Virus record (IMG/VR): IMGVR_UViG_3300035698_004207
Span: 1-59,009 of that record
Strand: one strand, 5' to 3'
Length of the DNA: 59,009 nucleotides
DNA from: a virus
The notes under the pieces were generated by a model that made no database searches, was not told where the DNA came from, and was given only the letters and a program-made list of their open reading frames with translations. Below are positions 1 through 59,009 of the stretch, piece by piece (within the stretch, counting starts at the first letter, position 1; the number at the start of each line of letters is the position of its first letter). Position numbers and translations under genes: made by a program.

Positions 1-36
1 GTCGAGGTTGAAGACCCGCCATTAACCAACGAATGA
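1..36 (+). CDS. C-terminal end of an upstream gene (partial)
   Basis: The first 11 codons of the window are open and end in TGA at 34-36, giving the tail VEVEDPPLTNE. The stop overlaps the ATG of the next small gene in an ATGA arrangement, which supports both. Nothing can be said about function. Confidence 0.5.
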   Translation, partial: VEVEDPPLTNE

Positions 37-176
37 AATGCCGCAAGCATATATGGGTCACCGAGCCAATTCAGGACTTGCGATTGTTGCCGCACTATGC
101 GAATTGCAAATGCACGAAATGCGGGGCGAAAAGGGTGATCCATTGGAGTCGGTTTAAAAAGAAGATAACTCGATAG
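33..176 (+). CDS. Small zinc-ribbon-like protein, 47 aa
   Basis: The short basic protein starts MKCRKHIW and carries cysteines at residues 3, 25, 27 and 30 (CKCTKCGAK), a pattern able to bind one zinc ion. It ends in a lysine-rich tail. The ATG overlaps the stop of the preceding gene (ATGA), so it is probably translated by coupling; no strong Shine-Dalgarno is visible. Small proteins of this type are common in phage accessory regions. The role is unknown; RNA or DNA binding is only an inference from charge and zinc motif. Confidence 0.6.
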   Translation: MKCRKHIWVTEPIQDLRLLPHYANCKCTKCGAKRVIHWSRFKKKITR

Positions 177-200
177 TACCCAAAGAAAGGTAGGTGTAAC

Positions 201-311
201 ATGGCAACACGCAAGAGCGGTAAGAAGGGTAGTTGTGGCGGCACTCCCCGCGTGGGGAAGAAGGGTGATCCTAAACCGGCCAGAGGCGGGCGAGGACAAA
301 GGCGCAAGTAG
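201..311 (+). CDS. Small very basic Gly/Lys-rich protein, 36 aa
   Basis: A 36-residue protein rich in Lys, Arg and Gly (MATRKSGKKGSCGG at the N terminus). A ribosome binding site (GGTAGGTG) lies just upstream of the ATG. It has no hydrophobic core, so it is probably disordered, and the charge suggests nucleic-acid contact. A hairpin with a T-run follows directly, so it is likely the last gene of its transcript. Function unknown. Confidence 0.6.
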   Translation: MATRKSGKKGSCGGTPRVGKKGDPKPARGGRGQRRK

Positions 312-316
312 TATAC

Positions 317-344
317 TGCCCCGGTGAAATTCCGGGCACTTTTT
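317..344 (+). terminator. Probable intrinsic terminator
   Basis: The arm TGCC(C)CGG pairs with CCGGGCA across a 7-base loop, with one bulged C, and is followed by CTTTTT. It sits 5 bases after the 36-aa gene. Confidence 0.6.
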
Positions 345-365
345 CGACAGGAGGCGCAGAATCCG

Positions 366-419
366 ATGTTCAATGAATGGGAATCCCCCCATTCACTAAG
401 ACAGGAGGTACGAGTATGA
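366..419 (+). CDS. Possible 17-aa leader peptide
   Basis: A 17-codon frame (MFNEWESPHSLRQEVRV) follows an AGGAGG sequence by 11 bases, and its TGA overlaps the ATG of the next gene (ATGA). It could be a translated leader that couples to the downstream gene, or a chance frame; the downstream gene has its own AGGAGG inside it. Confidence 0.25.
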   Translation: MFNEWESPHSLRQEVRV

Positions 420-805
420 AGGCAGCAGAAGCAGCATTAGCAGTGGCGAGAGACAATAACGAGGCTCGGTTAGCAGAACGGGCAATGATCGAGAGAGGGC
501 TGGATGAAAGGCAGAAAGCCCAGAGGGCTCACGAGATTACTATGCACAAACTCCGATGCCTGCCCGATAGTACATGCCCAATAGGGCAGAAAGAGAGGTG
601 TAGCATGGCAGCATATAGTACAGCATTAGCCGGAGAGTCCGTGCATGACGATCTCAAGGCGAATTGGGACGCGGAAAGCAAGGTGTTCAATCGCGTAACC
701 CATGACGACTTGGAACGATTCGCCAGAACCGTGGCCTACAAAGTGGCTAAGAACCTCAAGAACGGTCACGAGATGGACCCAGACATGAATCCGCTGGATA
801 AGTAA
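416..805 (+). CDS. Hypothetical protein, 129 aa
   Basis: Start chosen at the ATG preceded by AGGAGGT 7 bases upstream; a longer in-frame start exists at 377 but has no ribosome site. The N-terminal 60 residues are charged and helical (Ala, Arg, Glu-rich). A central segment has two cysteines (CLPDSTC) plus another in KERC. The C-terminal half is mixed charged helix. No family recognised. It lies in the small-gene accessory block, so an early or host-interaction role is possible but not shown. Confidence 0.7.
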   Translation: MKAAEAALAVARDNNEARLAERAMIERGLDERQKAQRAHEITMHKLRCLPDSTCPIGQKERCSMAAYSTALAGESVHDDLKANWDAESKVFNRVTHDDLERFARTVAYKVAKNLKNGHEMDPDMNPLDK

Positions 806-811
806 CAGGCT

Positions 812-830
812 GCGGGGAGCCTATCCCCGC
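812..830 (+). terminator. Hairpin, possible terminator or attenuator
   Basis: GCGGGGA and TCCCCGC form a perfect 7-bp stem with a 5-base loop, 7 bases after the preceding stop codon. The trailing sequence (CTAATTTATT) is only weakly T-rich, so termination strength is uncertain. Confidence 0.4.
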
Positions 831-870
831 CTAATTTATTGGTTATGAAACGACAAATCAGGAGTGAGAC

Positions 871-1110
871 ATGACCGTAGGAGAATTAAAGAAGTTATTC
901 AAAGACATGCCAGACGAAACGCTGGTGATGTACCATGCATACGATAAGGGCTGCTGTCTTGGGCAGTATCGAAGAGAGGATACTTGGGTGTTTACCCCGA
1001 AAGATAAGTATGGGAAGCTGGCGTTTGTGATGAATCCTAACGATGATTATGACCCGCGCAAACCCGACACTCTCCCAAAACCGACAGATAGGAGTGCGAC
1101 TAATGAATGA
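871..1110 (+). CDS. Hypothetical protein, 79 aa
   Basis: Starts MTVGELKKLFKDMPDETLV after a good ribosome site (CAGGAGTG). The opening resembles small phage proteins in which a TVGELK..L..MPDD.xV segment forms a short helix before a beta hairpin; the assignment is by general pattern only. The C terminus is proline-rich and charged (DPRKPDTLPKPTDRS). Its stop overlaps a following micro-ORF. Function unknown. Confidence 0.7.
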   Translation: MTVGELKKLFKDMPDETLVMYHAYDKGCCLGQYRREDTWVFTPKDKYGKLAFVMNPNDDYDPRKPDTLPKPTDRSATNE

Positions 1111-1162
1111 AGAATTGGAGCCGAGCAAAGATCACCGTGTTCGCAAAGCATCTTCTCGGTGA
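1103..1162 (+). CDS. Possible 19-aa micro-ORF linking two genes
   Basis: The frame begins at an ATG inside the last codons of the 871-1110 gene and ends in TGA overlapping a GTG at 1159, the distal start of the next frame. The chain of overlaps suggests translational coupling, but the peptide (MNEELEPSKDHRVRKASSR) has no recognisable feature. Confidence 0.25.
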   Translation: MNEELEPSKDHRVRKASSR

Positions 1163-1209
1163 CGAATGCCAGAAGTGCATTCGCAAAGAAACGAGAGGAG
1201 ACGTGTAGA

Positions 1210-1410
1210 ATGTTTTATACAGCCCAGTGTCGTGAGTGCAGGAGGGTAGTGGCTTGCCGTGATGATGCAGCTATGGTCGAGAAGTGGCTAAACCAAGGAC
1301 TTATAGTGCAGCGAGCGGACTTCAAGAAAGATGAACCAAGGGAGCTTCGGCGCTGTCAGTTTTGTGGAAGCGAAAAAGGCACGAAATCGACAGGAGACAG
1401 GGTATCATGA
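1210..1410 (+). CDS. Small two-CxxC zinc-binding protein, 66 aa
   Basis: The ATG at 1210 has GAGGAG 8 bases upstream; a GTG at 1159 in the same frame would add 17 residues. The protein has CRECRRVVAC near its start and CQFC near its end, so two pairs of cysteines bracket a helical segment, the usual arrangement of a small treble-clef or zinc-ribbon fold. Function unknown; probably a nucleic-acid- or protein-binding accessory protein. Its stop overlaps the next ATG (ATGA). Confidence 0.65.
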   Translation: MFYTAQCRECRRVVACRDDAAMVEKWLNQGLIVQRADFKKDEPRELRRCQFCGSEKGTKSTGDRVS

Positions 1411-1601
1411 TAAATTCAAAAGTAGGAGATACGGTACTCCGAGATATGTGCGGGGTAAAGATGGTGCTAGAGGTATCTGTTGTTGAGGGCGATGTAGTCT
1501 CCTGCGGGCCTTGGACATTTCATCGGATAACCGGCGGAGAGATAGACGAGGACCTAGGTTGGGACGGTATAACGTTGTACGGGTCGTTCATAGTTGATTA
1601 G
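1407..1601 (+). CDS. Hypothetical protein, 64 aa
   Basis: The ATG overlaps the upstream stop (ATGA) and lies after CAGGAGACAGGG. The protein is short, beta-rich by appearance (VGDTVLRDMCGVKMVLEVSV) and acidic at the end. The opening resembles small phage proteins that form a five-stranded barrel reading V.D..GV.M.V, but no family can be named. Function unknown. Confidence 0.65.
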   Translation: MINSKVGDTVLRDMCGVKMVLEVSVVEGDVVSCGPWTFHRITGGEIDEDLGWDGITLYGSFIVD

Positions 1602-1615
1602 GACCAGGAGAAGAC

Positions 1616-1723
1616 ATGAAGCTGAAAATGTTGCTATGCGTTCTCATGTGGGCGGTGGTTGGAGTTGCCGCACGAATTATTGAGGTACTTGGATTCGATA
1701 CGTCGGTACGAAGCGCGTCATGA
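1616..1723 (+). CDS. Small membrane protein, 35 aa
   Basis: A single hydrophobic helix spans roughly residues 5-21 (MLLCVLMWAVVGVAA), preceded by MKLK and followed by a short polar tail. A ribosome site (CAGGAGAAG) precedes the ATG. The stop overlaps the next ATG (ATGA). It could be a small inner-membrane peptide; no function is evident. Confidence 0.6.
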   Translation: MKLKMLLCVLMWAVVGVAARIIEVLGFDTSVRSAS

Positions 1724-1893
1724 GCGCGCAACCATACAAGTTTGATGTGGCTGCCGATAACGATCACCTACGGTCCCTGCTTATCACACCAGACGGGTGC
1801 GGTACCAAGGATAAGGAGGAGGCGTTGGACGAGCTGATTAACAGAGCATACTGGTGGGGCGGCGAAGACGCCGAGAAAGGGGATACAATCTAG
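1720..1893 (+). CDS. Hypothetical protein, 57 aa
   Basis: Begins MSAQPYKFDVAADNDHL, overlapping the previous stop, and ends in TAG whose last base is the first base of the next GTG start. The protein is acidic with a C-terminal helix (KEEALDELINRAYWWGGED). No family recognised. The tight overlap on both sides is the main evidence that it is translated. Confidence 0.55.
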   Translation: MSAQPYKFDVAADNDHLRSLLITPDGCGTKDKEEALDELINRAYWWGGEDAEKGDTI

Positions 1894-2069
1894 TGGAGAT
1901 AAGCCTAACATTCAAAACCCCGGACGCCGTTGATTTCGCGATCGAGGACTTGGAAGACTATGAGGTTGAGGAGGTACGGGCAGCGGCAGAGAAGTGGATT
2001 GAGTACGGCGAGTACATAACCGTTGTGCTAGATACCAAAAAGGGCACGTGCGAGGTACAACCCGTGTAG
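1893..2069 (+). CDS. Hypothetical acidic protein, 58 aa
   Basis: The GTG start at 1893 is chosen because it overlaps the preceding stop and has AAGGGG 10 bases upstream; a longer start at 1854 would lie inside the preceding gene and encode an unlikely Arg-rich leader. The sequence alternates short strands and acidic helices (DFAIEDLEDYEVEEV) and ends in a strand (YITVVLDTKKGTCEVQPV), suggesting a small alpha/beta fold. Function unknown. Confidence 0.6.
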   Translation: MEISLTFKTPDAVDFAIEDLEDYEVEEVRAAAEKWIEYGEYITVVLDTKKGTCEVQPV

Positions 2070-2077
2070 GAGGAGTG

Positions 2078-2488
2078 ATGAACACCATACTGTTTAGGTT
2101 TTGGGAAAAAGAGTTACGGCGCATGTCCGGGCCACACGGTATAGGCGTGATATACGAGTACCTTACAGAAGAGTTTGGTAAGTACCGATCAAATTACGTC
2201 CTGAACTGGAATAACATTGTAACCATGCAGTACACAGGTTACGACGGCGAGGACAAGGTAAAGATATTTGATAGGGATGTCGTTGAGGCCGGGGATCCGG
2301 ATAAGCGGTTTCTGTCTACGATAGTGTGGTCACCAACCAAAGGCGGTTGGGGCGCCAAGCAAGGTAAACAAACTATCTTCTGGTCTAGGGACGTATTCAC
2401 ATGGTCGTTGGGTTGTGAGACCTGGAAGGTTGTTGGCAACGCGTTTGAAAATCCAGAGCTGGTAGATAGGAGGAGCAATGAATCGTAA
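2078..2488 (+). CDS. Hypothetical protein, 136 aa
   Basis: Starts after GTAGGAGGAG with an ATG 5 bases downstream. It is rich in aromatic residues, especially Trp (YVLNWNNIVTMQY, IVWSPTKGGWG, FTWSLGCETW), and appears to be a compact beta-rich soluble protein. No domain recognised. Its last codons overlap the start of the next membrane-protein gene by 11 bases. Confidence 0.7.
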   Translation: MNTILFRFWEKELRRMSGPHGIGVIYEYLTEEFGKYRSNYVLNWNNIVTMQYTGYDGEDKVKIFDRDVVEAGDPDKRFLSTIVWSPTKGGWGAKQGKQTIFWSRDVFTWSLGCETWKVVGNAFENPELVDRRSNES

Positions 2489-2795
2489 AACAAGAGTAGT
2501 AGGGTGGTTCCTGTGGTTCAAGTTCTGCGAGATAGGTAAGGTGTTGATGGGTATAGCGTCGATAGCGGCGCCCGTCACGGCTCTGATCTTTAGCCTTATT
2601 TGGATAAGCAAGCAACCATGGGGCGAAGTGTTTTCTTTTGCTCTTGCTCTTATTGGCGCCGGTATGCTTGCGTTCCTAGCTATCTGGTCGTTAGTACGCG
2701 ACGAAATTGTAGATTGGATCACTGACAATTGGGAGAAGGCTGACGACAAGGTGGACGAGGTAGACGATAGGAGACGCGATGTCAAGGAACTGTAA
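2478..2795 (+). CDS. Membrane protein with two transmembrane helices, 105 aa
   Basis: Two hydrophobic stretches are visible, roughly residues 22-43 (VLMGIASIAAPVTALIFSLI) and 50-72 (VFSFALALIGAGMLAFLAIW). They are separated by a short turn and followed by an acidic helical tail of about 30 residues. The layout is that of a small inner-membrane hairpin protein. Holin activity cannot be excluded, but the position far from lytic enzymes argues against it. It overlaps both neighbours. Confidence 0.65.
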   Translation: MNRKTRVVGWFLWFKFCEIGKVLMGIASIAAPVTALIFSLIWISKQPWGEVFSFALALIGAGMLAFLAIWSLVRDEIVDWITDNWEKADDKVDEVDDRRRDVKEL

Positions 2796-3237
2796 GTACT
2801 GGAAGTGGGTAGACAACGACCCCAAAGGTTACGGAGTAGCTGGCGCGGGCTGTAGGCTGCACGACGGCTTCTGCGACGGCGAGTGCGATGACTTCGAGGA
2901 ACTGGATATAAGCTTTGACGGCTACCAGGAGTATGCGTGGGCGTTAGCGCAGTACCCTAACAAGGGGCACAATCTCTCGTACCCGGCACTGGGCGTAGGA
3001 GGAGAGGCTGGCGAGGTATGTGACTGTGTTAAGAAGATCATGCGTGATGACGGCGAGAAGGTTACGCCGGAGAAGCGTGAGCAGTTGAAGAAAGAGCTGG
3101 GCGACGTCATGTGGTACGTGGCGGCCGTGGCATCGGAGCTGGGTCTCAAACTACGAGACGTGGCGGAGACTAACATAGAAAAGCTACGCGACCGTCGTGA
3201 ACGCGGCGTGCTCGGTGGCAGTGGAGACAACAGATGA
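2779..3237 (+). CDS. MazG-like nucleotide pyrophosphohydrolase, 152 aa
   Basis: The C-terminal 110 residues match the MazG/all-alpha NTP pyrophosphatase pattern: a GVGGEAGEVCD motif followed by KK, then KKELGDVMWYVAAVASELGL with the second acidic metal-binding pair, then AETNIEKLRDRRERG and a final GSGDNR. Family members hydrolyse NTPs or dNTPs to the monophosphate and pyrophosphate using Mg2+. Before this domain there is a Cys-rich N-terminal segment of about 40 residues (C5, C25, C32, C36), an unusual extra that may bind metal. Phage MazG proteins are thought to adjust nucleotide or alarmone pools; that role is inferred. Confidence 0.85.
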   Translation: MSRNCKYWKWVDNDPKGYGVAGAGCRLHDGFCDGECDDFEELDISFDGYQEYAWALAQYPNKGHNLSYPALGVGGEAGEVCDCVKKIMRDDGEKVTPEKREQLKKELGDVMWYVAAVASELGLKLRDVAETNIEKLRDRRERGVLGGSGDNR

Positions 3238-4508
3238 ACAAGATCGAATTGGTAGAGTATTTCGAAAAACATGGTAAGACCCTGCGTACGGCGTTGCTCG
3301 CCTGCATTCAGAAATACAGGGAGCTGCCGTCATATTGGGGTGAGCTAAAGAAAGGTGAGCCTACGTCGCTCGGCTATCTGCCGTACGACGAGATTGTCAG
3401 GTCGCATTACCCCTCGATCCATAACTGCGGACTATGTGCTATGTTTTACGCAGATAGTTCCGAGTCTTCTACGTGCTCGGGCTGCCCTCTGGGATCATGT
3501 AACACCCATGAACCTTGGGCGTCTGTCATAAAGTCGTTGAACACCAAGGACAAACCATCGTTTGTAACCGCTTGCGCAGCCATGGTTACCACGTTGGAGA
3601 CCGCGTTGCGTGTACACGATAACGAGAAGTTGAAGCAGCAGGCGGCTTTCGGTGGGGTGTCAGAACGGGCCGAACGGGTTTTCCAGGCTTTGACGGTGCC
3701 GCGTATGCCTTCGCAGCAGGCTTTTCAATCCGTGATGCAGTCTAGTGCGTTCGCGTCGTCGCAAGTCATAGCGAGGCAGCCCATGAAACTGGATAAACCT
3801 CCCAGGCCTACGGATGAGGAGATAGAGCGTAAATGCCGTAGTCGTTGGGGAGAAGCCAGGTACCGGCCAACCGGCGATTACCGTATGCCGGTGGCGGGTG
3901 AACCGTATGTCAACTACAAGGGCGATCTGTCTAGGTGCATTGAGAGCCACCCACCTGGTGGATCGCGTTGGGTACTTGAGGTCGTGCCGTATGGCCCGCC
4001 TACTACTAAGCAGCTGGATAACGTCTCCGTATGCGACGATAAGCGCTGGAGGGCAACCGGTGAGTTCAGACGTCCGGAGGTTGATGAAAGTATATGGTCT
4101 CGTAGTAATTACGTTCGAACACGTTTTCGCGAGAATCACAAAGTGACTACCGGTTGGATAATCCGCTTGGTTGAGGGTCTGGAAGTACCGACGGAGAAGG
4201 ATTGCAAGGTCTACCACGAAACCGGTAAGCCCAACAACCTTAAGGTCAAGGACCCTGACGGCAGGAATCACTTCCTATCCAGTGTAGGCCACCTAAAGAA
4301 CTTCATTGGCTACGTGTATGCCTGGAAGGGCGTTAACAGGGTAGCGGCTACACCGATAGTATGGATCCACTCAGCAGGCATAGCCACGGTTAGACCTAAT
4401 CGCAGAATTAGTGAGGTAACCAAGCCTTTCGCTGTTAGGTTCGTAAACAACACCCGTGTGTTTCCGGATGAGGCTGAGCCTGATCCAGTCAAACCCAAGA
4501 AAGGGTAA
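3234..4508 (+). CDS. Hypothetical protein with Cys clusters, 424 aa
   Basis: Starts MNKIELVEYFEKHGK in an ATGA overlap with the MazG-like gene. A Cys-rich region near residues 65-90 (CGLCAMF, then CSGCPLGSC) looks like a structural metal site. The C-terminal half contains two related segments, RYRPTGDYRMPVAGEPY and RWRATGEFRRPEVDES, suggesting an internal duplication of a small beta module. No catalytic motif is seen and no family is recognised. It is the longest gene of the accessory block. Confidence 0.75.
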   Translation: MNKIELVEYFEKHGKTLRTALLACIQKYRELPSYWGELKKGEPTSLGYLPYDEIVRSHYPSIHNCGLCAMFYADSSESSTCSGCPLGSCNTHEPWASVIKSLNTKDKPSFVTACAAMVTTLETALRVHDNEKLKQQAAFGGVSERAERVFQALTVPRMPSQQAFQSVMQSSAFASSQVIARQPMKLDKPPRPTDEEIERKCRSRWGEARYRPTGDYRMPVAGEPYVNYKGDLSRCIESHPPGGSRWVLEVVPYGPPTTKQLDNVSVCDDKRWRATGEFRRPEVDESIWSRSNYVRTRFRENHKVTTGWIIRLVEGLEVPTEKDCKVYHETGKPNNLKVKDPDGRNHFLSSVGHLKNFIGYVYAWKGVNRVAATPIVWIHSAGIATVRPNRRISEVTKPFAVRFVNNTRVFPDEAEPDPVKPKKG

Positions 4509-4512
4509 TGCC

Positions 4513-4758
4513 ATGTATTGTCCAAACTGTCACTACGGCTCCGAGATATGGGAGCCGTTTAACAGCACGTGTAACCAATGCGGGTTTGTGTCTACCAGAC
4601 GCAAACGCAAAGACGATAAGTCGTTCCTAACCAAGTCACCATTCGGAGCGAAGAAAGAGAGAAAAAATAATGAGCGTGATAGGAAGAGCTTCAAAGAAGA
4701 CATGGTCGCAGCTGCGGCTCTGGCTTCGCCCGCGCCTGGAGAAATTGCTACGCAATAA
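4513..4758 (+). CDS. Small zinc-ribbon protein, 81 aa
   Basis: CPNC at residues 3-6 and CNQCG about 14 residues later form a clear two-CxxC zinc ribbon. The rest is a lysine/arginine-rich, probably disordered stretch (RRKRKDDKSF, KKERKNNERDRKS) and an alanine-rich end. A weak ribosome site (AAAGGG) precedes the ATG. Nucleic-acid binding is likely from this composition but not demonstrated. Confidence 0.65.
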   Translation: MYCPNCHYGSEIWEPFNSTCNQCGFVSTRRKRKDDKSFLTKSPFGAKKERKNNERDRKSFKEDMVAAAALASPAPGEIATQ

Positions 4759-4990
4759 CTTATTCCAGGGTGTTATGATATTGCTGGTAGCGGCACTATT
4801 CATCTCGGTATTAGCAGCTGCTGCGGAGCGTAGCGCTAAACGCGAAGGCGTAGAAGAGGGTGTACGTATGTTCCGCAAGGACGCGGTTGAACGCGGCTAC
4901 GCGGTTTGGGACGTAACAGACCCAGGAACAGGTGAGTCAACATTCAGGTGGTTGCATTCTGTGACCACCTCGGTAGAGGAGGCGCAGTGA
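4670..4990 (+). CDS. Single-pass membrane protein, 106 aa
   Basis: The N-terminal 30 residues are basic, followed by one hydrophobic segment at about residues 32-52 (LFQGVMILLVAALFISVLAA), then a charged helical tail. It overlaps the zinc-ribbon gene by 89 bases in another frame, which is unusual; a shorter start inside the overlap cannot be excluded. Function unknown. Confidence 0.55.
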   Translation: MSVIGRASKKTWSQLRLWLRPRLEKLLRNNLFQGVMILLVAALFISVLAAAAERSAKREGVEEGVRMFRKDAVERGYAVWDVTDPGTGESTFRWLHSVTTSVEEAQ

Positions 4991-5430
4991 GAAGACTAAG
5001 TAGTGATGAGGCGTTTTTGGTACTTGTAGCTAATAAGTTGCTTACACCTATGCGCAGGGTAGCGCTTGTGGCGTTACAAGATTGTGAGCAGCCGGCCACA
5101 GCATCAGAGATAGCATCTCGTTTGACAGCATCTAAAGGTGGGAGAGGTCAGGCTGGTAATCTTCATGCCAGGCTGGGTGAACTACGTACTCAAGGTGTTG
5201 TCGCCGAGGCTGAGGAAATTCAAAAATGCAGTGTAACCGGTAACAGCGTTATAGGGTGGTATATTACTGGTAACAGCCCTATCAAGTACGTTGCGGAAAA
5301 TAAGGCTACTCGTAAGGAGCTGGAGGCCGCTGTTGCGCAGCTGACTCAAGAGCGTGACGAGATTAAAGTTGAGGTCACTAGGCTAAAAGACGAACTGAAT
5401 AAACCGACACAACCAGGAGAGCCACAATGA
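4987..5430 (+). CDS. Winged-helix-like protein with C-terminal coiled coil, 147 aa
   Basis: The GTG start overlaps the previous TGA (GTGA) and has GAGGAGG 4 bases upstream. Residues about 20-75 read like a winged helix (RVALVALQDCEQPATASEIASRL in pieces, then NLHARLGELRTQGVV). The last 40 residues form a heptad-patterned coiled coil (ELEAAVAQLTQERDEIKVEV). This suggests a dimeric DNA-binding regulator or structural DNA-binding protein, inferred from pattern alone. Confidence 0.6.
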   Translation: MRRLSSDEAFLVLVANKLLTPMRRVALVALQDCEQPATASEIASRLTASKGGRGQAGNLHARLGELRTQGVVAEAEEIQKCSVTGNSVIGWYITGNSPIKYVAENKATRKELEAAVAQLTQERDEIKVEVTRLKDELNKPTQPGEPQ

Positions 5431-5672
5431 GTAAGGTACTGGAGGTAGTGAAAGAGGAGAGGGCGGCAAAGCAGGCGGAGAGGGCTGAGGCGGGTGCCAA
5501 GGCTATATTAAACGATATGATCTTCGATGTTGAGAAAGCCCTGAGGCGAGTGGGTGTGGCACAGAAGATGTTAGCCAAGTACCAGGCCCGGCTCGATAAG
5601 TTCGCGGCATTGGCTGACGAGAGTCACGTTAAGTGCATCGAGGCCTACGACGACGGCGAAACGTCCGAGTAG
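5427..5672 (+). CDS. Small helical protein, 81 aa
   Basis: Starts MSKVLEVVKEERAAKQAERA in an ATGA overlap. It is nearly all charged helix with an alanine-rich centre and no aromatic core, consistent with a coiled-coil or partner-bound protein. It is the last gene before the strong terminator at 5755. Function unknown. Confidence 0.6.
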   Translation: MSKVLEVVKEERAAKQAERAEAGAKAILNDMIFDVEKALRRVGVAQKMLAKYQARLDKFAALADESHVKCIEAYDDGETSE

Positions 5673-5754
5673 GCGGTGATAGCGTTAAGACCCTAGAGCG
5701 CGAAAAAGACGGCCATACCGAGATATGCTTAAGTCGTTGATTTACATGGACTAC

Positions 5755-5788
5755 AGCTGGAGGGCCTTCGGGCCCTCCCAGCTTTTTC
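5755..5788 (+). terminator. Strong intrinsic terminator
   Basis: AGCTGG-AGGGCC and GGCCCTCCCAGCT pair through 12 bp with one bulge around a stable TTCG tetraloop, followed by TTTTTCCTTTT. It closes the accessory block. Bases 5673-5754 hold nothing else recognisable. Confidence 0.9.
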
Positions 5789-5808
5789 CTTTTCTTAGCT
5801 ATCAGGGC

Positions 5809-5838
5809 TTGACCTACGAGTACCAATAAGGGTATTAT
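5809..5838 (+). promoter_or_regulatory. Sigma70-like promoter
   Basis: TTGACC (5809-5814) and TATTAT (5833-5838) are separated by 18 bases and lie directly between the terminator and the 5857 gene. Transcription would begin about 5845 and read into the portal operon. It implies that host RNA polymerase can transcribe the structural genes. Confidence 0.7.
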
Positions 5839-5856
5839 CTTTGCGGAGGTGGGCTT

Positions 5857-6048
5857 ATGGAAAAGACAGGCGAAGTGCGTGAGGGTATTACACCATGTGA
5901 TCACTGCGCAAAACCAGCTACATCAGTTGTTGGCAAGAAAGCTAGTTGCAAAGACCACGGTCCCGATGGATGCAAGAGCGCTAGTTGCACCACGGGCTTG
6001 AAGTCGTTTACTGAACCGTTGGAAGACGATGGGAAGTCAGATAAGTGA
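5857..6048 (+). CDS. Small Cys/His-rich metal-binding protein, 63 aa
   Basis: A CDHC motif at residues 14-17 is followed by a CKDH motif and by C...C (CKSASC), giving a Cys/His set suitable for one or two zinc ions. The ribosome site GCGGAGGTGGG is strong. It is the first gene after the promoter and its stop overlaps the GTG of the portal gene (GTGA). Small zinc proteins often precede phage portal genes in such operons, but the role is unknown. Confidence 0.65.
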   Translation: MEKTGEVREGITPCDHCAKPATSVVGKKASCKDHGPDGCKSASCTTGLKSFTEPLEDDGKSDK

Positions 6049-7820
6049 GTGACAATCCTCTGCTAAATAACGTGGGGCTCAGCAGTCAGGCGAACATTGA
6101 TTTCCCTGATCCGTTCTTGGACATGGCGTCATTGGCCATGCCTCGTTCGCTCCATGACGTACTTGACATGTGCGAGAAGATCTGGTTGAAGAACGGCACA
6201 TACCGGATGGCTGCTCAGCGCATCGTTCGATATTTTATAACTAACATTGAATTCGAACGCATCGACGACGAGAAGCGTAAGGAATTAATGGCGTTCCTTA
6301 ACACCAAGCTGCATGTGGTTGAGCAGCTGATGCTGATCGGCGACGACTTCCTGGGCTACGGTAATAGCTTTAGCTCAATCGTACTACCATTCCGAAGATT
6401 TCTACGTTGCCCCAAGTGCGGACAGCAGCGACCTATCGAGAAATCCAACTGGAAGTTCCAGAATTGGAAGTTCGTTGGTCGTTGTGCGAACTGCGGTGAG
6501 GATGTGGAGTACCAACGTATTGATCGCAGGTCGGCCGAGTCCGATCGCATTAAGGTCAAACGTTGGGCGCCCCAGGAATTCAGACTGCAGTGGCATCCGT
6601 ATAGTCAGGACTATCGATACTTCTGGCGCATACCTACGTACTTTTCCACTGAGATCAAGAAAGGTAATCCGTTCTTTGTCGAGCACACACCTTGGGAACT
6701 CATTGATACCATCAAGAAGAATCAGATCTTTAAGTTCAATCCCGGTGTTATCTACCACATGAGGGAAGAGACGTTGTCCGGCGTACGAACAGGTGGTTGG
6801 GGTGTGTCGCGATTGCTGTCTAACTTTGCACAGGCCTGGTACACACAGGTACTGCATCGGGCTAACGAGGCTATAGCGCAGGATTATGTTGTGCCGTTTA
6901 GGACCGTCACACCTGGCCCGCGCCCTGGTGCTAGTCAAGCTGATCCGCTTATCAACATGAATGTACCGGGCTTTACGCAGAAGGTCATGAACATGATCAA
7001 AGAGCATCGTAAGGATCCAGCGTCTTGGCACGCACTACCATTCCCAATAGCTTACCAGGCACTGGGCGGCGAGGCCAAGGAGCTGGTGACACCAGAAATG
7101 CTGGACCAGGGGCTAGATACGTTGCTGAACGGCATAGGTATACCGGCAGAGCTGTATCGCGGTACACTGCAGTTCCAGGCGATGCCTACGGCATTACGGT
7201 TGTTCCAGCAGACGTGGCCGCAGCTTGTTGCACAGCTGAACGGCTGGCTTGAGTGGGCGATTGAGATCATTTGTACGTCACAGAAGTGGGATCAGCCTGA
7301 GAAGGTATTCCTACAGCCTGTGACTATGGCCGATGATATTGAACGACGTCAAATATGGTTGCAGCTTGCTAGTGCAAACATGATATCAAAGAAGACGGCA
7401 TTCAGTCCTTGGAACATCAACGCACCCGAGGAACAGCGGAAGATCTTTGAAGAGCAGAAGCTGTTCGACAAACTGCAGTCTGAGTTCCAGGAAGACACGG
7501 AACAAAGTCAGATGAACAACGACGTGATGCGAGGTATGCAGCCAGGTCAGCAAGGCGGCGGCATGATGGGTGGTGGTGTTGATCCATCGCAGGCCGGTGC
7601 GGCTATGACACCTCAGGACCTGACAGCCCAGGCCGAGGAGATAGCGGCACAGCTGCTTGCCATACCTAGCGATAAGGATAGACGTACGGAGTTGGTCAAC
7701 ATCAAGCACAGCAATCCTACGCTACATGCGCAGGTTAAGCAAATGATGACCGATATGCGTGGCCAGGCCGCAAGCCAAGGCCAGCAGATGATATTGCAGC
7801 AACAGCAGCAAGGTATGTAA
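6045..7820 (+). CDS. Portal protein, 591 aa
   Basis: A long protein of portal size. The N-terminal alpha/beta part (LMLIGDDFLGYGNSF near residue 95-110) and the GIGIPAELYRGTLQFQAM segment near residue 370 resemble the conserved clip-wing region of tailed-phage portals. The C-terminal 110 residues are Gln/Gly/Met-rich and low in complexity, as in many portals. Portals form the dodecameric ring at one capsid vertex through which DNA is packaged and ejected. Odd feature: a zinc-ribbon insertion near residues 124-151 (CPKC, then CANC). The GTG start overlaps the preceding TGA. No terminase gene is visible in the window. Confidence 0.85.
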   Translation: MSDNPLLNNVGLSSQANIDFPDPFLDMASLAMPRSLHDVLDMCEKIWLKNGTYRMAAQRIVRYFITNIEFERIDDEKRKELMAFLNTKLHVVEQLMLIGDDFLGYGNSFSSIVLPFRRFLRCPKCGQQRPIEKSNWKFQNWKFVGRCANCGEDVEYQRIDRRSAESDRIKVKRWAPQEFRLQWHPYSQDYRYFWRIPTYFSTEIKKGNPFFVEHTPWELIDTIKKNQIFKFNPGVIYHMREETLSGVRTGGWGVSRLLSNFAQAWYTQVLHRANEAIAQDYVVPFRTVTPGPRPGASQADPLINMNVPGFTQKVMNMIKEHRKDPASWHALPFPIAYQALGGEAKELVTPEMLDQGLDTLLNGIGIPAELYRGTLQFQAMPTALRLFQQTWPQLVAQLNGWLEWAIEIICTSQKWDQPEKVFLQPVTMADDIERRQIWLQLASANMISKKTAFSPWNINAPEEQRKIFEEQKLFDKLQSEFQEDTEQSQMNNDVMRGMQPGQQGGGMMGGGVDPSQAGAAMTPQDLTAQAEEIAAQLLAIPSDKDRRTELVNIKHSNPTLHAQVKQMMTDMRGQAASQGQQMILQQQQQGM

Positions 7821-8101
7821 TGTTTACACGTGAAGAGCTGCAAGATATTGTAATTCGCGCGGAGGAACTGGCAGGTACGCCAGGTGTGAACCCACGTTGG
7901 ATACGGGCGTTGCTACGCTTTGCCGACGCGGCTAACACGCTGGACGCGTATTACGCACGTGGTGAGCTAGCGGTGGAGGAGGCTGTGGCGGATGCAAAGA
8001 TAATTGTGTTCCCAGATAAGGCAGGACAAGATAATGAACAAAATAGCGAAGACGCTGCCGACAGTCGAACTTCGGGGGAAACTGGTAGCCAGCCCGAGTA
8101 G
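7820..8101 (+). CDS. Hypothetical protein, 93 aa
   Basis: Begins at an ATG overlapping the portal stop (TAATG). The first 65 residues form a charged helical bundle pattern (FTREELQDIVIRAEELAG, then RWIRALLRFADAANTLDAY); the end is acidic and disordered. Its last 68 bases overlap the next gene in another frame. Small helical proteins just downstream of a portal can be head-morphogenesis factors, but no family is recognised. Confidence 0.65.
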   Translation: MFTREELQDIVIRAEELAGTPGVNPRWIRALLRFADAANTLDAYYARGELAVEEAVADAKIIVFPDKAGQDNEQNSEDAADSRTSGETGSQPE

Positions 8102-10082
8102 TCGATTAGGCGGTCATTGGTTAAAGCTTGAGGTACCCCAAGCCATTGCAGATGGTGTGGGCGCCGCTATCCACGAACACGGTTTGGAACCCAACCCCGG
8201 ACGAGCACACATCACGGTCATGGACGAGCAGGAACTATCTGCTATTGGTGGTGTGGACAAGATACGAGAGCGCGGCCAGTCTTTTAAGTTCAAGCTCGGT
8301 GCGGTCAAGCACGTTAATCCCCGTGGTTGGGACAAGATGTCCCAGGTGTATTTCGTAGTATGTACCAGCCCCGAGCTTAAGAAACTCCGCAAGAGCTATG
8401 GTCTCAAGCCGTTGTACAAAGGCCACGAATTCCACATCACGGTAGCCGTACGCCCCAAGATGGGTAAGACCGCGCAAGCTGATGTGCTGTTGCCTATGCT
8501 GGCTGGTGGTGGTGTTGGCTTGCTGGGTGATCTGATACGTAAAAAGAAGAAGGGCGAATCGTGGGTGAGCAGACACCGTAGGGCGCTGATAGGTACGCTG
8601 CTTGGTGCTGGTGTTGGCGGTGCGGCCAAAGCCTATAACTCACGGCCCCAGGCACCGGCACCCGAACCTGTTGACGACGAGATGAGTAGGTCTGGCGTTG
8701 GTCTAAACCCGAAGAGAACCGAGCACCCTACTGGTAACGAGGCTGTTGAGCAATCGATACTTGGTTCAACCACTGAGCCCGCACCTGCAGAGACGTCGGC
8801 GCTCGTAGGCCGGTTGAACATCAAGGTCCAGGCGTTGAATACAGATAAGGAAGGTGCGGGTGACGCCTACGCCTACCATGCTAACACCTACGATCGAGGC
8901 AATCCCGGTATGCTGGAGTCAGTTAGTCCCGAGGCCGGAGCCAAGGTCGTAGACGCCTACAACTCGGCTAAGACCATTGCTGGTCTTGAAGACGATCAGG
9001 CTGCTGCCATGGCTAACAGCATGATATCCGGTATAGAGCAGGCGGAGATCAATGACGAGGTACCGGACTACCAGAACCTGTGGCTGCGGTCGCTGGACGA
9101 CGCCGGGGTGTCACGTAAACGATTTGATCCACTGGTATCAACTGGTAACCGGCAGATAGAGAACTACTGGGACAGGTATCTATCGGCACCAAACTTTATA
9201 GGCGACGCGCTTGCAAGTACTACGTTAGGGGCTGTAGGTGGTGGCAAGAGCAGGGCAGCCAGGCTACTAGGTGCTCGTAAAGGCTTTGCCGGCACACCGT
9301 TGTACTTCGCTGGCGGGTACGTCGGGCAGAAGGCTATGAGCAAGTTGATGGACACCGCGGGCGTACAAGCCGAGGACACGACGTACGTACCTGGGGTTAG
9401 TGAGGCTGTTAAGGCCGTAGCTGGTAAGCTAGGCCAGGAGACGGAGGGCGAGCTGCACACCAGGTCTACCGGTAGGGTGGTAGGTGATGTTGGTGGTGGC
9501 GCGCTAGCCAGTAAGCTACCGGCGGCACTCCGCACGTTAGTCAAGTCCGGACCACGAGCTGTTGGAGCCGGTGCCGGTGCCTGGGCCAAGAAGTACATAC
9601 CACCGGTAGCTGCCGGAGCCATGGCGTTGGACGCGGCGTCCATGCCGTTCACCGACCCACGTACAGGCCGTGTGTCGTTTGACGTACGTAAGAACTTCGC
9701 TGGTAACGTTGACAAAGATATACGAGAGCAGGCACCTAAGGGTGCGCTTGACCGAGCATGGTACGGGTTTTCACATCCTGGGCGGGCTATTGGCACCAAC
9801 ATCGGTGGCCAGTATGATGCGGCGTCCGCGACAGCCAAGTCCGTAAAAGGCATGGGACTCAGCAACACCTTACGCAGCATGCTTGGTAAACGGGTTACAG
9901 GCCGGATGAGCGGCGATGCCGCTAACCGACTACAGCAGGCTAGGAAGGACGTACTTGCTGGTAAGCTGACACCCCAGGACTACAGTAAGAACGTAGGACG
10001 CATGGCAAAAGACTATGGTTTTGGACAAGAGTTTGCTACAATGCACAGACACGCGTTACTGAATCGGTTAAACGGAGGATAA
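8034..10082 (+). CDS. 2H phosphoesterase-like domain fused to a membrane-hairpin virion-type protein, 682 aa
   Basis: Residues 1-142 carry two H-x-T motifs, HITV at 59-62 (RAHITVMD) and HITV at 134-137 (EFHITVAV), about 75 residues apart, the signature of the 2H phosphoesterase fold, whose members cleave 2',3'-cyclic or 2'-5' bonds and include phage anti-CBASS nucleases of similar size. Residues 152-168 and 183-199 are glycine-zipper helices (LLPMLAGGGVGLLGDLI and RRALIGTLLGAGVGGAA) flanking a basic loop. The remaining 480 residues are Gly/Ala-rich with more short glycine-rich segments. The start at 8034 has AGGA upstream; a longer frame from 8004 has no ribosome site. Likely a virion or injected protein; the substrate is unknown. 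Confidence 0.7.
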   Translation: MNKIAKTLPTVELRGKLVASPSSRLGGHWLKLEVPQAIADGVGAAIHEHGLEPNPGRAHITVMDEQELSAIGGVDKIRERGQSFKFKLGAVKHVNPRGWDKMSQVYFVVCTSPELKKLRKSYGLKPLYKGHEFHITVAVRPKMGKTAQADVLLPMLAGGGVGLLGDLIRKKKKGESWVSRHRRALIGTLLGAGVGGAAKAYNSRPQAPAPEPVDDEMSRSGVGLNPKRTEHPTGNEAVEQSILGSTTEPAPAETSALVGRLNIKVQALNTDKEGAGDAYAYHANTYDRGNPGMLESVSPEAGAKVVDAYNSAKTIAGLEDDQAAAMANSMISGIEQAEINDEVPDYQNLWLRSLDDAGVSRKRFDPLVSTGNRQIENYWDRYLSAPNFIGDALASTTLGAVGGGKSRAARLLGARKGFAGTPLYFAGGYVGQKAMSKLMDTAGVQAEDTTYVPGVSEAVKAVAGKLGQETEGELHTRSTGRVVGDVGGGALASKLPAALRTLVKSGPRAVGAGAGAWAKKYIPPVAAGAMALDAASMPFTDPRTGRVSFDVRKNFAGNVDKDIREQAPKGALDRAWYGFSHPGRAIGTNIGGQYDAASATAKSVKGMGLSNTLRSMLGKRVTGRMSGDAANRLQQARKDVLAGKLTPQDYSKNVGRMAKDYGFGQEFATMHRHALLNRLNGG

Positions 10083-10083
10083 C

Positions 10084-11703
10084 ATGCCACCAGTATCAGA
10101 GAACCAGAGACGAGCGGCCGGCATGGCGTTGGCGGCCAAGCGCGGTGACACCAGTCCGGACATGCTTAAAGGCCCGGCCAAGGACATGTACGACGGTATG
10201 AACGAACAGCAGTTACGTGACTTTGCCAAGAAAGCGTACTGGTCTGATTTGCATGCACGGTATCCGTGGTTGAAGGCCGCGGGTGTGGATGCCGATTTAG
10301 CTGAGGTTGAGAGTGGTATTGACGAGATAGATCGTAAGATGAAGAACCGTAAATCCAAGAAGGGTAAGATGAAAAAGAAATCTGAGAAGGCTGAGGCGCC
10401 TGATTACCGTATGGCTGGTGAGTCGAAAGAACGGTGTGGTAATTGTGAGCATTATGAGAAGGGTAGTTGCATTCAATATGATTTCCCGTCCGAGTCTACG
10501 TACGTGTGTGATACGTTTGCTGCCAATCCTGAGAAGGTACAGGAGGAGCCTAAGGGTGGTCGAGCACTAGCGGAGGAGATGGAGAAGATGCCGGTACCAA
10601 CAGAAGAAGGACCGCCTGCACAACCGGCACCAGCCCCAGCAGCAGGTTCGGTAGCACCAGGTATGGCACCACCGGCTACGGATCCGATGACTGCTGACCC
10701 AATGCAACACACGCAGCAGCAGAAGATGGCTTTTGTAGCTGGTTTTGTGAAGAAATGTGAAGACCTGGGTCTACAGTCCAATAAGGTAAGGTCTATGATT
10801 GTCGTTGGTAGCCGTTGGCCAGGAGATATTGGAACGGTGTTCCAGAAAGTATCTGCTGTTGCCGGCGTAGCTGATCAACAGGGTGGTGGCACCACACCAA
10901 ACACCGGTATAGCCATTGCACCGCAGCCCAAGCCGTTACCAGCACCAGCTATGGGCAAACCCACGGCAGGGCAGGCGTTGGCGTCCGCGCCCGCACCAGG
11001 AGAGGTAGCGGGGGCCACGCAGCCGCAGACCATGCCCAAGACCTCGGAGAAGAATCCTATATCACCGTCAGAGCGTGCTGATCTACAGGGATCGGTAAAC
11101 TCGTACAAGACAGGTAAGGGCGGTAAGTACTACCCAAAGGCGTACGGTAAGCCCACGTCCTCACCTAAGGCGGGTCCCAAGTCTATGAAGGAACTTGGTA
11201 CCCAGGTAGCCAAGGTCGGGCAGCACGATACGTTCGAACAGGCTATGAGCAACTCCAAGGATCCTAAGCCTGTTGATAGAAGCGTACTTCGTGACCAGAT
11301 GAAACCAATACCGACAAAACCTATGAATATCAAAATGCGCACCTTACCGTGGAAAGCCGATAGCAAGTACGAGGCGCCGGTACACGCGGTTATGAAGTAC
11401 AAGACCGGCACCGGGACTACCAGTCCGGTTAAGAGCAAACCATTGGGACAACTTAAGAGCAAACCACTGGGACAACAGGTCATGGGACGGCGTGCCCTTC
11501 AAAAGCTCTTACCACTTACAGGGCAGTTCGCTAAAGCCGGTACAAACACACCAGCGGTAGGTGGAGGTAACACCCCGGCGGCCAAGCCCAAGGCCAAGGA
11601 CCAGGCGGCTAAGACCATGGAGATACGGAGTAAGCCCGGGTTAAAGACCCCAGAGCTTGGTACCACGCAGCCGGCACAGGATATAAGCGCAGCATCCAAG
11701 TAA
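10084..11703 (+). CDS. Structural-type protein with DUF3008-like N terminus and Cys4 motif, 539 aa
   Basis: The first 50 residues (ENQRRAAGMALAAKRGD, then MYDGMNEQQLRDFAKK) match the small DUF3008 pattern common in phages. Residues about 118-142 carry a four-Cys cluster: CGNC, then C, then YVCDTF, as in small metal or iron-sulfur modules of phage head proteins. Next comes Pro/Ala-rich linker, then KMAFVAGFVKKCEDLGL, a segment that recurs in other proteins of this window, then long low-complexity Pro/Lys/Gly sequence including a tandem KSKPLGQ repeat. GGAGG precedes the ATG. Probably a virion component; function unknown. Confidence 0.7.
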   Translation: MPPVSENQRRAAGMALAAKRGDTSPDMLKGPAKDMYDGMNEQQLRDFAKKAYWSDLHARYPWLKAAGVDADLAEVESGIDEIDRKMKNRKSKKGKMKKKSEKAEAPDYRMAGESKERCGNCEHYEKGSCIQYDFPSESTYVCDTFAANPEKVQEEPKGGRALAEEMEKMPVPTEEGPPAQPAPAPAAGSVAPGMAPPATDPMTADPMQHTQQQKMAFVAGFVKKCEDLGLQSNKVRSMIVVGSRWPGDIGTVFQKVSAVAGVADQQGGGTTPNTGIAIAPQPKPLPAPAMGKPTAGQALASAPAPGEVAGATQPQTMPKTSEKNPISPSERADLQGSVNSYKTGKGGKYYPKAYGKPTSSPKAGPKSMKELGTQVAKVGQHDTFEQAMSNSKDPKPVDRSVLRDQMKPIPTKPMNIKMRTLPWKADSKYEAPVHAVMKYKTGTGTTSPVKSKPLGQLKSKPLGQQVMGRRALQKLLPLTGQFAKAGTNTPAVGGGNTPAAKPKAKDQAAKTMEIRSKPGLKTPELGTTQPAQDISAASK

Positions 11704-11726
11704 CATAAGCGTACAGAACTGTAGTG

Positions 11727-11825
11727 ATGTACCTGCATGGTATGACCAGTATGTTGAACGTACCCGCATGGTATGACCAGTATGCTGAACGTAAGGGGCG
11801 ATTAGCAGGATTTGGTACTAAATAA
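11727..11825 (+). CDS. Possible 32-aa ORF built on a tandem repeat
   Basis: The frame runs MYLHGMTSMLN then VPAWYDQYAERKGRL to TAA at 11823. Because the underlying 31-base repeat is not a multiple of three, the two copies are read in different frames. No ribosome site is visible, so translation is doubtful. Confidence 0.2.
   Translation: MYLHGMTSMLNVPAWYDQYAERKGRLAGFGTK
11729..11790 (+). repeat. Tandem 31-bp direct repeat, two copies
   Basis: Copy 1 is 11729-11759 and copy 2 is 11760-11790, differing at two positions (T/C transitions). Each reads GTACCYGCATGG followed by TATGACCAGTATGYTGAAC. The rest of the roughly 300-base gap 11704-11999 shows no gene, tRNA or clear promoter; an in-frame extension of the next gene from 11829 has a composition unlike its neighbours. 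Confidence 0.85.
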
Positions 11826-11999
11826 GGTATGATTATGCTGGACAAAGCACAAGATATAGTGAATACTACGGGTACGAAAACTGGAACAGAGGGTGCGGTT
11901 CCTCGAGCGCTGGTTATCTCCTCGTGCAAAACCTGCCTTTTAACCCACCCTCGGTTCAGTTTACATTCCCGTTTTGCGCCCAACGCGGTAGGACACACT

Positions 12000-12836
12000 A
12001 TGGACAAGCAGGCTGATGAGGTAGCGGGTGAGGCATCGGGTGGTATAGAATCCCTGCTTGGTAAGTATTTGAGTAATCTAGGTAGTGTACGTGGGGCTGC
12101 CCCGCGTGTCTTTAAATCCCACGGCGGTCCATTAGTTGGCTCAGCAATACAGTCTATTTTACTAGGTGGATTGGGTTACGGTGCCGGGTCGTTGCTCGCT
12201 CCTCTTTATACCGATGACCCGAAGTCACGTAAACGTATACGTCGTACCATGGCCGCACTCGGCGCACTGGGCGGCCCACTTGGTAACCCAGCTCTTGGCT
12301 ACAACGTTGGTAGCATGGCACGTGAGCCTGGTAAGGCATGGCAGTACGGACTGCTCAAGTCACTCAACCTCCCAGCTACCATGAAGGGCCCGTTCGCCGA
12401 CAGACCTGTTAACTCATTCGGTGGGTACAAGAAGTCCGGTCAGTGGAGTAACAAGGGAGCTGATCCCACAGGTGGTATGCTTGGTGACGAGGAGTTCAAC
12501 ATCTACGCCTTACCGTCTTTCCACAACAGTAGTATCGCCGTTGGTCAGATGTCAGATATGGTACGTCGCTCGGGTCTGCACTCCGATGCCGCCAATCCTC
12601 TTATCGCTACCATGCAGGAAGCAGCTGGTGGTAGCCGTGGGTTAATCAGTCCAGCCAATATCATGAGTGCCGGCATGAAGCTGGGTGTCGGGTACCTGAT
12701 TGGTAAACCGGCCATGAGGTTGGTAAGCAAGACCCTGGGAGCCGTGGCCGGTACCAGCATAGCCACACAACAGAAGTTGACTAATTACGGAACTTTAGGT
12801 ATTATGCTCTACAACGCTTTTGGAGGACGAAGATGA
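12000..12836 (+). CDS. Gly-rich membrane-hairpin protein, 278 aa
   Basis: The ATG at 12000 has TAGGA 6 bases upstream; the frame is open further back to 11829, but that extension (residues such as SSCKTCLLTHPRFSLHS) looks non-coding. Residues 46-69 (GSAIQSILLGGLGYGAGSLL) and 83-100 (TMAALGALGGPLGNPALG) form two glycine-zipper hydrophobic segments around a basic loop (KSRKRIRR). A third hydrophobic Gly-rich stretch occurs near residues 225-262. The arrangement matches other proteins in this module and suggests a membrane-inserting virion protein. No enzyme motif. Confidence 0.7.
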   Translation: MDKQADEVAGEASGGIESLLGKYLSNLGSVRGAAPRVFKSHGGPLVGSAIQSILLGGLGYGAGSLLAPLYTDDPKSRKRIRRTMAALGALGGPLGNPALGYNVGSMAREPGKAWQYGLLKSLNLPATMKGPFADRPVNSFGGYKKSGQWSNKGADPTGGMLGDEEFNIYALPSFHNSSIAVGQMSDMVRRSGLHSDAANPLIATMQEAAGGSRGLISPANIMSAGMKLGVGYLIGKPAMRLVSKTLGAVAGTSIATQQKLTNYGTLGIMLYNAFGGRR

Positions 12837-13012
12837 CCGGTAAGGGCGACGTAGCTAAGTTCCTGGCAGCAAACCCAAATCCTGATGATGATCAGTTCCA
12901 TTCGTGGGCTGAAGGCGAAGGCAAAGACGTTCACAAAGCAGAAGCCGATGCGTACGAACTTGGTACCACGGCTGCTAAGTTCGAGACGGCCGCGCCAACG
13001 AAAAGAATGTGA
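12833..13012 (+). CDS. Small virion-associated-type protein, 59 aa
   Basis: Overlaps the previous stop (ATGA). The sequence contains FHSWAEGEGKDVHKAEADAY, a His/Trp-containing helix pair of a kind seen in small phage proteins encoded near head genes, named here only by pattern. It is followed through an overlapping GTG by the next gene. Function unknown. Confidence 0.6.
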   Translation: MTGKGDVAKFLAANPNPDDDQFHSWAEGEGKDVHKAEADAYELGTTAAKFETAAPTKRM

Positions 13013-13662
13013 CGGAGAGCGATGTCGATCCCAAGGAGGTTGAGAAAGGTATGGAGATCGAGAAAGAACATACTCCAGACAAAGACACGGCAAAACGTAT
13101 TACGCTAGATCATCTGGCAGAGGTACCTGACTACAACACACGACTTCTAGAAATGGAAGATGAGGCAGAAAAGGAGAGCAGCATGAGTGAAGAACTGAAG
13201 GCAGCGTGGGCAACCAGTTTTGTTAAGAAGGCCAAAGACCTAGGAGCAGATCCCAAAGAGTTGTCGTCCAAGCTTCGTAAGGTGCAGGACAAGCAGAGTG
13301 CGTTGGAGACCGCGTGGGCAACAGGCTTCGACAAACAAGCTCAGGAAATTGATGACGCAAGTGGTGGTGCAATTAGTCCCGAGCTACTACGATCGCTTAT
13401 ACCGTTACTCGGTGCCGGCATCGGTGGAGTTGGTGGCGCGGTTACCGGCGGCAAGCACAAAGTACGTAATGCGCTGATGGGTGCACTCATGGGTGGCGGA
13501 CTTGGTTACGGTGCTCAGCAGTTGACGGAGCCAAGAGCGATGGATAAGATTACAGGCGCGCTTGGTTCGGCTGGTAGCGCCATTAGTTCTGGATATGGAA
13601 GCTTGAAGAACTCACTTGGGTTTGGTAACGACCCGGCAGCAGACGCCGGCGGTATCGGTTAA
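13009..13662 (+). CDS. DUF5661-like / glycine-zipper protein, 217 aa
   Basis: Residues 8-55 (EKGMEIEKEHTPDKDTAKR then LDHLAEVPDYNTRLLEME) match the small DUF5661 pattern. Two copies of a short helix follow, KAAWATSFVKKAKDLGADPK and LETAWATGFDKQAQE. Residues 129-170 form a glycine-zipper hairpin (SLIPLLGAGIGGVGGAV, basic GKHKVRN, then ALMGALMGGGLGYGAQQ). The GTG start overlaps the previous stop; an internal ATG at 13183 with AGGAGA could also give a 159-residue form that lacks DUF5661. Likely a membrane-active virion protein. Confidence 0.65.
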   Translation: MTESDVDPKEVEKGMEIEKEHTPDKDTAKRITLDHLAEVPDYNTRLLEMEDEAEKESSMSEELKAAWATSFVKKAKDLGADPKELSSKLRKVQDKQSALETAWATGFDKQAQEIDDASGGAISPELLRSLIPLLGAGIGGVGGAVTGGKHKVRNALMGALMGGGLGYGAQQLTEPRAMDKITGALGSAGSAISSGYGSLKNSLGFGNDPAADAGGIG

Positions 13663-13676
13663 CCGTATAAAAGATA

Positions 13677-13693
13677 TTGGAACGCCGTTCCAA
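13677..13693. repeat. Dispersed palindrome, copy A
   Basis: TTGGAACGCCGTTCCAA is a perfect 8-bp inverted repeat around one central base, sitting in the 45-base gap between two genes, preceded by AAGATA. Copies B, C and D are at 30412, 39217 and 54689. No T-run follows this copy. Confidence 0.8.
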
Positions 13694-13707
13694 GAAGTGG
13701 AGGGATC

Positions 13708-14010
13708 ATGAATAGGAAAGAGGCATTTAAACTCGGGTTTGCGCGGGAACTGGCATCCAGAGGTATAACACCGTCTGATCTCGAGCCGCTGGCTAAGACA
13801 GCGGGTATTGGTAAGGCGTTGGGAGGTGCTGCTGTCGGTGTGGGGCTGGTACCGGCATTACTTGGTCTAGGACTGGGGTACGGTTATCAGCGGTCAGCTG
13901 ACGTCAGTGAACCAGATCTTAAATCGATGAAAGAGGTAGCCATGCTTAAGGAGTACGAGGCGGCTATCAAACAACTGGAGCGTGAACGTGGAAAAACCAT
14001 CACAGCTTAA
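13708..14010 (+). CDS. Small glycine-zipper protein, 100 aa
   Basis: Starts MNRKEAFKLGFARELASRG, a helix of the recurring F-x-x-G-F type, after GTGGAGGG. Residues 31-57 are a hydrophobic glycine-rich segment (GKALGGAAVGVGLVPALLGL then GLGYGYQ), probably membrane-inserting. The C-terminal 40 residues form a charged helix (EVAMLKEYEAAIKQLERERG). Its 3' end overlaps the next gene. Likely a small virion membrane protein. Confidence 0.65.
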   Translation: MNRKEAFKLGFARELASRGITPSDLEPLAKTAGIGKALGGAAVGVGLVPALLGLGLGYGYQRSADVSEPDLKSMKEVAMLKEYEAAIKQLERERGKTITA

Positions 14011-14371
14011 CGACTCATCGGCGTTGGCCACCATTGAGGGTGACCGGCAGCCAAAGCAGAGATACCGTTTGTACAGCGCTACGGCAAACGACGTGCCATT
14101 CAGGCTCAAAGAAGGCGAGCACATGCCGCACTTCAAGAGCGACGACCAGCCACAGAATCAACCACAAGATGTATGGGACGGGCACACACAGGTATTTGAT
14201 TTCTCGAAGTCAGAGGATGTAACGGCGTACAACGTAATCATTGATATGGTAGCCAAGGGTCGGGCACTGATTAGCAAAGAGGAAGTGAATTGGGATCCAC
14301 GTAGTAGCAGCTACAAGGCTTTCCTACGGTGGATTGAGATGTTTGTTGAGAAACCTAAACTAGTGGAGTAA
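13988..14371 (+). CDS. Hypothetical protein, 127 aa
   Basis: The GTG at 13988 is favoured because GGAG lies 7 bases upstream; a GTG at 13982 is too close to it. The N-terminal half is polar and Gln/Asp-rich, and the C-terminal half has a helical pattern (VTAYNVIIDMVAKGRAL, then FLRWIEMFVEK). It is soluble, without hydrophobic segments, between two membrane-type genes. No family recognised. Confidence 0.6.
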   Translation: MEKPSQLNDSSALATIEGDRQPKQRYRLYSATANDVPFRLKEGEHMPHFKSDDQPQNQPQDVWDGHTQVFDFSKSEDVTAYNVIIDMVAKGRALISKEEVNWDPRSSSYKAFLRWIEMFVEKPKLVE

Positions 14372-14373
14372 CC

Positions 14374-15963
14374 ATGGACACTACAAAGCAGGCAAAGGAA
14401 CTTTGGGCACCAGGTAGACTGGCGTCCAAGGCCTATGACAAGTACTTCCCGGTAGACAAGTGGAAGTTCCCCGGTAGCTACGACGATGTTAGGCAGCGGG
14501 CTGCTACCCGTATATCTGCAGACGGTAGTACCATGTCACTAGAGGACCAGCAGAAGCTACAGGACTCGTTGACCGTTCAGCGCGACGTAGGTCACAAGCA
14601 GACCAGTCGTATGTACGGTGAGATCGCTGACTGGTCTACGGTATTGGCATTGCTTGGCGGTGGCGTTGGTCTGGCTCAGAATCTACCCAAGTTGCTCAAA
14701 CTCCGTAAGCTACCCAAGGCTAAGGAGAGGGCTAAGGAAGCACAGAAGCTGTCGGCTGATCCAGGTGATTACCTTGGTGCGGCCTCACAGCTACCGGGCG
14801 CGCTCAACACACCGGGCATGGCGGCCGGTATACTACCGGCAGCTGGTGTTGGCTCGTTCCTCGGATCTATATACCTAGCTGATTGGATAACCGATAGGAT
14901 ACGTGCCAAGGAGATGAAGGAACGTAAGAAGGGTTTGCAGCGCGAGTTTGAAGAATTGTTGGTCAAGCCTGCTAGCTCCAAGCTTAGTACCGATTTGGAG
15001 AAGATGGCTGAGCTGTACAAAGAGAGTGACGAAAGCGTGTTCTCTAGATTTGTTAAGCGAGGCCTTGGTCTTGGTACGTTGCTTGCGGCTCTTATTGGCT
15101 ACGCCGGGTTTGAAGGCGGACGGTCATTGCGTAAGAAGTTCGATCCCAATGTGGCACGAGCAGCGGCGTTGGAGCACGCACTACGTCTACGTCAGCACAG
15201 CATGCCCACGGCTATCAAGTTGAATACCGTATCACCTGAAGAGGTGTTGGAACCCGATGAGGTACTCTCACCGGAGAGGCCACCGCTCAGCAAGGGACCT
15301 ATTGAGATGCCGTTCGCCATACAGGGTAAGAAGAAGCGTGAGCAACGTGATGAGTACGACGAGGCTCTCAGTCTGCTTAAGATGGGTCAGTTTGGCGGAG
15401 TGCGTAACAAGCTGCGCGGTATCGGCACAGGTATCAAAAACACGGCCAGCGCTGTTCAGCGCCTACCGGGTGAGATTGGCGATCTAAGACAACAGATAGG
15501 TGATACGAGTGCTGACTGGCAGGGTAAGTACAACGATGCTATGACTCGGATGCAAGATATGGATACCGAGTGGGGTGGTAGGATGGATGCCGGTGTTGGT
15601 CAGATTAAAGCTCTGCAAGAACAGGTACGAGCTGCCCACGAGAAGATCACAGGCTATGACAAGTTGTTCAGTGATCCCAGGGCGTTGATGGCCAAGTTCG
15701 GACCGTCGTTACGAGCAGCTGGCGGTCAGGTTGGCGAAGGCCTACCAGGCGGGGTGTACAGGGGCGCCAAGCGTGGTATTGGTAACGCCGTTCAGCAGCA
15801 TGTGGTTGATCCTGTTAGCAGGTTGTTCCAGGCCCTACGCGGCGGTGGGAATAACGCTATGAACTACATGACTGGTGGCCAGCCAGCAGGTGGATGGTGG
15901 CAGTCGTTTATGGGCATGCTTGGTCGACTCTTCGGCGGTAACAGTGGAGTGCAGCCAGTATAG
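14374..15963 (+). CDS. Large membrane-type structural protein, 529 aa
   Basis: Contains several hydrophobic Gly/Ala segments: near residues 85-105 (WSTVLALLGGGVGLAQNL), 145-172 (GMAAGILPAAGVGSFLGSIY) and 226-248 (RGLGLGTLLAALIGYAGFEG). They are separated by very basic charged stretches (KMKERKKGL-type). The C-terminal half is helical (GKYNDAMTRMQDMDTEWGGR, IKALQEQVRAAHEKI) and ends Gly/Trp-rich. The pattern fits a pore-forming or injected inner virion protein. It directly precedes the RNA polymerase gene by 8 bases. Confidence 0.65.
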   Translation: MDTTKQAKELWAPGRLASKAYDKYFPVDKWKFPGSYDDVRQRAATRISADGSTMSLEDQQKLQDSLTVQRDVGHKQTSRMYGEIADWSTVLALLGGGVGLAQNLPKLLKLRKLPKAKERAKEAQKLSADPGDYLGAASQLPGALNTPGMAAGILPAAGVGSFLGSIYLADWITDRIRAKEMKERKKGLQREFEELLVKPASSKLSTDLEKMAELYKESDESVFSRFVKRGLGLGTLLAALIGYAGFEGGRSLRKKFDPNVARAAALEHALRLRQHSMPTAIKLNTVSPEEVLEPDEVLSPERPPLSKGPIEMPFAIQGKKKREQRDEYDEALSLLKMGQFGGVRNKLRGIGTGIKNTASAVQRLPGEIGDLRQQIGDTSADWQGKYNDAMTRMQDMDTEWGGRMDAGVGQIKALQEQVRAAHEKITGYDKLFSDPRALMAKFGPSLRAAGGQVGEGLPGGVYRGAKRGIGNAVQQHVVDPVSRLFQALRGGGNNAMNYMTGGQPAGGWWQSFMGMLGRLFGGNSGVQPV

Positions 15964-15971
15964 GAGGCGTT

Positions 15972-18900
15972 ATGGCCACACTACCAACAGGCCTCCGAGA
16001 TTTCCTTGACTACGGTACAACCCGTAAACGTATCTTCGATAACGTGGTGACCGGTCTTGGCGAGCGGTATCCGCTCGAGAACGATCAGTACAAGCTGGAA
16101 CTCAACGACCTACGTTACGAAGGCCCAGACAAGTTCTCCCTCAAGGAACAGAAGAAGGCTATTCTCCGACGCAAGAGCCTTGACCGTAAACTGGTCGGCA
16201 CATGGCAGCTGACGGACAAACTCACTGGCACACCGGTTGATAAACGTAAGACCGTGGTAGCCAAGGTGCCGTATCTGACTAGTCGCGGTACGTACGTGGT
16301 TAACGGCAATGAGTACACGGTAAGCAACCAGATGCGTCTTAAGTCAGGTGTGTACACACGTGTTAAGGACAACGGTGACCACGAAGCGCATTTCAATGTA
16401 TTGAGTGGCGGTCCGAGCTTCCGGGTGTTCATGGAACCCAAGACTGGTATCTTTCGTATGCAGGTAGGGCAGAGCAGATTGCCTCTTTATCCGTTACTCA
16501 AGTCCATGGGCATACCGGACTCACAGTTAGCCAAGTCATGGGGCACGGAGCTACTGCAAGCCAATTTACAGGCGTCGGCACGTAAGGGCGACACCACACT
16601 CAAGAAAGCGTGGGACCGGTTAGCCAACTCTAGGGCGTTGAAGGAAGTAGGAGAGCATCCGGAGAAAGACATGCGCATGCTGCTTGAGCGGTTCAAGCTC
16701 AATCCAGAGGTTACGCGCCGCACACTTGGTACAGCCTATGATCGTGTAACACCCGAGGCCATGATGCGCACAACAGCCAAGCTGATCAACATCTCTCAGC
16801 AGCTGGAAGACACGGACGACCGTGATAGCCTAGCGTACCAGAACACACTGAGTGCCGAGGACTTCTTTAAAGAACGGGTAGCCAAGGACGCAGGTCAGAT
16901 TGGGCGCAGACTACTGTGGAAGGCCACCATGCGTAAGAACCTTGGTAATCTACCGGCCGGTGCGCTCACTCCTCAGTTGGATCAGGTGTTCTTCAAGTCA
17001 GGTGTGGCGCAGCCGCTTGAAGAGGTGAACACCATGGACATGCTGGACCAGAACCTACGTATCATACGAATGGGTGAGGGCGGAATCCCTTGCTACTCAT
17101 CGGATACCGAGGTGCTGGCTATAGACGGGTGGAAACCGTGGCCGGATGTGGTTGAGACCGATAGATTAGCCTGTATGCAGGAAGGCCGGCTACTGTTTGA
17201 ACCTCCACGCGCTTTACATCAAGCTGACTACGTGGGTCCTATGTATCGAGGGGTTACCAAGCGCCTTGATTACCTGGTTACACCTGATCATCGTATGTAC
17301 GTATCGTATCAAGGCAATGACGGGTATTCACCTTTTTGCTTTAAGGCAGCTAAGGACGTACACGGTAAACGTATAAGGCACGTAGTTGCTGCACTACCAT
17401 ATCGTGGAGGGGGAGAGTCTAGTAGTTTTGAGATCGCGACCGCGCCCGCGCCGGTTGAGGGCGCTAACAGCGGATCTGCTCGTAAGGACGAGCTAACTGT
17501 TGATATATACGATTGGGTAGAATTCCTCGGCTACTACCTTGCAGAAGGATCATACGCCTACTGTCAAACCCGTAAAGAGTATAGGATAGAGCTGGGCAAA
17601 GTGCTTTCCAAGAACCCGGCAGAGCATAGCCGTATTGTTGATGTGATGGACCGTCTGGGTTTTACACACCGATATGAACAAGATCGCAGATTAGTAGTAT
17701 CTGGTAAGCACCTAGCGTATTACGTAAGTCAATTCGGTAAATCTGTGGATAAGTTCGTGCCCGACTTTGTAATGGCCGGATCGTACGAGCTACGAAACCG
17801 TTTCTTTCATAGTCTAGTATGCATGGATCATAGTGGGGACCTGAATGGTACATCATTTCTTTACGCATCGGCGTCAAAGACATTACGTGACCAAGCTGGG
17901 TGGCTAGCCATATCCTTAGGTTACGGCGTACATTACTATGTACGTCAGAAGGCTGGGGAGAATCCGCAATATCAGGTCAGGGTATCAAAGTCCAAGATCT
18001 CTGGTATAGCTCTTCAAAAAAACAGACAGCAGTATCAGGTGGAGCAGTATGATGGTAAAGTATATTGCGCATCGGTACCGGGGGACAAGCTGTTTGTTCG
18101 TAGAAATGGTAAGACCATGTGGTGTGGTAACTCGCAGGACGCGGTACCGATGGAATCTCGTGATGTCCAACCGTCGCACATGGGGTTCGTTGACCCAGTA
18201 CGTAGTCCGGAGTCAAGTGCCGTGGGTGTGGATAGCAGACTGGCGTACAATACGTTTAAGGGCGAGGACGACAAGCTTTACAGCCGGGTACGCAATGCCA
18301 AGGGCAAGACCGAGTACGTTACGCCCGAGGCGTTAACCGAGTCTGTTGTGGCGTTCCCGGGCGAGCTACGTCGGGCGGCCGCCGATGGTCGTAAGCGTGT
18401 TAAGGTCATGGCTGGTGGTAAACTGCAGTTCGTTGACGCCAAGGCCGTTGACTACGAGATACCAAGCTCACAAGAGTTGTTCAACTTCGGATCCAACTTG
18501 GTACCTATGATCAGTGGTAGTAAGGGCGGACGTCTACTCATGGGTGGTAAGATGGTTGGCCAGGCACTACCGTTACAAGATGCTGAGTCTCCGTTGGTAC
18601 AATCGCTTATGCCTGAAAGTGACCGCAGCTTTGAGAACAAGATGGGTAAGTACTCTGGGGTTGTGCATGCCGAGCAACCTGGTACGGTACAGCAGGTAAC
18701 TAAGGATGGGATCACGGTACTGCAGAAGGATGGTACCAAGCGCGAGTACGAGACGTACGATCACTTCCCACTCAATCGTAAGACCTATTTGAGCAGCAAG
18801 ATCGCGGTCAAGCCCGGTGATCGGGTAAAGCCCGGGCAACTACTGGCTACCAGCAACATGACGGATAGCGAGGGCACGTTGGCACTTGGTAAGAACCTGA

Positions 18901-20384
18901 ACGTCGGTTACATGCCTTACCGTGGCCTGAACTTCGAGGACGCTACGGTTATCAGCCAGGCGGCGGCCAACAAGATGAGCAGCGAACACATGTATACCTC
19001 TAAGATGGATTTCGATAGTCTGCTGAACGTCAACAAGAACAAGTTCATCTCTTTATTCCCAGGTAACTACGTGGTTAGCCAGCTCAAGAAGATGAGTGAC
19101 GACGGTGTGGTAAGGAAAGGCGCTATTCTCGAAAAAGGTGATCCGCTGATATTGGCCTTGCAGCGTAATGCCTCCAAGGGAGCGGGTATGCTGTACAAGG
19201 GCAAGAAGCGTAGCTTCACCGACGAGTCTGTTACGTGGGACCACGAGACATCAGGTGTGGTTACCGACGTGTGGGCCGACGACAAGGGTGTGAAGATAGC
19301 TACCAAGACGTTCGCGCCCGCCAAGGTCGGTGACAAGATGTGCTTCGACCCCGAGACAGACATACTAACACGAAGTGGTTGGCGGCCCGTTGCCGACATC
19401 ACGTACAAAGATGAGGTTGCTACGCTTAACACCGAGACCGACGAGCTAGAATGGCAGTACCCTACGTACGTCTGGGCCTATGATCATGTTGGTAAAATGT
19501 ACTATCTAGCAACTAAACAGTTAGACATGCTTGTCACGCTTGATCACCGTTTGTGGGTTGCCCGTCCTGGTAAAGAGTACCAGGCTGTGAAGGCCTGTGA
19601 CTTCTATAAGTCTAAGGGCGAGTGGCAGTTTAAGAAAGACTGTAACTGGCGCGGAGTTGATCGGAAAGCTATTGCGTTTGAATCGTATACGCCACGTAAC
19701 TCTAGAGAAAATTGTCTGACAAGTGCTAGCATGGACGATTGGTTGGAATTCTTAGGCTATTACATCGCCGAAGGTTGGAGTATTTATCAAGAACATAAGA
19801 ATCACAAGTACGTTCGCATAGCCCAGTACCCTGGCGATATATGCGATAAAATTGAAGCGGTGATCAAGCGGTTGGGGCTAAGGTATTCTTACGATGAGAA
19901 GGATAAACGATTTGTTATTAACAGCAAATGGCTGTATTCGGTGTTGGAGCCTTTAGGAAACAGCCGCTCGAAGTACGTGCCCGCGTATATTCAGGAGCTT
20001 TGTCCTCGGCAGCTGCAAATCTTTTTGGACGCGTATTTGGATGGCGACGGTCACCGCGGTGCCTGCTACGAGTACACAACTTCTTCAAAGCGTTTGGCGT
20101 ACGATATACAACTCATTTGTTTGAAGTTGGGGTTTACGGCGAGTGTTAAGAAAGTAGAACGTGTCGATAACTGGCAGAAAGTTCCTTGCTATCGGGCGAG
20201 GATCAATAGAACGCAGCTAAGACCGCGGTGGAAGAAAAGCCGGGCAAAGCAGTATGCGTCTGTTCAAGAGAAGTTAGTAGATTATGAGGGTAAGGTCCAT
20301 TGTATTACTGTAGCTAATCACGTGATATATTGTAAAAGGAGGGACAAAACGTACTGGTCACATAATAGTGGCCGGTACGGTTAA
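15972..20384 (+). CDS. RNA polymerase beta subunit, N-terminal and central part, with inteins 1 and 2
   Basis: Multisubunit RNA polymerase beta. Recognisable segments: YVVNGNEYTVSNQMRLKSGV (bacterial FIINGTERVVVSQ region), SRDVQPSHMGFVDPVRSPE (bacterial RDVHPTHYG..P.ETPE), ALGKNLNVGYMPYRGLNFED, and KVGDKM with the first catalytic lysine. Intein 1 follows GEGGIP; intein 2 follows GDKM. Without inteins this part is about 781 residues. The frame stops at TAA (20382-20384) right after SGRYG, yet the same frame resumes 9 bases later with the conserved DKGIIS, so the gene is interrupted rather than finished. AGGAGG precedes the ATG. It lies among virion genes, so a packaged or late polymerase is possible. 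Confidence 0.92.
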   Translation: MATLPTGLRDFLDYGTTRKRIFDNVVTGLGERYPLENDQYKLELNDLRYEGPDKFSLKEQKKAILRRKSLDRKLVGTWQLTDKLTGTPVDKRKTVVAKVPYLTSRGTYVVNGNEYTVSNQMRLKSGVYTRVKDNGDHEAHFNVLSGGPSFRVFMEPKTGIFRMQVGQSRLPLYPLLKSMGIPDSQLAKSWGTELLQANLQASARKGDTTLKKAWDRLANSRALKEVGEHPEKDMRMLLERFKLNPEVTRRTLGTAYDRVTPEAMMRTTAKLINISQQLEDTDDRDSLAYQNTLSAEDFFKERVAKDAGQIGRRLLWKATMRKNLGNLPAGALTPQLDQVFFKSGVAQPLEEVNTMDMLDQNLRIIRMGEGGIPCYSSDTEVLAIDGWKPWPDVVETDRLACMQEGRLLFEPPRALHQADYVGPMYRGVTKRLDYLVTPDHRMYVSYQGNDGYSPFCFKAAKDVHGKRIRHVVAALPYRGGGESSSFEIATAPAPVEGANSGSARKDELTVDIYDWVEFLGYYLAEGSYAYCQTRKEYRIELGKVLSKNPAEHSRIVDVMDRLGFTHRYEQDRRLVVSGKHLAYYVSQFGKSVDKFVPDFVMAGSYELRNRFFHSLVCMDHSGDLNGTSFLYASASKTLRDQAGWLAISLGYGVHYYVRQKAGENPQYQVRVSKSKISGIALQKNRQQYQVEQYDGKVYCASVPGDKLFVRRNGKTMWCGNSQDAVPMESRDVQPSHMGFVDPVRSPESSAVGVDSRLAYNTFKGEDDKLYSRVRNAKGKTEYVTPEALTESVVAFPGELRRAAADGRKRVKVMAGGKLQFVDAKAVDYEIPSSQELFNFGSNLVPMISGSKGGRLLMGGKMVGQALPLQDAESPLVQSLMPESDRSFENKMGKYSGVVHAEQPGTVQQVTKDGITVLQKDGTKREYETYDHFPLNRKTYLSSKIAVKPGDRVKPGQLLATSNMTDSEGTLALGKNLNVGYMPYRGLNFEDATVISQAAANKMSSEHMYTSKMDFDSLLNVNKNKFISLFPGNYVVSQLKKMSDDGVVRKGAILEKGDPLILALQRNASKGAGMLYKGKKRSFTDESVTWDHETSGVVTDVWADDKGVKIATKTFAPAKVGDKMCFDPETDILTRSGWRPVADITYKDEVATLNTETDELEWQYPTYVWAYDHVGKMYYLATKQLDMLVTLDHRLWVARPGKEYQAVKACDFYKSKGEWQFKKDCNWRGVDRKAIAFESYTPRNSRENCLTSASMDDWLEFLGYYIAEGWSIYQEHKNHKYVRIAQYPGDICDKIEAVIKRLGLRYSYDEKDKRFVINSKWLYSVLEPLGNSRSKYVPAYIQELCPRQLQIFLDAYLDGDGHRGACYEYTTSSKRLAYDIQLICLKLGFTASVKKVERVDNWQKVPCYRARINRTQLRPRWKKSRAKQYASVQEKLVDYEGKVHCITVANHVIYCKRRDKTYWSHNSGRYG
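17091..18131 (+). mobile_element. Intein 1 in RNA polymerase beta (347 aa)
   Basis: Residues 374-720. Starts CYSSDTEVLAIDGWKPW (block A), has TPDHRMYV (block B), LAGLIDADG-type endonuclease block WVEFLGYYLAEGSY and a degenerate second block near MDHSGDLNG, and ends VYCASVPGDKLFVRRNG then MWCGN before Ser+1. The penultimate His is replaced by Gly, as in some active inteins. The insertion point is between GEGGIP and SQDAVPMESRDV. Confidence 0.92.
19341..20366 (+). mobile_element. Intein 2 in RNA polymerase beta (342 aa)
   Basis: Residues 1124-1465. Starts CFDPETDILTRSGWRPV; block B is TLDHRLWV. Two LAGLIDADG blocks are intact in form (WLEFLGYYIAEGWS, FLDAYLDGDGHRG). It ends VHCITVANHVIYCKRR then YWSHN before Ser+1. 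It sits between GDKM and SGRYG, between the two catalytic lysines, with the in-frame TAA only 15 bases downstream. It resembles intein 1 and may be related to it. Confidence 0.93.
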
Positions 20385-20390
20385 CTAAGC
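20382..20390 (+). other. Nine-base stop-containing insertion in RNA polymerase beta
   Basis: The frame reads GRYG, TAA, CTA, AGC, then GAT AAA GGA ATA ATA (DKGIIS). Bacterial beta reads GRHGNKGVIS with no gap, so 9 bases (TAACTAAGC) are extra. They also carry a second TAA one frame over (20386-20388), and native bases close the third frame at 20393. The next in-frame ATG is 20430, with no ribosome site and about 30 bases from AAAGGA. This could be a programmed ribosomal bypass, a repair scar or a gene break. Confidence 0.85.
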
Positions 20391-20429
20391 GATAAAGGAA
20401 TAATAAGTAAAATCGTATCCGATGATCAG

Positions 20430-23400
20430 ATGCCTGTAGATGGGCAGGGCCAGCCGCTGGACGTGCTTGTCAATCCCCTAGGTGTAATCAGTCGTGGTAA
20501 CCCCAGTCAGTTGGTTGAAGCCATTCTTGGTAAGATTGCGGCCGCGCGTGGTAAGCCGTACAAGGTAGAGGGCTTTGGCGACGACGACATGGTTGAGTTC
20601 GCTATCAAGGAGCTGGAGAAGTCTGGGCTCAGTGACACGGAGAGTGTGTTCGACCCGGTTATGAACAGAGAGATCCCAGGCATATTGGTAGGCAAGCGGT
20701 TCTTCATGAAACTCCATCACACAGCGGAATCCAAGCTTAGTGGTCGCGGACTAGGAGTCTACACGTCTGAAGGCATACCGGCACAGGCGCCGGGCGGCGA
20801 GGACAGCCCTAAGCGCATTGGTGGCGGCGAGATGCAGGGTCTGGTAGCGCACGGGGCATGTTTTACAGGCGCGACCAGGGTGCTGACCCAGGAATACGGC
20901 TGGCTTCAAATATCTAAGATTGTCAGTAAACGTTTACCACTACTGGTGGCGTCGTTCAACAGTGTGACAAAACGAATAGAGTATAAGAAGATAATAGATT
21001 GGCTTTGTAGATCTGTTCCTGAAACTGACTTTGTAGAGGTACGGACAAAAGCACGAGTTGGGTCCAGGCGTGGCGGTATTGCCGGTTATCGAAGGGGTAT
21101 TAAATGTACTCGTGGACATGAATTTCATACACCGACAGGTAAAGTTCAAGCCGCGGACTTGCAGGCCGGGCATGAAATACTATCAATTGGCCCTGCAATT
21201 GCGGATTGGCAGGTAGCAGCGCTTTACGGGTCAGTTATGGGCGACAGCTACATAAGCCCGCAAGGCCGCGTATCGTTTGTACACGGTCATACGCAATATG
21301 ATTATTTAACGTGGAAATATCGGTTGTTCAAAAACATGGTACGTACTGCCCCTAAAAAACAGCGTCTTTCTGCGGGTGGCTTTGCAAAAAAACCTACTAT
21401 GCGTTTCTGTACTCTTACAAATCACATAAGTCAGAGGATGCGGGTTGAAATGTATGGTCAACATAAAAAAGTACCAGAGGGTATTGTTGCTAAGATGGGC
21501 TGGTATGGCTTAGGTATTTGGTTTGCAGATGACGGAGGTTGTTGTAACCGCAACGGAAAAGCCAGCGTGTATAGATTGCATACAAATGCTTTTACGGTCG
21601 CCGAGTGCGAGCGATTGGCTCTTGAACTTCAAGAGTTTACCGGAGCGCCGTGGCGTGTAGTTATTAGATCAGTTGCAGGTAAAAAACGTTATCCAATTTT
21701 AACGTTAACGAATAGCGAACCTAACACGCTAGTTGATTTTGCAAAGCAGCTTGGGCCATATCTTCCGCCTATGTTTGGCTATAAGCTTGGAAACAGATAC
21801 GCAGGTGTAGTAGGTTCCGCTTGGTCTAAACTTGTTACTCCGCAGCACCTAACTGTTAACCCCTGTATAGTAACGTCAATCGAACCGTACGAGCTTAAAT
21901 CGTACGAGTCTGGGCTAGTATACAATATTACGGTTGAAGACAATCATAATTATATTGTACACGGCGTTCTTGTAGGTAATTCGGAGGTTATCAAGGACGT
22001 CAAGAACGTACGTGGGCAGCGCAACGACGAGTACTGGAAAGCCATGATGATGGGTCACCCGCCACCAACACCAGCTATCCCCATGGCGTACAAGAAGATG
22101 CTGGCGTTACTCCAGGGTGCGGGTATCAACGTCAAGAAGCAGGGTAACTACCTACATCTACTGGCTATGACGGACAAGGATGTGGACAAAATGAGTTCTG
22201 GTGCGGTCAACAACCCGGATACCGTTAAGTGGATGAGCGAGTACGGTCGAGGCTCGTTCGGCGAGAAGAGCATGGAGCCCGTTAAGGGCGGGTTGTTCGA
22301 CCGAGGTATAACCGGTGGACATGGTGGGTGTTTTCATCCGATGACGCAGATATGGACTGAGCAAGGTTATATGTCTATTGGCGATATTGTTTTGGAGCGT
22401 AGGCGTGTTAAGGTGTGGAGCTACAATCATGCGGCTCAAGCTTTTGAGCTTAAGCCTATAACAAACTGGTTTAAGAACATAGCAGAAAACGGTATAAGTA
22501 GCTCGGTCTTTCAGGATGAGAAGAGGGGTGTTGATGCCATGCGGGCGTCCACACTATGGGGCACGCCAACACATCAAGTGTATGATAAGCACGGGCATTG
22601 CCAAGACCTGGCTGTTGCTACCAGTCTGCAAGCTGTTACGGAATGCGCGTCGTTAACACTTAGACAGTTTTTAGATGGGTGCATGCTCGGCGACGGACAT
22701 GTAAGCGAGGCTGGTAACTACGACGAGGTGCATTGCGCGACGCAGAAAGAGTACGCGATGTGGAAGGTGCGCGTTTTAGGCACGTTGGTACCGGCTAAGA
22801 ACATTAGAGAATTCATAGACACGTCGGGTGGCCTAATCAGATCAAAGGTGTATTTCAGGTCTATTACGCACCCTGTGTTAAAAGAATTACGCCGTGCTTG
22901 GTACGGCTCTGAAAAAAAACACGTTAGTAAACGGCAAGCGGTTGCTGCAATGAATCCAGTGTCGCTGTCGGTATGGTTTATGGATGATGGTAGTTGTTTC
23001 AGACGGGTCGATCGAAATACAATACAGATAGCGCTAAGCACGCATGGCTTTAACAAGAAGTCAGTTAGGAATTTAGCTACGGCCTTGTACAAGGTATACG
23101 GTATAACCTCTCGGATTTGTCGTGATAACAAGAAATACGGTAAGAAACCGTACGGCTGGTATTTACTGATAACCGCTAAAGACGCACATTATTTCTTGAA
23201 TATAGTAGCTCCGTATATTCATCCCAGTATGGTGTACAAACTGCCAAAGAGGCCGATTACTAGCTATTGTAAGTGCGGTCGAGAGATACTTCGGATACGA
23301 GATATATGTAATATGTGTTTACTTGACGAAGCTAGAAATTGTGGTGCACACAAGTTACCAAAGCATATACGTAGGAGGCTGGGCGGTACCGTCGGGGTTA

Positions 23401-26400
23401 GGCAGATTATTGCCAGGCCCGCCAGTTTACCGACGGATCAAATACTGGAATTAACTGCGTGGGAATCTTGGATAAGTATGTTGGGTACTGGTTGTAGCCG
23501 TGTTGAGGCCGGGTCTTGCTTGTCGTACTGTTTGTCCGATATTCCGGCACGATATCGTCAAAAGACAGGATTGCGTTGGGAGAATACTAGATCCGTATAT
23601 GATATAGAGGTCGCAGATAACCATAATTATTTTGCTAACGGTATTCTAGTAAGTAACTCAAGATGGTCGCACATAGAGCTGTCTGAGCCTATGCCTCAGC
23701 CGGTGATGGAAGATCCTATTCGTACGTTGTTGGGCTTGACCAAATCCCAGTACGAAGATGTTATTGCCGGTAAGAAAGAGATACCTGGTGTTGGTACCGG
23801 TACCAGAGCCGTAGCCGAGGCGCTCAAGCGCATGAAGGTCCCTAGCATGATAGAGGGACTACGGGATACCGTTCGAAGCACGTCGTCGGCCACCGGCCGC
23901 GACCTGGCGCTTAAGAAGCTCAAGTACCTAGAGACGTTCGAACGCCAGGGTACCAAGCCGGCTGATCTGGTTGTGAACAAAGTAGGAGTGCTGCCTCCGA
24001 TCTTCAGACCAATCAGCGGGACCAAGGACTTTACGATGGTGGCGGGTGCCAACCGTCTGTACCTGGACATGATGCAGGCTGACAAGAACCTGGTGGCCAT
24101 GCGTGGCCAGCTTGGTGATGACGTTGTTGGCGAAGCCCGGCTCAATCTATACAAGTCGTTCAAGGCCGTTACCGGGTTGGGTGATCCGGTCAAGACCGAT
24201 ACCAAGAGCCATAGGGTCAAGGGCCTGTTATCCGAGATATTTGGTAAGAGCCCGAAGATGGGTATCGTGCAGCGCAGGTTGCTTGGTACACCGGTAGATA
24301 TGGCTGGCCGCTCGGTTATCATACCGAATCCAGAACTAGACATGGATCAGATTGGTATACCTGAGGAGATGGCGTGGAAGCTGTATAGCCCGTTCGCCAT
24401 ACGTAGGATGATCAAAGGCATGGGTAACCGGCCAGATGCCCGTTCACAGGCTGTACGGTTGGTAAGCGAGCACGCACCGCGCGCCCGGGAAGCCATAGTG
24501 GCCGAGATGGCTGAGCGGCCTGTACTGGCTACCAGGGCCCCGGTTCTCCACAAGTACGGTATCATGGCGTTCAACCCGGTTATGACGCCCGGTAAGACGT
24601 TGCAGACAAGCCCGCAGATCATTGCCGGATTTGGCGGAGACTACGACGGCGATTGCGATTTTAGTGCTGTTATCATTGGTGTTGACAGGCCGCTTTTGAC
24701 GCGATACCATGAAGTGTATGGTAAAACCTTCATGGAGGATCGTCTAATGAGCGCCAGATACAAAGCTAAGCTGCCGGTGTTAACGGATAAGGAAGTTTTT
24801 ATATTCAACTTGGAGGACATTCCAAGGGCGGCGTTAATGAGCACTAAGGACGGGGAGAAAGGTTGCATTGATTTTTATCATGTACCGGCGGGTATGAAGG
24901 TACTGGCCTACGATGAAAAGACTGGGGCTGTTAGTTGGTCTAAGGTCGGTGCGTTTTCAATTCATCATGACCGCGAGATAGAGGTTGTTAATCTTAAGTC
25001 TGGGCGGCAGATTATTACCGACGACGATCCCCGAGCGGTTTACGGCGTACCGGCTGGCAGTTTGAAGCTTGGGCGGTTTACCCCCACGGAGGCGGAGAAG
25101 CAGAAGGTGTTGGTGCCGAGGGCCGATCGGTTAGACGTACCGGAACTGATCTCTGATATTGATATTGATAAAGTTGATGACCCGTACTGGAAAACACGCC
25201 AGCTCAACTCTAGCATCAAACTAGACTTCGATTTCGGATATCTTGTTGGAGCTATGGCCGGCGATGGGTGGTCTAGTAGCGATAAGGCTGTTTGTTTGGC
25301 CGCGACTACCAAAGCTGTGGCTGATAAGGTAGACCAGGTTATTAACGCGCTGTTTGATGGTAAGGTTCCTAAACGAGGTTGCGTGGTGTCTAAGACCTCG
25401 TACGGCAAGAGCATCAAGTACTCGTGGCCCAGCACCGAGCTTGCAAAGCTTATCAAACCACTAGTAGGCTCGGGTGCGCGCAACAAGCATCTACCGCCGT
25501 ATTTCTTAACCGGCCCTAAAGAGTTTAGGTTCGGACTGTACGCCGGGCTGATGGACACTGACGGCGGAGTAGGGGTATCGAACGCCAAGACCAAGCCGCA
25601 GCTGATGGCCAACTACTATTCAACCAGTTTGCGATTGATTTACGAGGTTAAACTACTCGCCTCGTCGCTAGGTATTAAAGGGCGGATTACGGCCACAGCA
25701 ACCCCGGCTGGTAAACGTAGCTGGGTTTGTATGTTTTCAGGTCCGGACATCAAGCGCTGGGCCGGCCGCGGGCTGCTTAACCGGGAAAAGCTGTCTAAGA
25801 TCGTAACCACGGAGGTCAACGCCGAGTCTACGGTATCGGCTCGTAACGACCTGGTACCTATTTCTAGAGCGTTGGCAACCCACGTACTTGGCCAGATTAA
25901 CTCCAAGCGGGGCGCCCCTAGGGCGGACAAAACCATGTACGCCAATATATGGCGTGGTCGTGAAGTAGGCTACTTGTCTAGATTGACGGCCAAGCGTTTG
26001 GAATCCTTTGTATCGCGTGATAGCGTTCTTAAGCACGTTGACGGTAAACAGTGGCTGGCTGTTGTTGACTCCGATGTTACGTGGGACCAGGTTGTCTCGG
26101 TGGACAGGACTGGTATGGTAGAAACCGGGTACGATCTAACGGTGCCGGGCAAAGAAACCTTCTTGTCCGTTGATGGACTTGTACTTTCGAATACCATGAA
26201 CTTCCACGTCGTGTCGTCGGACAAAGCTATAGTCGATGCCAAGGACAAAATGTTACCAAGTCGGAACTTGCGTAGCCCTGCTGATTTCGCTACTATGTGG
26301 AAACCTAGGCAGGAGTTCTTACAGGGGTTGTACATGGCCAGTACCAGGAAGAGCGGTAAACGAACGTTACCCGCGTACGACAGTGCCAAGGACGTTATCG

Positions 26401-26456
26401 CGGCGTTCAAGCGTGGCGAGCTGAATATTGAAGACGCTATTACCATGAAGGAGTAG
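20430..26456 (+). CDS. RNA polymerase beta C-terminal part fused to beta-prime N-terminal half, with inteins 3-5
   Basis: The frame continues from 20385 without an obvious start; 20430 is the first ATG. Beta segments: LDVLVNPLGVISRGNPSQLV (bacterial VDIVLNPLGVPSRMN), KLHHTAESKLSGRG, and GGGEMQGLVAHGA. Beta-prime begins about GGLFDRGITGGHGG, then SRWSHIELSEPM, LGTPVDMAGRSVI, ATRAPVLHKYGIMAFNP, and the catalytic DYDGD, continuing to FLQGLYMASTRKSG. Excluding inteins the frame gives 678 residues. The beta-prime N-terminal zinc finger is absent. Beta-prime stops where cyanobacterial RpoC1 ends; the rest is encoded at 37189-39042. No alpha or sigma gene is seen. Confidence 0.9.
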   Translation: MPVDGQGQPLDVLVNPLGVISRGNPSQLVEAILGKIAAARGKPYKVEGFGDDDMVEFAIKELEKSGLSDTESVFDPVMNREIPGILVGKRFFMKLHHTAESKLSGRGLGVYTSEGIPAQAPGGEDSPKRIGGGEMQGLVAHGACFTGATRVLTQEYGWLQISKIVSKRLPLLVASFNSVTKRIEYKKIIDWLCRSVPETDFVEVRTKARVGSRRGGIAGYRRGIKCTRGHEFHTPTGKVQAADLQAGHEILSIGPAIADWQVAALYGSVMGDSYISPQGRVSFVHGHTQYDYLTWKYRLFKNMVRTAPKKQRLSAGGFAKKPTMRFCTLTNHISQRMRVEMYGQHKKVPEGIVAKMGWYGLGIWFADDGGCCNRNGKASVYRLHTNAFTVAECERLALELQEFTGAPWRVVIRSVAGKKRYPILTLTNSEPNTLVDFAKQLGPYLPPMFGYKLGNRYAGVVGSAWSKLVTPQHLTVNPCIVTSIEPYELKSYESGLVYNITVEDNHNYIVHGVLVGNSEVIKDVKNVRGQRNDEYWKAMMMGHPPPTPAIPMAYKKMLALLQGAGINVKKQGNYLHLLAMTDKDVDKMSSGAVNNPDTVKWMSEYGRGSFGEKSMEPVKGGLFDRGITGGHGGCFHPMTQIWTEQGYMSIGDIVLERRRVKVWSYNHAAQAFELKPITNWFKNIAENGISSSVFQDEKRGVDAMRASTLWGTPTHQVYDKHGHCQDLAVATSLQAVTECASLTLRQFLDGCMLGDGHVSEAGNYDEVHCATQKEYAMWKVRVLGTLVPAKNIREFIDTSGGLIRSKVYFRSITHPVLKELRRAWYGSEKKHVSKRQAVAAMNPVSLSVWFMDDGSCFRRVDRNTIQIALSTHGFNKKSVRNLATALYKVYGITSRICRDNKKYGKKPYGWYLLITAKDAHYFLNIVAPYIHPSMVYKLPKRPITSYCKCGREILRIRDICNMCLLDEARNCGAHKLPKHIRRRLGGTVGVRQIIARPASLPTDQILELTAWESWISMLGTGCSRVEAGSCLSYCLSDIPARYRQKTGLRWENTRSVYDIEVADNHNYFANGILVSNSRWSHIELSEPMPQPVMEDPIRTLLGLTKSQYEDVIAGKKEIPGVGTGTRAVAEALKRMKVPSMIEGLRDTVRSTSSATGRDLALKKLKYLETFERQGTKPADLVVNKVGVLPPIFRPISGTKDFTMVAGANRLYLDMMQADKNLVAMRGQLGDDVVGEARLNLYKSFKAVTGLGDPVKTDTKSHRVKGLLSEIFGKSPKMGIVQRRLLGTPVDMAGRSVIIPNPELDMDQIGIPEEMAWKLYSPFAIRRMIKGMGNRPDARSQAVRLVSEHAPRAREAIVAEMAERPVLATRAPVLHKYGIMAFNPVMTPGKTLQTSPQIIAGFGGDYDGDCDFSAVIIGVDRPLLTRYHEVYGKTFMEDRLMSARYKAKLPVLTDKEVFIFNLEDIPRAALMSTKDGEKGCIDFYHVPAGMKVLAYDEKTGAVSWSKVGAFSIHHDREIEVVNLKSGRQIITDDDPRAVYGVPAGSLKLGRFTPTEAEKQKVLVPRADRLDVPELISDIDIDKVDDPYWKTRQLNSSIKLDFDFGYLVGAMAGDGWSSSDKAVCLAATTKAVADKVDQVINALFDGKVPKRGCVVSKTSYGKSIKYSWPSTELAKLIKPLVGSGARNKHLPPYFLTGPKEFRFGLYAGLMDTDGGVGVSNAKTKPQLMANYYSTSLRLIYEVKLLASSLGIKGRITATATPAGKRSWVCMFSGPDIKRWAGRGLLNREKLSKIVTTEVNAESTVSARNDLVPISRALATHVLGQINSKRGAPRADKTMYANIWRGREVGYLSRLTAKRLESFVSRDSVLKHVDGKQWLAVVDSDVTWDQVVSVDRTGMVETGYDLTVPGKETFLSVDGLVLSNTMNFHVVSSDKAIVDAKDKMLPSRNLRSPADFATMWKPRQEFLQGLYMASTRKSGKRTLPAYDSAKDVIAAFKRGELNIEDAITMKE
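20859..21980 (+). mobile_element. Intein 3 in RNA polymerase beta C-terminal part (374 aa)
   Basis: Residues 144-517 of the second frame. Starts CFTGATRVLTQEYGWLQ and ends VYNITVEDNHNYIVHGV then LVGN before Ser+1 (SEVIKDV). The endonuclease region has LYGSVMGDSYIS and WFADDGGCC, a LAGLIDADG-type pair. The bases are visibly more A/T-rich than the surrounding extein, suggesting recent arrival. The penultimate His is replaced by Gly. Insertion follows MQGLVAHGA. Confidence 0.92.
22329..23657 (+). mobile_element. Intein 4 in beta-prime N-terminal half (443 aa)
   Basis: Residues 634-1076 of the second frame. Starts CFHPMTQIWTEQGYM, with FLDGCMLGDGHVSE and SVWFMDDGSCFRR as LAGLIDADG-type blocks, and ends VYDIEVADNHNYFANGI then LVSN before Ser+1 (SRWSHIEL). 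It carries a CxC...CNMC cluster (CKCGREILRIRDICNMC) like a small zinc ribbon near its end, an unusual extra in an intein. The penultimate His is replaced by Ser. Confidence 0.92.
24654..26192 (+). mobile_element. Intein 5 at the beta-prime catalytic aspartate loop (513 aa)
   Basis: Residues 1409-1921. Inserted exactly after DYDGD, the magnesium-binding loop, and before TMNFHVV (Thr+1). It ends ETGYDLTVPGKETFLSV then DGLVLSN, typical of inteins with a Thr or Ser acceptor. Endonuclease blocks are LVGAMAGDGWSS and YAGLMDTDGGVG. The N-terminal block is odd: CDFSAVIIGVDRPLLTRYH precedes about 70 residues before the usual MKVLAYDEKTGAV strand. It is the largest intein here. Confidence 0.9.
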
Positions 26457-26517
26457 ATGTACTATATATGTGCCATATCAGGTAGATATGTGTTATATGT
26501 GCCAACAGGAGGTGAGC

Positions 26518-26661
26518 ATGAAGTTCTGTGGATTGATGGGTGTAAGTAACAACGGGATGCTAGTGACACCAAGCGGTGTAAACTTGTTTAGAGTGCCTGC
26601 GAGTTGGGCACGTGTCGTTCAGAGAGTTCAGCATTGGTATGCTGCGCGTACTTGGAAATAA
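26518..26661 (+). CDS. Small protein, 47 aa
   Basis: The ATG at 26518 follows AGGAGGTGAGC. The peptide MKFCGLMGVSNNGMLVTPSG is followed by an amphipathic, Trp-rich basic end (WARVVQRVQHWYAARTWK). The short upstream gap contains two TATATGTGCCA repeats. No function recognised; an antimicrobial-like or membrane-associated peptide is possible from the composition alone. Confidence 0.5.
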   Translation: MKFCGLMGVSNNGMLVTPSGVNLFRVPASWARVVQRVQHWYAARTWK

Positions 26662-26671
26662 GGAGGGGAAC

Positions 26672-26935
26672 ATGAGTGAAGCAAAAGTAAAACCGGTAGA
26701 TGTAGGGGAGGCTAAGAACCTACCAAGTGGTCGATGGATATTCACCGTGGTCGCGGCGGCCGTGCTTGGGATGTTTGGGGCGTTAGTCGCAGGTGGGTTG
26801 TGTGTGATGCTGTGCATGAACAAGCTGGCGGTAGCGGTTATTCTAGCTATCTTCTCGCAGATCAACACCACAATACTTCTGGTAGCCAACTGGTATTTCC
26901 AGAGACAGGATCGCGCCAATGACGGAACAAAGTAA
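26672..26935 (+). CDS. Holin-like membrane protein with two transmembrane helices, 87 aa
   Basis: AAGGAGGGG precedes the ATG. Two hydrophobic segments are visible, about residues 22-48 (WIFTVVAAAVLGMFGALVAG then GLCVMLC) and 52-74 (LAVAVILAIFSQINTTILLV), with a short charged tail. The size and the two-helix layout resemble class II holins, which disrupt the inner membrane to release endolysin. The assignment is weak because no endolysin is adjacent; the nearest wall hydrolase is at 33726. Confidence 0.5.
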   Translation: MSEAKVKPVDVGEAKNLPSGRWIFTVVAAAVLGMFGALVAGGLCVMLCMNKLAVAVILAIFSQINTTILLVANWYFQRQDRANDGTK

Positions 26936-27179
26936 CGACGACTTTCGTAATTCCAACGAAAGCATAGAGATATTCTTTGATTCCCGTACGAAGAAACTAA
27001 CAGGTCTGGGAGTGCTTAGGTCAAGGATAGCTATCCCGGATGGTGTGGGTGAGCGCGTAGACGGCGCGGCCGAAGATAGTAGGCTTTGCCCAGTTAATGA
27101 GGCGTTTGGCGACCTGCTTGATAACTTCGTTGTAGACCTGTGTGAGGTGCTAGAAGGTGGTGTCGAGAAAGGTGCTTAA
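26919..27179 (+). CDS. Hypothetical acidic protein, 86 aa
   Basis: Starts MTEQSNDDFRNSNESIEIFF, overlapping the preceding gene by 17 bases and the following gene by 23 bases. The middle part (LGVLRSRIAIPDGVGERV) looks like a small beta module and the end is acidic. No family recognised. Confidence 0.55.
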   Translation: MTEQSNDDFRNSNESIEIFFDSRTKKLTGLGVLRSRIAIPDGVGERVDGAAEDSRLCPVNEAFGDLLDNFVVDLCEVLEGGVEKGA

Positions 27180-28485
27180 TCTACCGAAGATAGCCATACT
27201 GATAACCACGCTCAATCGTAAGGATCTGTTAGAGGAGTCGTTGACGACTCTTCTACCAGACTCCGAGCACTTCGAGCGGCTAATCATTCTGGACAACGGC
27301 CGCCAAGGTATTGAGGTCGATCACCCCAAGGTATCGGTGTTCGAACAGAAGAAGTCTATGCATGCGGCGGAGAGCTGGAACTACGGTCTGACCCAGTTAC
27401 TTGAGGTCACAGACTGTGACCACATGTTGGTACTGCATGATGATGTGGCATTGCGCCGCGGTCAGCTCGAGAGCATACGCATGCAGCTACGGGATGAACC
27501 TGGTTACTGGTTGTACCACAGCACGCACGGTATGTGTTCGTTTGTCGTACACCGTGACTACCTGAAGAACAGTACACTGTGGTTTGACACCGGGTTCAAC
27601 AACCACTACCACGACTACGACTTCCGCTACCGGTTGTGGATAGCTGAGGCCGAGCGAGTCAAGGTCCTGGGTGCTCTCAATCCCCGTACGTACAGACGAG
27701 GTAGCAGCATGACCAAGACCAACGGGCTACGTGAGTCCAGAACCAAGAGCAGGGAGCGGTATACCGCTAAGTGGGGCGGTCGCCCAGATCAAGAGCAGTA
27801 CACCGTGTCGTTCAATGCCGATCCCCGGGCTATCAGACTTAACATCGTCACCCCTTGTTGTCGGCCAGAGCGGTTGAAGGCCGTAATGGAGTCACTGTTA
27901 GCCAATCCAGATAAACTGGGTGACGTGGAACTTCAGTGGTACATCGGGTTAGACAGCAGTCAGATCTCAGAGGATAAGATAGCGGAGATTAAGGGCTGGG
28001 AGTCCTGCTGGATTACCGTTGGGTCCGTACAGCACCCGGACAGTGATAAAGGTAACGCCCAACGTAATTGGTGCCTGGACGCCGTCGAAGACCAGCACGA
28101 TGGTGATATCAAGGACTTCGTGTACTTTGTTGACGATGATAATATCATGCATTCTGACTTTTATGAACATGTGGTACCGGTGCTTAAACATGGTAGCACC
28201 CAAGGGATTCTATTTGACACACAGACCAAAGGTGGTAGAATCTTGTTTAGAGCTGGGGAAGATACACCGATCAAAGCGCGGTATACTGACACCGCTCAAA
28301 TTGTTGTGGCCTCGGATGTCATTGGCGATATACGGTGGGTTCTATCTGAGGTTGATCACCCATCGGATGGTGTGTTTGCCGAAGCCACGTTAGGCAGCTT
28401 ACGTCACGGACTTGTGTATTTGGATAAGCAACTTGGGTACCATAACTATCAGACACCGGAGACCCATGGTGAGAAATGTAATTGA
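27157..28485 (+). CDS. Tandem-domain family 2-like glycosyltransferase, 442 aa
   Basis: The first domain (residues about 10-200) begins IAILITTLNRKDLLEESL, with LIILDNGRQG and MLVLHDDVAL, matching the nucleotide-sugar-binding fold of GT2/GT-A enzymes. The second domain (about 230-430) begins LNIVTPCCRPERLKAVMESL and contains a VYFVDDDNIM acidic metal-binding motif. Such enzymes transfer a sugar from a nucleotide donor; in a phage they may modify virion proteins, DNA or host surface glycans. The start is GTG; 27157, 27160 and 27172 are all possible, with GAGG 9 bases before the first. Adjacent genes give no clear substrate. Confidence 0.75.
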   Translation: MVSRKVLNLPKIAILITTLNRKDLLEESLTTLLPDSEHFERLIILDNGRQGIEVDHPKVSVFEQKKSMHAAESWNYGLTQLLEVTDCDHMLVLHDDVALRRGQLESIRMQLRDEPGYWLYHSTHGMCSFVVHRDYLKNSTLWFDTGFNNHYHDYDFRYRLWIAEAERVKVLGALNPRTYRRGSSMTKTNGLRESRTKSRERYTAKWGGRPDQEQYTVSFNADPRAIRLNIVTPCCRPERLKAVMESLLANPDKLGDVELQWYIGLDSSQISEDKIAEIKGWESCWITVGSVQHPDSDKGNAQRNWCLDAVEDQHDGDIKDFVYFVDDDNIMHSDFYEHVVPVLKHGSTQGILFDTQTKGGRILFRAGEDTPIKARYTDTAQIVVASDVIGDIRWVLSEVDHPSDGVFAEATLGSLRHGLVYLDKQLGYHNYQTPETHGEKCN

Positions 28486-29572
28486 CAGTAACACAGCTTA
28501 CCAGTTTGGTAAGGAAGCTGCAGGACTACAAGGCCCTACTCCTTCTAGTGCCTACGCTCAGTCCAAGCAGCATATCGGTTCCAGCATACCTACCGGTGGT
28601 ATGGGCGGTGGTTCCAAGGCGATGTTCAGTTCCGGAGTCAATCAAAGCAACGTTGGTGGCAAACTCCGTGATAGCATGGGCGGCGGTCCCGGCATACTAC
28701 GTCGACCAAGTTCGTACATGGGTGGAGGCGGGTCAAGCACAGGTAGGTATCCTAAGGTGTATGCAGGACCACAAGGTGGCGCGGCCGGTAAGGGTGGTGT
28801 AGTCGGTGCCAGGCAGCCTGGCAGAGCAAACTCTATTTCCAATTTCGCAAGTGCCATGAACGCCCCGGGCAGTGATCAACTTGGTAGGGCAATGAGCAGG
28901 CTGGTAGGTCGGGCGTCGGCCACGCGTCAGTCTGATCGTCCGGTAAAGCACTTCACAGCACAAGAAGGCTATACTCCTATTGTTGGTGGTAAGGCCATTG
29001 GTGCCGGCCAGGGTGTGGCGTCGCAGAAGCAGGATGACGGTAGCTACAAGGTTGTGTCAATGGGTGGGTACAAGCCACAGATGGGCCCGGGCAAACCTAC
29101 GATGATTCCTACACCGATACCAGGTGTGTCACTTCCAGTTCCTGGTAACATGTTGGCCCACGTTGGCAGGGCAGCCAAGACCTACGGTAACCAGTTTATG
29201 GCATCACGGGATAAATCACCCGGTTCATTCTGGGGCGGCGTTGCCGGACTCACGAATCCAAATAAGATACGCACATCACAGAAAGAACGGTACATGACCA
29301 TGGCCCGTGAGAACCAGCGTGCGAACGCCCAGGCAAAAGCGGATAGCGATTACGCCATGGAGCAGTTATCGGATAGCACATCGGGTCGTCACGATCCGGA
29401 AACCAGAGCCGCAGGCAGGGCCGATTACGTAGCTAGCGAGCGCAACGCACGTATCAAGTCGGTTAGGGATAGGATGGCGGCACATAAGAAGAAACAACTA
29501 CAGCTGTTGTATGGTAATATCTCGGATAGGCCAGCCGGTTACGGCTTTGATGATTTCAGGTCAACGGTATAG
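28466..29572 (+). CDS. Gly/Ser-rich structural-type protein, 368 aa
   Basis: The ATG at 28466 lies 4 bases after a CCGGAG ribosome site and overlaps the glycosyltransferase end by 20 bases. The N-terminal 130 residues are rich in Gly, Ser, Met and Pro (SSIPTGGMGGGSKAMFSSG) with little secondary structure, like virion tail or internal proteins. The end has charged helices. No motif recognised. Confidence 0.6.
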   Translation: MVRNVIDSNTAYQFGKEAAGLQGPTPSSAYAQSKQHIGSSIPTGGMGGGSKAMFSSGVNQSNVGGKLRDSMGGGPGILRRPSSYMGGGGSSTGRYPKVYAGPQGGAAGKGGVVGARQPGRANSISNFASAMNAPGSDQLGRAMSRLVGRASATRQSDRPVKHFTAQEGYTPIVGGKAIGAGQGVASQKQDDGSYKVVSMGGYKPQMGPGKPTMIPTPIPGVSLPVPGNMLAHVGRAAKTYGNQFMASRDKSPGSFWGGVAGLTNPNKIRTSQKERYMTMARENQRANAQAKADSDYAMEQLSDSTSGRHDPETRAAGRADYVASERNARIKSVRDRMAAHKKKQLQLLYGNISDRPAGYGFDDFRSTV

Positions 29573-29580
29573 GGGACGTG

Positions 29581-29982
29581 ATGATCAAGGAAGCTATTAA
29601 GAAATGGGCGTGGTTCGGAGCGGCCAAGAACGTGGTGTATTCGGTGATTGCCATCGTAGGCATGGTTGCCACGGCGTTGGTAATCAGTATCAGGTTTGTG
29701 GACAGCGCGAACGCCACGGAGGTCATAGCCAAGACCAATAGGGCTGATATTGTCACCATCAAGGAATCGGTATCTGGACTTACTCACAAGATTGACGTTA
29801 GTCAGAAATCTATAAACAAGCTGACTACGTCGGTAGACAAACTTGGTACCGATTCGAATGAGACGACGCTGGCGTTGGCCAGGCTGCAGACCGAGGTAGC
29901 GGATTTTAAGACTCAGCAGGCGGAGCTGATCAGAGTACTTATGAAGTTAAACAGGACTGTAGAGAACGGTAACGGTCACTAG
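29581..29982 (+). CDS. Membrane-anchored coiled-coil protein, 133 aa (spanin-like)
   Basis: A basic N terminus is followed by one hydrophobic segment (VVYSVIAIVGMVATALVISI) and then a long heptad-rich region (LTHKIDVSQKSINKLTTSV, LARLQTEVADFKTQQAEL). This is the layout of an inner-membrane spanin, and the next gene is an outer-membrane-type lipoprotein, the usual i-spanin/o-spanin order. A GTG at 29578 is an alternative start. The assignment is by architecture only. Confidence 0.5.
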   Translation: MIKEAIKKWAWFGAAKNVVYSVIAIVGMVATALVISIRFVDSANATEVIAKTNRADIVTIKESVSGLTHKIDVSQKSINKLTTSVDKLGTDSNETTLALARLQTEVADFKTQQAELIRVLMKLNRTVENGNGH

Positions 29983-29990
29983 GAGGAACT

Positions 29991-30413
29991 ATGAAGAAGC
30001 GTAACAGAAGTGGAGTCACGTTCATAACCGCGGTAGAGCTATCAGCGTTGTTTGTGTTTATGATCTTGGTGGCTGGATGTACGACTACCATTTTGAGCAA
30101 TATTCGGATCGGCAACGGCAACAACGTCTTGGCTAGCAAGTCAGCAACTGCGGACAAGAGTGTCATTACCGAGAACATCGAGGGCGACGCCAGTCTTAAC
30201 CTGGCCGTGAGTAACATCGTAGGCGCGGTTACCAGCAGCTTGCGAAAAATGGGTGTAAAAACCGAAGAAAGTGACGAAACACACGTTACTATTCTAAGCA
30301 ACTTTGATATACTGAGTGGTAATAACGTTGGAGCCAGCAAGTCGACAACGGCTAGCAGCGACAGCACTGTAGATGCTATTATCGTTGGTGATGATAGCGG
30401 TAACGTACAATAG
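29991..30413 (+). CDS. Lipoprotein, 140 aa
   Basis: A signal peptide with hydrophobic core (ITAVELSALFVFMILVAGC) ends in the lipobox LVAGC, cut before Cys30. The mature part has two imperfect repeats of the form GNGNNVLASKSATADKSV and SGNNVGASKSTTASSDSTV. It follows a membrane-anchored coiled-coil gene, so it could be an outer-membrane spanin partner, although it is not Pro-rich. AGGAGG precedes the ATG. Confidence 0.65.
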   Translation: MKKRNRSGVTFITAVELSALFVFMILVAGCTTTILSNIRIGNGNNVLASKSATADKSVITENIEGDASLNLAVSNIVGAVTSSLRKMGVKTEESDETHVTILSNFDILSGNNVGASKSTTASSDSTVDAIIVGDDSGNVQ

Positions 30414-30438
30414 ATGTTGGAACGGCGTTCCAATATCT
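30412..30438. repeat. Dispersed palindrome, copy B
   Basis: Core TTGGAACGGCGTTCCAA at 30417-30433, flanked by AGAT and ATCT so the arms extend to 13 bp with one G-T wobble. It begins on the stop codon of the lipoprotein gene and precedes the ribosome site of the next gene. No T-run follows. Confidence 0.85.
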
Positions 30439-30450
30439 CTAGGAGAAGAT

Positions 30451-31398
30451 ATGAGCAAGCTCATGGTACCAATAACGGCGGTTAGAGACTTCTTTGCCTC
30501 TTTCAGTAAGGAAGCGGAAGACCGGTCACCAAGTCCGGAGGACGCGTTGCCAAAGACTGAGGACACGGATAAGCTAGACGGTTCGGAAGCGGCGTTGAAG
30601 CCTATTGAGCAGGAACCGCTTGAGGGCAAGGCCGATGAGGACACTAAGGTCAAGACCGGTAAGCCAGAGGATGGACGACCTCAAGAAAAGGACGTACACC
30701 CGGCAGAGGACGAGACGTTAGACCCGGTTGATGCCAAGAAGACCGTTGAGGACGCTGATAAGGATATTGGTAAGCAGACGGATGACTACACTGGTGACAA
30801 AGGCGCTGGAGACCCTGCAACGGACATAAATGTCATTGAAACGTATCGTAGCAAGATCGCGGCCGATGAGAACGCAGAACCGTCTGCCGAGCTACTGGCC
30901 TTTGTTGACGGCTTCCTGTACAAGCAGTCTGGTAAAGATGAGCGTGGTAAGCGTGATGGCAGTGGCCCGTTTGGCGGTAGCGCCATGGCCTCTATTGGTG
31001 ATAAGGGTAGGCGCCAGCAAGCTGGTGAAAAGTGCCCGGCTAAGAAAGGCAAGGACGATAAGGAAAAGGGCGAAGAGAAGAAAGCTGGTAAGGACGAGCC
31101 CGGTGTACCAGATGGTACCGGCCCGGCCAAGGGTAGTTTCCAAGAGTCTAAGGGTGAGGGTAAGAAGCAGGAAGCTGGTGAGGTGTGTCCGGTTGTTAAG
31201 GCCATTGAGGACGATAAGGGAAAGAGTGCTCCGGATGGTACCGGCCCGGCCAAGGGTAGCTACCAGGCTTTGAAGGGTAAGAAGGGTAAGAAACAGGAAG
31301 CTGGTAAGGAATGCCCGATCGCTAAGAAGTCAGCGTTGGTTAAGCTGGCGGCCTATCAAATCAAGAAGCGGTTACGTAAATCTAAAGGCGAACAATAA
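30451..31398 (+). CDS. Repeat-containing charged protein with conserved Cys, 315 aa
   Basis: Start follows AGGAGA; an upstream open extension has no ribosome site. Residues 1-170 are acidic and probably disordered. Three imperfect repeats of about 33-36 residues follow, each reading near GTGPAKGSxQ, then GKKQEAGExCP, the last two very alike (DGTGPAKGSFQESKGEG and DGTGPAKGSYQALKGKK). Each repeat carries one Cys-Pro and a run of lysines. Before the repeats is a FVDGFLYK segment. Likely a virion or nucleic-acid-binding protein; the role is unknown. Confidence 0.65.
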   Translation: MSKLMVPITAVRDFFASFSKEAEDRSPSPEDALPKTEDTDKLDGSEAALKPIEQEPLEGKADEDTKVKTGKPEDGRPQEKDVHPAEDETLDPVDAKKTVEDADKDIGKQTDDYTGDKGAGDPATDINVIETYRSKIAADENAEPSAELLAFVDGFLYKQSGKDERGKRDGSGPFGGSAMASIGDKGRRQQAGEKCPAKKGKDDKEKGEEKKAGKDEPGVPDGTGPAKGSFQESKGEGKKQEAGEVCPVVKAIEDDKGKSAPDGTGPAKGSYQALKGKKGKKQEAGKECPIAKKSALVKLAAYQIKKRLRKSKGEQ

Positions 31399-31414
31399 TC
31401 GGTAGAGGAGGAAC

Positions 31415-32182
31415 ATGAATCAGAAACTAATATCAATGGCTCTGGATAATCTTGAAGGGGCGGAGAAGCGATCTTTTGTACCAATGCCTGGTGGGCAGCC
31501 ACCACCTGATCCGGCAATGGGCGGACAGCCCATGGACCCGGCTATGGCTGGTGGGATGCCTATGGACCCCTCGATGGGCGGACAGCCCATGGACCCAGCA
31601 ATGGGCGGTATGCCGATGGACCCAATGGCGGCCGGTGGCGCACCAGACCCAATGTTAGCGGCTGGGGCGGGCCCGGCAGTACCCTCTGTTCCTCCTCCGG
31701 GAGCTGCAGCAGGTGACCCGGCCGCTGACCCAATGTACGATATGTTGGTAGAGGCCATTAGGTCTGTACTGCCACAGGTATTGCAGGAGATGGGTGTAGA
31801 GCCTGGTAAGGACGGCGAAGGCGAGGGCGAGAAGAAGCCTAAGAAGAAAAGCACTGATGAACGCCTAGCTGGTATTGAAGCCGCTCTTGGTATAGGTGAA
31901 GAAGGTGGAGACGCCGCTGGTATGAGTAGTGCGGCCGGCGAGGCCTCTGATGGCGAGGGTAGTGTATCCGCCATGGAGCAGGCGGTGCCAGCAATGGGCC
32001 CAATGGATCCTAACTCGGCTGACATTCTTTCGCAGATGGGTAGCGCGCAGGGTAACCTTGGCGCCATGCAGGGAGCAATGCCGTTACAGCCACAGGCATC
32101 GATGGAGAAACCGGCAGGCAGGCGACCGTCGGCCAAGCAGCTTAATGGTCTGTTGTTCGAGATGTCTCGGAGTCGTCAGTAA
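31415..32182 (+). CDS. Low-complexity Met/Pro/Gly repeat protein, 255 aa
   Basis: GAGGAGGAAC precedes the ATG. Residues 24-85 are built from tandem units such as GGQPMDPAMAGGMPMDPS. A charged linker (EGEGEKKPKKKSTDERLAG) follows, then helical and Gly/Ala-rich sequence. It lies immediately before small genes of the structural region. No known family; probably a virion or scaffolding-type protein. Confidence 0.6.
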   Translation: MNQKLISMALDNLEGAEKRSFVPMPGGQPPPDPAMGGQPMDPAMAGGMPMDPSMGGQPMDPAMGGMPMDPMAAGGAPDPMLAAGAGPAVPSVPPPGAAAGDPAADPMYDMLVEAIRSVLPQVLQEMGVEPGKDGEGEGEKKPKKKSTDERLAGIEAALGIGEEGGDAAGMSSAAGEASDGEGSVSAMEQAVPAMGPMDPNSADILSQMGSAQGNLGAMQGAMPLQPQASMEKPAGRRPSAKQLNGLLFEMSRSRQ

Positions 32183-32200
32183 TGCTTAGTAGGGGGACGT

Positions 32201-32440
32201 ATGAAAGTACGACTACAGGCAGGTGGCATCTTGAAAGCGCCTGATATTCGAATGGGCGTGGACTCGTTTGTACTATACACGGAAGAGGGCATGCCGATCG
32301 CGGCCGGTGTTGAGATGGGTGGTAAGGTGTTGGTCACCACGGCCGGCGAACCTGATTTCCACAGTACATTGCTGTCATTAGGCTTTGACCGGGCGGAGTT
32401 ACCGGCCGAGCTGGAAACTATGAAAATACATGCGGAGTAA
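32201..32440 (+). CDS. Small beta-rich protein, 79 aa
   Basis: Short protein starting MKVRLQAGGILKAPDIRMG after AGGGGGA; strands are suggested by FVLYTEEGMPIAAGVEM and KVLVTTAGEPDF. Its fold could be a small beta barrel. No motif recognised. Its stop is followed within 2 bases by the next ATG. Confidence 0.6.
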   Translation: MKVRLQAGGILKAPDIRMGVDSFVLYTEEGMPIAAGVEMGGKVLVTTAGEPDFHSTLLSLGFDRAELPAELETMKIHAE

Positions 32441-32442
32441 CT

Positions 32443-33711
32443 ATGGGCAACGTAATTAAACACATGGGTACCAAGACCGCACAGTACGCGATGCGAGCGC
32501 CACAAGGCTACAATCCTAATGTGCAACAGGACCCACAGCTTGGTGCGATTGACCAATATCAGCAGCAGCAGTCTCAAGGGTATTACGGTGCACTTGATCC
32601 TGCGTCTATGCGGTCACTGCAAGGCATGAACACCGTTCGCGGTATCAAGTCCCCGTTCTTCAACACCGTGAGCGGGTTGTATTCTGTACTCAACACCGCG
32701 GCAGCCGCCCGAGGTATTAGCAGCAAGTCCATGGCTGGGCTGGCTAGCAAACTCGGTCTAAGTCGACGTGTGTCTAGTTTGGTGAACGCGTTCGAAAAAG
32801 GTAATGTCAATCAGGCGGCGCTGGATGCCGTGAGCCCAATGCAGATGGGTAAGCTCATGAAGGATCTCGAGCCCCTGGGTTGGAGTCGTGGTATGTTGGC
32901 CAAGCGTATGACCAGCCCTAGTCTTGAAGCCCAACGGTTGTTCATGCAGCATGGTGGTACCAACTCCGTACTGAGTGCACAGCGTACGTACACCATGCAG
33001 CGGGTAATTAGTCCGGCTATGCGTACCATGTTGTCACAGGCTGGCGTGGACCCCAACATGGCCAATCAGATCGTGGATCGATTTACGTCTTACAACAAGA
33101 GTGGTGTACGGTCCCCGCAAGAGGCGGTGCATTTGGCGCGTCAACTAGGATTACCACGCAACGTCGGTGAACAGATCTGGGGCGTGATGGACACCGCGGC
33201 CGGCGATCCCCGTATCCGTAACGTGACTGGTGGCGGCATACGTGGGCTAATGGACTTCTCTAACATGCACCACGGCGCTAAGAGCAATCTGGACAAGGCA
33301 CGTAGGATTGAGAGCGTGGTCAGACCGATGATTGACGAACGTAGGTTGAACATGAAACCATTTGGCCGAATCATGGAAGATTTAGCAACACCAGGTGGAC
33401 CCAAGGGCTTTATGAACATGCTACGGCATTATGCCGGTGTTGTACCGAAGTCCGAGCTAGGCCCGATGTCCAACCAGGTACGTGGTATCATAGAAGGCCA
33501 GCCACAAGGCCCGGTATTTCAGGGTAGGGGTGCCCCGCAGGCGGCGCAAACACAGTCGCCAACGCCGCAGCCAATTACCAGACCTGGTTCTGGCAAGATG
33601 GAACCAGAGGGCTGGAGAGATATAATGAATCGTACATCTGGCATACAGGAGTACGAACCTGGTAAACCCAGTTTTCCTACTTCGGCTAAGCCCGAACAGT
33701 ACATGACGTAA
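32443..33711 (+). CDS. Hypothetical structural-type protein, 422 aa
   Basis: Begins MGNVIKHMGTKTAQYAMRAP with a Gln-rich stretch near residues 35-50 (YQQQQSQGYYG). The middle (residues 70-300) is helical with many Gly, Met, Arg (SRRVSSLVNAFEKGNVNQAA), and the end is Pro/Gln-rich. No membrane segment or catalytic motif is evident. It sits directly before a wall hydrolase, so an internal virion protein is a plausible but unproven role. Confidence 0.6.
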   Translation: MGNVIKHMGTKTAQYAMRAPQGYNPNVQQDPQLGAIDQYQQQQSQGYYGALDPASMRSLQGMNTVRGIKSPFFNTVSGLYSVLNTAAAARGISSKSMAGLASKLGLSRRVSSLVNAFEKGNVNQAALDAVSPMQMGKLMKDLEPLGWSRGMLAKRMTSPSLEAQRLFMQHGGTNSVLSAQRTYTMQRVISPAMRTMLSQAGVDPNMANQIVDRFTSYNKSGVRSPQEAVHLARQLGLPRNVGEQIWGVMDTAAGDPRIRNVTGGGIRGLMDFSNMHHGAKSNLDKARRIESVVRPMIDERRLNMKPFGRIMEDLATPGGPKGFMNMLRHYAGVVPKSELGPMSNQVRGIIEGQPQGPVFQGRGAPQAAQTQSPTPQPITRPGSGKMEPEGWRDIMNRTSGIQEYEPGKPSFPTSAKPEQYMT

Positions 33712-33725
33712 TAGCGACCCATGAG

Positions 33726-34250
33726 ATGCAAAAGCGACCATTCTATAAACTTGGGCAGGACGTAGCGGCTGGTAAGCAACCGGACTGGAAAGTCTATGCA
33801 GACCAGGCGCAGTCATATCTAGATCGTCCGGCATTCGGGGGCACGCCGTTAACCGGTAAGATGTTTGCCAACTCAGCCAGCAACACCTTCGCCAGGACCG
33901 GTACCCACGTACCTGTTGATCTCGCGCTATCTCAAGGCCAGTGGGAATCAGGAATGGGTAGGAAGGGACGTAGCCCGGCCAACAACCCGTTTAACGTAGG
34001 CGAGTTTGATGACAAGACGGTGCGGACCTACAAGTCCCCTCAGCAGGGCATGCAGGCTTATTACGATCTGATTGCCAACAAGTATCTGACGGGCGGCCAG
34101 AAGGTCAAGGACCTGTACAAGAATTTCGCTTGGGCAGCAGATCCCGAGCTGCGGTATGCTAGCCGCAAGACCTATGAGAAGGATGTTGGTAACCAAGCCA
34201 AGTACATACGGGAATTCATCCGTAAGATGATGGCTAAGCGGAGCAAGTAA
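33726..34250 (+). CDS. Muramidase/glucosaminidase-like wall hydrolase, 174 aa
   Basis: Residues 60-125 resemble the glucosaminidase (GH73/FlgJ-like) lysozyme fold: VPVDLALSQGQWESGMGRKG with the likely catalytic Glu, then NNPFNVGEFDDKTVRTYKSP. Such enzymes cut the glycan strand of peptidoglycan. No signal peptide is present, so it could act as a virion-borne ejection enzyme or as an endolysin. It is encoded between structural-type genes and overlaps the next gene by one base (TAATG). Confidence 0.65.
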   Translation: MQKRPFYKLGQDVAAGKQPDWKVYADQAQSYLDRPAFGGTPLTGKMFANSASNTFARTGTHVPVDLALSQGQWESGMGRKGRSPANNPFNVGEFDDKTVRTYKSPQQGMQAYYDLIANKYLTGGQKVKDLYKNFAWAADPELRYASRKTYEKDVGNQAKYIREFIRKMMAKRSK

Positions 34251-36193
34251 TGAACTACGAATTGACATCTGAAGATCTACAGGCGGCTGAGGTTACCTCG
34301 CCAAAGATGGCGAGTTGCGACCAGTCCGCCCAGGTAATTCGTCAAACCAGGCGAGTCATACCACTTGATGTCACAGACTGTGACCACAAGATCAAGGCCA
34401 GTGCCGTGGTAGAGCTGGCGGACACGCCGGTTGAACGCATGATTGGCCTAAGCCACAGGCAACGTATACCTGAGGGTACCGGTATGTTCTTCACCAAGGC
34501 CGGCTCCTATTGGATGAAATCAGTAGACTACCCACTCGACATTGCATTCCTGGATAAGCAAGGTCAGATCCTAGACATGCAGCTGATGTATCCGGATTAC
34601 CGTCCCGATTGGCAGAAGGATCGGTACGAGTCCAAAGAGGCTGGAGCCGAGTACGCCGTGGAGTTCCCGGGTGGGTGGCTTGATAGACACGATGTCCAAG
34701 TTGGTGACCATGTAAAGGTATCCCGCCAAAATGGCGCGATAAATGGCGCGATAAAGTCATCACAGGTCACCAACACCTTGGCGGACATGGTTGGCGGCGA
34801 CTACGGTAAGACCATGTGGGGTATTGGTAGGAATGTGAAGAAGCAGCACGGCCTGGACATCAAACCCAATCTGCAGTCAGCCAAGGGTGCGCTCGGTACG
34901 TACATGAAGGGCCTGGGGCGCTGGGACCGTACGAAGCTCAAGGCCCATGCGTTGATGCCGGCTACCAAGCGTCAGATGGCTACAGACGTCCGGAACGATC
35001 CGCAGCTGAATCTGACGCTGCCTCAGTTCCAGAACCTATCTCCGGCCAGCACCACCAACGTGGTCAACCGGCTAATGACGTACCTGCACAAGCAGGGTGG
35101 TCTCAAGGAGGATGTGGTCAAGGCCCGTAAGAACACGAACGTCAATCCCTCGGAATCGCAGATAGCGTCCGGTAAGTACCAGAAGGGTACGCTGCAGTAC
35201 AACGGGTTGACCATCAAGATAGAGAACCCGAAGGGCAGCACCAGAAAAGGTACATCACCTGAAGGCGTTGAATGGGAATCGAAAATGATGGACGATTACG
35301 GCTATTTCGGAGAGGGCAAGAAGGGCGCTGACGGCGAGCAGGTAGATGTGTTCTTAGGCCCTAAGTTCACGGCTAACAACGTGTTTATCGTCAATCAGGT
35401 GGATCCCAAGACCAAGAAGTTCGATGAAACCAAAGTTGTTCTCGGAGCCAAAGACAAGACCGAGGCTAAGAAGATCTACATGCGTAACTACGAAAAAGGA
35501 TGGCAAGGCTTTGGCAGCATCAAAGAAATGCGTCTTGATGAGTTCAAAGAGTGGCTGGCCTCAAACAAGGCTACTAAGGCTGCCTTTTACAATCCCTCGG
35601 CGAACAAGAACTTTTCTTATGAAGCTTGGAAGCGTAGTAGGGACTTACCCGCCGTACCGTTAACGAAGTCTTCGGCAAACAACCAGTGGAAAAACATCCT
35701 TATGGGTCTGACACCACTGCTTGGATCACTGTTCTCCAGAGAGCGGACACCAGACGGTGTACCGGTAACTGGTCTGGAGCAACCGCGGCCGTACAACCAG
35801 GCAGAGCAAGTCAACAAGATCGTTGACGCGCTACGACAATCGTCAGGTGATCGGTTGACACAAGGTACGTTACTCGACCCGGTGATACAGCATGATCGAC
35901 CAACGTACAAGATGCCTGGCGTCAGTAACACGGCTCGAGCACTACCAGCCATGGCCAGAACCATGCCGGCGTTAGGTCAAATTATGTACGGCTCGCAGTA
36001 CGGTAGTGGCCTGCTCGGTAAGCTTATAACCTCGTTGTCTAATCGCAGCGGGCTTGGTCACGCACAGGCCGCGCAGAACGCGTATTACCCACAGAAGATG
36101 ATAGCCGACTCAAAACCAGCTAACCCAGACAGAGCGTACTCGAATTACATGCTGCCATCTCTGCTCTTGCCGGGATTGGCTAACAGGAGGTAG
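34250..36193 (+). CDS. DUF192 domain plus inorganic-pyrophosphatase-like domain fusion, 647 aa
   Basis: Residues about 45-165 match DUF192: VELADTPVERMIGLSHRQRI, then YWMKSVDYPLDIAFLDKQGQ, then VEFPGGWLDRHDVQVGDHV. Residues about 315-440 match the phage inorganic-pyrophosphatase-like (InPase) pattern: TIKIENPKGSTRKG, DYGYFGEGKKGADGEQVDVF, FDETKVVLGAKD. The last 170 residues are low in structure (Pro/Gly, basic). The pyrophosphatase fold would hydrolyse PPi, a product of DNA or RNA synthesis. The pairing with DUF192 in one chain is unusual. Its 3' end is directly before the metacaspase gene. Confidence 0.75.
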   Translation: MNYELTSEDLQAAEVTSPKMASCDQSAQVIRQTRRVIPLDVTDCDHKIKASAVVELADTPVERMIGLSHRQRIPEGTGMFFTKAGSYWMKSVDYPLDIAFLDKQGQILDMQLMYPDYRPDWQKDRYESKEAGAEYAVEFPGGWLDRHDVQVGDHVKVSRQNGAINGAIKSSQVTNTLADMVGGDYGKTMWGIGRNVKKQHGLDIKPNLQSAKGALGTYMKGLGRWDRTKLKAHALMPATKRQMATDVRNDPQLNLTLPQFQNLSPASTTNVVNRLMTYLHKQGGLKEDVVKARKNTNVNPSESQIASGKYQKGTLQYNGLTIKIENPKGSTRKGTSPEGVEWESKMMDDYGYFGEGKKGADGEQVDVFLGPKFTANNVFIVNQVDPKTKKFDETKVVLGAKDKTEAKKIYMRNYEKGWQGFGSIKEMRLDEFKEWLASNKATKAAFYNPSANKNFSYEAWKRSRDLPAVPLTKSSANNQWKNILMGLTPLLGSLFSRERTPDGVPVTGLEQPRPYNQAEQVNKIVDALRQSSGDRLTQGTLLDPVIQHDRPTYKMPGVSNTARALPAMARTMPALGQIMYGSQYGSGLLGKLITSLSNRSGLGHAQAAQNAYYPQKMIADSKPANPDRAYSNYMLPSLLLPGLANRR

Positions 36194-36194
36194 A

Positions 36195-37040
36195 ATGAAG
36201 CTGCTACTTAAATTACTCAACAAGATACTGCAAGCATTCAGAAAGGGCGAACCAATGAAGAGAGCACTATGTGTGGCAATCAACGACTACCCGGGAACAG
36301 CTCAGGACCTATCGGGCTGTGTACGAGACTGTAAAACCATGAGCAACACCTTGCTTAACACCTTTGGTATATCGGAGCAGGTGAAGTTGCTGAACAACCG
36401 GGCTACCCGTAAGAACATCTTGGCCGAGCTGGCTGAGTTAGTGAAGAAAACCCTTAAGGGTGAGTGGCTGGTGTTCTACTACAGTGGGCACGGCACATGG
36501 GTCCCCGATGTCTCTGGTGACGAACCTGATGGGCGAGACGAGGCGCTGTATGTGTATGGACGCCGTAAGAAAGACCGAATTCTGTTGGACGACGACCTAC
36601 GAGCGGTTATCGATGGTCTGGCGCCAGGTGCCAATCTACTGGTTATCTCAGACAGCTGTCACAGCGGTTCGGTTACCCGGGCGTTGGCAGACATGGATGA
36701 GGGAGTGGTACCAACTAAGAAGTACGTGGCTCCAGAAGGTATTAAGGACGTGCCGTCCAAGGTCGCTAAGCACTTTGGTACCCCCGACGCCAAGAGCCCT
36801 ATCAACCATATACTGATCTCAGGCTGCTCACCAACTCAGTACTCGTATGAGGCGGTTATCGGTAACGCGGTCAGAGGTGTGTTCACCCACAGGTTAATCA
36901 ACGTTTTGAAGAAGAACCCTAAGGCTACGATTGGCAAGATCTACCAGGTCTTGCGTACGAAGCTGCCGTCTGCGAAGTTCGCTCAGACCCCGCAGTTGGA
37001 TTGCAAGCCAGAGGACAAAAAGACAAGGATATTCCAATAA
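36195..37040 (+). CDS. Metacaspase (caspase-like C14 peptidase), 281 aa
   Basis: The p20-like core is intact: KRALCVAINDYPGTAQDLSG near residue 22, YYSGHGTW with His99, and ISDSCHSGS with Cys155, the caspase His/Cys dyad. A Cys-containing activation segment (ISGCSPTQYSYE) follows and the end reads as a p10-like subdomain. Metacaspases cleave after Arg or Lys. The first 20 residues (MKLLLKLLNKILQAFRKGEP) are an amphipathic helix and an internal ATG at 36255 could give a shorter form. AGGAGG precedes the first ATG. Caspase-fold proteases are rare in phages; role unknown (virion maturation, host killing or counter-defence are guesses). Confidence 0.85.
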   Translation: MKLLLKLLNKILQAFRKGEPMKRALCVAINDYPGTAQDLSGCVRDCKTMSNTLLNTFGISEQVKLLNNRATRKNILAELAELVKKTLKGEWLVFYYSGHGTWVPDVSGDEPDGRDEALYVYGRRKKDRILLDDDLRAVIDGLAPGANLLVISDSCHSGSVTRALADMDEGVVPTKKYVAPEGIKDVPSKVAKHFGTPDAKSPINHILISGCSPTQYSYEAVIGNAVRGVFTHRLINVLKKNPKATIGKIYQVLRTKLPSAKFAQTPQLDCKPEDKKTRIFQ

Positions 37041-37195
37041 TGGCTTCATTGGATCATATTCTTTCGCCATTGCGCGGTGGTAGTAAGACAGATCCGGCTA
37101 ATTTTCAGTGGGTGACTAAGGACGTAAATTGGGCGAAGAGTAAACTAACTCATGATGAATTTGTAAGTTTGTGTAGGAAGGTAGTCAGATGTTAA
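37040..37195 (+). pseudogene. HNH endonuclease C-terminal remnant, 51 aa
   Basis: MASLDHILSPLRGGSKTDP and FQWVTKDVNWAKSKLTHDEF resemble only the second half of an HNH nuclease (L-D-H-I...G-G...N-F-Q...N-x-x-K). The first half is absent upstream, where an intact metacaspase gene ends. The ATG overlaps the metacaspase stop (TAATG) and its own stop overlaps the next ATG, so it may still be translated. It is likely a decayed homing endonuclease at the start of the detached beta-prime C half. Confidence 0.6.
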
Positions 37196-39042
37196 ACACA
37201 ACAACAGGGCAGGTGCTTATTAATGCTGTACTTCCCGAACACTTAAGGGATTACAGCCGGGTACTAGACAAGAAGGGTATTGACGCCCTGACCGAGCAGT
37301 TGGCCGACGAGAAGAATCCGGAACTGTATCGCAAGGTCATGCACGCCCTGTACTCGGTTGGTCACATGTCTGCGCAGTCTGGTGGTGCGAGTTTCAGCCT
37401 CTACGACCTGCGTACCCCTGTAGGTACTAAAGTTGCTCTAGATAAACTCAAAGATCAAGTGACAGCCGTTACCGAGAGCGATACCCTAACCCCAGACCAG
37501 CGGGAAGCCGCGGTGGTCAAGCTAGTTGGTGGTCAGGCGTCTAAGATCGAACAGCAGTTGTATGACGAGGCGTTGAAATCAGGTAACGCGTTCGCCCAGC
37601 AGGTACACAGCGGATCGCGCGGTAAGAAAGGTGACCTACGTTCGTTATTGGTCGGAGATCTACTGGTGTCTGATCACAAGGACAGGATCATCCCCATGCC
37701 TATCACGAACAGTTATTCACAGGGCGTGGACCCAGCGCAGTTTTGGGCCGGTGCGTACGGGGCTAGACGAGGAACTATCGCAACGAAATTCCAAACATCA
37801 CAAGCCGGTTTCCTGGCCAAGCAGCTATCGCAGGCTGCGCACACCCAGGTAGTAACATCAGAGGACTGTGAGACCAGTAGAGGCATACCGGTCCCGGCCG
37901 ATGATCCGGATAACATTGGTACAGTGTTGTCCGCAACAGCGGGTGGTCTGCCAGCAGGTACCGTACTTGGCCCACGTGAGATTCGTAAGCTTAAGGGCAA
38001 GACCATATCTGTCAGATCTCCTCTGACATGTGAAGCCAATGACGGGGTATGTGGTCGCTGCGCCGGCATCAGAGAGAAAGGCGGGTTTCCTGAGGTTGGT
38101 GACAACATTGGTATCACGGCCGCCCAGTCATTGTCCGAACGGCTAAGCCAGACTCAGCTCAGCAAGAAGCATAGTGCTGGACGAGCTGACTACGCTGAGG
38201 AAGCACAGGGTGTACAGGGATTCGATTTGATCAACCAGATGGTACAGGTGCCAAAGGCCTTTAGAGAGGCGGCAACCATAGCCCGGACGGACGGTACAGT
38301 TAAGTCCGTGTCCGAGGCCCCACAGGGCGGCCAGTTCGTAGTCGTTGGTGACGAACAGCATTATATACCACCGAAGTTCAAGGTGTTTGTGAAGCCCGGG
38401 GACAGGGTAGACGCCGGAGACGTTATCTCCGAGGGGCTACCAAATCCTATGGAGTTGGTCAAGTACCGCGGTATCGGTGCCGGGCGCCTGGAGTTCACCA
38501 ATCTATTTAGAGATGCGTTCCGTAAGCAGGGCATGCCGGCTAACCGCCGTAACATCGAGTTGGTAGCCCGGGGGTTGATCAACCATGTACGGGTAACGGA
38601 CCTGGACGGACCTAACAACACGTTGCCCGACGATATAGTGGAATACACGTCTATTGAACGCAATTACCGACCACGGTACGGCCACCGTAAGGGCATGCCT
38701 AAGATATCTGTTGGTAATTACCTGGAGCGACCGGTCAACCAGTACTCGATCGGCACCAGGGTAACCAAGAGAGTGGCTAAGGATTTGGAGAACGCTGGTA
38801 TCAGAGAAGTGTCGTACCACAAGGATCCACCACCGTTCGTACCGCAGATGGTGCGCGCGATGGAGACCCTGACTATGAGTCCGGACTTTCAACAGAGAAT
38901 GGCTGGCAGCTACCTTCAGAAGGGGTTGCTCGAGTCCGTGCATCGTGGGCGCAGTAGTCAGATTAGCGGCCCGTCGTATATCCCGGGGCTGATGCGTGGT
39001 AAGGGTTTTGGGGATAAGCTTAAAACACACGGGGTGTACTAA
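37189..39042 (+). CDS. RNA polymerase beta-prime, C-terminal half, 617 aa
   Basis: Aligns with the second half of bacterial beta-prime: opening TTTGQVLINAVLPEHLRDYS, then AYGARRGTIATKFQTSQAGF (bacterial GARGS...RGLMAKP region), RSPLTCEANDGVCGRCAG (zinc-type CxxC), and VGDNIGITAAQSLSERLSQT (bacterial VG..AAQSIGEPGTQLT). The beginning matches where cyanobacterial RpoC2 begins. It must associate with the product of 15972-26456. AGGAAGG is 10 bases before the ATG. No intein is visible here, unlike the other half. It lies 10.7 kb from its partner, separated by virion and enzyme genes. Confidence 0.9.
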   Translation: MLNTTTGQVLINAVLPEHLRDYSRVLDKKGIDALTEQLADEKNPELYRKVMHALYSVGHMSAQSGGASFSLYDLRTPVGTKVALDKLKDQVTAVTESDTLTPDQREAAVVKLVGGQASKIEQQLYDEALKSGNAFAQQVHSGSRGKKGDLRSLLVGDLLVSDHKDRIIPMPITNSYSQGVDPAQFWAGAYGARRGTIATKFQTSQAGFLAKQLSQAAHTQVVTSEDCETSRGIPVPADDPDNIGTVLSATAGGLPAGTVLGPREIRKLKGKTISVRSPLTCEANDGVCGRCAGIREKGGFPEVGDNIGITAAQSLSERLSQTQLSKKHSAGRADYAEEAQGVQGFDLINQMVQVPKAFREAATIARTDGTVKSVSEAPQGGQFVVVGDEQHYIPPKFKVFVKPGDRVDAGDVISEGLPNPMELVKYRGIGAGRLEFTNLFRDAFRKQGMPANRRNIELVARGLINHVRVTDLDGPNNTLPDDIVEYTSIERNYRPRYGHRKGMPKISVGNYLERPVNQYSIGTRVTKRVAKDLENAGIREVSYHKDPPPFVPQMVRAMETLTMSPDFQQRMAGSYLQKGLLESVHRGRSSQISGPSYIPGLMRGKGFGDKLKTHGVY

Positions 39043-39218
39043 TGAAGGTTAAAGTAGGTTTCGAAACATTTGATGGCAATGTTCAGCCGGTAATGGTAGT
39101 ACTGACCACTCAGGATAAGAAGAATATCGCGAACATGCCTCCTGAAAATACTAAGTACTGCCACTACCCGGATGGCCAGGCGGAAGCTGACGTCGAGGCT
39201 TTCATGAAGACGGAGTAA
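39042..39218 (+). CDS. Small protein, 58 aa
   Basis: The ATG overlaps the beta-prime stop (TAATG). The peptide MKVKVGFETFDGNVQPVMVV is followed by an acidic end, probably a small beta hairpin fold. It is the last gene before a terminator-like palindrome. No function recognised. Confidence 0.55.
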   Translation: MKVKVGFETFDGNVQPVMVVLTTQDKKNIANMPPENTKYCHYPDGQAEADVEAFMKTE

Positions 39219-39250
39219 AGATCTTGGAACGGCGTTCCAACATCTTTTTC
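39217..39250 (+). terminator. Dispersed palindrome copy C, terminator form
   Basis: Core TTGGAACGGCGTTCCAA at 39224-39240, extended by AAAGAT/ATCTTT flanking arms (31 bases in all) and followed by TTTTTCTT. It overlaps the end of the 58-aa gene and, unlike copies A, B and D, has a T-run, so it should work as an intrinsic terminator. TTTTTCTTAGCTAT also occurs after the terminator at 5755. Confidence 0.75.
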
Positions 39251-39257
39251 TTAGCTA

Positions 39258-39286
39258 TTGCATTATCGTAGAGCGTGTGGTAAAAC
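39258..39286 (+). promoter_or_regulatory. Possible sigma70-like promoter
   Basis: TTGCAT and TAAAAC are separated by 17 bases, directly after the terminator-like palindrome and just before the 39313 gene. The match is weak (4 of 6 and 4 of 6). Confidence 0.3.
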
Positions 39287-39312
39287 AGGTAGACAACATT
39301 GAGGACCAACCT

Positions 39313-41658
39313 ATGATCAACAAAAGCGCGCAGGGTAACCCGCAGTTCGAACGTTCGTTCGCCGATTTGGCGTACGCGGTGTTGAAAGACAAGTCTCCTA
39401 AATTACTTGACTACTTAGTCGGCTTCCAGGTCGTGGACAAGAACGAGGAAGAGACGAAGGCCGCTGGTGTGTTCGGTTTTCAGGTTGGCAAACAGTGGTT
39501 CTACAATCCGGTGTTTTTTCTTAACGGTAAGCTCAAGGGTTCCGAGCTTCTGTACATCAAGGATCAGGATGCGTTTGTACCCATGCAGGAGAACTGGGTC
39601 AACTACCTAATCAATCGCAAGCCAGTTATCCTTGGTGAGAGTGAGCAGCGCAGTGAGGCCGATCTTGGCGTAACGGCTCCTGACTTCCGGGTGTTCACCC
39701 GATCACCTCTTCGAAACAGTTTCAATAAGAGCAGCGCCGTTACCTTCGATCCGGCGACGGCCGACGAGATCCACGGTATCTGGCATGATAGGCAAGCCTT
39801 TGACAGCACGCCGGTACTAAGTGCGTTCGTACGCGGTAACTGGCCCGATGCAGAACGATTTGAGAAAGCGGCTGCGCGCATGGACTTGACTAAGGTTGCC
39901 AAGGACCTGGGTGCGCCGGCACAGAAGTATTTCTCTACGGTCGAACGCTATCACCCAGAAGTTACTCAGTCGCTGAGTAGTTTTTACAAGGTCGCTGAGT
40001 TAACGCCACCTGTGCCCGAAGCTCCGTTAGTTGTTTCGGCGCCAAGTGATGACCAGCTCAAGCGTGCTTCAATTTCTAGGCGGGAATTCAACTACCACGT
40101 CAAGCGAGCATGTACCAATATCATGCCACCTATCAAGGTACAACGACTGCTTAAGGAAGCTGGGGTACCGGCGCTAGCACATGTCGATAAGTTGTTCCCG
40201 CAGTTGGTGCTTACCTCGGTTACCCCGCATATCAAGCAGGCTAACGACATTCAGATTCGTATCATGACAGCCGGAGACATGGCTGATGATGCTACGGACG
40301 GCGAACGTGGTGAGATCATGTCTGACGGGTATACTATGCGCGATGACCGGGAGGAAACTCCTGGTGTGTACGCGGAGGACGAGGTTACGGCCCCGTGTGC
40401 GGTTCCTACAGAGCCCGGTATTTACAACATGCTTACCCGCGACCAGAATCTTCGATCGGTTATGACCGTTCCCGAGCCGTGCAACATTGGACGCGGGAGC
40501 GAACCTGGCGTACTTGTTATTGACTGCGACGATCGTAGTTGGGATCAGTGTGCAGAAGACTGTTTTGCAATGATGCGAGGCGAGGCACCGCAAAGTCAGT
40601 GGCGTAATTTCTTTGCCGGTCTTCCTGGCACTGACTCTATGGAAGACGGTAAGAGCTATGTGCTAGTTGGTGCGGATGGGCATGGCTCATTACCATTTAC
40701 TGTTACATCCCGAAACGGTGACGACCTTGAGGTAGTACAGCGAGGCGGTAGGTGCTGCGGTCAGTCACGTACTATCATGGTTGACAGCAATACCACGGCT
40801 ATCCACGGCGTGGGTAACATGCTGTTGGTTCCACGGGAATGTAAGGTTGTTAGCGTAGCTGACCTGGCTGGTATAAAGCACGGTCCTGGCAGTCAGTCTG
40901 ATGCCAAGGTCTTTCTGATGAAGGGTGCGCATCTGCAGCGTATCAAGGTCTACAGTGACGGCACGCACTACCAACTCCGCGCTCGCGACATTTTAAGCGA
41001 CAAAATGTCGCGTAAAGAGGCAGAGCTGGCACTGATCTCTAACTTTGGGCTGACCAAGCAGTCGGCGAAGATCATGACTGGTCTAAGCAAGAACGACGCT
41101 AGTCGAGTGTGGTTGATCAAGGACGCGCAGAGACTTACAGACATTGGTAACATCGCGCCCGATGTAGGTGGTCTGGACTTCACACAAAGCTATGATGCAG
41201 AGCTTGGTGTACCGGTACAGAATGCTGAGTCCGAGCAGCGTACGGTTGATCAGCTAGCGATGTACGAGAACGAGGATGTATACGACCCAAGGACAGTCAC
41301 ACCGGAGGTAGCTCGAGCCGCTATCCAGTCATCTGAGACCGGGCAGAAGGAAGTCATGGACACGTCGGTCTTGGCCGGTATGGTTAAGGCCACGGATATG
41401 GACGACGTGGTTGACAAGTACTTAGGGGACTTGCTGGTAGGCGAAGACCGATTGGGTCGATTGCTGTTTATGTACTACTGGCACAACGATAAGTTTGCTG
41501 AGCGATATGGTGAAGAGGAAATGACGGAGCTTGAGGACACGTTGCGTAACGGCTTTAAAGTCGTTGGTGATCTGGTGTTGTTCCTTAAGAAGAAGTCCAT
41601 TGAGCCCGAGGCGGAAATGCTTGGGTCAGACGTAGACCTAGAAGACAGTGCTGGATAA
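39313..41658 (+). CDS. Large hypothetical structural-type protein, 781 aa
   Basis: The ATG at 39313 has GAGGA 7 bases upstream; a GTG at 39277 would add 12 residues. No membrane segment or catalytic motif is seen. The centre (about residues 330-550) appears beta-rich (GIYNMLTRDQNLRSVMTVPE, GVLVIDCDDRSWDQ, YVLVGADGHGSLPF) with several cysteines, and the C-terminal part is helical and acidic. Its position before a lipoprotein and a subtilase suggests a virion component. It is one of the largest unidentified genes in the window. Confidence 0.65.
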   Translation: MINKSAQGNPQFERSFADLAYAVLKDKSPKLLDYLVGFQVVDKNEEETKAAGVFGFQVGKQWFYNPVFFLNGKLKGSELLYIKDQDAFVPMQENWVNYLINRKPVILGESEQRSEADLGVTAPDFRVFTRSPLRNSFNKSSAVTFDPATADEIHGIWHDRQAFDSTPVLSAFVRGNWPDAERFEKAAARMDLTKVAKDLGAPAQKYFSTVERYHPEVTQSLSSFYKVAELTPPVPEAPLVVSAPSDDQLKRASISRREFNYHVKRACTNIMPPIKVQRLLKEAGVPALAHVDKLFPQLVLTSVTPHIKQANDIQIRIMTAGDMADDATDGERGEIMSDGYTMRDDREETPGVYAEDEVTAPCAVPTEPGIYNMLTRDQNLRSVMTVPEPCNIGRGSEPGVLVIDCDDRSWDQCAEDCFAMMRGEAPQSQWRNFFAGLPGTDSMEDGKSYVLVGADGHGSLPFTVTSRNGDDLEVVQRGGRCCGQSRTIMVDSNTTAIHGVGNMLLVPRECKVVSVADLAGIKHGPGSQSDAKVFLMKGAHLQRIKVYSDGTHYQLRARDILSDKMSRKEAELALISNFGLTKQSAKIMTGLSKNDASRVWLIKDAQRLTDIGNIAPDVGGLDFTQSYDAELGVPVQNAESEQRTVDQLAMYENEDVYDPRTVTPEVARAAIQSSETGQKEVMDTSVLAGMVKATDMDDVVDKYLGDLLVGEDRLGRLLFMYYWHNDKFAERYGEEEMTELEDTLRNGFKVVGDLVLFLKKKSIEPEAEMLGSDVDLEDSAG

Positions 41659-42122
41659 TGAAGCTATTCAAGACAGCGGTTGTCATAACAGCAGTCCTAT
41701 TGTCGCTAACTGGTTGTGATCACACACAACCCAGGCAGCCAGCTTCCGCCGTGAGCGGTACCTACTATTTTCATAGGTTCAACGACAAGATAACGGCCGA
41801 TAGCACGGTAGCGCTGTTGTCGTACCTGTCGTCTAAGTTGTATGTCCGCGGGGCAGCCAAGCCCTTTGAGTCCATTAACGAGATGGAGTACTTCATCAGC
41901 GACTACTTCGATACCGTAGTGGCGTCTGGAGTTATCAGCAGCAACTACGCGGTAAAAGCCACAGCCGAGGAGATTCATATCGCGCGAGTGTTTACCGACC
42001 GCTGGGTATACGAGGTCAAGCAAACGCAGTTGAGTACCACGGCCGCCTACTGGGATTTTAGGGGCTACGTGATTACGTTCATCAACGCCATGCAGGTCTA
42101 CGAGTATGAGGAGAGCCAATGA
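41658..42122 (+). CDS. Lipoprotein, 154 aa
   Basis: The signal peptide (FKTAVVITAVLLSLTGC) ends in the lipobox LTGC with the likely lipidated Cys20. The mature protein is about 135 residues, mainly helical and beta-mixed (YYFHRFNDKITADSTVALLS). Phage lipoproteins can act in superinfection exclusion or as o-spanins; neither is proven here. Overlaps both neighbours. Confidence 0.65.
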   Translation: MKLFKTAVVITAVLLSLTGCDHTQPRQPASAVSGTYYFHRFNDKITADSTVALLSYLSSKLYVRGAAKPFESINEMEYFISDYFDTVVASGVISSNYAVKATAEEIHIARVFTDRWVYEVKQTQLSTTAAYWDFRGYVITFINAMQVYEYEESQ

Positions 42123-42334
42123 GCGAGGAATTACGACATTTGCAACGAGTGGCGCGTAATTTGTATTTCGCGGCTAAGTGGTCCACGGATTCGCTACCTG
42201 GGGACGAGCAACGACAGTTATGGGAAGAGCTGCGTGATGCAGCTCATATCCCTATTGGCAGCGCCACCAAGGCCAGGGTCGCACACAGTGAGTTAAGCCA
42301 GGAGCAGAGAACGTTGTTGGCTGAAACAGATTAA
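42119..42334 (+). CDS. Small helical protein, 71 aa
   Basis: Overlaps the lipoprotein end (ATGA). Charged helices (MSEELRHLQRVARNLYFAA, DEQRQLWEELRDAAHI) make up most of it. No family recognised; it may associate with the lipoprotein because they are translationally coupled. Confidence 0.55.
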   Translation: MSEELRHLQRVARNLYFAAKWSTDSLPGDEQRQLWEELRDAAHIPIGSATKARVAHSELSQEQRTLLAETD

Positions 42335-42346
42335 CTTGGGAAACCT

Positions 42347-43306
42347 ATGAACTATTATAGTATAGTTCCTCACCAGGTAATAGACGTACGCGGTGATCTA
42401 GACAGTGAGAACCTGGACTGGTCGGTTACCCACATGGGGCTGGACAAGTTGGTGTACAAGGGTGAAGGTCAGCTGGTCGGAGTACTAGATACCGGTTGTG
42501 ACGTAGCCCATCCGGATCTACAGGGGCAGGTAGATACTCATAATTTCATATCAGCTGCCGGTGACGCTATTGGAGATCGGTCGCACGGTACGTTCGTATG
42601 TAGTCAAATCGTGGGTAAGTCCGACGGTAAGGGTATTGTGGGTGCGGCACCTAAGGCCAAGGTTTACCACGGTAAGGTGTTGTACGGTACATCGTCTGAT
42701 ATGAACAGACGTAGCATTGACGGTGACATCGCTGATGGTATCTACGCTTGTGTTGCAGCCGGCTGCAATGTCATTAGCATGAGCTTAGGTGGTCCGAGTT
42801 TCTCGACCATGATGTGCGGTGCCATAGACTACGCGGAGAACCAGGGAGTTATCGTTGTCTGCGCGGCCGGTAACGAGCGCCTACAGGGCTCGCCCTACAA
42901 GTCTTATCCAGCAGCGTGTTTTGGCGCGGTATCGGTTGCGGCGGCTAACAAGCAGGACATGCCAGCCTGGTTCAGCACCACCGGTGTGAACGGCGCTACC
43001 GAGAAGGAACAGCCGGAGGTTGCTATCGCATCCCAGGAGTTCTATTGGGGATGCCTACCAGATGGTAGGTACGGACGCATGATCGGTACCAGTATGGCGG
43101 CTCCGACGTTGGCTGCGGTTGCCACCCTGTGGTACGAGGCTAGGACCACAAAGGGCACGTTGCCTGCGGGAGCGCTGGTGCTTGACTCTTTTAGAGAGTG
43201 GTTACACCGAGTGTCCGATGATGTTAACAACAATGGCTGGGACCCAGAGCTAGGGTACGGTACGCTGTTACTGAGCGATGAAGAACTATCAACCTTTGGT
43301 GACTAA
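42347..43306 (+). CDS. Subtilisin-like serine protease (S8), 319 aa
   Basis: The catalytic triad is complete: Asp48 in VGVLDTGCDVAHPDLQG, His80 in DRSHGTFVCSQI, and Ser249 in GTSMAAPTLAAVATL. The oxyanion Asn region (CAAGNERLQG) is also present. No signal peptide or propeptide is visible, unlike most secreted subtilases, so it may act inside the cell or within the virion. It lies among structural-type genes beside a metacaspase and upstream of the prohead protease. Substrate unknown. Start is at an ATG after GGGAAACC. Confidence 0.9.
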   Translation: MNYYSIVPHQVIDVRGDLDSENLDWSVTHMGLDKLVYKGEGQLVGVLDTGCDVAHPDLQGQVDTHNFISAAGDAIGDRSHGTFVCSQIVGKSDGKGIVGAAPKAKVYHGKVLYGTSSDMNRRSIDGDIADGIYACVAAGCNVISMSLGGPSFSTMMCGAIDYAENQGVIVVCAAGNERLQGSPYKSYPAACFGAVSVAAANKQDMPAWFSTTGVNGATEKEQPEVAIASQEFYWGCLPDGRYGRMIGTSMAAPTLAAVATLWYEARTTKGTLPAGALVLDSFREWLHRVSDDVNNNGWDPELGYGTLLLSDEELSTFGD

Positions 43307-44286
43307 TGCTTTACGAAAAAGACGTGTTTAGGCCTATCAGTTGGAGATGGCAGCGGGCTACGCAGCTGGCTGATGCTAACGAGCGTGTAGGCAAGGGCGA
43401 CGACCATTGGATAAAAGACGCTCGTAAGTACCTGCTGCACTCTAACAAGCAGCAAAAGGGCGCTATGAACAACACTACCAAGAAGATAGAGTCACGACGG
43501 TCTGAGATGGCGTTGTTTGACAAGTACCCGGCTATTCACCAGGCGCAGACGATGTTTAAGGAGTGCGGGTTTTATCGGTTGATTACCGAGGCGTATTTGA
43601 CGGCCAAGCAGACGGTAGAGCAGGTAGCGATTTCGGTAGGTCTTGATCCAGAGATTATAGCGGTGTACGAAGCACTGTTTTTTGACGTACGTAATAGGTT
43701 GGATACCGTGTTTGTAGTATCTAGGTTGGTACCGAGGTTACATCAGGGGACTATGGATGCCAGTGACCAGGACACGTTTATGAAAGCCGTTGCGTACTAC
43801 CAGGGTTCGGGGCTTTTGGACGCCATTCTACGTAGACGGCTGGACGACCCTGAGAAGCAGAGGCAGATCGGGGGCATGACCTTGCAGGAATTGTCAATGA
43901 ATGGTACTATTGCTTCAATGATTAGATCGCCAAACCAGTATAACGCTCATGAGGTTATCGAGGAAACACCGGTATTCCAGCAGTTAATAGCTCATTACAA
44001 GGCGTTGGGTGCCACGCCAGATAATCCGGATGCGGCTGGCCAGATCGAAGAGGCGTCAGCCAAGATAACAGAGACTATGAACTTCAGCCTAATGTCAGCC
44101 GGCACCCCGTCTGTCAATAACATGAATGTTCGAGTCGCTGATATAATAAAAGGGTTGGCAGAAGGCAAAGAATCTGTTACAACTGATGTGCAGACTGTTA
44201 AGAAAGTTGCGCCTGCTGCTATCGTTGAGGTGCAACCAAAAACAATAAAGCCTCCTGTTAAAAAAGTAGGGAAGGAAAAACCATGA
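43306..44286 (+). CDS. Hypothetical protein, 326 aa
   Basis: The ATG overlaps the subtilase stop (TAATG). Residues 1-240 are largely helical (SVGLDPEIIAVYEALFFDVR near 120, reading like a helix-turn-helix-related repeat), and the last 50 residues are a Lys/Pro-rich tail. No family recognised; a head-assembly or packaging-accessory role is possible but not supported by motif. Its stop overlaps the next gene. Confidence 0.6.
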   Translation: MLYEKDVFRPISWRWQRATQLADANERVGKGDDHWIKDARKYLLHSNKQQKGAMNNTTKKIESRRSEMALFDKYPAIHQAQTMFKECGFYRLITEAYLTAKQTVEQVAISVGLDPEIIAVYEALFFDVRNRLDTVFVVSRLVPRLHQGTMDASDQDTFMKAVAYYQGSGLLDAILRRRLDDPEKQRQIGGMTLQELSMNGTIASMIRSPNQYNAHEVIEETPVFQQLIAHYKALGATPDNPDAAGQIEEASAKITETMNFSLMSAGTPSVNNMNVRVADIIKGLAEGKESVTTDVQTVKKVAPAAIVEVQPKTIKPPVKKVGKEKP

Positions 44287-45644
44287 TAGACCGTTTGAGT
44301 AAGCGAGATGAAGAAGGTGTCATGGGCGCTATTGCCGAGTCAATCAAGCTGGCCAATGAAGGAACGGATCCCAGTGAAGCGATTGCTAAGGTTGCATCAG
44401 CCCACGGGTACAATAAGCATTTTGCTACCCGCATGGTTGAGGCGTTCAATGTGTCAAAGTCGTTGAAGCATCACAAGGAAGCATCGGGCGAGCAGAAGGC
44501 AGAGAACTTTGATCTGGCTGACGCGGGCCGTGTCAACGACATACTGTTCCCAGCTAAGGTTGAAACACCTACCGAGAAGTCGGCGAGCGCGTGGATACCT
44601 TTGGAGTGCGGTATCACCGACGACAAGTATTTCATGGAAGGCGAAGGCCCAGTTCATACCAAGCAGGCGAAGGAAGTATACACCTGGGACAGGCAGGATC
44701 CGGACATTCTTATGAAGAGAGCGTACGGTGAACTCGAGCACAAGCAGTTGCTGTTAAAGCAGGCTGAACTTGAGGTACGAGATCTTGCTGAGCAGGCAAC
44801 AACGTCGTTGTACAAGATTGCTGATCATTTTAGGTCTACCAAACCTTGTGAGCCGTTTGCTAACTTTGAGGCCGCAGCTCTACAGAGTTACGGTGACGCC
44901 GCAGCCCCGGCGATGAACATCGTTTGGGAGATGTCAAAGGCCGGTAGCTTTGGGCACAAGCGGGCTGCAGGACCAGCCAAGGTCGTACCTGGTGTCAGCG
45001 TCGAACCCTATCAACTGTTGTCGAACGTGATGGAGAAGCAGCAGCAGTACATGGCTAAGAACGCGGCGTTGCAAGATCACCGCGTGTCGGTTACAAAGGA
45101 CGAGGCAGAGGTTTCGTTAGTTGGGCGACTGATGGCCAAGGCCGGGCAGGCGATACCGTTAATCGGGTCATATTTGGCTAACAGGGCCGCTACCAATATG
45201 AAGGGCAAGGATGTGGACCCAGCTGCTGATGGGTCTGTTTACGACGAGATGATGAAAGCTACTGAGGGTTTGGCTGATCCTGATATGGAGGCCGAGCGCA
45301 AGTCTATTCAGGCGAAGATGATGCTTAGGAATCTTATGACAAGTGACGAGGTAATTAGCCAGCAGGATCCGCAGGCTGTTGTTGCCGCGTTTAACGAGAT
45401 TGCGGCCCTGGCACCGCGGGCTGCCGAATCCCCAATGGTTATGAAGTCTCTTCTACGGCGAAGTCTAGAGCAGGGTTCGGTTGACCCCATGGAGCTTACG
45501 AACATCACTAACCTTGAGAAGGGTATGCGGGAGAACGAGCAGCCTTCACCGATGATGCAGGAAGTGTACAAGCAGGTTGATACACCTTCGTCAGCCGACG
45601 GCTCTAAGTCTAAGCCTAAGCCAAAATCTAAGATAGAAGCATAA
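44283..45644 (+). CDS. Hypothetical structural-type protein, 453 aa
   Basis: Begins at ATG overlapping the previous stop (ATGA). Mostly helical, with an Ala/Glu-rich N-terminal third (SIKLANEGTDPSEAIAKVAS), a central region (KQAELEVRDLAEQATTSLYK) and a low-complexity Lys/Pro/Ser end. No membrane segment. Gene order before the prohead protease suggests a capsid-region protein; function unknown. Confidence 0.6.
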   Translation: MIDRLSKRDEEGVMGAIAESIKLANEGTDPSEAIAKVASAHGYNKHFATRMVEAFNVSKSLKHHKEASGEQKAENFDLADAGRVNDILFPAKVETPTEKSASAWIPLECGITDDKYFMEGEGPVHTKQAKEVYTWDRQDPDILMKRAYGELEHKQLLLKQAELEVRDLAEQATTSLYKIADHFRSTKPCEPFANFEAAALQSYGDAAAPAMNIVWEMSKAGSFGHKRAAGPAKVVPGVSVEPYQLLSNVMEKQQQYMAKNAALQDHRVSVTKDEAEVSLVGRLMAKAGQAIPLIGSYLANRAATNMKGKDVDPAADGSVYDEMMKATEGLADPDMEAERKSIQAKMMLRNLMTSDEVISQQDPQAVVAAFNEIAALAPRAAESPMVMKSLLRRSLEQGSVDPMELTNITNLEKGMRENEQPSPMMQEVYKQVDTPSSADGSKSKPKPKSKIEA

Positions 45645-45656
45645 CCGGAGACTAGT

Positions 45657-46826
45657 TTGAAAGACTACGCTAAGGAACTTGCAGCTACCACAATCGTAGC
45701 CCAGGATTTGGGTACCGAGTTCACCAGGTCAGCTCAGTTCGATAAATCCTCTCAGCTCAGCGACGAGGCTATCAAGATGCTGCTCATGGGTGGTGTCGGA
45801 GGTATTGGTGGCGGACTTGCTGGTTTCTACGGTGGGGGCGAGAACCGCAAGCGCAACGCACTACTTGGCGCACTACTTGGTGGTGGCCTAGGAGCTGGAG
45901 CCGGTTCGTTTATGGGCCGTGAGCCCGAAGAACCTGTTGTAGACGAGCGGGTAGCTGGTGGGGTTGATCCACTACCTACAGCAGACGAAGCGTACAGCAC
46001 TATAAACGAGGCTGATCCCGATACGGTTACCAGGATAGAGAACGCGATCGGCAAACTTGGACAGAGTGGTCGAGAGGCAGGAGAAGCTGGCAAGGATTTC
46101 GTGACAAACGCTGTCATACCTACGGCTATCGGTGGAGCAACTGGTTACGGTCTTGGTAGAGCCGGATCCAATGCTGGTGCAGGCGCTCTTGATAGGCGTA
46201 AGATAGACCGTGTGCTCAACTCTAAGGTAGACGAGTTCATCGGCGGCGCCAGGAGGGGTAATCCCAACACTATTGATAGACTACGGAAATGGTATGGCGA
46301 CAAGCACGTAGGTACCGAGCAGGGTTGGAACCTGGGCGACTTTGATAAGGACTTCCTTCCGATGCTGTCTAACGAGGGTGGTACTCGCGGCACAGCCATT
46401 CGTAACAGCTTGGACGAGCTTCGTAGTACCCACAGTCTTGGTAAGGCCAGAGACGCCTATAAGGCGACGCCGCGCAGGAGGTCCAACAGACAGGTGATTA
46501 ACGACATAGGTCGTAAGGCCAGGAGCGTAGAGCTACCGGTTACACCACGAGCCAAGCTTATGCCAGGCGATATCGAGGGCATGCAGCGCTTCAAGGTCTT
46601 GGACCCGGCTTTACCTACGCACAAGCGTAACCCAAGCAACTCTACTGTTCGCAGGTCTATACGAGAGGGTGTTAAGGACCTACTGTCTCCTGATATCAAG
46701 GCCGGTATCAAGCCTTCGGTATCAGGTAGGTTTCTTAAGCGACTAGGGCCTCTGGCTCCGTTGCTTGCAGGAGCGTGGTTGCTAGCACCGGATAGTGTTT
46801 CTAGAACCAAAACTGAGTTCAAATAA
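45657..46826 (+). CDS. Glycine-zipper membrane protein, 389 aa
   Basis: Start is TTG, preceded by CGGAGAC. Residues 40-86 form a glycine-zipper hairpin (MLLMGGVGGIGGGLAGFYG, basic GENRKRN, ALLGALLGGGLGAGAGSFM) nearly identical in layout to the 13009 gene product. A second hydrophobic Gly-rich stretch lies at about 150-165 (AIGGATGYGLGRAGSN). The C-terminal half is basic and disordered and ends with a hydrophobic segment (LAPLLAGAWLLAP). Likely a virion protein that inserts in a membrane. Confidence 0.65.
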   Translation: MKDYAKELAATTIVAQDLGTEFTRSAQFDKSSQLSDEAIKMLLMGGVGGIGGGLAGFYGGGENRKRNALLGALLGGGLGAGAGSFMGREPEEPVVDERVAGGVDPLPTADEAYSTINEADPDTVTRIENAIGKLGQSGREAGEAGKDFVTNAVIPTAIGGATGYGLGRAGSNAGAGALDRRKIDRVLNSKVDEFIGGARRGNPNTIDRLRKWYGDKHVGTEQGWNLGDFDKDFLPMLSNEGGTRGTAIRNSLDELRSTHSLGKARDAYKATPRRRSNRQVINDIGRKARSVELPVTPRAKLMPGDIEGMQRFKVLDPALPTHKRNPSNSTVRRSIREGVKDLLSPDIKAGIKPSVSGRFLKRLGPLAPLLAGAWLLAPDSVSRTKTEFK

Positions 46827-46838
46827 GCGGAGTGACTA

Positions 46839-49493
46839 ATGGATAATGGCGTACCGTTTCTGAAGACGATCTTACCGTCAGCTTACGGGTATAGCGAACC
46901 TACGGCTGCGCTTGTTGATCTACACAGCCATGGCGTGGATAGCGAATGGCTTACCAAGCGCGCGGCCGCCGGTGTGTTCAAGCAGCTGGACCTAAAGCCA
47001 GAGTCCGGACATTCTGTTATCCATCTGATAGCTATGGGTGCCTCTGATCGTTATGGGTGCTTGGCTGGTAATACGCCTATAGCGATGGCTGATGGCTCTC
47101 ACAAGCCTATAGCGGCTGTTGAGGTTGATGACATGGTGCTATCTGGCAGTGGAGATATACGACGTGCTACAACGACTTACAATCGGGTTGTAGATGGGGC
47201 GTATGAGATAACTGTAGAGGGTCTGCCGGCGCCGATAATAATGTCTGATAACCACCCGGTTGAGGTTGCTAGGGTTGAACAGTTTAGATGTAAGCATGAT
47301 AAATACAAACGATGTATGCCACCGATTAAGGGTCAGCTAAATATATGTAAGAGGCCGCAAGCTAAAGACTGCGCGATGGAACCAGTAGAAGATGTTAAGA
47401 TGGAACGAGCTGAGGCGGAAACGCTCTGCTGTGGCGATTATCTTATTTTCAAAATACCGGTTGTTAAGCCCCCAAGAACAATATCTCCTGAGGAAGGGCG
47501 GCTGATAGGTTATTGGCTAGCTGAGGGATCGTTTCAACGTAGTTATAAAGGAGGGCCTATTCAATCGTTGCGGTTTTCGTTTGGGCCGCATGAAGAGCAC
47601 ACATTGGTTGCTGATTGTCTTGGGTTGCTTGAGCACCTGGGTATGACTGGCCATAAATATCCAGATGAAATCAAGTCTTACGTTGCGGTTACGACCGCGA
47701 AGAGTGTTAAATTATCTCGTGAATATTTTGATTGGTTTTCTTCTGGTGCACATAATAAACGGCTGCCTCTTTGGGTTTATAGTCTTCCTAACGAAGTAAA
47801 GACGGAAATAGTATACGGTTATTTTGCTGGCGACGGAACTGTAACGATAAACAATAAGGACAATCGGGCTACTGCCTGTACTGTCAGCTACGATCTCGCA
47901 ATGGGCACACAGCGGTTGTTGTGGTCGCTTGGTCTTCCGGCGGTAGTTTGTGCGGTGACACCGTATACGACTGGTTTTGGAAGTTGTGCTATAAGTCCTT
48001 ATCACGTGTCATACCCTTTGTCGGCAGCAGCTGGTACCAGGTTATCGTTCGGTGGCCGTTCGTTGAAGCAGCCTACCAAAGTTCGTACTTTTGTTCATGA
48101 CAGCATAGTGTACCTCGCGATTCGCGGTATACGTAAGTTAGATTGGAATGAGCGGGTATATAATCTTGAGATTGAAGAGGATCATGATTATGTAGGCGGC
48201 GGGTTCTACTCACATAATTGCAATCGCAATGGTGACATTTTTCTTAGGAAGAGCGCGTACGCTGAGATCCCCAACCCTAAGGAAGGGACGCCACGCAATG
48301 TCAAGATCGACCAGGGGTTGATCGAGACGCACAGGACGTTCGAGAAGTACGCCAAGGTCTACCGCAACCACGTCAACAAAGATCCGAAGAAGGCTCACGG
48401 CGATGTAGTGAAGTCGGCTTTCAACGATTCTATGGATAGGGTTGAACTGCTGATCAAGGTAGCCAATGACGCTTGGGAGGCCGAGATACAGGATTTGGCT
48501 AACGAGAAGGATGTTGATTTCAGCATGAGCTGCAAGGTCCCGTACGATCTGTGTACCGAGTGCGGTAACAAGGCAGCCAACCGTAGCCAGTACTGCGACC
48601 ATCTTAAGAACCACATGACGGAGATCACCAAGCAGGGTAATCAGATTGGTGCTATCAACGATCATCAGACGTTCTTCGACATCAGTAGGGTAACAACCCG
48701 GGCAGACCGTATCGCCCTGGGATTACTCAAAGCTGCATCTGACGGTTCGAAGGTTGTGTCGGGCGCCGAGCTGTCTGAGGAGTTTAACCTCTGTCCGCCG
48801 GTTGACCTAGGGTACGTTGATCCGTGGTTTATAGCGCCGGCTATGACAGACAAGAAGGCGGTACTTCGCAAGTTGTCTGACATTGAGAAAGAGATTGAGG
48901 GTATTGGGTGCGGCGACAGCCCGTTTAACCGCCTAGCCATGTCTATGGGCCCTGAGTCTACGCCAGACATCGCTGACGACGACCTGGAGAGCCTACAGGT
49001 ACCACGTAGCCAGACCATGGATCTCCTGGGTTCGTTGGCCGACGTTAAGATCGCTCTTTCCTTAAAGGACCTGATGAAGATCATTTTGGGCAAGCGGTAT
49101 GATGAGGCTAGCAGCTCGGTTGACGAGGCGCAGAACATGCTACCAGGCGTGTTCTCACGAGAAGCCGAGTCCAGCGAAGAGACCTCTGACTTTGATTTTG
49201 GTAACTCGTTGCTACCAAGGGTGGTGAGAGATACCATCCATAAACTGATACCTTCACATTCGTTGGGCGAGGACCCGGTGCGTAGGCGGGTTGTGATTAC
49301 GGTACTTAGAGGCAAGGACGCTCCCAAGCTTATGAGTCCGATAGGGTTAGATAAGGAAGGTTCGACCTCGGAGTTGGCTGAGCGACTGGCTAAGGCGTAC
49401 GCGTCATACAAGGTTGCCTTCTGTCAGCGGGCGGGGTTGGAAAATAAGGTGTTGACAAAGTTAGCGGTTTTGCAGCATTATGTTATTCGATAG
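46839..49493 (+). CDS. Prohead protease with intein 6, 884 aa (497 aa spliced)
   Basis: Without the intein the N-terminal core reads DRYG-C-NRNGDIF, then YRNHVNKDPKKAHGDVV (catalytic His region) and KDVDFSMSCKV (catalytic Ser region), followed by a Cys4-like site (CTECGN...YCDHLKNHM) as seen in large-phage head maturation proteases. These enzymes cleave scaffold and capsid proteins inside the prohead. The C-terminal 200 residues are acidic and probably serve as scaffold-like extension. A sigma70-type promoter follows the stop codon. Confidence 0.8.
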   Translation: MDNGVPFLKTILPSAYGYSEPTAALVDLHSHGVDSEWLTKRAAAGVFKQLDLKPESGHSVIHLIAMGASDRYGCLAGNTPIAMADGSHKPIAAVEVDDMVLSGSGDIRRATTTYNRVVDGAYEITVEGLPAPIIMSDNHPVEVARVEQFRCKHDKYKRCMPPIKGQLNICKRPQAKDCAMEPVEDVKMERAEAETLCCGDYLIFKIPVVKPPRTISPEEGRLIGYWLAEGSFQRSYKGGPIQSLRFSFGPHEEHTLVADCLGLLEHLGMTGHKYPDEIKSYVAVTTAKSVKLSREYFDWFSSGAHNKRLPLWVYSLPNEVKTEIVYGYFAGDGTVTINNKDNRATACTVSYDLAMGTQRLLWSLGLPAVVCAVTPYTTGFGSCAISPYHVSYPLSAAAGTRLSFGGRSLKQPTKVRTFVHDSIVYLAIRGIRKLDWNERVYNLEIEEDHDYVGGGFYSHNCNRNGDIFLRKSAYAEIPNPKEGTPRNVKIDQGLIETHRTFEKYAKVYRNHVNKDPKKAHGDVVKSAFNDSMDRVELLIKVANDAWEAEIQDLANEKDVDFSMSCKVPYDLCTECGNKAANRSQYCDHLKNHMTEITKQGNQIGAINDHQTFFDISRVTTRADRIALGLLKAASDGSKVVSGAELSEEFNLCPPVDLGYVDPWFIAPAMTDKKAVLRKLSDIEKEIEGIGCGDSPFNRLAMSMGPESTPDIADDDLESLQVPRSQTMDLLGSLADVKIALSLKDLMKIILGKRYDEASSSVDEAQNMLPGVFSREAESSEETSDFDFGNSLLPRVVRDTIHKLIPSHSLGEDPVRRRVVITVLRGKDAPKLMSPIGLDKEGSTSELAERLAKAYASYKVAFCQRAGLENKVLTKLAVLQHYVIR
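47058..48218 (+). mobile_element. Intein 6 in prohead protease (387 aa)
   Basis: Residues 74-460. Starts CLAGNTPIAMADGSHKP, with SDNHPVEV as block B, RLIGYWLAEGSFQ and VYGYFAGDGTVTI as LAGLIDADG blocks, and ends VYNLEIEEDHDYVGGG then FYSHN before Cys+1. The bases are A/T-richer than the surrounding gene. Insertion is in the conserved GASDRYG-C-NRNGD strand near the protease N terminus. Confidence 0.93.
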
Positions 49494-49522
49494 TTGACAA
49501 GGTTGTCGGCTTCGGGTAATAT
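49494..49522 (+). promoter_or_regulatory. Strong sigma70-like promoter before the capsid genes
   Basis: TTGACA at 49494-49499 and TAATAT at 49517-49522 are separated by 17 bases, an almost perfect consensus. It lies directly after the protease stop codon, so transcription should begin near 49529 and cover the scaffold-like, decoration-like and capsid genes. A weaker TTGACA at 49452 with CATTAT may form a second promoter. Confidence 0.75.
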
Positions 49523-49604
49523 TAGTCCAGAGTTGGTTCTGGAGGCTGTTGACTTTATCACAGTGGTGTGTTACAAAGTTACAACAACATAGGAGATGGT
49601 ACTA

Positions 49605-50762
49605 ATGAGTAACATCATGGAAGACATTAAGACATGGCTCGGTAAGGACGCCGACATGGGCTCCGAAGATACGACTCATCCGTCAGCTGGTGCTGACAAT
49701 CAGGCTGAGGCGGCTCAGACGGGTTCGCGCGCATCTGAAAACGAGAGTGACGTTAAAGCCCAGGTATCTGGTGATTCGGTAAACGAAGCATCAGAGAACG
49801 GTGCGGACGCCGCAGGTATTGGTGAGAATTCCCCAGTCGTAGATATCGGCGTCAAAGCCAGTCCTACCGGCGAAGACTCTTCTATCGAGACAGCCAGTGC
49901 CGGTAGTACAGTTTCTGATCCGGGCACAACTCACCCAGCCAAGATCGATGGCGGCGAGAAATACGCTTCGCTTCTTGAACTAGGTAATAGTGTTCTGGCC
50001 GACATAGCCGTTGTGGAAGCAGCTGGCGGTGTTGAGAAGAAAGCTGCGGACGAGTCCCCGGTAGGAGAGGCCGAGGAAGGGAAGAAGGAAGAGGCCGCTG
50101 AGGAAAAGTCTGAAGAAAAGTCTGAGGATAAGGATAAGAATCCTGAGGACAAAGAAGAGTCAAAGGAAGTTGCGGAGGAAAAGCCCGCTTCTGACGAAGA
50201 CCTTGAGCAGGCTAAGCAGGCTGGTGCGGAAGCAGCTGCAGTACTTGCTAACGCTCATACCGAACAGACACAGGCAGCTGGTCAAGAGCTGATCGCCTTG
50301 GTTGCTAAGACAGCCGCGTTTGACGGTGCGAACGTCAGTGATTTCCTTGACGGCTTTATTACCGAGAAGGCATCTCAGGACGATAGTCTTGATGAAGGCT
50401 CCGAAGAAGCAGTCCCAGCGGTCGCTCCTGAGGTAGTTCCGGAAGCTCCTGAGGTGGCCCCAGAAGGTGCCCCGGCAGCCGAAGAGATCATAGCAGAGCT
50501 AGCCGAAGCTGGTGTCTCACCCGAGGAAGCCATAAGCTTGCTCAGCGGAGCAGCCGGACCGGAAGAAGCTGTTGAAGAAGAAGCCGTTGCTGAAGAGCCT
50601 GTTGCTGAGGAAGCAATGGCCGGAGCAGGCGCGGAAGAACTGCCTCCGGAGCTAGCACAGCTCATGCCGGCAGCCGAATGGCACAAGTTGCCAACTAAGG
50701 AAGCTAAGATGGCAGAACTACGCAAGGCATTTGTTGCGGTAGCCAAGCAAAACAAGCAGTAA
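49605..50762 (+). CDS. Acidic scaffold-like protein, 385 aa
   Basis: The ATG at 49605 has AGGAG 9 bases upstream; the ATG at 49596 has no spacing to it. The protein is strongly acidic and low in complexity, with Glu/Ala/Lys runs (EEGKKEEAAEEKSEEKSED) and Pro/Glu/Val repeats near residues 270-345. A short helix (VSDFLDGFITEKASQD) of the recurring F-x-x-G-F type lies near residue 250. It is encoded between the protease and the capsid gene, as scaffolding proteins often are. Function is inferred from position and composition. Confidence 0.6.
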   Translation: MSNIMEDIKTWLGKDADMGSEDTTHPSAGADNQAEAAQTGSRASENESDVKAQVSGDSVNEASENGADAAGIGENSPVVDIGVKASPTGEDSSIETASAGSTVSDPGTTHPAKIDGGEKYASLLELGNSVLADIAVVEAAGGVEKKAADESPVGEAEEGKKEEAAEEKSEEKSEDKDKNPEDKEESKEVAEEKPASDEDLEQAKQAGAEAAAVLANAHTEQTQAAGQELIALVAKTAAFDGANVSDFLDGFITEKASQDDSLDEGSEEAVPAVAPEVVPEAPEVAPEGAPAAEEIIAELAEAGVSPEEAISLLSGAAGPEEAVEEEAVAEEPVAEEAMAGAGAEELPPELAQLMPAAEWHKLPTKEAKMAELRKAFVAVAKQNKQ

Positions 50763-50781
50763 TAAGGGAGGTTCAAGTAAT

Positions 50782-51120
50782 ATGACGATGATGCTAATCG
50801 AATCGGATCAACTGCGAAAGGTTGCCAACTTCGTGTCTGCGGCTCAGAAGGTTATTGAGAAGCAGGCTTCGGACGACTCAGCGCTTAGAGAGCAGGCTCC
50901 GAAGGTAGCGGACGCTCTTGTCCGTCAGGGACTTCTCAGTGAGCATTTGAAGGCTGCGAAGGCTCAGACGTTTATAGATAACCCTGCAGAGCTTTGTTCG
51001 GCGGTACAGGACATGGCTGCGCAGGACAACCAGTCGCTAGGTGGGGGTGTTGAACCACAAGCAAAGGAAGCAAGTCAGCAGACAGCAGACGATACGTTTG
51101 TTGAACGCCTGATGCGCTAA
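50782..51120 (+). CDS. Small helical head-region protein, 112 aa
   Basis: GGGAGGTT precedes the ATG. The protein is helical (LRKVANFVSAAQKVIEKQA, ALVRQGLLSEHLKAAKAQTF) and ends in a Gln/Asp-rich stretch. It sits between the scaffold-like and decoration-like genes. Role unknown; a head-assembly chaperone or small virion protein is possible. Confidence 0.6.
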   Translation: MTMMLIESDQLRKVANFVSAAQKVIEKQASDDSALREQAPKVADALVRQGLLSEHLKAAKAQTFIDNPAELCSAVQDMAAQDNQSLGGGVEPQAKEASQQTADDTFVERLMR

Positions 51121-51146
51121 CAACTAACAAAAAGGAGAAGTAGAAA

Positions 51147-51665
51147 ATGAGTACACCAGCACAGATGTATGATCATGGTTTGGACGCACCTAAGGGATGG
51201 CCTAGCCCCTACGCTGTCGATAAGTCCGCGTGTTTGAGCGCTGACGAGACCGGCGCGGTCGTAGCAGGTATGGTTTGTTCGTTAGATGTCAACGCCGAGC
51301 TTCGTCTTGGTCTGGCAGCAAACGCGATGGCGATCTTTATCCGCCAGAACGCCTCGGACTACGATGTAGTTAGTGACGACGGTGGTCTAGTCGGTTGCTC
51401 GGATGCGCTACCTAAGCTGGCTGGCCTAGTTGCCGCCGGTGCGTACGAACTGGAATCAACGGAATTCAATTCCGCTGGCTCTTTTGTATCGAACGACGCT
51501 CTGACTTCACCGCTTCCTGGTGTAGCCAATGCTGGTAGGTTGGACGAGGGTACAGTCTACGTCGATACCATTTGCGGTGTCGTGAGTGACGGCGTGGTTA
51601 CCAACGAGCGTTCAGTTGACGTTCTTAGGTTCTGGCCTGTATGGCTGCCTATCGACGGTCGATAA
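51147..51665 (+). CDS. Capsid decoration-like protein, 172 aa
   Basis: Located directly upstream of the major capsid gene and after AAGGAGAAG. The sequence is beta-rich (VVAGMVCSLDVNAEL, AYELESTEFNSAGSFVS) without charged helices, in the manner of head-decoration or head-fibre proteins that bind the capsid exterior. The family is inferred from position, size and composition only. Confidence 0.5.
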   Translation: MSTPAQMYDHGLDAPKGWPSPYAVDKSACLSADETGAVVAGMVCSLDVNAELRLGLAANAMAIFIRQNASDYDVVSDDGGLVGCSDALPKLAGLVAAGAYELESTEFNSAGSFVSNDALTSPLPGVANAGRLDEGTVYVDTICGVVSDGVVTNERSVDVLRFWPVWLPIDGR

Positions 51666-51679
51666 GCACAGTAAATAGT

Positions 51680-51705
51680 GTCCCCGGCCTTGGTGGGCTG
51701 GGGAC
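51680..51705 (+). terminator. Hairpin between decoration-like and major capsid genes
   Basis: GTCCCCGGCC and GGCTGGGGAC form a 10-bp stem with one G-T pair and a 6-base loop. The following bases (TGTAACAAC) lack a T-run, so it may attenuate or stabilise mRNA rather than terminate it. Confidence 0.5.
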
Positions 51706-51739
51706 TGTAACAACAAGTAGTTAACAACGGAGATCAGTT

Positions 51740-52699
51740 ATGAGTGAATTCAGCACAAAGGCAATAAACCAAGCCTTCTTCGAGAAGGTCACATCAGATG
51801 ACGCCAGCATGGTGAAGGATGCCCAGCAGGCCGTCAACGACTTTACGCGTGTGAAGATGCGTGAAGACGGGTTCGCGAGGAAGATCCTACCTCCGCAGCC
51901 TCTGACTAACGACGAGTTGGATCGTCAGGTCGACACGGACAAGAACGTCAAAATCGTGGACAAGGAACCAGAGTCCCCGGCAGCGATTTCTATTCCGTAT
52001 GGTACTCTCCCTGTGAATAAGTACATCCAGGGCCCAAGGTACCGAGTTATGTTCGATCGTATTGTTACGCCTCGGTTCACGAAGGATGTGTCCGAACTGC
52101 GTAACTGGGACATGGACATCCGGCAGGTACTGTCTGACAACGCCATCAAGGATATGCTGGCGGAAGAAGACGGCAAGTTCCTCCGCGCTGTCAACACGCT
52201 TCTGTTGGGCGTGAACCAGGTGATTCCTGAGACTGGCGTTGCCCAGTACAGGCAGATCGCTGGTGGTATCCAGAGAGACACGGTCAACGATGCACTGAAG
52301 GTTCTCCCTCAGTCCATTGGCCATCTCGAACCGGCAACCCTTCTGGTTAACAACGTCTTTGTTAAGGACGTTCAGAAGTGGGGTCGTGACGAGGTTGGTG
52401 GGGACCTTTCGGAAGAAATCGTCCGAAATGGTTTCGCAGAGCGTGTGCTACTGGGCGCTCGGTGGATAATCACAATCAAGCGTGACTTGGTTGCAGATAA
52501 CACCATGTACATGTTTGCTGAGCCTAAGTTCCTCGGCAAGTTCTTCATTCTTGAAGACACTACGATGTACATCGACAAGCGGGCTTACTTCCTCGAGTTC
52601 TTCGCGTATGAGGAAATTGGCGCGAGTATTGGTAATGTGGCAGGTGCTGGGCGAGTTGACTTCATCGGTGGAGTCAGCAGTGATGTCTGGCGCTACTAA
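51740..52699 (+). CDS. Major capsid protein, 319 aa
   Basis: Size and composition fit an HK97-fold major capsid protein. An N-terminal helical region (FFEKVTSDDASMVKDAQQA) is followed by the mixed alpha/beta body (VMFDRIVTPRFTKDVSELR; GARWIITIKRDLVADNTMYM; FLGKFFILEDTTMYIDKR) and a C terminus ending in strands. The ribosome site ACGGAGATCAG is good, and the gene is bracketed by hairpins typical of highly expressed capsid genes. It lies 45 kb from the portal gene, an unusual spread. The prohead protease encoded upstream would be expected to process head proteins. Confidence 0.8.
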   Translation: MSEFSTKAINQAFFEKVTSDDASMVKDAQQAVNDFTRVKMREDGFARKILPPQPLTNDELDRQVDTDKNVKIVDKEPESPAAISIPYGTLPVNKYIQGPRYRVMFDRIVTPRFTKDVSELRNWDMDIRQVLSDNAIKDMLAEEDGKFLRAVNTLLLGVNQVIPETGVAQYRQIAGGIQRDTVNDALKVLPQSIGHLEPATLLVNNVFVKDVQKWGRDEVGGDLSEEIVRNGFAERVLLGARWIITIKRDLVADNTMYMFAEPKFLGKFFILEDTTMYIDKRAYFLEFFAYEEIGASIGNVAGAGRVDFIGGVSSDVWRY

Positions 52700-52713
52700 G
52701 GGAATCACCTGCG

Positions 52714-52736
52714 GGAGCCGGGCTTGTCCCGGCTCC
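52714..52736 (+). terminator. Strong hairpin after major capsid gene
   Basis: GGAGCCGGG and CCCGGCTCC form a perfect 9-bp GC-rich stem around a 5-base loop, followed by TGTCGGTTTAAC. A weak T content argues for an attenuator or a 3' mRNA-stability element, but partial termination is likely. Confidence 0.65.
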
Positions 52737-52769
52737 TGTCGGTTTAACGAATTAACCTAAGGTAAGAGA

Positions 52770-53084
52770 ATGTCAGAAGAACAGAAAAGTGTAACTAAGT
52801 CCGACCCTAGCGACGTGATCTTCGCCAAGGTGTATGTGCCTGAGTTTTTGAAGTCCGCTGCTGCACGAGGTCATGTGCCTAGCTCGGAAGACGAAGTTGT
52901 CGAGATGCTTAAGATTGCTGCAAAGCTTCGTAAGGTTTCGGCAGAGCAGGTCGCTGAACAGCCAGCTAGTGTTATCAAGCAAGCATCTGATAATCTATCC
53001 GGTATGCTCGGACAGGCTGAAGTAGCTCCATCGTATCTGCAGGACACAGAGGTTGCGGACGCGGTTGCTGGTCTTCTGGTATAG
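52770..53084 (+). CDS. Small helical head-region protein, 104 aa
   Basis: Starts MSEEQKSVTKSDPSDVIFA after GGTAAGAG. It is helical and charged (EVVEMLKIAAKLRKVSAEQV), with an acidic end (YLQDTEVADAVAGLLV). Its position just after the capsid gene suggests a head-completion role, but no family is recognised. Confidence 0.6.
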   Translation: MSEEQKSVTKSDPSDVIFAKVYVPEFLKSAAARGHVPSSEDEVVEMLKIAAKLRKVSAEQVAEQPASVIKQASDNLSGMLGQAEVAPSYLQDTEVADAVAGLLV

Positions 53085-53124
53085 TCCTCGTTGTTCTACG
53101 TGTAGTACATGAGGAGGATTACCT

Positions 53125-53763
53125 GTGAGTATTGGCGCCAAAACCAACTTTGATAAAACGTTTCTGACCACCAGGACGATCTACAGGTCTGACATCATCG
53201 TGGTCGATTCAGGACCTGATGATAACGGTATCCCCGAGATTCGCTTGGACGTTCAAGAGGACGTCAAGACCCAAATGGCCGTGTATCAAAAGGCTGGTAA
53301 GCCACCTAACTGTGATCCTAGGTTAGTACGTTTAACCGATGGTGAACGGCTAGAGCAGCGAGCGGCGGCTGAGCGCGCGTACAACGGTCACCTTGAGATG
53401 TACGTGTGGTTTACGGCACCGGTCGCCCCCGAGTGTCAGTATGTAGGTCCTCGGTTAATTGACGGTATTATCTCTAGTGAAGACCAGCGGTGTTTTGCCA
53501 CGCTTAGAGTATGGGTGTGGGCTGGTGATTCTGGAGTCGACCCGGTTGTTGGGCCGCTACCTGTTGATCCGGATCTTGACGACTCTCTCAGTTCGTCTTC
53601 AACGTCGGATTCGTTCGGTCGTTGGTGTCTAGTACATGAGCAGAGTGTAGTTTGTGATACGTTCATACCTCTTAGGGATATCCCTGCTGGCAGATACCGC
53701 GTAACCGTGGATGATCTGAGTACTGATTGTGAAGTGGATATTCTCGAACAACATACAGAATAG
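53125..53763 (+). CDS. Hypothetical head-region protein, 212 aa
   Basis: GTG start preceded by GAGGAGGATTACCT. The first 150 residues are beta-rich (RTIYRSDIIVVDSGPDDNG) and the end reads like an immunoglobulin-like strand set (RYRVTVDDLSTDCEVDILE). A Ser-rich linker (SLSSSSTSDSFG) separates the parts. It could be a neck or virion surface component; assignment is by position and composition. Confidence 0.55.
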   Translation: MSIGAKTNFDKTFLTTRTIYRSDIIVVDSGPDDNGIPEIRLDVQEDVKTQMAVYQKAGKPPNCDPRLVRLTDGERLEQRAAAERAYNGHLEMYVWFTAPVAPECQYVGPRLIDGIISSEDQRCFATLRVWVWAGDSGVDPVVGPLPVDPDLDDSLSSSSTSDSFGRWCLVHEQSVVCDTFIPLRDIPAGRYRVTVDDLSTDCEVDILEQHTE

Positions 53764-53769
53764 TGAACT

Positions 53770-54690
53770 ATGCCAATATGCGACGATGGATCAGAATTCA
53801 ATCCAGACAGCAGGGACGATTACAAAGCTAATCGGGGCCCTGCTGAGCTGGATCATCTTACCGACGACCTTTCCCGTAGTAAATGCTCTGGCTCCGCTCA
53901 GGTAATCGAAATGACTATGGGCCAGAAGGTCCGGCTCACCCTTTTTGTTGTAGACGCTAACGGTGAGGCTGTTGATCTTAGCTCGGCCAGTGTCAGTGCC
54001 AAGTTTTATGTCAAAGATCGCATAGGTGATAGTGCTCTGATACTTGATAAAGACCCTGCCAAGGTAGCGGGTGCTGGCGGAAGCGTTACCGTGTCATTGG
54101 ATCCAGACGACACTTTAAACCTACAGGGTATCTACTCAGCCCAGGTGGTGATCCTCAACGCCTCGGACGAGATCCTATGGGTTACAGACTATTACCTTTC
54201 AATCGCGCCTACCCTTGATAACCTGATAGCCACAGGTGGCGGACCAATTACGGTGGCTGAGGTTCGAATGATGCTTAGGGATACGTGCCCTGGCCAGAAC
54301 CTGCTGCTTGACGACTTTGAGTTCGGTGACACACAGGTCACATACGCAATTGTTTGGCCGGTTCAAGAGTTTAACAGCCTCAACTTTCCAAAAACTAATT
54401 ATACCCCATCCTCATTCCCCACCAAGTGGAGGTTCTATTGGTTAAGGGCCGCCTGTGGTTATTTGCTAGAGATGGCCGCAGCTGGATATATGCGAGATCA
54501 CTTACCATATAATGCTGGCGGGGTGGCCGTGGATGATAAAGCAAAATTTGCACAATACGCCCAGCGATCTACTCAGCTATTAGCAGAATGGCGAAGGTTT
54601 GCGGTGGCCATTAAGCTTGAGCTAAACATCGAGGGTGGCTACGGAAGTGTGCATTCCGCATACGGTTATCGTAACATCAACAGCTACTAA
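53770..54690 (+). CDS. Head-tail connector-type protein with Ig-like N terminus, 306 aa
   Basis: Residues 45-150 read as an immunoglobulin-like beta sandwich (KVRLTLFVVDANGEAVDLSS, SVTVSLDPDDTLNLQGIYS, AQVVILNASDEILWVTDYYL), as in some phage receptor-binding or head-tail proteins. The C-terminal half is helical (RAACGYLLEMAAAGYMRDH, AEWRRFAVAIKLELN) like head-completion adaptors. The gene lies between capsid and tail-like genes. Family not identified; the connector label is tentative. Confidence 0.5.
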   Translation: MPICDDGSEFNPDSRDDYKANRGPAELDHLTDDLSRSKCSGSAQVIEMTMGQKVRLTLFVVDANGEAVDLSSASVSAKFYVKDRIGDSALILDKDPAKVAGAGGSVTVSLDPDDTLNLQGIYSAQVVILNASDEILWVTDYYLSIAPTLDNLIATGGGPITVAEVRMMLRDTCPGQNLLLDDFEFGDTQVTYAIVWPVQEFNSLNFPKTNYTPSSFPTKWRFYWLRAACGYLLEMAAAGYMRDHLPYNAGGVAVDDKAKFAQYAQRSTQLLAEWRRFAVAIKLELNIEGGYGSVHSAYGYRNINSY

Positions 54691-54717
54691 GATCCTGGAA
54701 CGGCGTTCTAACATCTT
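54689..54717. repeat. Dispersed palindrome, copy D
   Basis: CTGGAACGGCGTTCTAA with AAGAT/ATCTT flanks, two bases different from the core of copies B and C. It begins on the stop codon of the preceding gene and ends one base before the ATG of the homing endonuclease gene. No T-run follows. Confidence 0.8.
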
Positions 54718-55635
54718 ATGAAACTCATTGACCTCACAGGTAAGGTATTTGGACGTCTGACTGTGCTTAAACGCGTAGGCACTAGCACTGGTCAAGCGGT
54801 ATGGAGCTGTAAGTGCGACTGCGGTAACCATAATGATGTACGGAGTTCTGATCTCCGTAATGGAAGCACGGCGTCTTGTGGTTGCTTACGTAAGGAGTTG
54901 AGGGCTAAACCCCGAACCTCTCACCACCCAAGCCTAGATTTAACTGGTTATCGATTTGGAAAACTACTAGTCGTAGCCCTTGCTAGTCACACGCCTTATC
55001 AACCCACTAAATGGCGGTGTGTATGCGACTGCGGCAATACCACCATAGCCTCTGTAGGTGATTTACGTTGTGGGGATACAAAATCTTGTGGGTGTTTACG
55101 GTATGAACGAGCTAAGGAGCGTATTATAGATTTAACCGGAAAGCGGTACGGCCGTTTGCTGGTTATAGACTACGCCGGTACGCTAAGTCACCGTTCAGCA
55201 TGGCAGTGTAAGTGCGATTGCGGGAAAGTGAATATTATAACGAGTCATGGTTTACGCCAGGGTACTACTAGATCGTGTGGATGTTTAGCGTTGGAGTCAA
55301 GAAGTGGTAGTAACAATTGGAAATGGAATAGCGATATTAGTGACGCGGATAGAGGCTCTAGAAGGTACACCGGTAAACGGTATATAGCTTGGAGGGCTAA
55401 AATATTCACCCGAGACAGCTACACGTGTCAGTGTTGCGGCAGCGGATCGAAGTTAACAGCGCATCATAAAAACGGCTGGGGCTGGAGCTACGACCAGCGG
55501 TTTATGACTTCAAATGGGGTTACTTTGTGCAGAGACTGCCATAGCTTATTTCATGTTTGTTATGGTATGCTCGCGAACACTGTGCGAGAATATAACGAGT
55601 TCTTACTTGAATTCAAAATAGAACAGGTGGCGTAA
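54718..55635 (+). CDS. HNH homing endonuclease with three zinc-ribbon repeats, 305 aa
   Basis: Three tandem repeats of about 60-70 residues each open with IDLTGKxFGRL-type sequence and carry a CKCDCGN then SCGCL zinc site (around residues 30-60, 95-125, 160-192). Residues 220-300 are an HNH nuclease: FTRDSYTCQCCG, AHHKNGWGWSYDQRF, NGVTLCRDCHSLFH. Such proteins bind a long DNA site and cut once per target, copying their gene. It is inserted between two virion genes immediately after a palindrome and has A/T-richer codons than its neighbours. Confidence 0.85.
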   Translation: MKLIDLTGKVFGRLTVLKRVGTSTGQAVWSCKCDCGNHNDVRSSDLRNGSTASCGCLRKELRAKPRTSHHPSLDLTGYRFGKLLVVALASHTPYQPTKWRCVCDCGNTTIASVGDLRCGDTKSCGCLRYERAKERIIDLTGKRYGRLLVIDYAGTLSHRSAWQCKCDCGKVNIITSHGLRQGTTRSCGCLALESRSGSNNWKWNSDISDADRGSRRYTGKRYIAWRAKIFTRDSYTCQCCGSGSKLTAHHKNGWGWSYDQRFMTSNGVTLCRDCHSLFHVCYGMLANTVREYNEFLLEFKIEQVA

Positions 55636-56418
55636 ATGGACCGACCAGTTTTTAGCTGTATAGGGGTTAACAACCGATATCTAGGCGGTACGCTTATAGC
55701 CTGGAGCCTTGACCAGTTGTTCCCTATCACGGCTCCGATCACCTTCACGGTAGAGAACAGCAAGTCAGGAACAGGTGACTGGCTAACTGTCGGCACAGTC
55801 GTAGACGACTATTCAATTACTGATGCCACGCAACGTATCTACGGCAAGCTGCTACGCAGCTTCTATCGCGTATCTTTCGTTCATGGTGCCATTACCTACA
55901 CTTCCGATGTCGAGCAGGCAGGAGGTAACCTAACTGGCAAGGACAAGATGATAGCGCGCGAGATAATACGCAAGGAGCAGTTGCGTTTCCGCCTGTGGGG
56001 TATGCCAGGAATCTTGATGAAACGTCGCCAGTGGGGCCAAAAATGTACCACTTGTTTGGATTGGGACACCGGTCAGGTTAAGGACAGCCACTGTGACATT
56101 TGCTTCGGAACGGGCTTCGTCGGCGGTTATTTTGCAGGCGTAGACTACACGGTAAGTGAGGTAACTGAGTCTCCTCGCCGGCAGGTAACAGATCCTGGTA
56201 GAGGTCAGGTAATAGATCAGACGCTGACAACCCGGGGAGTAAATTGTCCTTGGTTAGATACTGGTGATTTATGGGTTGACATCGATTCCGATTTACGTTA
56301 TGTTATCCAGACGATCAGCGAAGTGAACATTCGCGGAGTCACGGTGTTGTTCCCGCGGGTGGAAATGAGGTTGGCGCCAAGCACGGACATCATCTACTCC
56401 ATTAGTCGTCCTGACTAA
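55636..56418 (+). CDS. Virion-type protein with Cys4 motif, 260 aa
   Basis: Starts MDRPVFSCIGVNNRYLGG one base after the endonuclease stop. A zinc-like site lies at about residues 136-158 (CTTCLDWDTGQ then CDICFGTGF), reminiscent of the DnaJ-type Cys motif used in some tail or baseplate proteins. The N-terminal 95 residues are beta-rich with Thr/Ser (TFTVENSKSGTGDWLTVG). Function not recognised; head-tail or tail-tube completion is possible from context. Confidence 0.55.
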   Translation: MDRPVFSCIGVNNRYLGGTLIAWSLDQLFPITAPITFTVENSKSGTGDWLTVGTVVDDYSITDATQRIYGKLLRSFYRVSFVHGAITYTSDVEQAGGNLTGKDKMIAREIIRKEQLRFRLWGMPGILMKRRQWGQKCTTCLDWDTGQVKDSHCDICFGTGFVGGYFAGVDYTVSEVTESPRRQVTDPGRGQVIDQTLTTRGVNCPWLDTGDLWVDIDSDLRYVIQTISEVNIRGVTVLFPRVEMRLAPSTDIIYSISRPD

Positions 56419-56455
56419 GTTCGAAAAGAGATAACGGCACGAGGAGGAACGTAAT

Positions 56456-57298
56456 ATGAGGCGAGGAACAAAAAAGAACAAGTCGAAGAGGCTGGTAATT
56501 TTGTCGGACGGGCATGCCGGACATCTAACGGGCTTGACACCCCCGGGGTTTGGTATCGTACAGCCAGGCACTCAAGAAGGTTGGCGGTACAAGGCGTACA
56601 ACGTAGCGCACGAGGTCTACGGCTGGTTTGAGGCGGAGATCAGCGCACTCAAGGCCGAGAAGCCTATCGACATATGTGTGAATAACGGTGATGCCATAGA
56701 CGGGCGCGGCGAGCGATCCGGTAGTACGGAGTTGATAGCAACCGATCGTCACACACAGGCTAAGATGGCAGCCGGCGCGCTGCTGCTTACCGAGGCTCCG
56801 GTTTACGTAGCTACTTACGGAACACCGTATCATACAGGTGAGAAAGAAGATTTCGAAGACGTGATGATCACCGAACTCAGGAATCATCCGTCGGTTAAAC
56901 GGGCAAAGATTGGTAGTCATGAGTGGATTGATGTAAACGGTTGTGTGTTTGATTTCAAGCACAAGGTTGGTAGCAGCACCATTCCTCACGGGCGGTTTAC
57001 CGCCCCGGCCAAGGAGCAACTGTGGAATGTTCTGTGGGCAGAGCACGACGAGCAGCCTAAGGCGGATGTGATTGTACGGAGCCATGTGCATTACCATACG
57101 TTCTGCGGCACACCGACGTGGATGGCGCTTACGACACCGGCGCTACAAGGCATGGGTACCAAGTACGGGTCCAGGCAGTGTACAGGCAGGGTGGATATCG
57201 GGTTCATACACTTTGATATCGAACCGGATGGCTCGTACACCTGGCAGGCGCATATTGCGAAGCTGGCATGCAACAAGGCCAAGGCACTCAAACTTTAG
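56456..57298 (+). CDS. Calcineurin-like metallophosphoesterase, 280 aa
   Basis: Metal-binding motifs appear in order: LSDGHAGH (D-x-H), NNGDAIDG (G-D-x-x-D), TYGTPYHTG (replacing the usual G-N-H-D), FDFKHKVG and VIVRSHVHYHTF (G-H-x-H-like). Family members use two metal ions to hydrolyse phosphomono- or diesters, nucleotides or nucleic acids. The N-H-D motif here reads T-P-Y-H, so activity may be altered. GAGGAGG precedes the ATG. It sits among virion genes; the substrate is unknown. Confidence 0.75.
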   Translation: MRRGTKKNKSKRLVILSDGHAGHLTGLTPPGFGIVQPGTQEGWRYKAYNVAHEVYGWFEAEISALKAEKPIDICVNNGDAIDGRGERSGSTELIATDRHTQAKMAAGALLLTEAPVYVATYGTPYHTGEKEDFEDVMITELRNHPSVKRAKIGSHEWIDVNGCVFDFKHKVGSSTIPHGRFTAPAKEQLWNVLWAEHDEQPKADVIVRSHVHYHTFCGTPTWMALTTPALQGMGTKYGSRQCTGRVDIGFIHFDIEPDGSYTWQAHIAKLACNKAKALKL

Positions 57299-57307
57299 GG
57301 GACTAAT

Positions 57308-57598
57308 ATGACACAGGCAAGCGCAAAGAAGACGCAGTTACGTACATCGGCCGCAGATCTAGAGGAGTTGGCAACCGCGGCCTTGGACTGCCAGGATAAC
57401 GATCCTGACGTGGTTCCAGAGGGTTGGTATACCGTGGTAGAGGTTATGAGGATCATGGGTAAGAGCAAGGTCAGGACCAGAACCAAGCTGAATAACCTGC
57501 TCGAGCGTGGGCTGGCCGAGCGCAAGAAGTTCCGCGTGATATCGATAAACGAGACGACGTGCTCTATTAATCACTACCGGTTGGTCAAGAGAGATTGA
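57308..57598 (+). CDS. Winged-helix-like DNA-binding protein, 96 aa
   Basis: Residues 40-94 match a winged helix-turn-helix: GWYTVVEVMRIMGKSKVRTR then LNNLLERGLAERKKFRV and a final strand. It could be a small transcriptional regulator or DNA-binding accessory protein. A sigma70-like promoter begins at its stop codon and drives the next genes. AGGGGAC precedes the ATG. Confidence 0.6.
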   Translation: MTQASAKKTQLRTSAADLEELATAALDCQDNDPDVVPEGWYTVVEVMRIMGKSKVRTRTKLNNLLERGLAERKKFRVISINETTCSINHYRLVKRD

Positions 57599-57623
57599 CC
57601 GGTTACGTAAACTGAGGTAGTAT
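57595..57623 (+). promoter_or_regulatory. Sigma70-like promoter
   Basis: TTGACC (57595-57600) and TAGTAT (57618-57623) are separated by 17 bases and precede the signal-peptide gene at 57647. The -35 box overlaps the stop codon of the winged-helix gene. Confidence 0.65.
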
Positions 57624-57646
57624 ACAAGAAACGTATTGGAGGTCTT

Positions 57647-58051
57647 ATGAAAAAGTTCTGGTTAGCCCTTGCTGGGCTACTTGTTATTACCTCGGTGGTC
57701 GTTGCTGCCGAGGCCGTGGTGGTGTTGCTGAAGCCGAAGTTAACGGTTGCTGGACAAGTACGGTACGAACTTGATTCGTCTGGTCAGACGGCGTGGTATC
57801 TGACGTCGATGGAGATGCAGTTTGCTGACGGTTATGAGTCGCCTACCAATTGGTTCTCGGTCTTGCACGTTCACGCTCACACAGCCACTACCAGTATCTT
57901 GGTATTGGTTGAGCACAACAGCATCAGTAACCTGGTGTTTGACTGTGAAGGCCTGTGGGGCAAGCACATGTTTAGATACGACGACTCACTTATTGTTCAG
58001 AACAGTGACACGAACGTGGCGCTCATAACCCCGGATGCGAGGTACGAATAA
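57647..58051 (+). CDS. Membrane-anchored or secreted protein, 134 aa
   Basis: The N-terminal signal or anchor is KKFWLALAGLLVITSVVVAA, with a possible cut after VAA or an uncleaved anchor through AVVVLL. The rest is beta-rich (VRYELDSSGQTAWYLTSMEM, TSILVLVEHNSISNLVF). A strong ribosome site (TTGGAGG) precedes the ATG. It shares a one-base overlap with the following secreted protein gene, so the two may function together at the cell envelope or in the virion. Confidence 0.65.
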   Translation: MKKFWLALAGLLVITSVVVAAEAVVVLLKPKLTVAGQVRYELDSSGQTAWYLTSMEMQFADGYESPTNWFSVLHVHAHTATTSILVLVEHNSISNLVFDCEGLWGKHMFRYDDSLIVQNSDTNVALITPDARYE

Positions 58052-59009
58052 TGATTAGGCGCGGACACCTGCTTGTGCTGGCGCTCGTTGCAGTGCTAGG
58101 GACGTCAGTGTATGCTACAACGTTCGTAGGCACATCTGCGGGCGATTTCTTTACCATTAACGGTACACCACCTGAGGGCGCGTACACCAAGTCGGAGACT
58201 GATGCACTTATAATATGCGCCAGCGGCACCAATACCCTTGCTGAGGTACTTGCGGCAGGAGACGACGCTAACAACCTGATTATCACCAATTACGGAGCAC
58301 CAACCTTAACCCATCATGTTGCTGACATAGGTTGGGTGCAGTCTCAAAGTTATCTTACGAACGAACCAGTATTTTTAGCCTCTGTAGCTTTTGGTATTAC
58401 AGCAGCTAATACGAATACGTGGAATGACAAGTACACACAGGTTGAGATAGACGCGTGGAACACTGGGCTATGGACAACGCAGGCGAACCATACAGTTTCC
58501 ATTGCAGCCAACCTTTCCACGAACGGTAATCAGCAAACGTCTATTGACTTACTTGTCACAGCGCAAGGCACAAACGTATCTTCTGCCAATACATTCGCTG
58601 ATAACAAGATCATCTTCGCAGACGGTACAGGCAGGAGCGTACAGGACGGGCAACTGGCAACGGATGATGATGGGAACTTTATATATGCTGCTCAGAGCGG
58701 CGTACTCGCTCCTGCTCACAGTTACGTTGGCGCAACGGATTCTGGGCATTGCTTTGCGGGTGGCGTATTGTCAGCAGTAGTTGGCGGTAAGCAGCAAATA
58801 GCCACAAGCTCGTCCAGCTCAGACTTCGGCACGAATGCCATCACGACCACTGGGCCAATAACCGGAGTTGGCTCTGGGCTTTCTGGTATTCCAGACTCCG
58901 CCCTATCCGCCAACGTCATGCGCGAGAACATAAACAACACGGCGGCAGTGGGTACGACTAATGACTTCTCTGGCGGCGTGGTATTGATAGCAGAGGGTTC
59001 AGCAAGCAA
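58051..59009 (+). CDS. Fibre-like secreted protein, N-terminal part (partial at window end)
   Basis: The frame is open from the ATG at 58051 to the window end, at least 319 residues. A clear signal peptide (LLVLALVAVLGTSVYA) is cut before TTFVG. The rest is Ser/Thr/Asn/Gly-rich and repetitive with short strands (TNTWNDKYTQVEIDAWN, KIIFADGTGRSVQDG), like tail-fibre or cell-surface adhesins. A signal peptide on a fibre-like phage protein is unusual. No catalytic motif is seen; the C-terminal part is outside the window. Confidence 0.6.
   Translation, partial: MIRRGHLLVLALVAVLGTSVYATTFVGTSAGDFFTINGTPPEGAYTKSETDALIICASGTNTLAEVLAAGDDANNLIITNYGAPTLTHHVADIGWVQSQSYLTNEPVFLASVAFGITAANTNTWNDKYTQVEIDAWNTGLWTTQANHTVSIAANLSTNGNQQTSIDLLVTAQGTNVSSANTFADNKIIFADGTGRSVQDGQLATDDDGNFIYAAQSGVLAPAHSYVGATDSGHCFAGGVLSAVVGGKQQIATSSSSSDFGTNAITTTGPITGVGSGLSGIPDSALSANVMRENINNTAAVGTTNDFSGGVVLIAEGSAS

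What the first reader, a model, noticed from the sequence alone, without database searches (positions are those of the whole stretch)
8034..8640. 2H phosphoesterase domain at the N terminus of a membrane-hairpin virion-type protein
Two HITV motifs 75 residues apart define a 2H domain of about 142 residues, similar in size to phage anti-CBASS enzymes of the Acb1 type. It is joined to glycine-zipper helices rather than being free. If the protein is packaged, the enzyme could enter the host with the DNA and act before phage expression, for example on cyclic nucleotides or on RNA ends.
Basis: partly seen in the sequence, partly recalled or inferred. Interest (0 to 1): 0.7.

Follow-up and report, generated by a model that had tools for sequence, protein, structure and literature searches.

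The report
2H phosphoesterase on phage virion-type protein
A large uncultured phage carries an intact-looking enzyme domain that cuts RNA-type phosphate bonds at the front of a protein that looks built to travel in the virus particle; the idea of such injected enzymes is published, but this fusion and its gene partners are new.

Summary
The ORF 8034-10082 (682 aa) starts with a 2H domain: Pfam PF22547 (2H-SAK) matches residues 54-142 at 51-55 bits (cut-off 27), with HITV at residues 59-62 and 134-137. Both catalytic His are invariant in nine aligned relatives. It is a 2H-SAK domain, not Acb1: the Acb1 and LigT Pfam models do not match. Low-confidence AlphaFold models still put Usb1, phage PDEs, poxvirus cGAMP PDE and Acb1 at the top of the fold search. 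Residues 147-201 carry a glycine-zipper hairpin that recurs in four other proteins of this phage. The gene lies between portal and a multisubunit RNAP gene; in the relative Arash that RNAP is the most abundant protein in particles. Relatives have the 2H alone or fused to SET or GNAT+HAD domains, i.e. 'polyvalent' proteins. Among 21 related phages InPase occurs only with the 2H (5/11 vs 0/10) and RNA ligases only without it (0/11 vs 5/10). Best reading: a virion-carried 2H enzyme acting early on 2',3'-cyclic or other RNA-type phosphodiesters in small nucleotides or RNA ends. Packaging and substrate are inferred. Iyer et al. 2017 predicted injected 2H effectors; the hairpin fusion is a new variant.

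The parts
8034..10082 (+). 682-aa protein: N-terminal 2H-SAK domain, glycine-zipper hairpin, about 480 aa Gly/Ala-rich tail with no database match
   Evidence: ORF; Pfam; full protein has no tblastn match in 50,697 phage records; tail has only marginal hits in related loci
8193..8459 (+). 2H-SAK phosphoesterase domain core (Pfam PF22547 match, residues 54-142)
8208..8219 (+). first catalytic motif HITV (H59, T61)
   Evidence: His invariant in nine aligned relatives
8433..8444 (+). second catalytic motif HITV (H134, T136)
   Evidence: H and T invariant in nine aligned relatives
8328..8330 (+). Trp99, invariant in the window's clade; placed opposite base-stacking W74 of T4 Acb1 in one weak hhalign alignment only
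8472..8636 (+). glycine-zipper hairpin (residues 147-201): two Gly-rich segments around a basic KKKK...RHRR turn
   Evidence: BLASTP to 45657-46826 at 1.7e-6; hairpin profile, circular by construction; hydropathy
6045..7820 (+). portal protein (context)
   Evidence: tblastn to portal of Salmonella phage Arash, 2e-59
7820..8101 (+). 93-aa ORF between portal and 2H gene, overlapping the start of the 2H gene (context)
15972..20384 (+). RNA polymerase beta-type subunit (context); its homologue in Arash is the most abundant virion protein
   Evidence: PHROG beta matches; alignment to Arash gp206 and relatives; PMC10585845
34250..36193 (+). DUF192 + InPase (PF18823) protein, the enzyme family that co-occurs with the 2H in relatives
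36195..37040 (+). caspase-like peptidase (PF00656) next to the InPase gene; a homologue lies just upstream of the 2H gene in relative L099
13009..13662 (+). DUF5661 + glycine-zipper hairpin protein sharing the hairpin cassette
45657..46826 (+). protein sharing the hairpin cassette (BLASTP 1.7e-6 to residues 149-237 of the 2H protein)

Best explanation
The protein is most likely a virion (ejection-type) protein whose N-terminal domain is an active 2H-SAK phosphoesterase. Shown: the domain, the conserved catalytic HxT/S pair, the hairpin fused behind it, its place between portal and RNAP genes, and relatives that use the same domain alone or in multidomain effector-like proteins. Inferred: the hairpin and tail hold it in the particle and help it cross or sit at the host membrane during ejection; the enzyme then opens or cuts RNA-type phosphodiesters (2',3'-cyclic phosphates on nucleotides or RNA ends, or cyclic/2'-5' oligonucleotides) by metal-free acid-base catalysis with H59 and H134, before phage genes are expressed. 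Because its relatives lack RNA ligases and tend to carry InPase, I favour clearing of small nucleotide products or signals over ligase-coupled RNA repair.
For: PF22547 above cut-off in the window and every relative tested. Catalytic His invariant in nine aligned relatives at 35-44% identity. Profile link between the window's clade and the huge-phage 2H-SAK clade, window left out of both: hhalign 96.5%, E 8e-10. Relatives: 2H+SET (L096), 2H+GNAT+HAD (L097). InPase in 5/11 phages with 2H vs 0/10 without (Fisher 0.023); RNA ligase families 0/11 vs 5/10 (0.012). Virion theme: Arash RNAP beta has the highest spectral count in particles; the window's InPase domain matches the Pa193 portal chain, 4e-26.
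Against: No proteomics of this phage or of any 2H-bearing relative. Models have mean pLDDT 50-52. The window protein itself has only one recognised enzyme domain. Most relatives (7 of 9 in L096-L104) have the 2H as a small separate protein, so the fusion is not needed for its function. The second hairpin arm is only weakly hydrophobic. Co-occurrence counts are small, from hand-picked, partly incomplete and related genomes.
Confidence: 0.45

Rival explanations
1. RNA end healing: the 2H opens 2',3'-cyclic phosphates left on tRNA or RNA cleaved by host nucleases so that ends can be rebuilt or sealed.
For: The Pfam name points to 'Swiss Army Knife' proteins, RNA repair proteins as I recall. Solo 2H-SAK genes in huge phages lie within a few kb of a CCA-adding tRNA nucleotidyltransferase in 17 of 23 contigs. 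In L097 the 2H is fused to a HAD domain; in L103 the next rightward gene (beyond a small minus-strand CsrA-like gene) encodes InPase+GNAT+LigD 3'-phosphoesterase and a KIDG ligase motif. Arash particles contain two RNA ligases.
Against: None of the 11 phages with 2H in the window's group has PF09414, PF09511 or RtcB above cut-off, while 5 of 10 without it do; none has the CCA-adding family. Iyer 2017 also found polyvalent-type 2H apart from RNA ligases.
Confidence: 0.25
2. Acb1-like anti-CBASS enzyme: it degrades cyclic di- or trinucleotide immune signals on entry.
For: Same catalytic HxT/HxT arrangement; Acb1 structures among the top fold matches (Z 5.0, 3.5 A over 119 residues); an invariant Trp that one weak alignment places opposite base-stacking W74; co-occurrence with a nucleotide-type InPase.
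Against: No PF23474 match; hhalign to an Acb1 profile 14% and out of register. Other Acb1 contacts (Y12, F107, E141, C-terminal lid) could not be placed. The fold match is tied with those to Usb1 and other 2H enzymes.
Confidence: 0.15
3. Usb1-like ribonuclease effector: the 2H cuts host RNA and leaves a cyclic end.
For: Usb1 is the top fold match in both searches (Z 5.5 and 4.9); Iyer 2017 proposed RNase action for phage 2H domains.
Against: Z values of the 2H families are tied; no sequence link to Usb1 in the PDB sequence searches.
Confidence: 0.1
4. The 2H domain works inside the infected cell during late infection or assembly and is not injected; the hairpin only anchors it to the membrane or scaffold.
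For: Solo 2H relatives without hairpin; no proteomics.
Against: Position between portal and a virion-type RNAP gene; a hairpin shared with four other proteins of the phage.
Confidence: 0.15

Closest known systems
2H domains of phage polyvalent proteins (Iyer et al. 2017, PMC5512222)
   Same: 2H domain in phage genes near virion genes; relatives carry several unrelated enzyme domains; same proposed role (RNase or breakdown of immune nucleotides); InPase in the same phages
   Different: The window protein joins the 2H to a glycine-zipper hairpin and an unrecognised tail, not to MuF, portal or other enzymes
Pfam PF22547 2H-SAK
   Same: Sequence membership above the curated cut-off; both HxT/S motifs
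   Different: Solo huge-phage members lie by a CCA-adding enzyme; the window's clade has InPase neighbours or fusions with SET, GNAT, HAD instead
Acb1 anti-CBASS nucleases (PF23474, PMC9117128)
   Same: 2H-type fold match and HxT/HxT tetrad, similar size
   Different: Different sequence family; Acb1 is a free protein with its own C-terminal lid; the window protein is not hit by the Acb1 model
Virion enzymes of the related Salmonella phage Arash (PMC10585845)
   Same: Homologous portal and RNAP beta in the same order; RNAP and RNA-processing enzymes detected in particles
   Different: Arash has no 2H-SAK match and has RtcB

Membership tests
PF22547 2H-SAK | Score above Pfam gathering cut-off | tested here: met
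   51.3-54.8 bits vs 27
PF22547 2H-SAK | Two H-x-[S/T] motifs, conserved among relatives | tested here: met
   H59/T61 and H134/T136; His invariant in 10 aligned sequences
2H phosphoesterase superfamily | 2H fold with paired catalytic motifs | tested here: inconclusive
   Mean pLDDT 50.5 and 51.6; yet the top fold matches are 2H enzymes, best Z 5.5 and 4.9
Acb1 (PF23474) | Match to the Acb1 model | tested here: not met
   No PF23474 hit at E up to 1; T4 Acb1 scores 2.7e-60
Acb1 (PF23474) | Base-stacking aromatics, E141 and C-terminal lid | tested here: inconclusive
   W99 aligned to W74 in one weak alignment, other positions not placeable
Acb1 (PF23474) | Cleavage of cyclic di/trinucleotides | not testable with these tools
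   Needs biochemistry
LigT/ThpR (PF02834) | Match to the LigT model | tested here: not met
   No hit for the window protein at E up to 1; nine relatives vs E. coli ThpR hhalign 0.2%
Phage polyvalent proteins | Several disparate enzymatic domains in one polypeptide | tested here: not met
   One recognised enzyme domain in the window protein; met in relatives L096 and L097
Phage polyvalent proteins | Gene among virion genes | tested here: met
   Portal at 6045-7820, RNAP beta at 15972
Phage polyvalent proteins | Packaged and injected | not testable with these tools
   No virion proteome for this phage

The most novel reading that the evidence does not exclude
A virion-delivered 2H enzyme tethered by a glycine-zipper hairpin at the DNA entry site, working with injected InPase to destroy nucleotide alarm signals around the incoming DNA and RNA polymerase before any phage gene is expressed.
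Probability: 0.15. Interest if true: 0.75.

Novelty: new variant of a known kind. Interest (0 to 1): 0.42.

Why it matters
T4 Acb1 is encoded by the phage genome and, as far as I know, made after entry. A 2H enzyme carried in the particle could act before host signalling builds up. The clade found here (ten relatives plus the window), the co-occurrence with InPase and the absence of RNA ligases give a testable set for asking what phage 2H-SAK domains cut, for which I found no experimental report in the papers I could search.

Tried and rejected
Membership in Acb1 or LigT: rejected by Pfam and profile comparison. Close relatives by single-protein scans and tblastn against phage and plasmid records: none; only portal and RNAP alignments led to relatives. 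Bacterial genomes: two scans gave no relative, but these pattern scans reach only close or conserved matches. PDB sequence search: nothing useful for the 2H domain. I first read the 8034-15963 block as an insertion relative to Arash; closer relatives have variable genes, several Gly-rich, between portal and RNAP, so it is better called a variable cassette. The literature source of the name 2H-SAK was not in the library. The hairpin profile finds no ORF in related loci at E 0.01; it was built from the window's own copies, so its window scores are circular.

Full report
Observation. The ORF from ATG 8034 to stop 10082 encodes 682 aa. Its first 142 residues contain HITV at 59-62 and 134-137, 75 residues apart. 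Pfam identifies residues 54-142 as 2H-SAK, PF22547, well above cut-off; NCBIfam and PADLOC give nothing and PHROGs nothing significant. Shuffled versions of the protein reach the strict motif pair in 0.24% of cases.

Fold. Two AlphaFold runs, with 5 and 20 sequences, gave mean pLDDT 50.5 and 51.6, so the models are weak. Even so, structural alignment against PDB ranks 2H enzymes first in both: human Usb1, a Burkholderia phage BCSR5 phosphodiesterase, Acb1, poxvirus cGAMP PDE and plant CPDase, with unrelated folds further down. This does not decide the substrate, since these rows are tied.

Relatives. Sequence-only searches found no close relative in phage, plasmid or bacterial collections at the sensitivity available. 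Weak hits in two 635-642 kb uncultured phage genomes led to 2H-SAK genes in 23 contigs; 17 of these have a CCA-adding tRNA nucleotidyltransferase gene nearby. An alignment of the neighbouring RNAP gene led to relatives of the window phage, one with a 2H at 44% identity; an alignment of that 2H with the window's led to nine contigs (L096-L104) at 36-47% identity over the 2H (L100 is the same phage as L090), and a family search added a tenth phage, that of L047. In these the 2H is solo (182-279 aa, seven contigs), fused to SET (L096), or to GNAT and HAD (L097); the L047 phage has 2H plus a long low-complexity tail. With the window left out of both sides, the two clades still match by hhalign at 96.5%. 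H59, H134 and T136 are invariant in the window's clade and T61 is T or S. Some huge-phage copies have lost one motif (L027, L034).

Not Acb1. T4 Acb1 and relatives match PF23474 and the window does not. An Acb1 profile of seven sequences aligns at 14% and out of register. One weak alignment places window Trp99 opposite Acb1 W74, which stacks on a base; Trp99 is invariant in the clade, a lead only.

Context. The gene follows the portal and a 93-aa ORF. An RNAP beta-type gene begins at 15972. In Arash, Vibrio phage D181 and L014-L018, portal and small protein are followed directly by RNAP or other genes, and the records tested lack PF22547. In closer relatives a variable set of genes lies between portal and RNAP. 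In Arash particles the RNAP beta subunit has the highest spectral count among 116 detected proteins, and two RNA ligases are detected (PMC10585845); the authors note that abundant enzymes could also be carry-over. So genes around the portal of this group can encode virion enzymes, by analogy only.

Hairpin. Residues 147-201 hold two glycine-rich segments around a basic turn. BLASTP between window proteins links this stretch to 45657-46826 (1.7e-6), and links 13009-13662 to 45657-46826 (6e-11), 11829-12836 and 13708-14010. Only the first segment is clearly hydrophobic. A shared tag for packaging, oligomerisation or membrane contact is the simplest inference.

Partners. In 21 related phages, InPase (PF18823) occurs in 5 of 11 with 2H and 0 of 10 without (Fisher 0.023). 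RNA ligase families PF09414, PF09511 and RtcB occur above cut-off in 0 of 11 with 2H and 5 of 10 without (0.012). Sets are small, hand-picked and related, and several records are fragments. InPase follows the 2H gene directly in L101 and L102, and after a small minus-strand CsrA-like gene in L103 and L104. The window's InPase protein at 34250 matches the C-terminal part of the Pa193 portal chain, a region without density in that structure.

Mechanism. I conclude that a catalytically competent-looking 2H domain is carried on a structural-type protein and acts early, most likely on small nucleotides or RNA ends bearing 2',3'-cyclic or similar linkages. The association with InPase and the lack of ligases tilt me toward nucleotide clearing; the CCA-enzyme link in the other clade keeps RNA end healing alive. 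Packaging, membrane insertion and substrate are inferred.

Known or new. Iyer et al. 2017 described 2H and InPase domains as found, among polyvalent proteins, only in the phage type, and proposed RNase or signal-nucleotide breakdown. The window case fits that theme. The hairpin fusion, the clade and the partner pattern were not found in the papers I could read.

Noticed in passing
36195-37040: Caspase-like peptidase (PF00656, 3e-29) in a phage, directly after the InPase gene; a homologue lies just upstream of the 2H gene in L099 (8507-9262). Of 21 related phages only these two, both 2H-bearing, have it.
   Followed up: partly
42347-43306: Subtilase S8 family peptidase (1.7e-38) in the late region.
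   Followed up: no
20430-26456 and 46839-49493: LAGLIDADG/intein-like insertions in the large RNAP gene and in an 884-aa protein with Hint-type matches.
   Followed up: no
11829-12836, 13009-13662, 13708-14010, 45657-46826: A glycine-zipper hairpin cassette recurs in four further proteins of this phage, near short repeats of the type F-x-x-GF-x-K-K-A-x-x-LG.
   Followed up: partly
L103:11160-13790: Protein with InPase, GNAT, LigD 3'-phosphoesterase and a KIDG ligase motif, the next rightward gene after a 2H gene.
   Followed up: partly
L103:10637-11065 and L104:10462-10953, minus strand: Two phages carry a tandem CsrA-like protein (by eye) beside the 2H gene.
   Followed up: no
L004, L005, L010-L013, L023-L043: Solo 2H-SAK genes of huge phages lie close to a CCA-adding tRNA nucleotidyltransferase in 17 of 23 contigs, a possible ligase-free tRNA end repair pair.
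   Followed up: partly
27157-28485: Glycosyltransferase gene within the late region.
   Followed up: no

Follow-up and report, generated by a model that had tools for sequence, protein, structure and literature searches.

The stretch of DNA analysed here (the window) comprises positions 1 to 59,009 of an IMG/VR virus record of 59,009 bases and encodes a phage RNA polymerase whose beta subunit, when read across a break in the gene, is fused to the front (N-terminal) part of beta' (Table 1). The first open reading frame closes on SGRYG (20367-20381) and TAA (20382-20384), after which CTA AGC (20385-20390) leads to GAT AAA GGA, the beginning of DKGIIS, at 20391; the order of the elements is GDKM-[intein 2]-SGRYG-TAA-CTA-AGC-DKGIIS. 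This TAA is the sole internal stop in the otherwise open 15972-26456 frame, and the open frame that follows it (20385-26456, 2023 codons) runs through three more inteins. The Rpb2 domain 6 (PF00562) matches both sides of the break, and both conserved lysine motifs are present. In the intein-free relative L040, GDKMSGRYGDKG aligns with the bacterial GDKMAGRHGNKG; both lysines of this motif are active-site residues. An earlier note on this DNA had described an in-frame TAA within a 9-base insertion, with stops in two frames, and both observations hold: exactly 9 bases are extra compared with 45 intein-free relatives, and the +1 frame contains a second TAA (20386-20388). Between the first TAA and GAT, the window has no in-frame NTG.

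The TAA is an ordinary stop codon in this DNA, where the 41 long plus-strand open reading frames end with TAA (26), TAG (9) or TGA (6), in agreement with the view of the earlier note that reassignment is unlikely. An alternative genetic code was rejected on the same grounds: each of the three stop codons terminates long window frames, and all three are also found at the break in the relatives described below. A PF00562 search yielded one beta gene in the window and one in each of five related records (two of them 202 and 226 kb long), a sixth contig of 6 kb being left out; no second intact copy was detected in the window or in these five records, which are possibly fragments.

The polymerase gene of the window contains five inteins, with boundaries drawn by eye, and its beta' is both split and fused to beta: some 11 kb further downstream, beyond a glycosyltransferase gene and others, a distinct gene encodes the C-terminal portion of beta' (PF04998). 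In the catalytic loop of beta', the window has GGDYDGD, L054 has NADFDGD and L056 has GADFDGD, where Gly again takes the place of Asn, and intein 5 lies immediately 3' of the loop in the window. Another intein-like insert (LAGLIDADG_3, with weak, sub-cut-off Hint matches) is present in an 884-aa frame of unknown function. The opening codons of the second half of the polymerase gene (GGA ATA ATA AGT AAA ATC, within 20391-20420) are AT-rich in the window, unlike those of the other four lineages considered below.

Table 1. Coordinates of the features of the window that are discussed in the text.
Feature	Coordinates	Strand	Remarks
ORF1: phage RNA polymerase beta, N-terminal portion; contains inteins 1 and 2 and closes with SGRYG-TAA	15972..20384	+	1470 aa; PF00562, LAGLIDADG_3; Hint_2 below cut-off
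Intein 1	17091..18131		boundaries by eye
Intein 2, between GDKM and SGRYG	19341..20366	+	boundaries by eye; LAGLIDADG homing endonuclease domain; Cys1, C-terminal HN, +1 Ser
Shine-Dalgarno-like GGAGG, 5' of the hairpin	20338..20342	+	putative role
RNA hairpin, 12 bp, 6-nt loop	20350..20379	+	5' arm 20350-20361 in intein; 3' arm 20368-20379 in SGRYG codons
Proposed take-off codon GGT (Gly)	20379..20381	+	GGY in 5/5 lineages; putative role
Proposed non-coding gap TAACTA, starting with the stop TAA	20382..20387	+	putative role
Candidate landing codon AGC	20388..20390	+	putative; counterpart GGT in L053, GGC in L059, GGT in L054, GAT in L056
Second half, DKGIIS...: remainder of beta plus the front part of beta'; contains inteins 3, 4 and 5	20391..26456	+	
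Intein 3	20859..21980		boundaries by eye
Intein 4	22329..23657		boundaries by eye
Beta' catalytic loop	24633..24653		
Intein 5	24654..26192		boundaries by eye
C-terminal part of beta', separate gene	37189..39042		PF04998
Intein-like insert in frame of unknown function	46839..49493		884 aa; LAGLIDADG_3

As judged from its sequence and its structural model, intein 2 is an intein with a LAGLIDADG endonuclease and a Hint fold, for which splicing and homing activity are predicted. The AlphaFold2 model (mean pLDDT 87.4) matches intein and homing endonuclease structures, the best being 7qsu (E 2.9e-17), and the Hint_2 match falls below the Pfam cut-off.

Searches with intein 2 retrieved six IMG/VR contigs with inteins that are 56-60% identical to it, occupy the same site and represent four distinct lineages. 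All six carry a stop immediately after SGRYG, so that, with the window, the stop is found in 7 of 7 records and in five lineages whose inteins are 57-67% alike. The six contigs bear six different metagenome numbers, and three of them are nearly one sequence: L054 and L055 are identical at all but 2 of 7014 positions, and the junction of L057 is identical to theirs. The junctions read GGT-TAA-CTAAGC-GAT in the window (insert of 9 nt), GGC-TAG-GT-GAT in L053 (5 nt), GGT-TGA-AGGC-GAT in L059 (7 nt), GGC-TGA-GGT-GAT in L054, L055 and L057 (6 nt) and GGC-TAA-CGAT-GAT in L056 (7 nt). The insert length of 9 bases given in the earlier note is thus nothing special, and the idea that the length is meaningful in itself was dropped. 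Further members of the family were not encountered: pattern scans returned the same six contigs and six unrelated matches (L072, L075, L078, L094-L096), two of these scans, for the C-terminal DNA motif and with no stop required, added no members (their three extra matches are unrelated), and a fixed-spacing pattern run on the loci found the L053 contig only. The exact 20-mer of the window junction is absent from the viral contigs and occurs once in a Paenibacillus genome, which we take as chance; among named phages, the junction DNA gave one 29-base match, to an Acaryochloris phage (E 0.2). Lak-A1 was considered as a family member and rejected, given that its intein is 29% identical and ends without a stop, and that the sequence downstream is not GRYG-DKG.

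The polymerase site was further compared across 49 loci, a set from which records very near the window are possibly omitted and in which no close relative of the window was found. At 45 of these (L003-L045, L050 and L051; 35 distinct contexts), the site is intein-free, and all 45 are stop-free and uninterrupted, 43 having motifs of the GDK..GR[YF]GDKG type, among the other loci L023 with GDKLSNRFASKG, of equal length. The other four loci (L046-L049) match only behind a further intein, and their contigs carry intein 2. A distant intein (30% identity) occupies the same site in eight loci (L063-L070, with few distinct sequences) and is never followed by the stop. The comparison of GRYG-DKG with and without the insert, which the earlier note had suggested as a check, accordingly yields a stop at this codon in 7/7 records of the intein-2 subfamily, 0/45 intein-free loci and 0/8 distant-intein loci, a difference beyond chance; that the stop accompanies intein 2 goes beyond that note. 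In a separate observation, the annotation of Vibrio phage D181 lists several hypothetical proteins, and with them a homing endonuclease, over the stretch that matches RNA polymerase beta (L093:1426-6232).

A single stop in a single contig would have the appearance expected of a sequencing error, a repair scar left by homing or a non-functional polymerase, as the earlier note had allowed. This explanation is barely credible now that six further contigs, for a total of five diverged lineages, share the stop: lineages that keep it with differing stop codons and insert lengths do not fit a scar, an error or a dead gene. Furthermore, the second half remains open for 2023 codons through three inteins, and the records searched each contain a single beta gene.

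Across the inserts of 9, 5, 7, 6 and 7 nt, DKG falls in all three frames relative to SGRYG. Readthrough of the stop in the zero frame, aided by the hairpin described below or by a suppressor tRNA, would add X-L-S in the window or X-G in L054, where the 9- and 6-nt inserts keep the frame, and in these two lineages alone it would also yield one chain. However, the 5-, 7- and 7-nt inserts put DKG out of frame in L053, L059 and L056; because the frame changes in three of the five lineages, readthrough is not the general answer, and another mechanism would be required for the remainder. The occurrence of TAA, TAG and TGA at the same position, and the lack of a detectable tRNA gene in the 59-kb window (itself a fragment), further weaken this explanation, which we consider improbable.

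True fission of the gene, with the second polypeptide restarting near DKG by reinitiation and the halves assembling as a split beta, has precedents, given that RNA polymerase subunits are split in some phages and cells. A Shine-Dalgarno-like GAGG and the hairpin precede the stop, and there is an in-frame GTG 7 codons before GAT in L056 and a TTG 19 codons before it in L053. However, the window, L054 and L059 have no in-frame ATG, GTG or TTG upstream of GAT, so that a restart at a normal start codon was discarded for three of the five lineages. On the downstream side, the nearest in-frame start lies 13 codons in (an ATG) for four lineages and 8 codons in (a GTG, preceded at about 14 nt by GGGAG) for L056, and each of these starts would lose the DKG lysine. 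In the window, the ATG at 20430 has no Shine-Dalgarno sequence in the preceding 20 nt, as the earlier note had stated, and encodes the Met of a conserved QMP/EMP motif. Read in the DKG frame, the 13 codons that extend from DKG as far as the Met position show 0.36, 0.11 and 0.56 differences per site at the first, second and third codon positions, respectively, a pattern indicating that this frame is translated and under coding selection. A break between two active-site lysines would, moreover, probably not be tolerated, and fission is therefore unlikely. A +1-frame GTG or ATG at TGATAA, noticed by eye in L053, L054 and L056, was also dismissed as a restart site, being absent from the window and leading into the wrong frame.

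The stop codon is preceded by a strong hairpin, which the earlier note had not reported, with the sequence CGUACUGGUCAC-AUAAUA-GUGGCCGGUACG, ending in the Gly codon before the stop. All 12 pairs are formed in all five lineages (60/60 cells paired), and the loops differ. The minimum free energy of the 36-nt segment is -20.9 to -23.1 kcal/mol in the five lineages, compared with -3.9 and -5.9 for the stop-free sites of two distant inteins (38 nt) and a mean of -6.6 (range -1.9 to -10.6 kcal/mol) for 11 of the 45 intein-free loci; the 12-bp hairpin is absent from all 13 stop-free loci folded. Relative to shuffled sequences, the z-scores for four lineages are -6.0, -3.5, -4.2 and -3.9. The hairpin is partly fixed by the protein sequence, and its covariation is weak, with a single pair showing a double change (A-U in two lineages, G-C in three) and a score reached by 47 of 500 shuffles. 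With the 3' partners shifted by -3, the covariation score rises (0.150 vs 0.100), yet only 41.7% of the cells are then paired. The inteins of the subfamily end with KTYWSxN, and the TAC of its Tyr is the complement of the extein GTA; the distant inteins L063 and L065 end with K[TA]VWSGN, with V at this position. All five lineages have a GAGG 6-7 nt upstream of the stem, its codon register shifting between AGG AGG and AGG/AGA GAG. The consensus fold includes no take-off stem-loop around the stop codon; from the landing triplet onward it shows a weak stem, of whose 8 pairs 4 are retained by every lineage. A known RNA element was rejected, the only Rfam match, STnc350, scoring 20.7 bits where the cut-off is 60.

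Codon use provides what is, at the sequence level, stronger evidence for the hairpin than covariation. Within the last 16 alignment columns, a cut chosen post hoc with the alignment already seen, 7 of the 12 invariant degenerate residues use a single codon in all five lineages, compared with 10 of 114 elsewhere (p 1.2e-4); these are Asp GAC, Lys AAA, Thr ACG, Tyr TAC, Gly GGC, Arg CGG and Tyr TAC. The Ser of SGRYG is encoded by AGY, as the stem requires, in 5/5 lineages vs 2/13 intein-free relatives (p 0.0025), and the Arg by CGG in 5/5 vs 6/35. Conservation of the SGRYG codons could come in part from a shared homing site. The Asp of DKG is GAT in 5/5 lineages vs 9/34 intein-free relatives (p 0.0035), for which we offer no reason.

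In three lineages (L053, L054 and L059), a GGY codon before the stop is matched by a GGY triplet immediately before GAT, whereas the window (GGT/AGC) and L056 (GGC/GAT) retain two of the three pairs, so that the full match is missing in 2/5 lineages. In all five, the in-frame triplet is the earliest non-overlapping one with at least two of three pairs to a GCC anticodon (product over random gaps, 7e-6), a rule that was framed post hoc with the data seen and that assumes tRNA-Gly with anticodon GCC. The landing GGY codons may have been inherited from the target gene.

Taken together, these features suggest that the gene is probably decoded by short programmed translational bypassing, similar in principle to that in T4 gene 60 and tied to a homing intein. 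Under this scenario, intein 2 and the stop behind it would form one cassette. The ribosome would stall with peptidyl-tRNA-Gly on GGY and the stop codon in the A site; the hairpin would re-form behind the ribosome and draw the mRNA 5'-ward; and the peptidyl-tRNA would release, slide over 2-6 nt and re-pair at the triplet immediately before GAT. Translation would resume at DKG, and splicing of the intein would then yield the family-length GDKM-SGRYG-DKG. The DKG frame could also be reached in each lineage by frameshifts at the GGY-stop, -1 in L053 and +1 in L059 and L056, with readthrough elsewhere, and a stop codon in the A site does favour such shifts. This would, however, require a single conserved site, with its single conserved hairpin, to be served by three mechanisms and would leave extra residues in a motif that has none in 45/45 intein-free relatives, which makes lineage-specific shifts quite improbable. 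The relatives thus favour the hop from a Gly codon over the stop that the earlier note had proposed on the model of gene 60. The parallel is only partial, however, because take-off (GGT) and landing (AGC) codons are mismatched in the window and because two gene 60 features were not found, namely the take-off stem-loop and a KKYK-type nascent peptide, which was not seen by eye about 30 residues back in the intein C-terminus, where another signal is possible.

The proposed bypass cassette would spread by homing, the stop and its antidote being carried together. A tree of the polymerase was built from 57 rows (the window and 56 of the loci), of which 42 remained once 14 duplicates had been merged and L046, whose coverage was low, removed. 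The five intein-2 lineages are scattered on this tree and require five changes, a number matched by 814 of 1000 sets of five tips drawn at random. L047, from the contig of L055, pairs with the intein-free L040 (support 1.0) and L059 with the intein-free L013 (0.98); the placement of the window with L023 has a support of only 0.435. Intein identity exceeds extein identity in 9 of the 10 pairs, the exception being L053-L054. Given the scattered lineages, the higher identity of the inteins, the LAGLIDADG domain and the intein-endonuclease fold, the stop and the intein appear to travel together; intein and stop may also have been lost repeatedly instead of spreading. A more tentative and rather doubtful extension is an addiction-like mobile cassette, in which the stop sits in the host gene, and one hairpin arm, along with any nascent-peptide signal, in the intein. 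If the intein alone were cleanly lost, the stop would stay in an essential polymerase gene without an antidote, which would make the intein hard to lose. The intein would then spread by homing jointly with a programmed ribosome hop.

T4 gene 60, for which a GGA-stop take-off, a Gly landing codon and a 5' stem-loop proposed as a motor that pulls the mRNA are described (PMC5009743, PMC11194080), shares with the window family the Gly take-off, the 3'-adjacent stop (5/5 lineages) and the 5' stem-loop, as well as a matched Gly landing in 3/5 lineages and a link to a homing endonuclease (PMC5009743, PMC11194080). The T4 gap is 50 nt as opposed to 2-6 nt here, and the hairpin here is nearer, abutting the take-off codon; here also, unlike in gene 60, the endonuclease lies inside an intein, the gene encodes an RNA polymerase, and a take-off stem-loop and KKYK were not found. 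At the place of the 3' stem-loop that opens ORF2 in gene 60, the consensus fold here shows the weak stem described above. The bypassed T4 insert has been discussed as protection against a homing nuclease (PMC5009743). Among the synthetic stop-hops of Weiss et al. 1987, as described in PMC5009743, L053 corresponds to a +5 case; the sites described here differ in being natural, conserved, accompanied by a hairpin and located in a phage polymerase gene. The mitochondrial inserts of Magnusiomyces capitatus are likewise skipped over short distances with a landing that is not always matched, and two-of-three pairing has been suggested for them (PMC5009743), whereas the present sites are bacteriophage and intein-tied, with a conserved hairpin and an A-site stop in place of an unused codon. 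Two phage candidates also bear comparison: the terminase gene of Streptomyces phage Hau3, with a short gap and a Shine-Dalgarno-like sequence 5' of it, and the tape measure gene of mycobacteriophage Corndog, where an HNH gene adjoins a possible bypass; the passages on these candidates mention neither an intein nor a variable-gap series (PMC5009743, PMC4351075). The Caudovirales with a deep-branching multi-subunit RNA polymerase have beta and beta' related to those of the cellular enzyme, as is the case here, and the main text that describes them does not contain the word 'intein' (PMC7481178). No link between bypassing and an intein was apparent from titles and the beginnings of abstracts in the literature on inteins, bypassing and frameshifting, a coverage outside which most subscription papers fall.

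If the bypass reading is true, gene callers wrongly split such genes. In a 2016 review, T4 gene 60 stands as the only natural phage bypass to have been studied well, and other candidates are few (PMC5009743). The family described here allows five lineages to be compared that differ in stop codon and in gap (2-6 nt) at a single conserved hairpin within an RNA polymerase gene, so that the rules of take-off and landing could be tested with short constructs.
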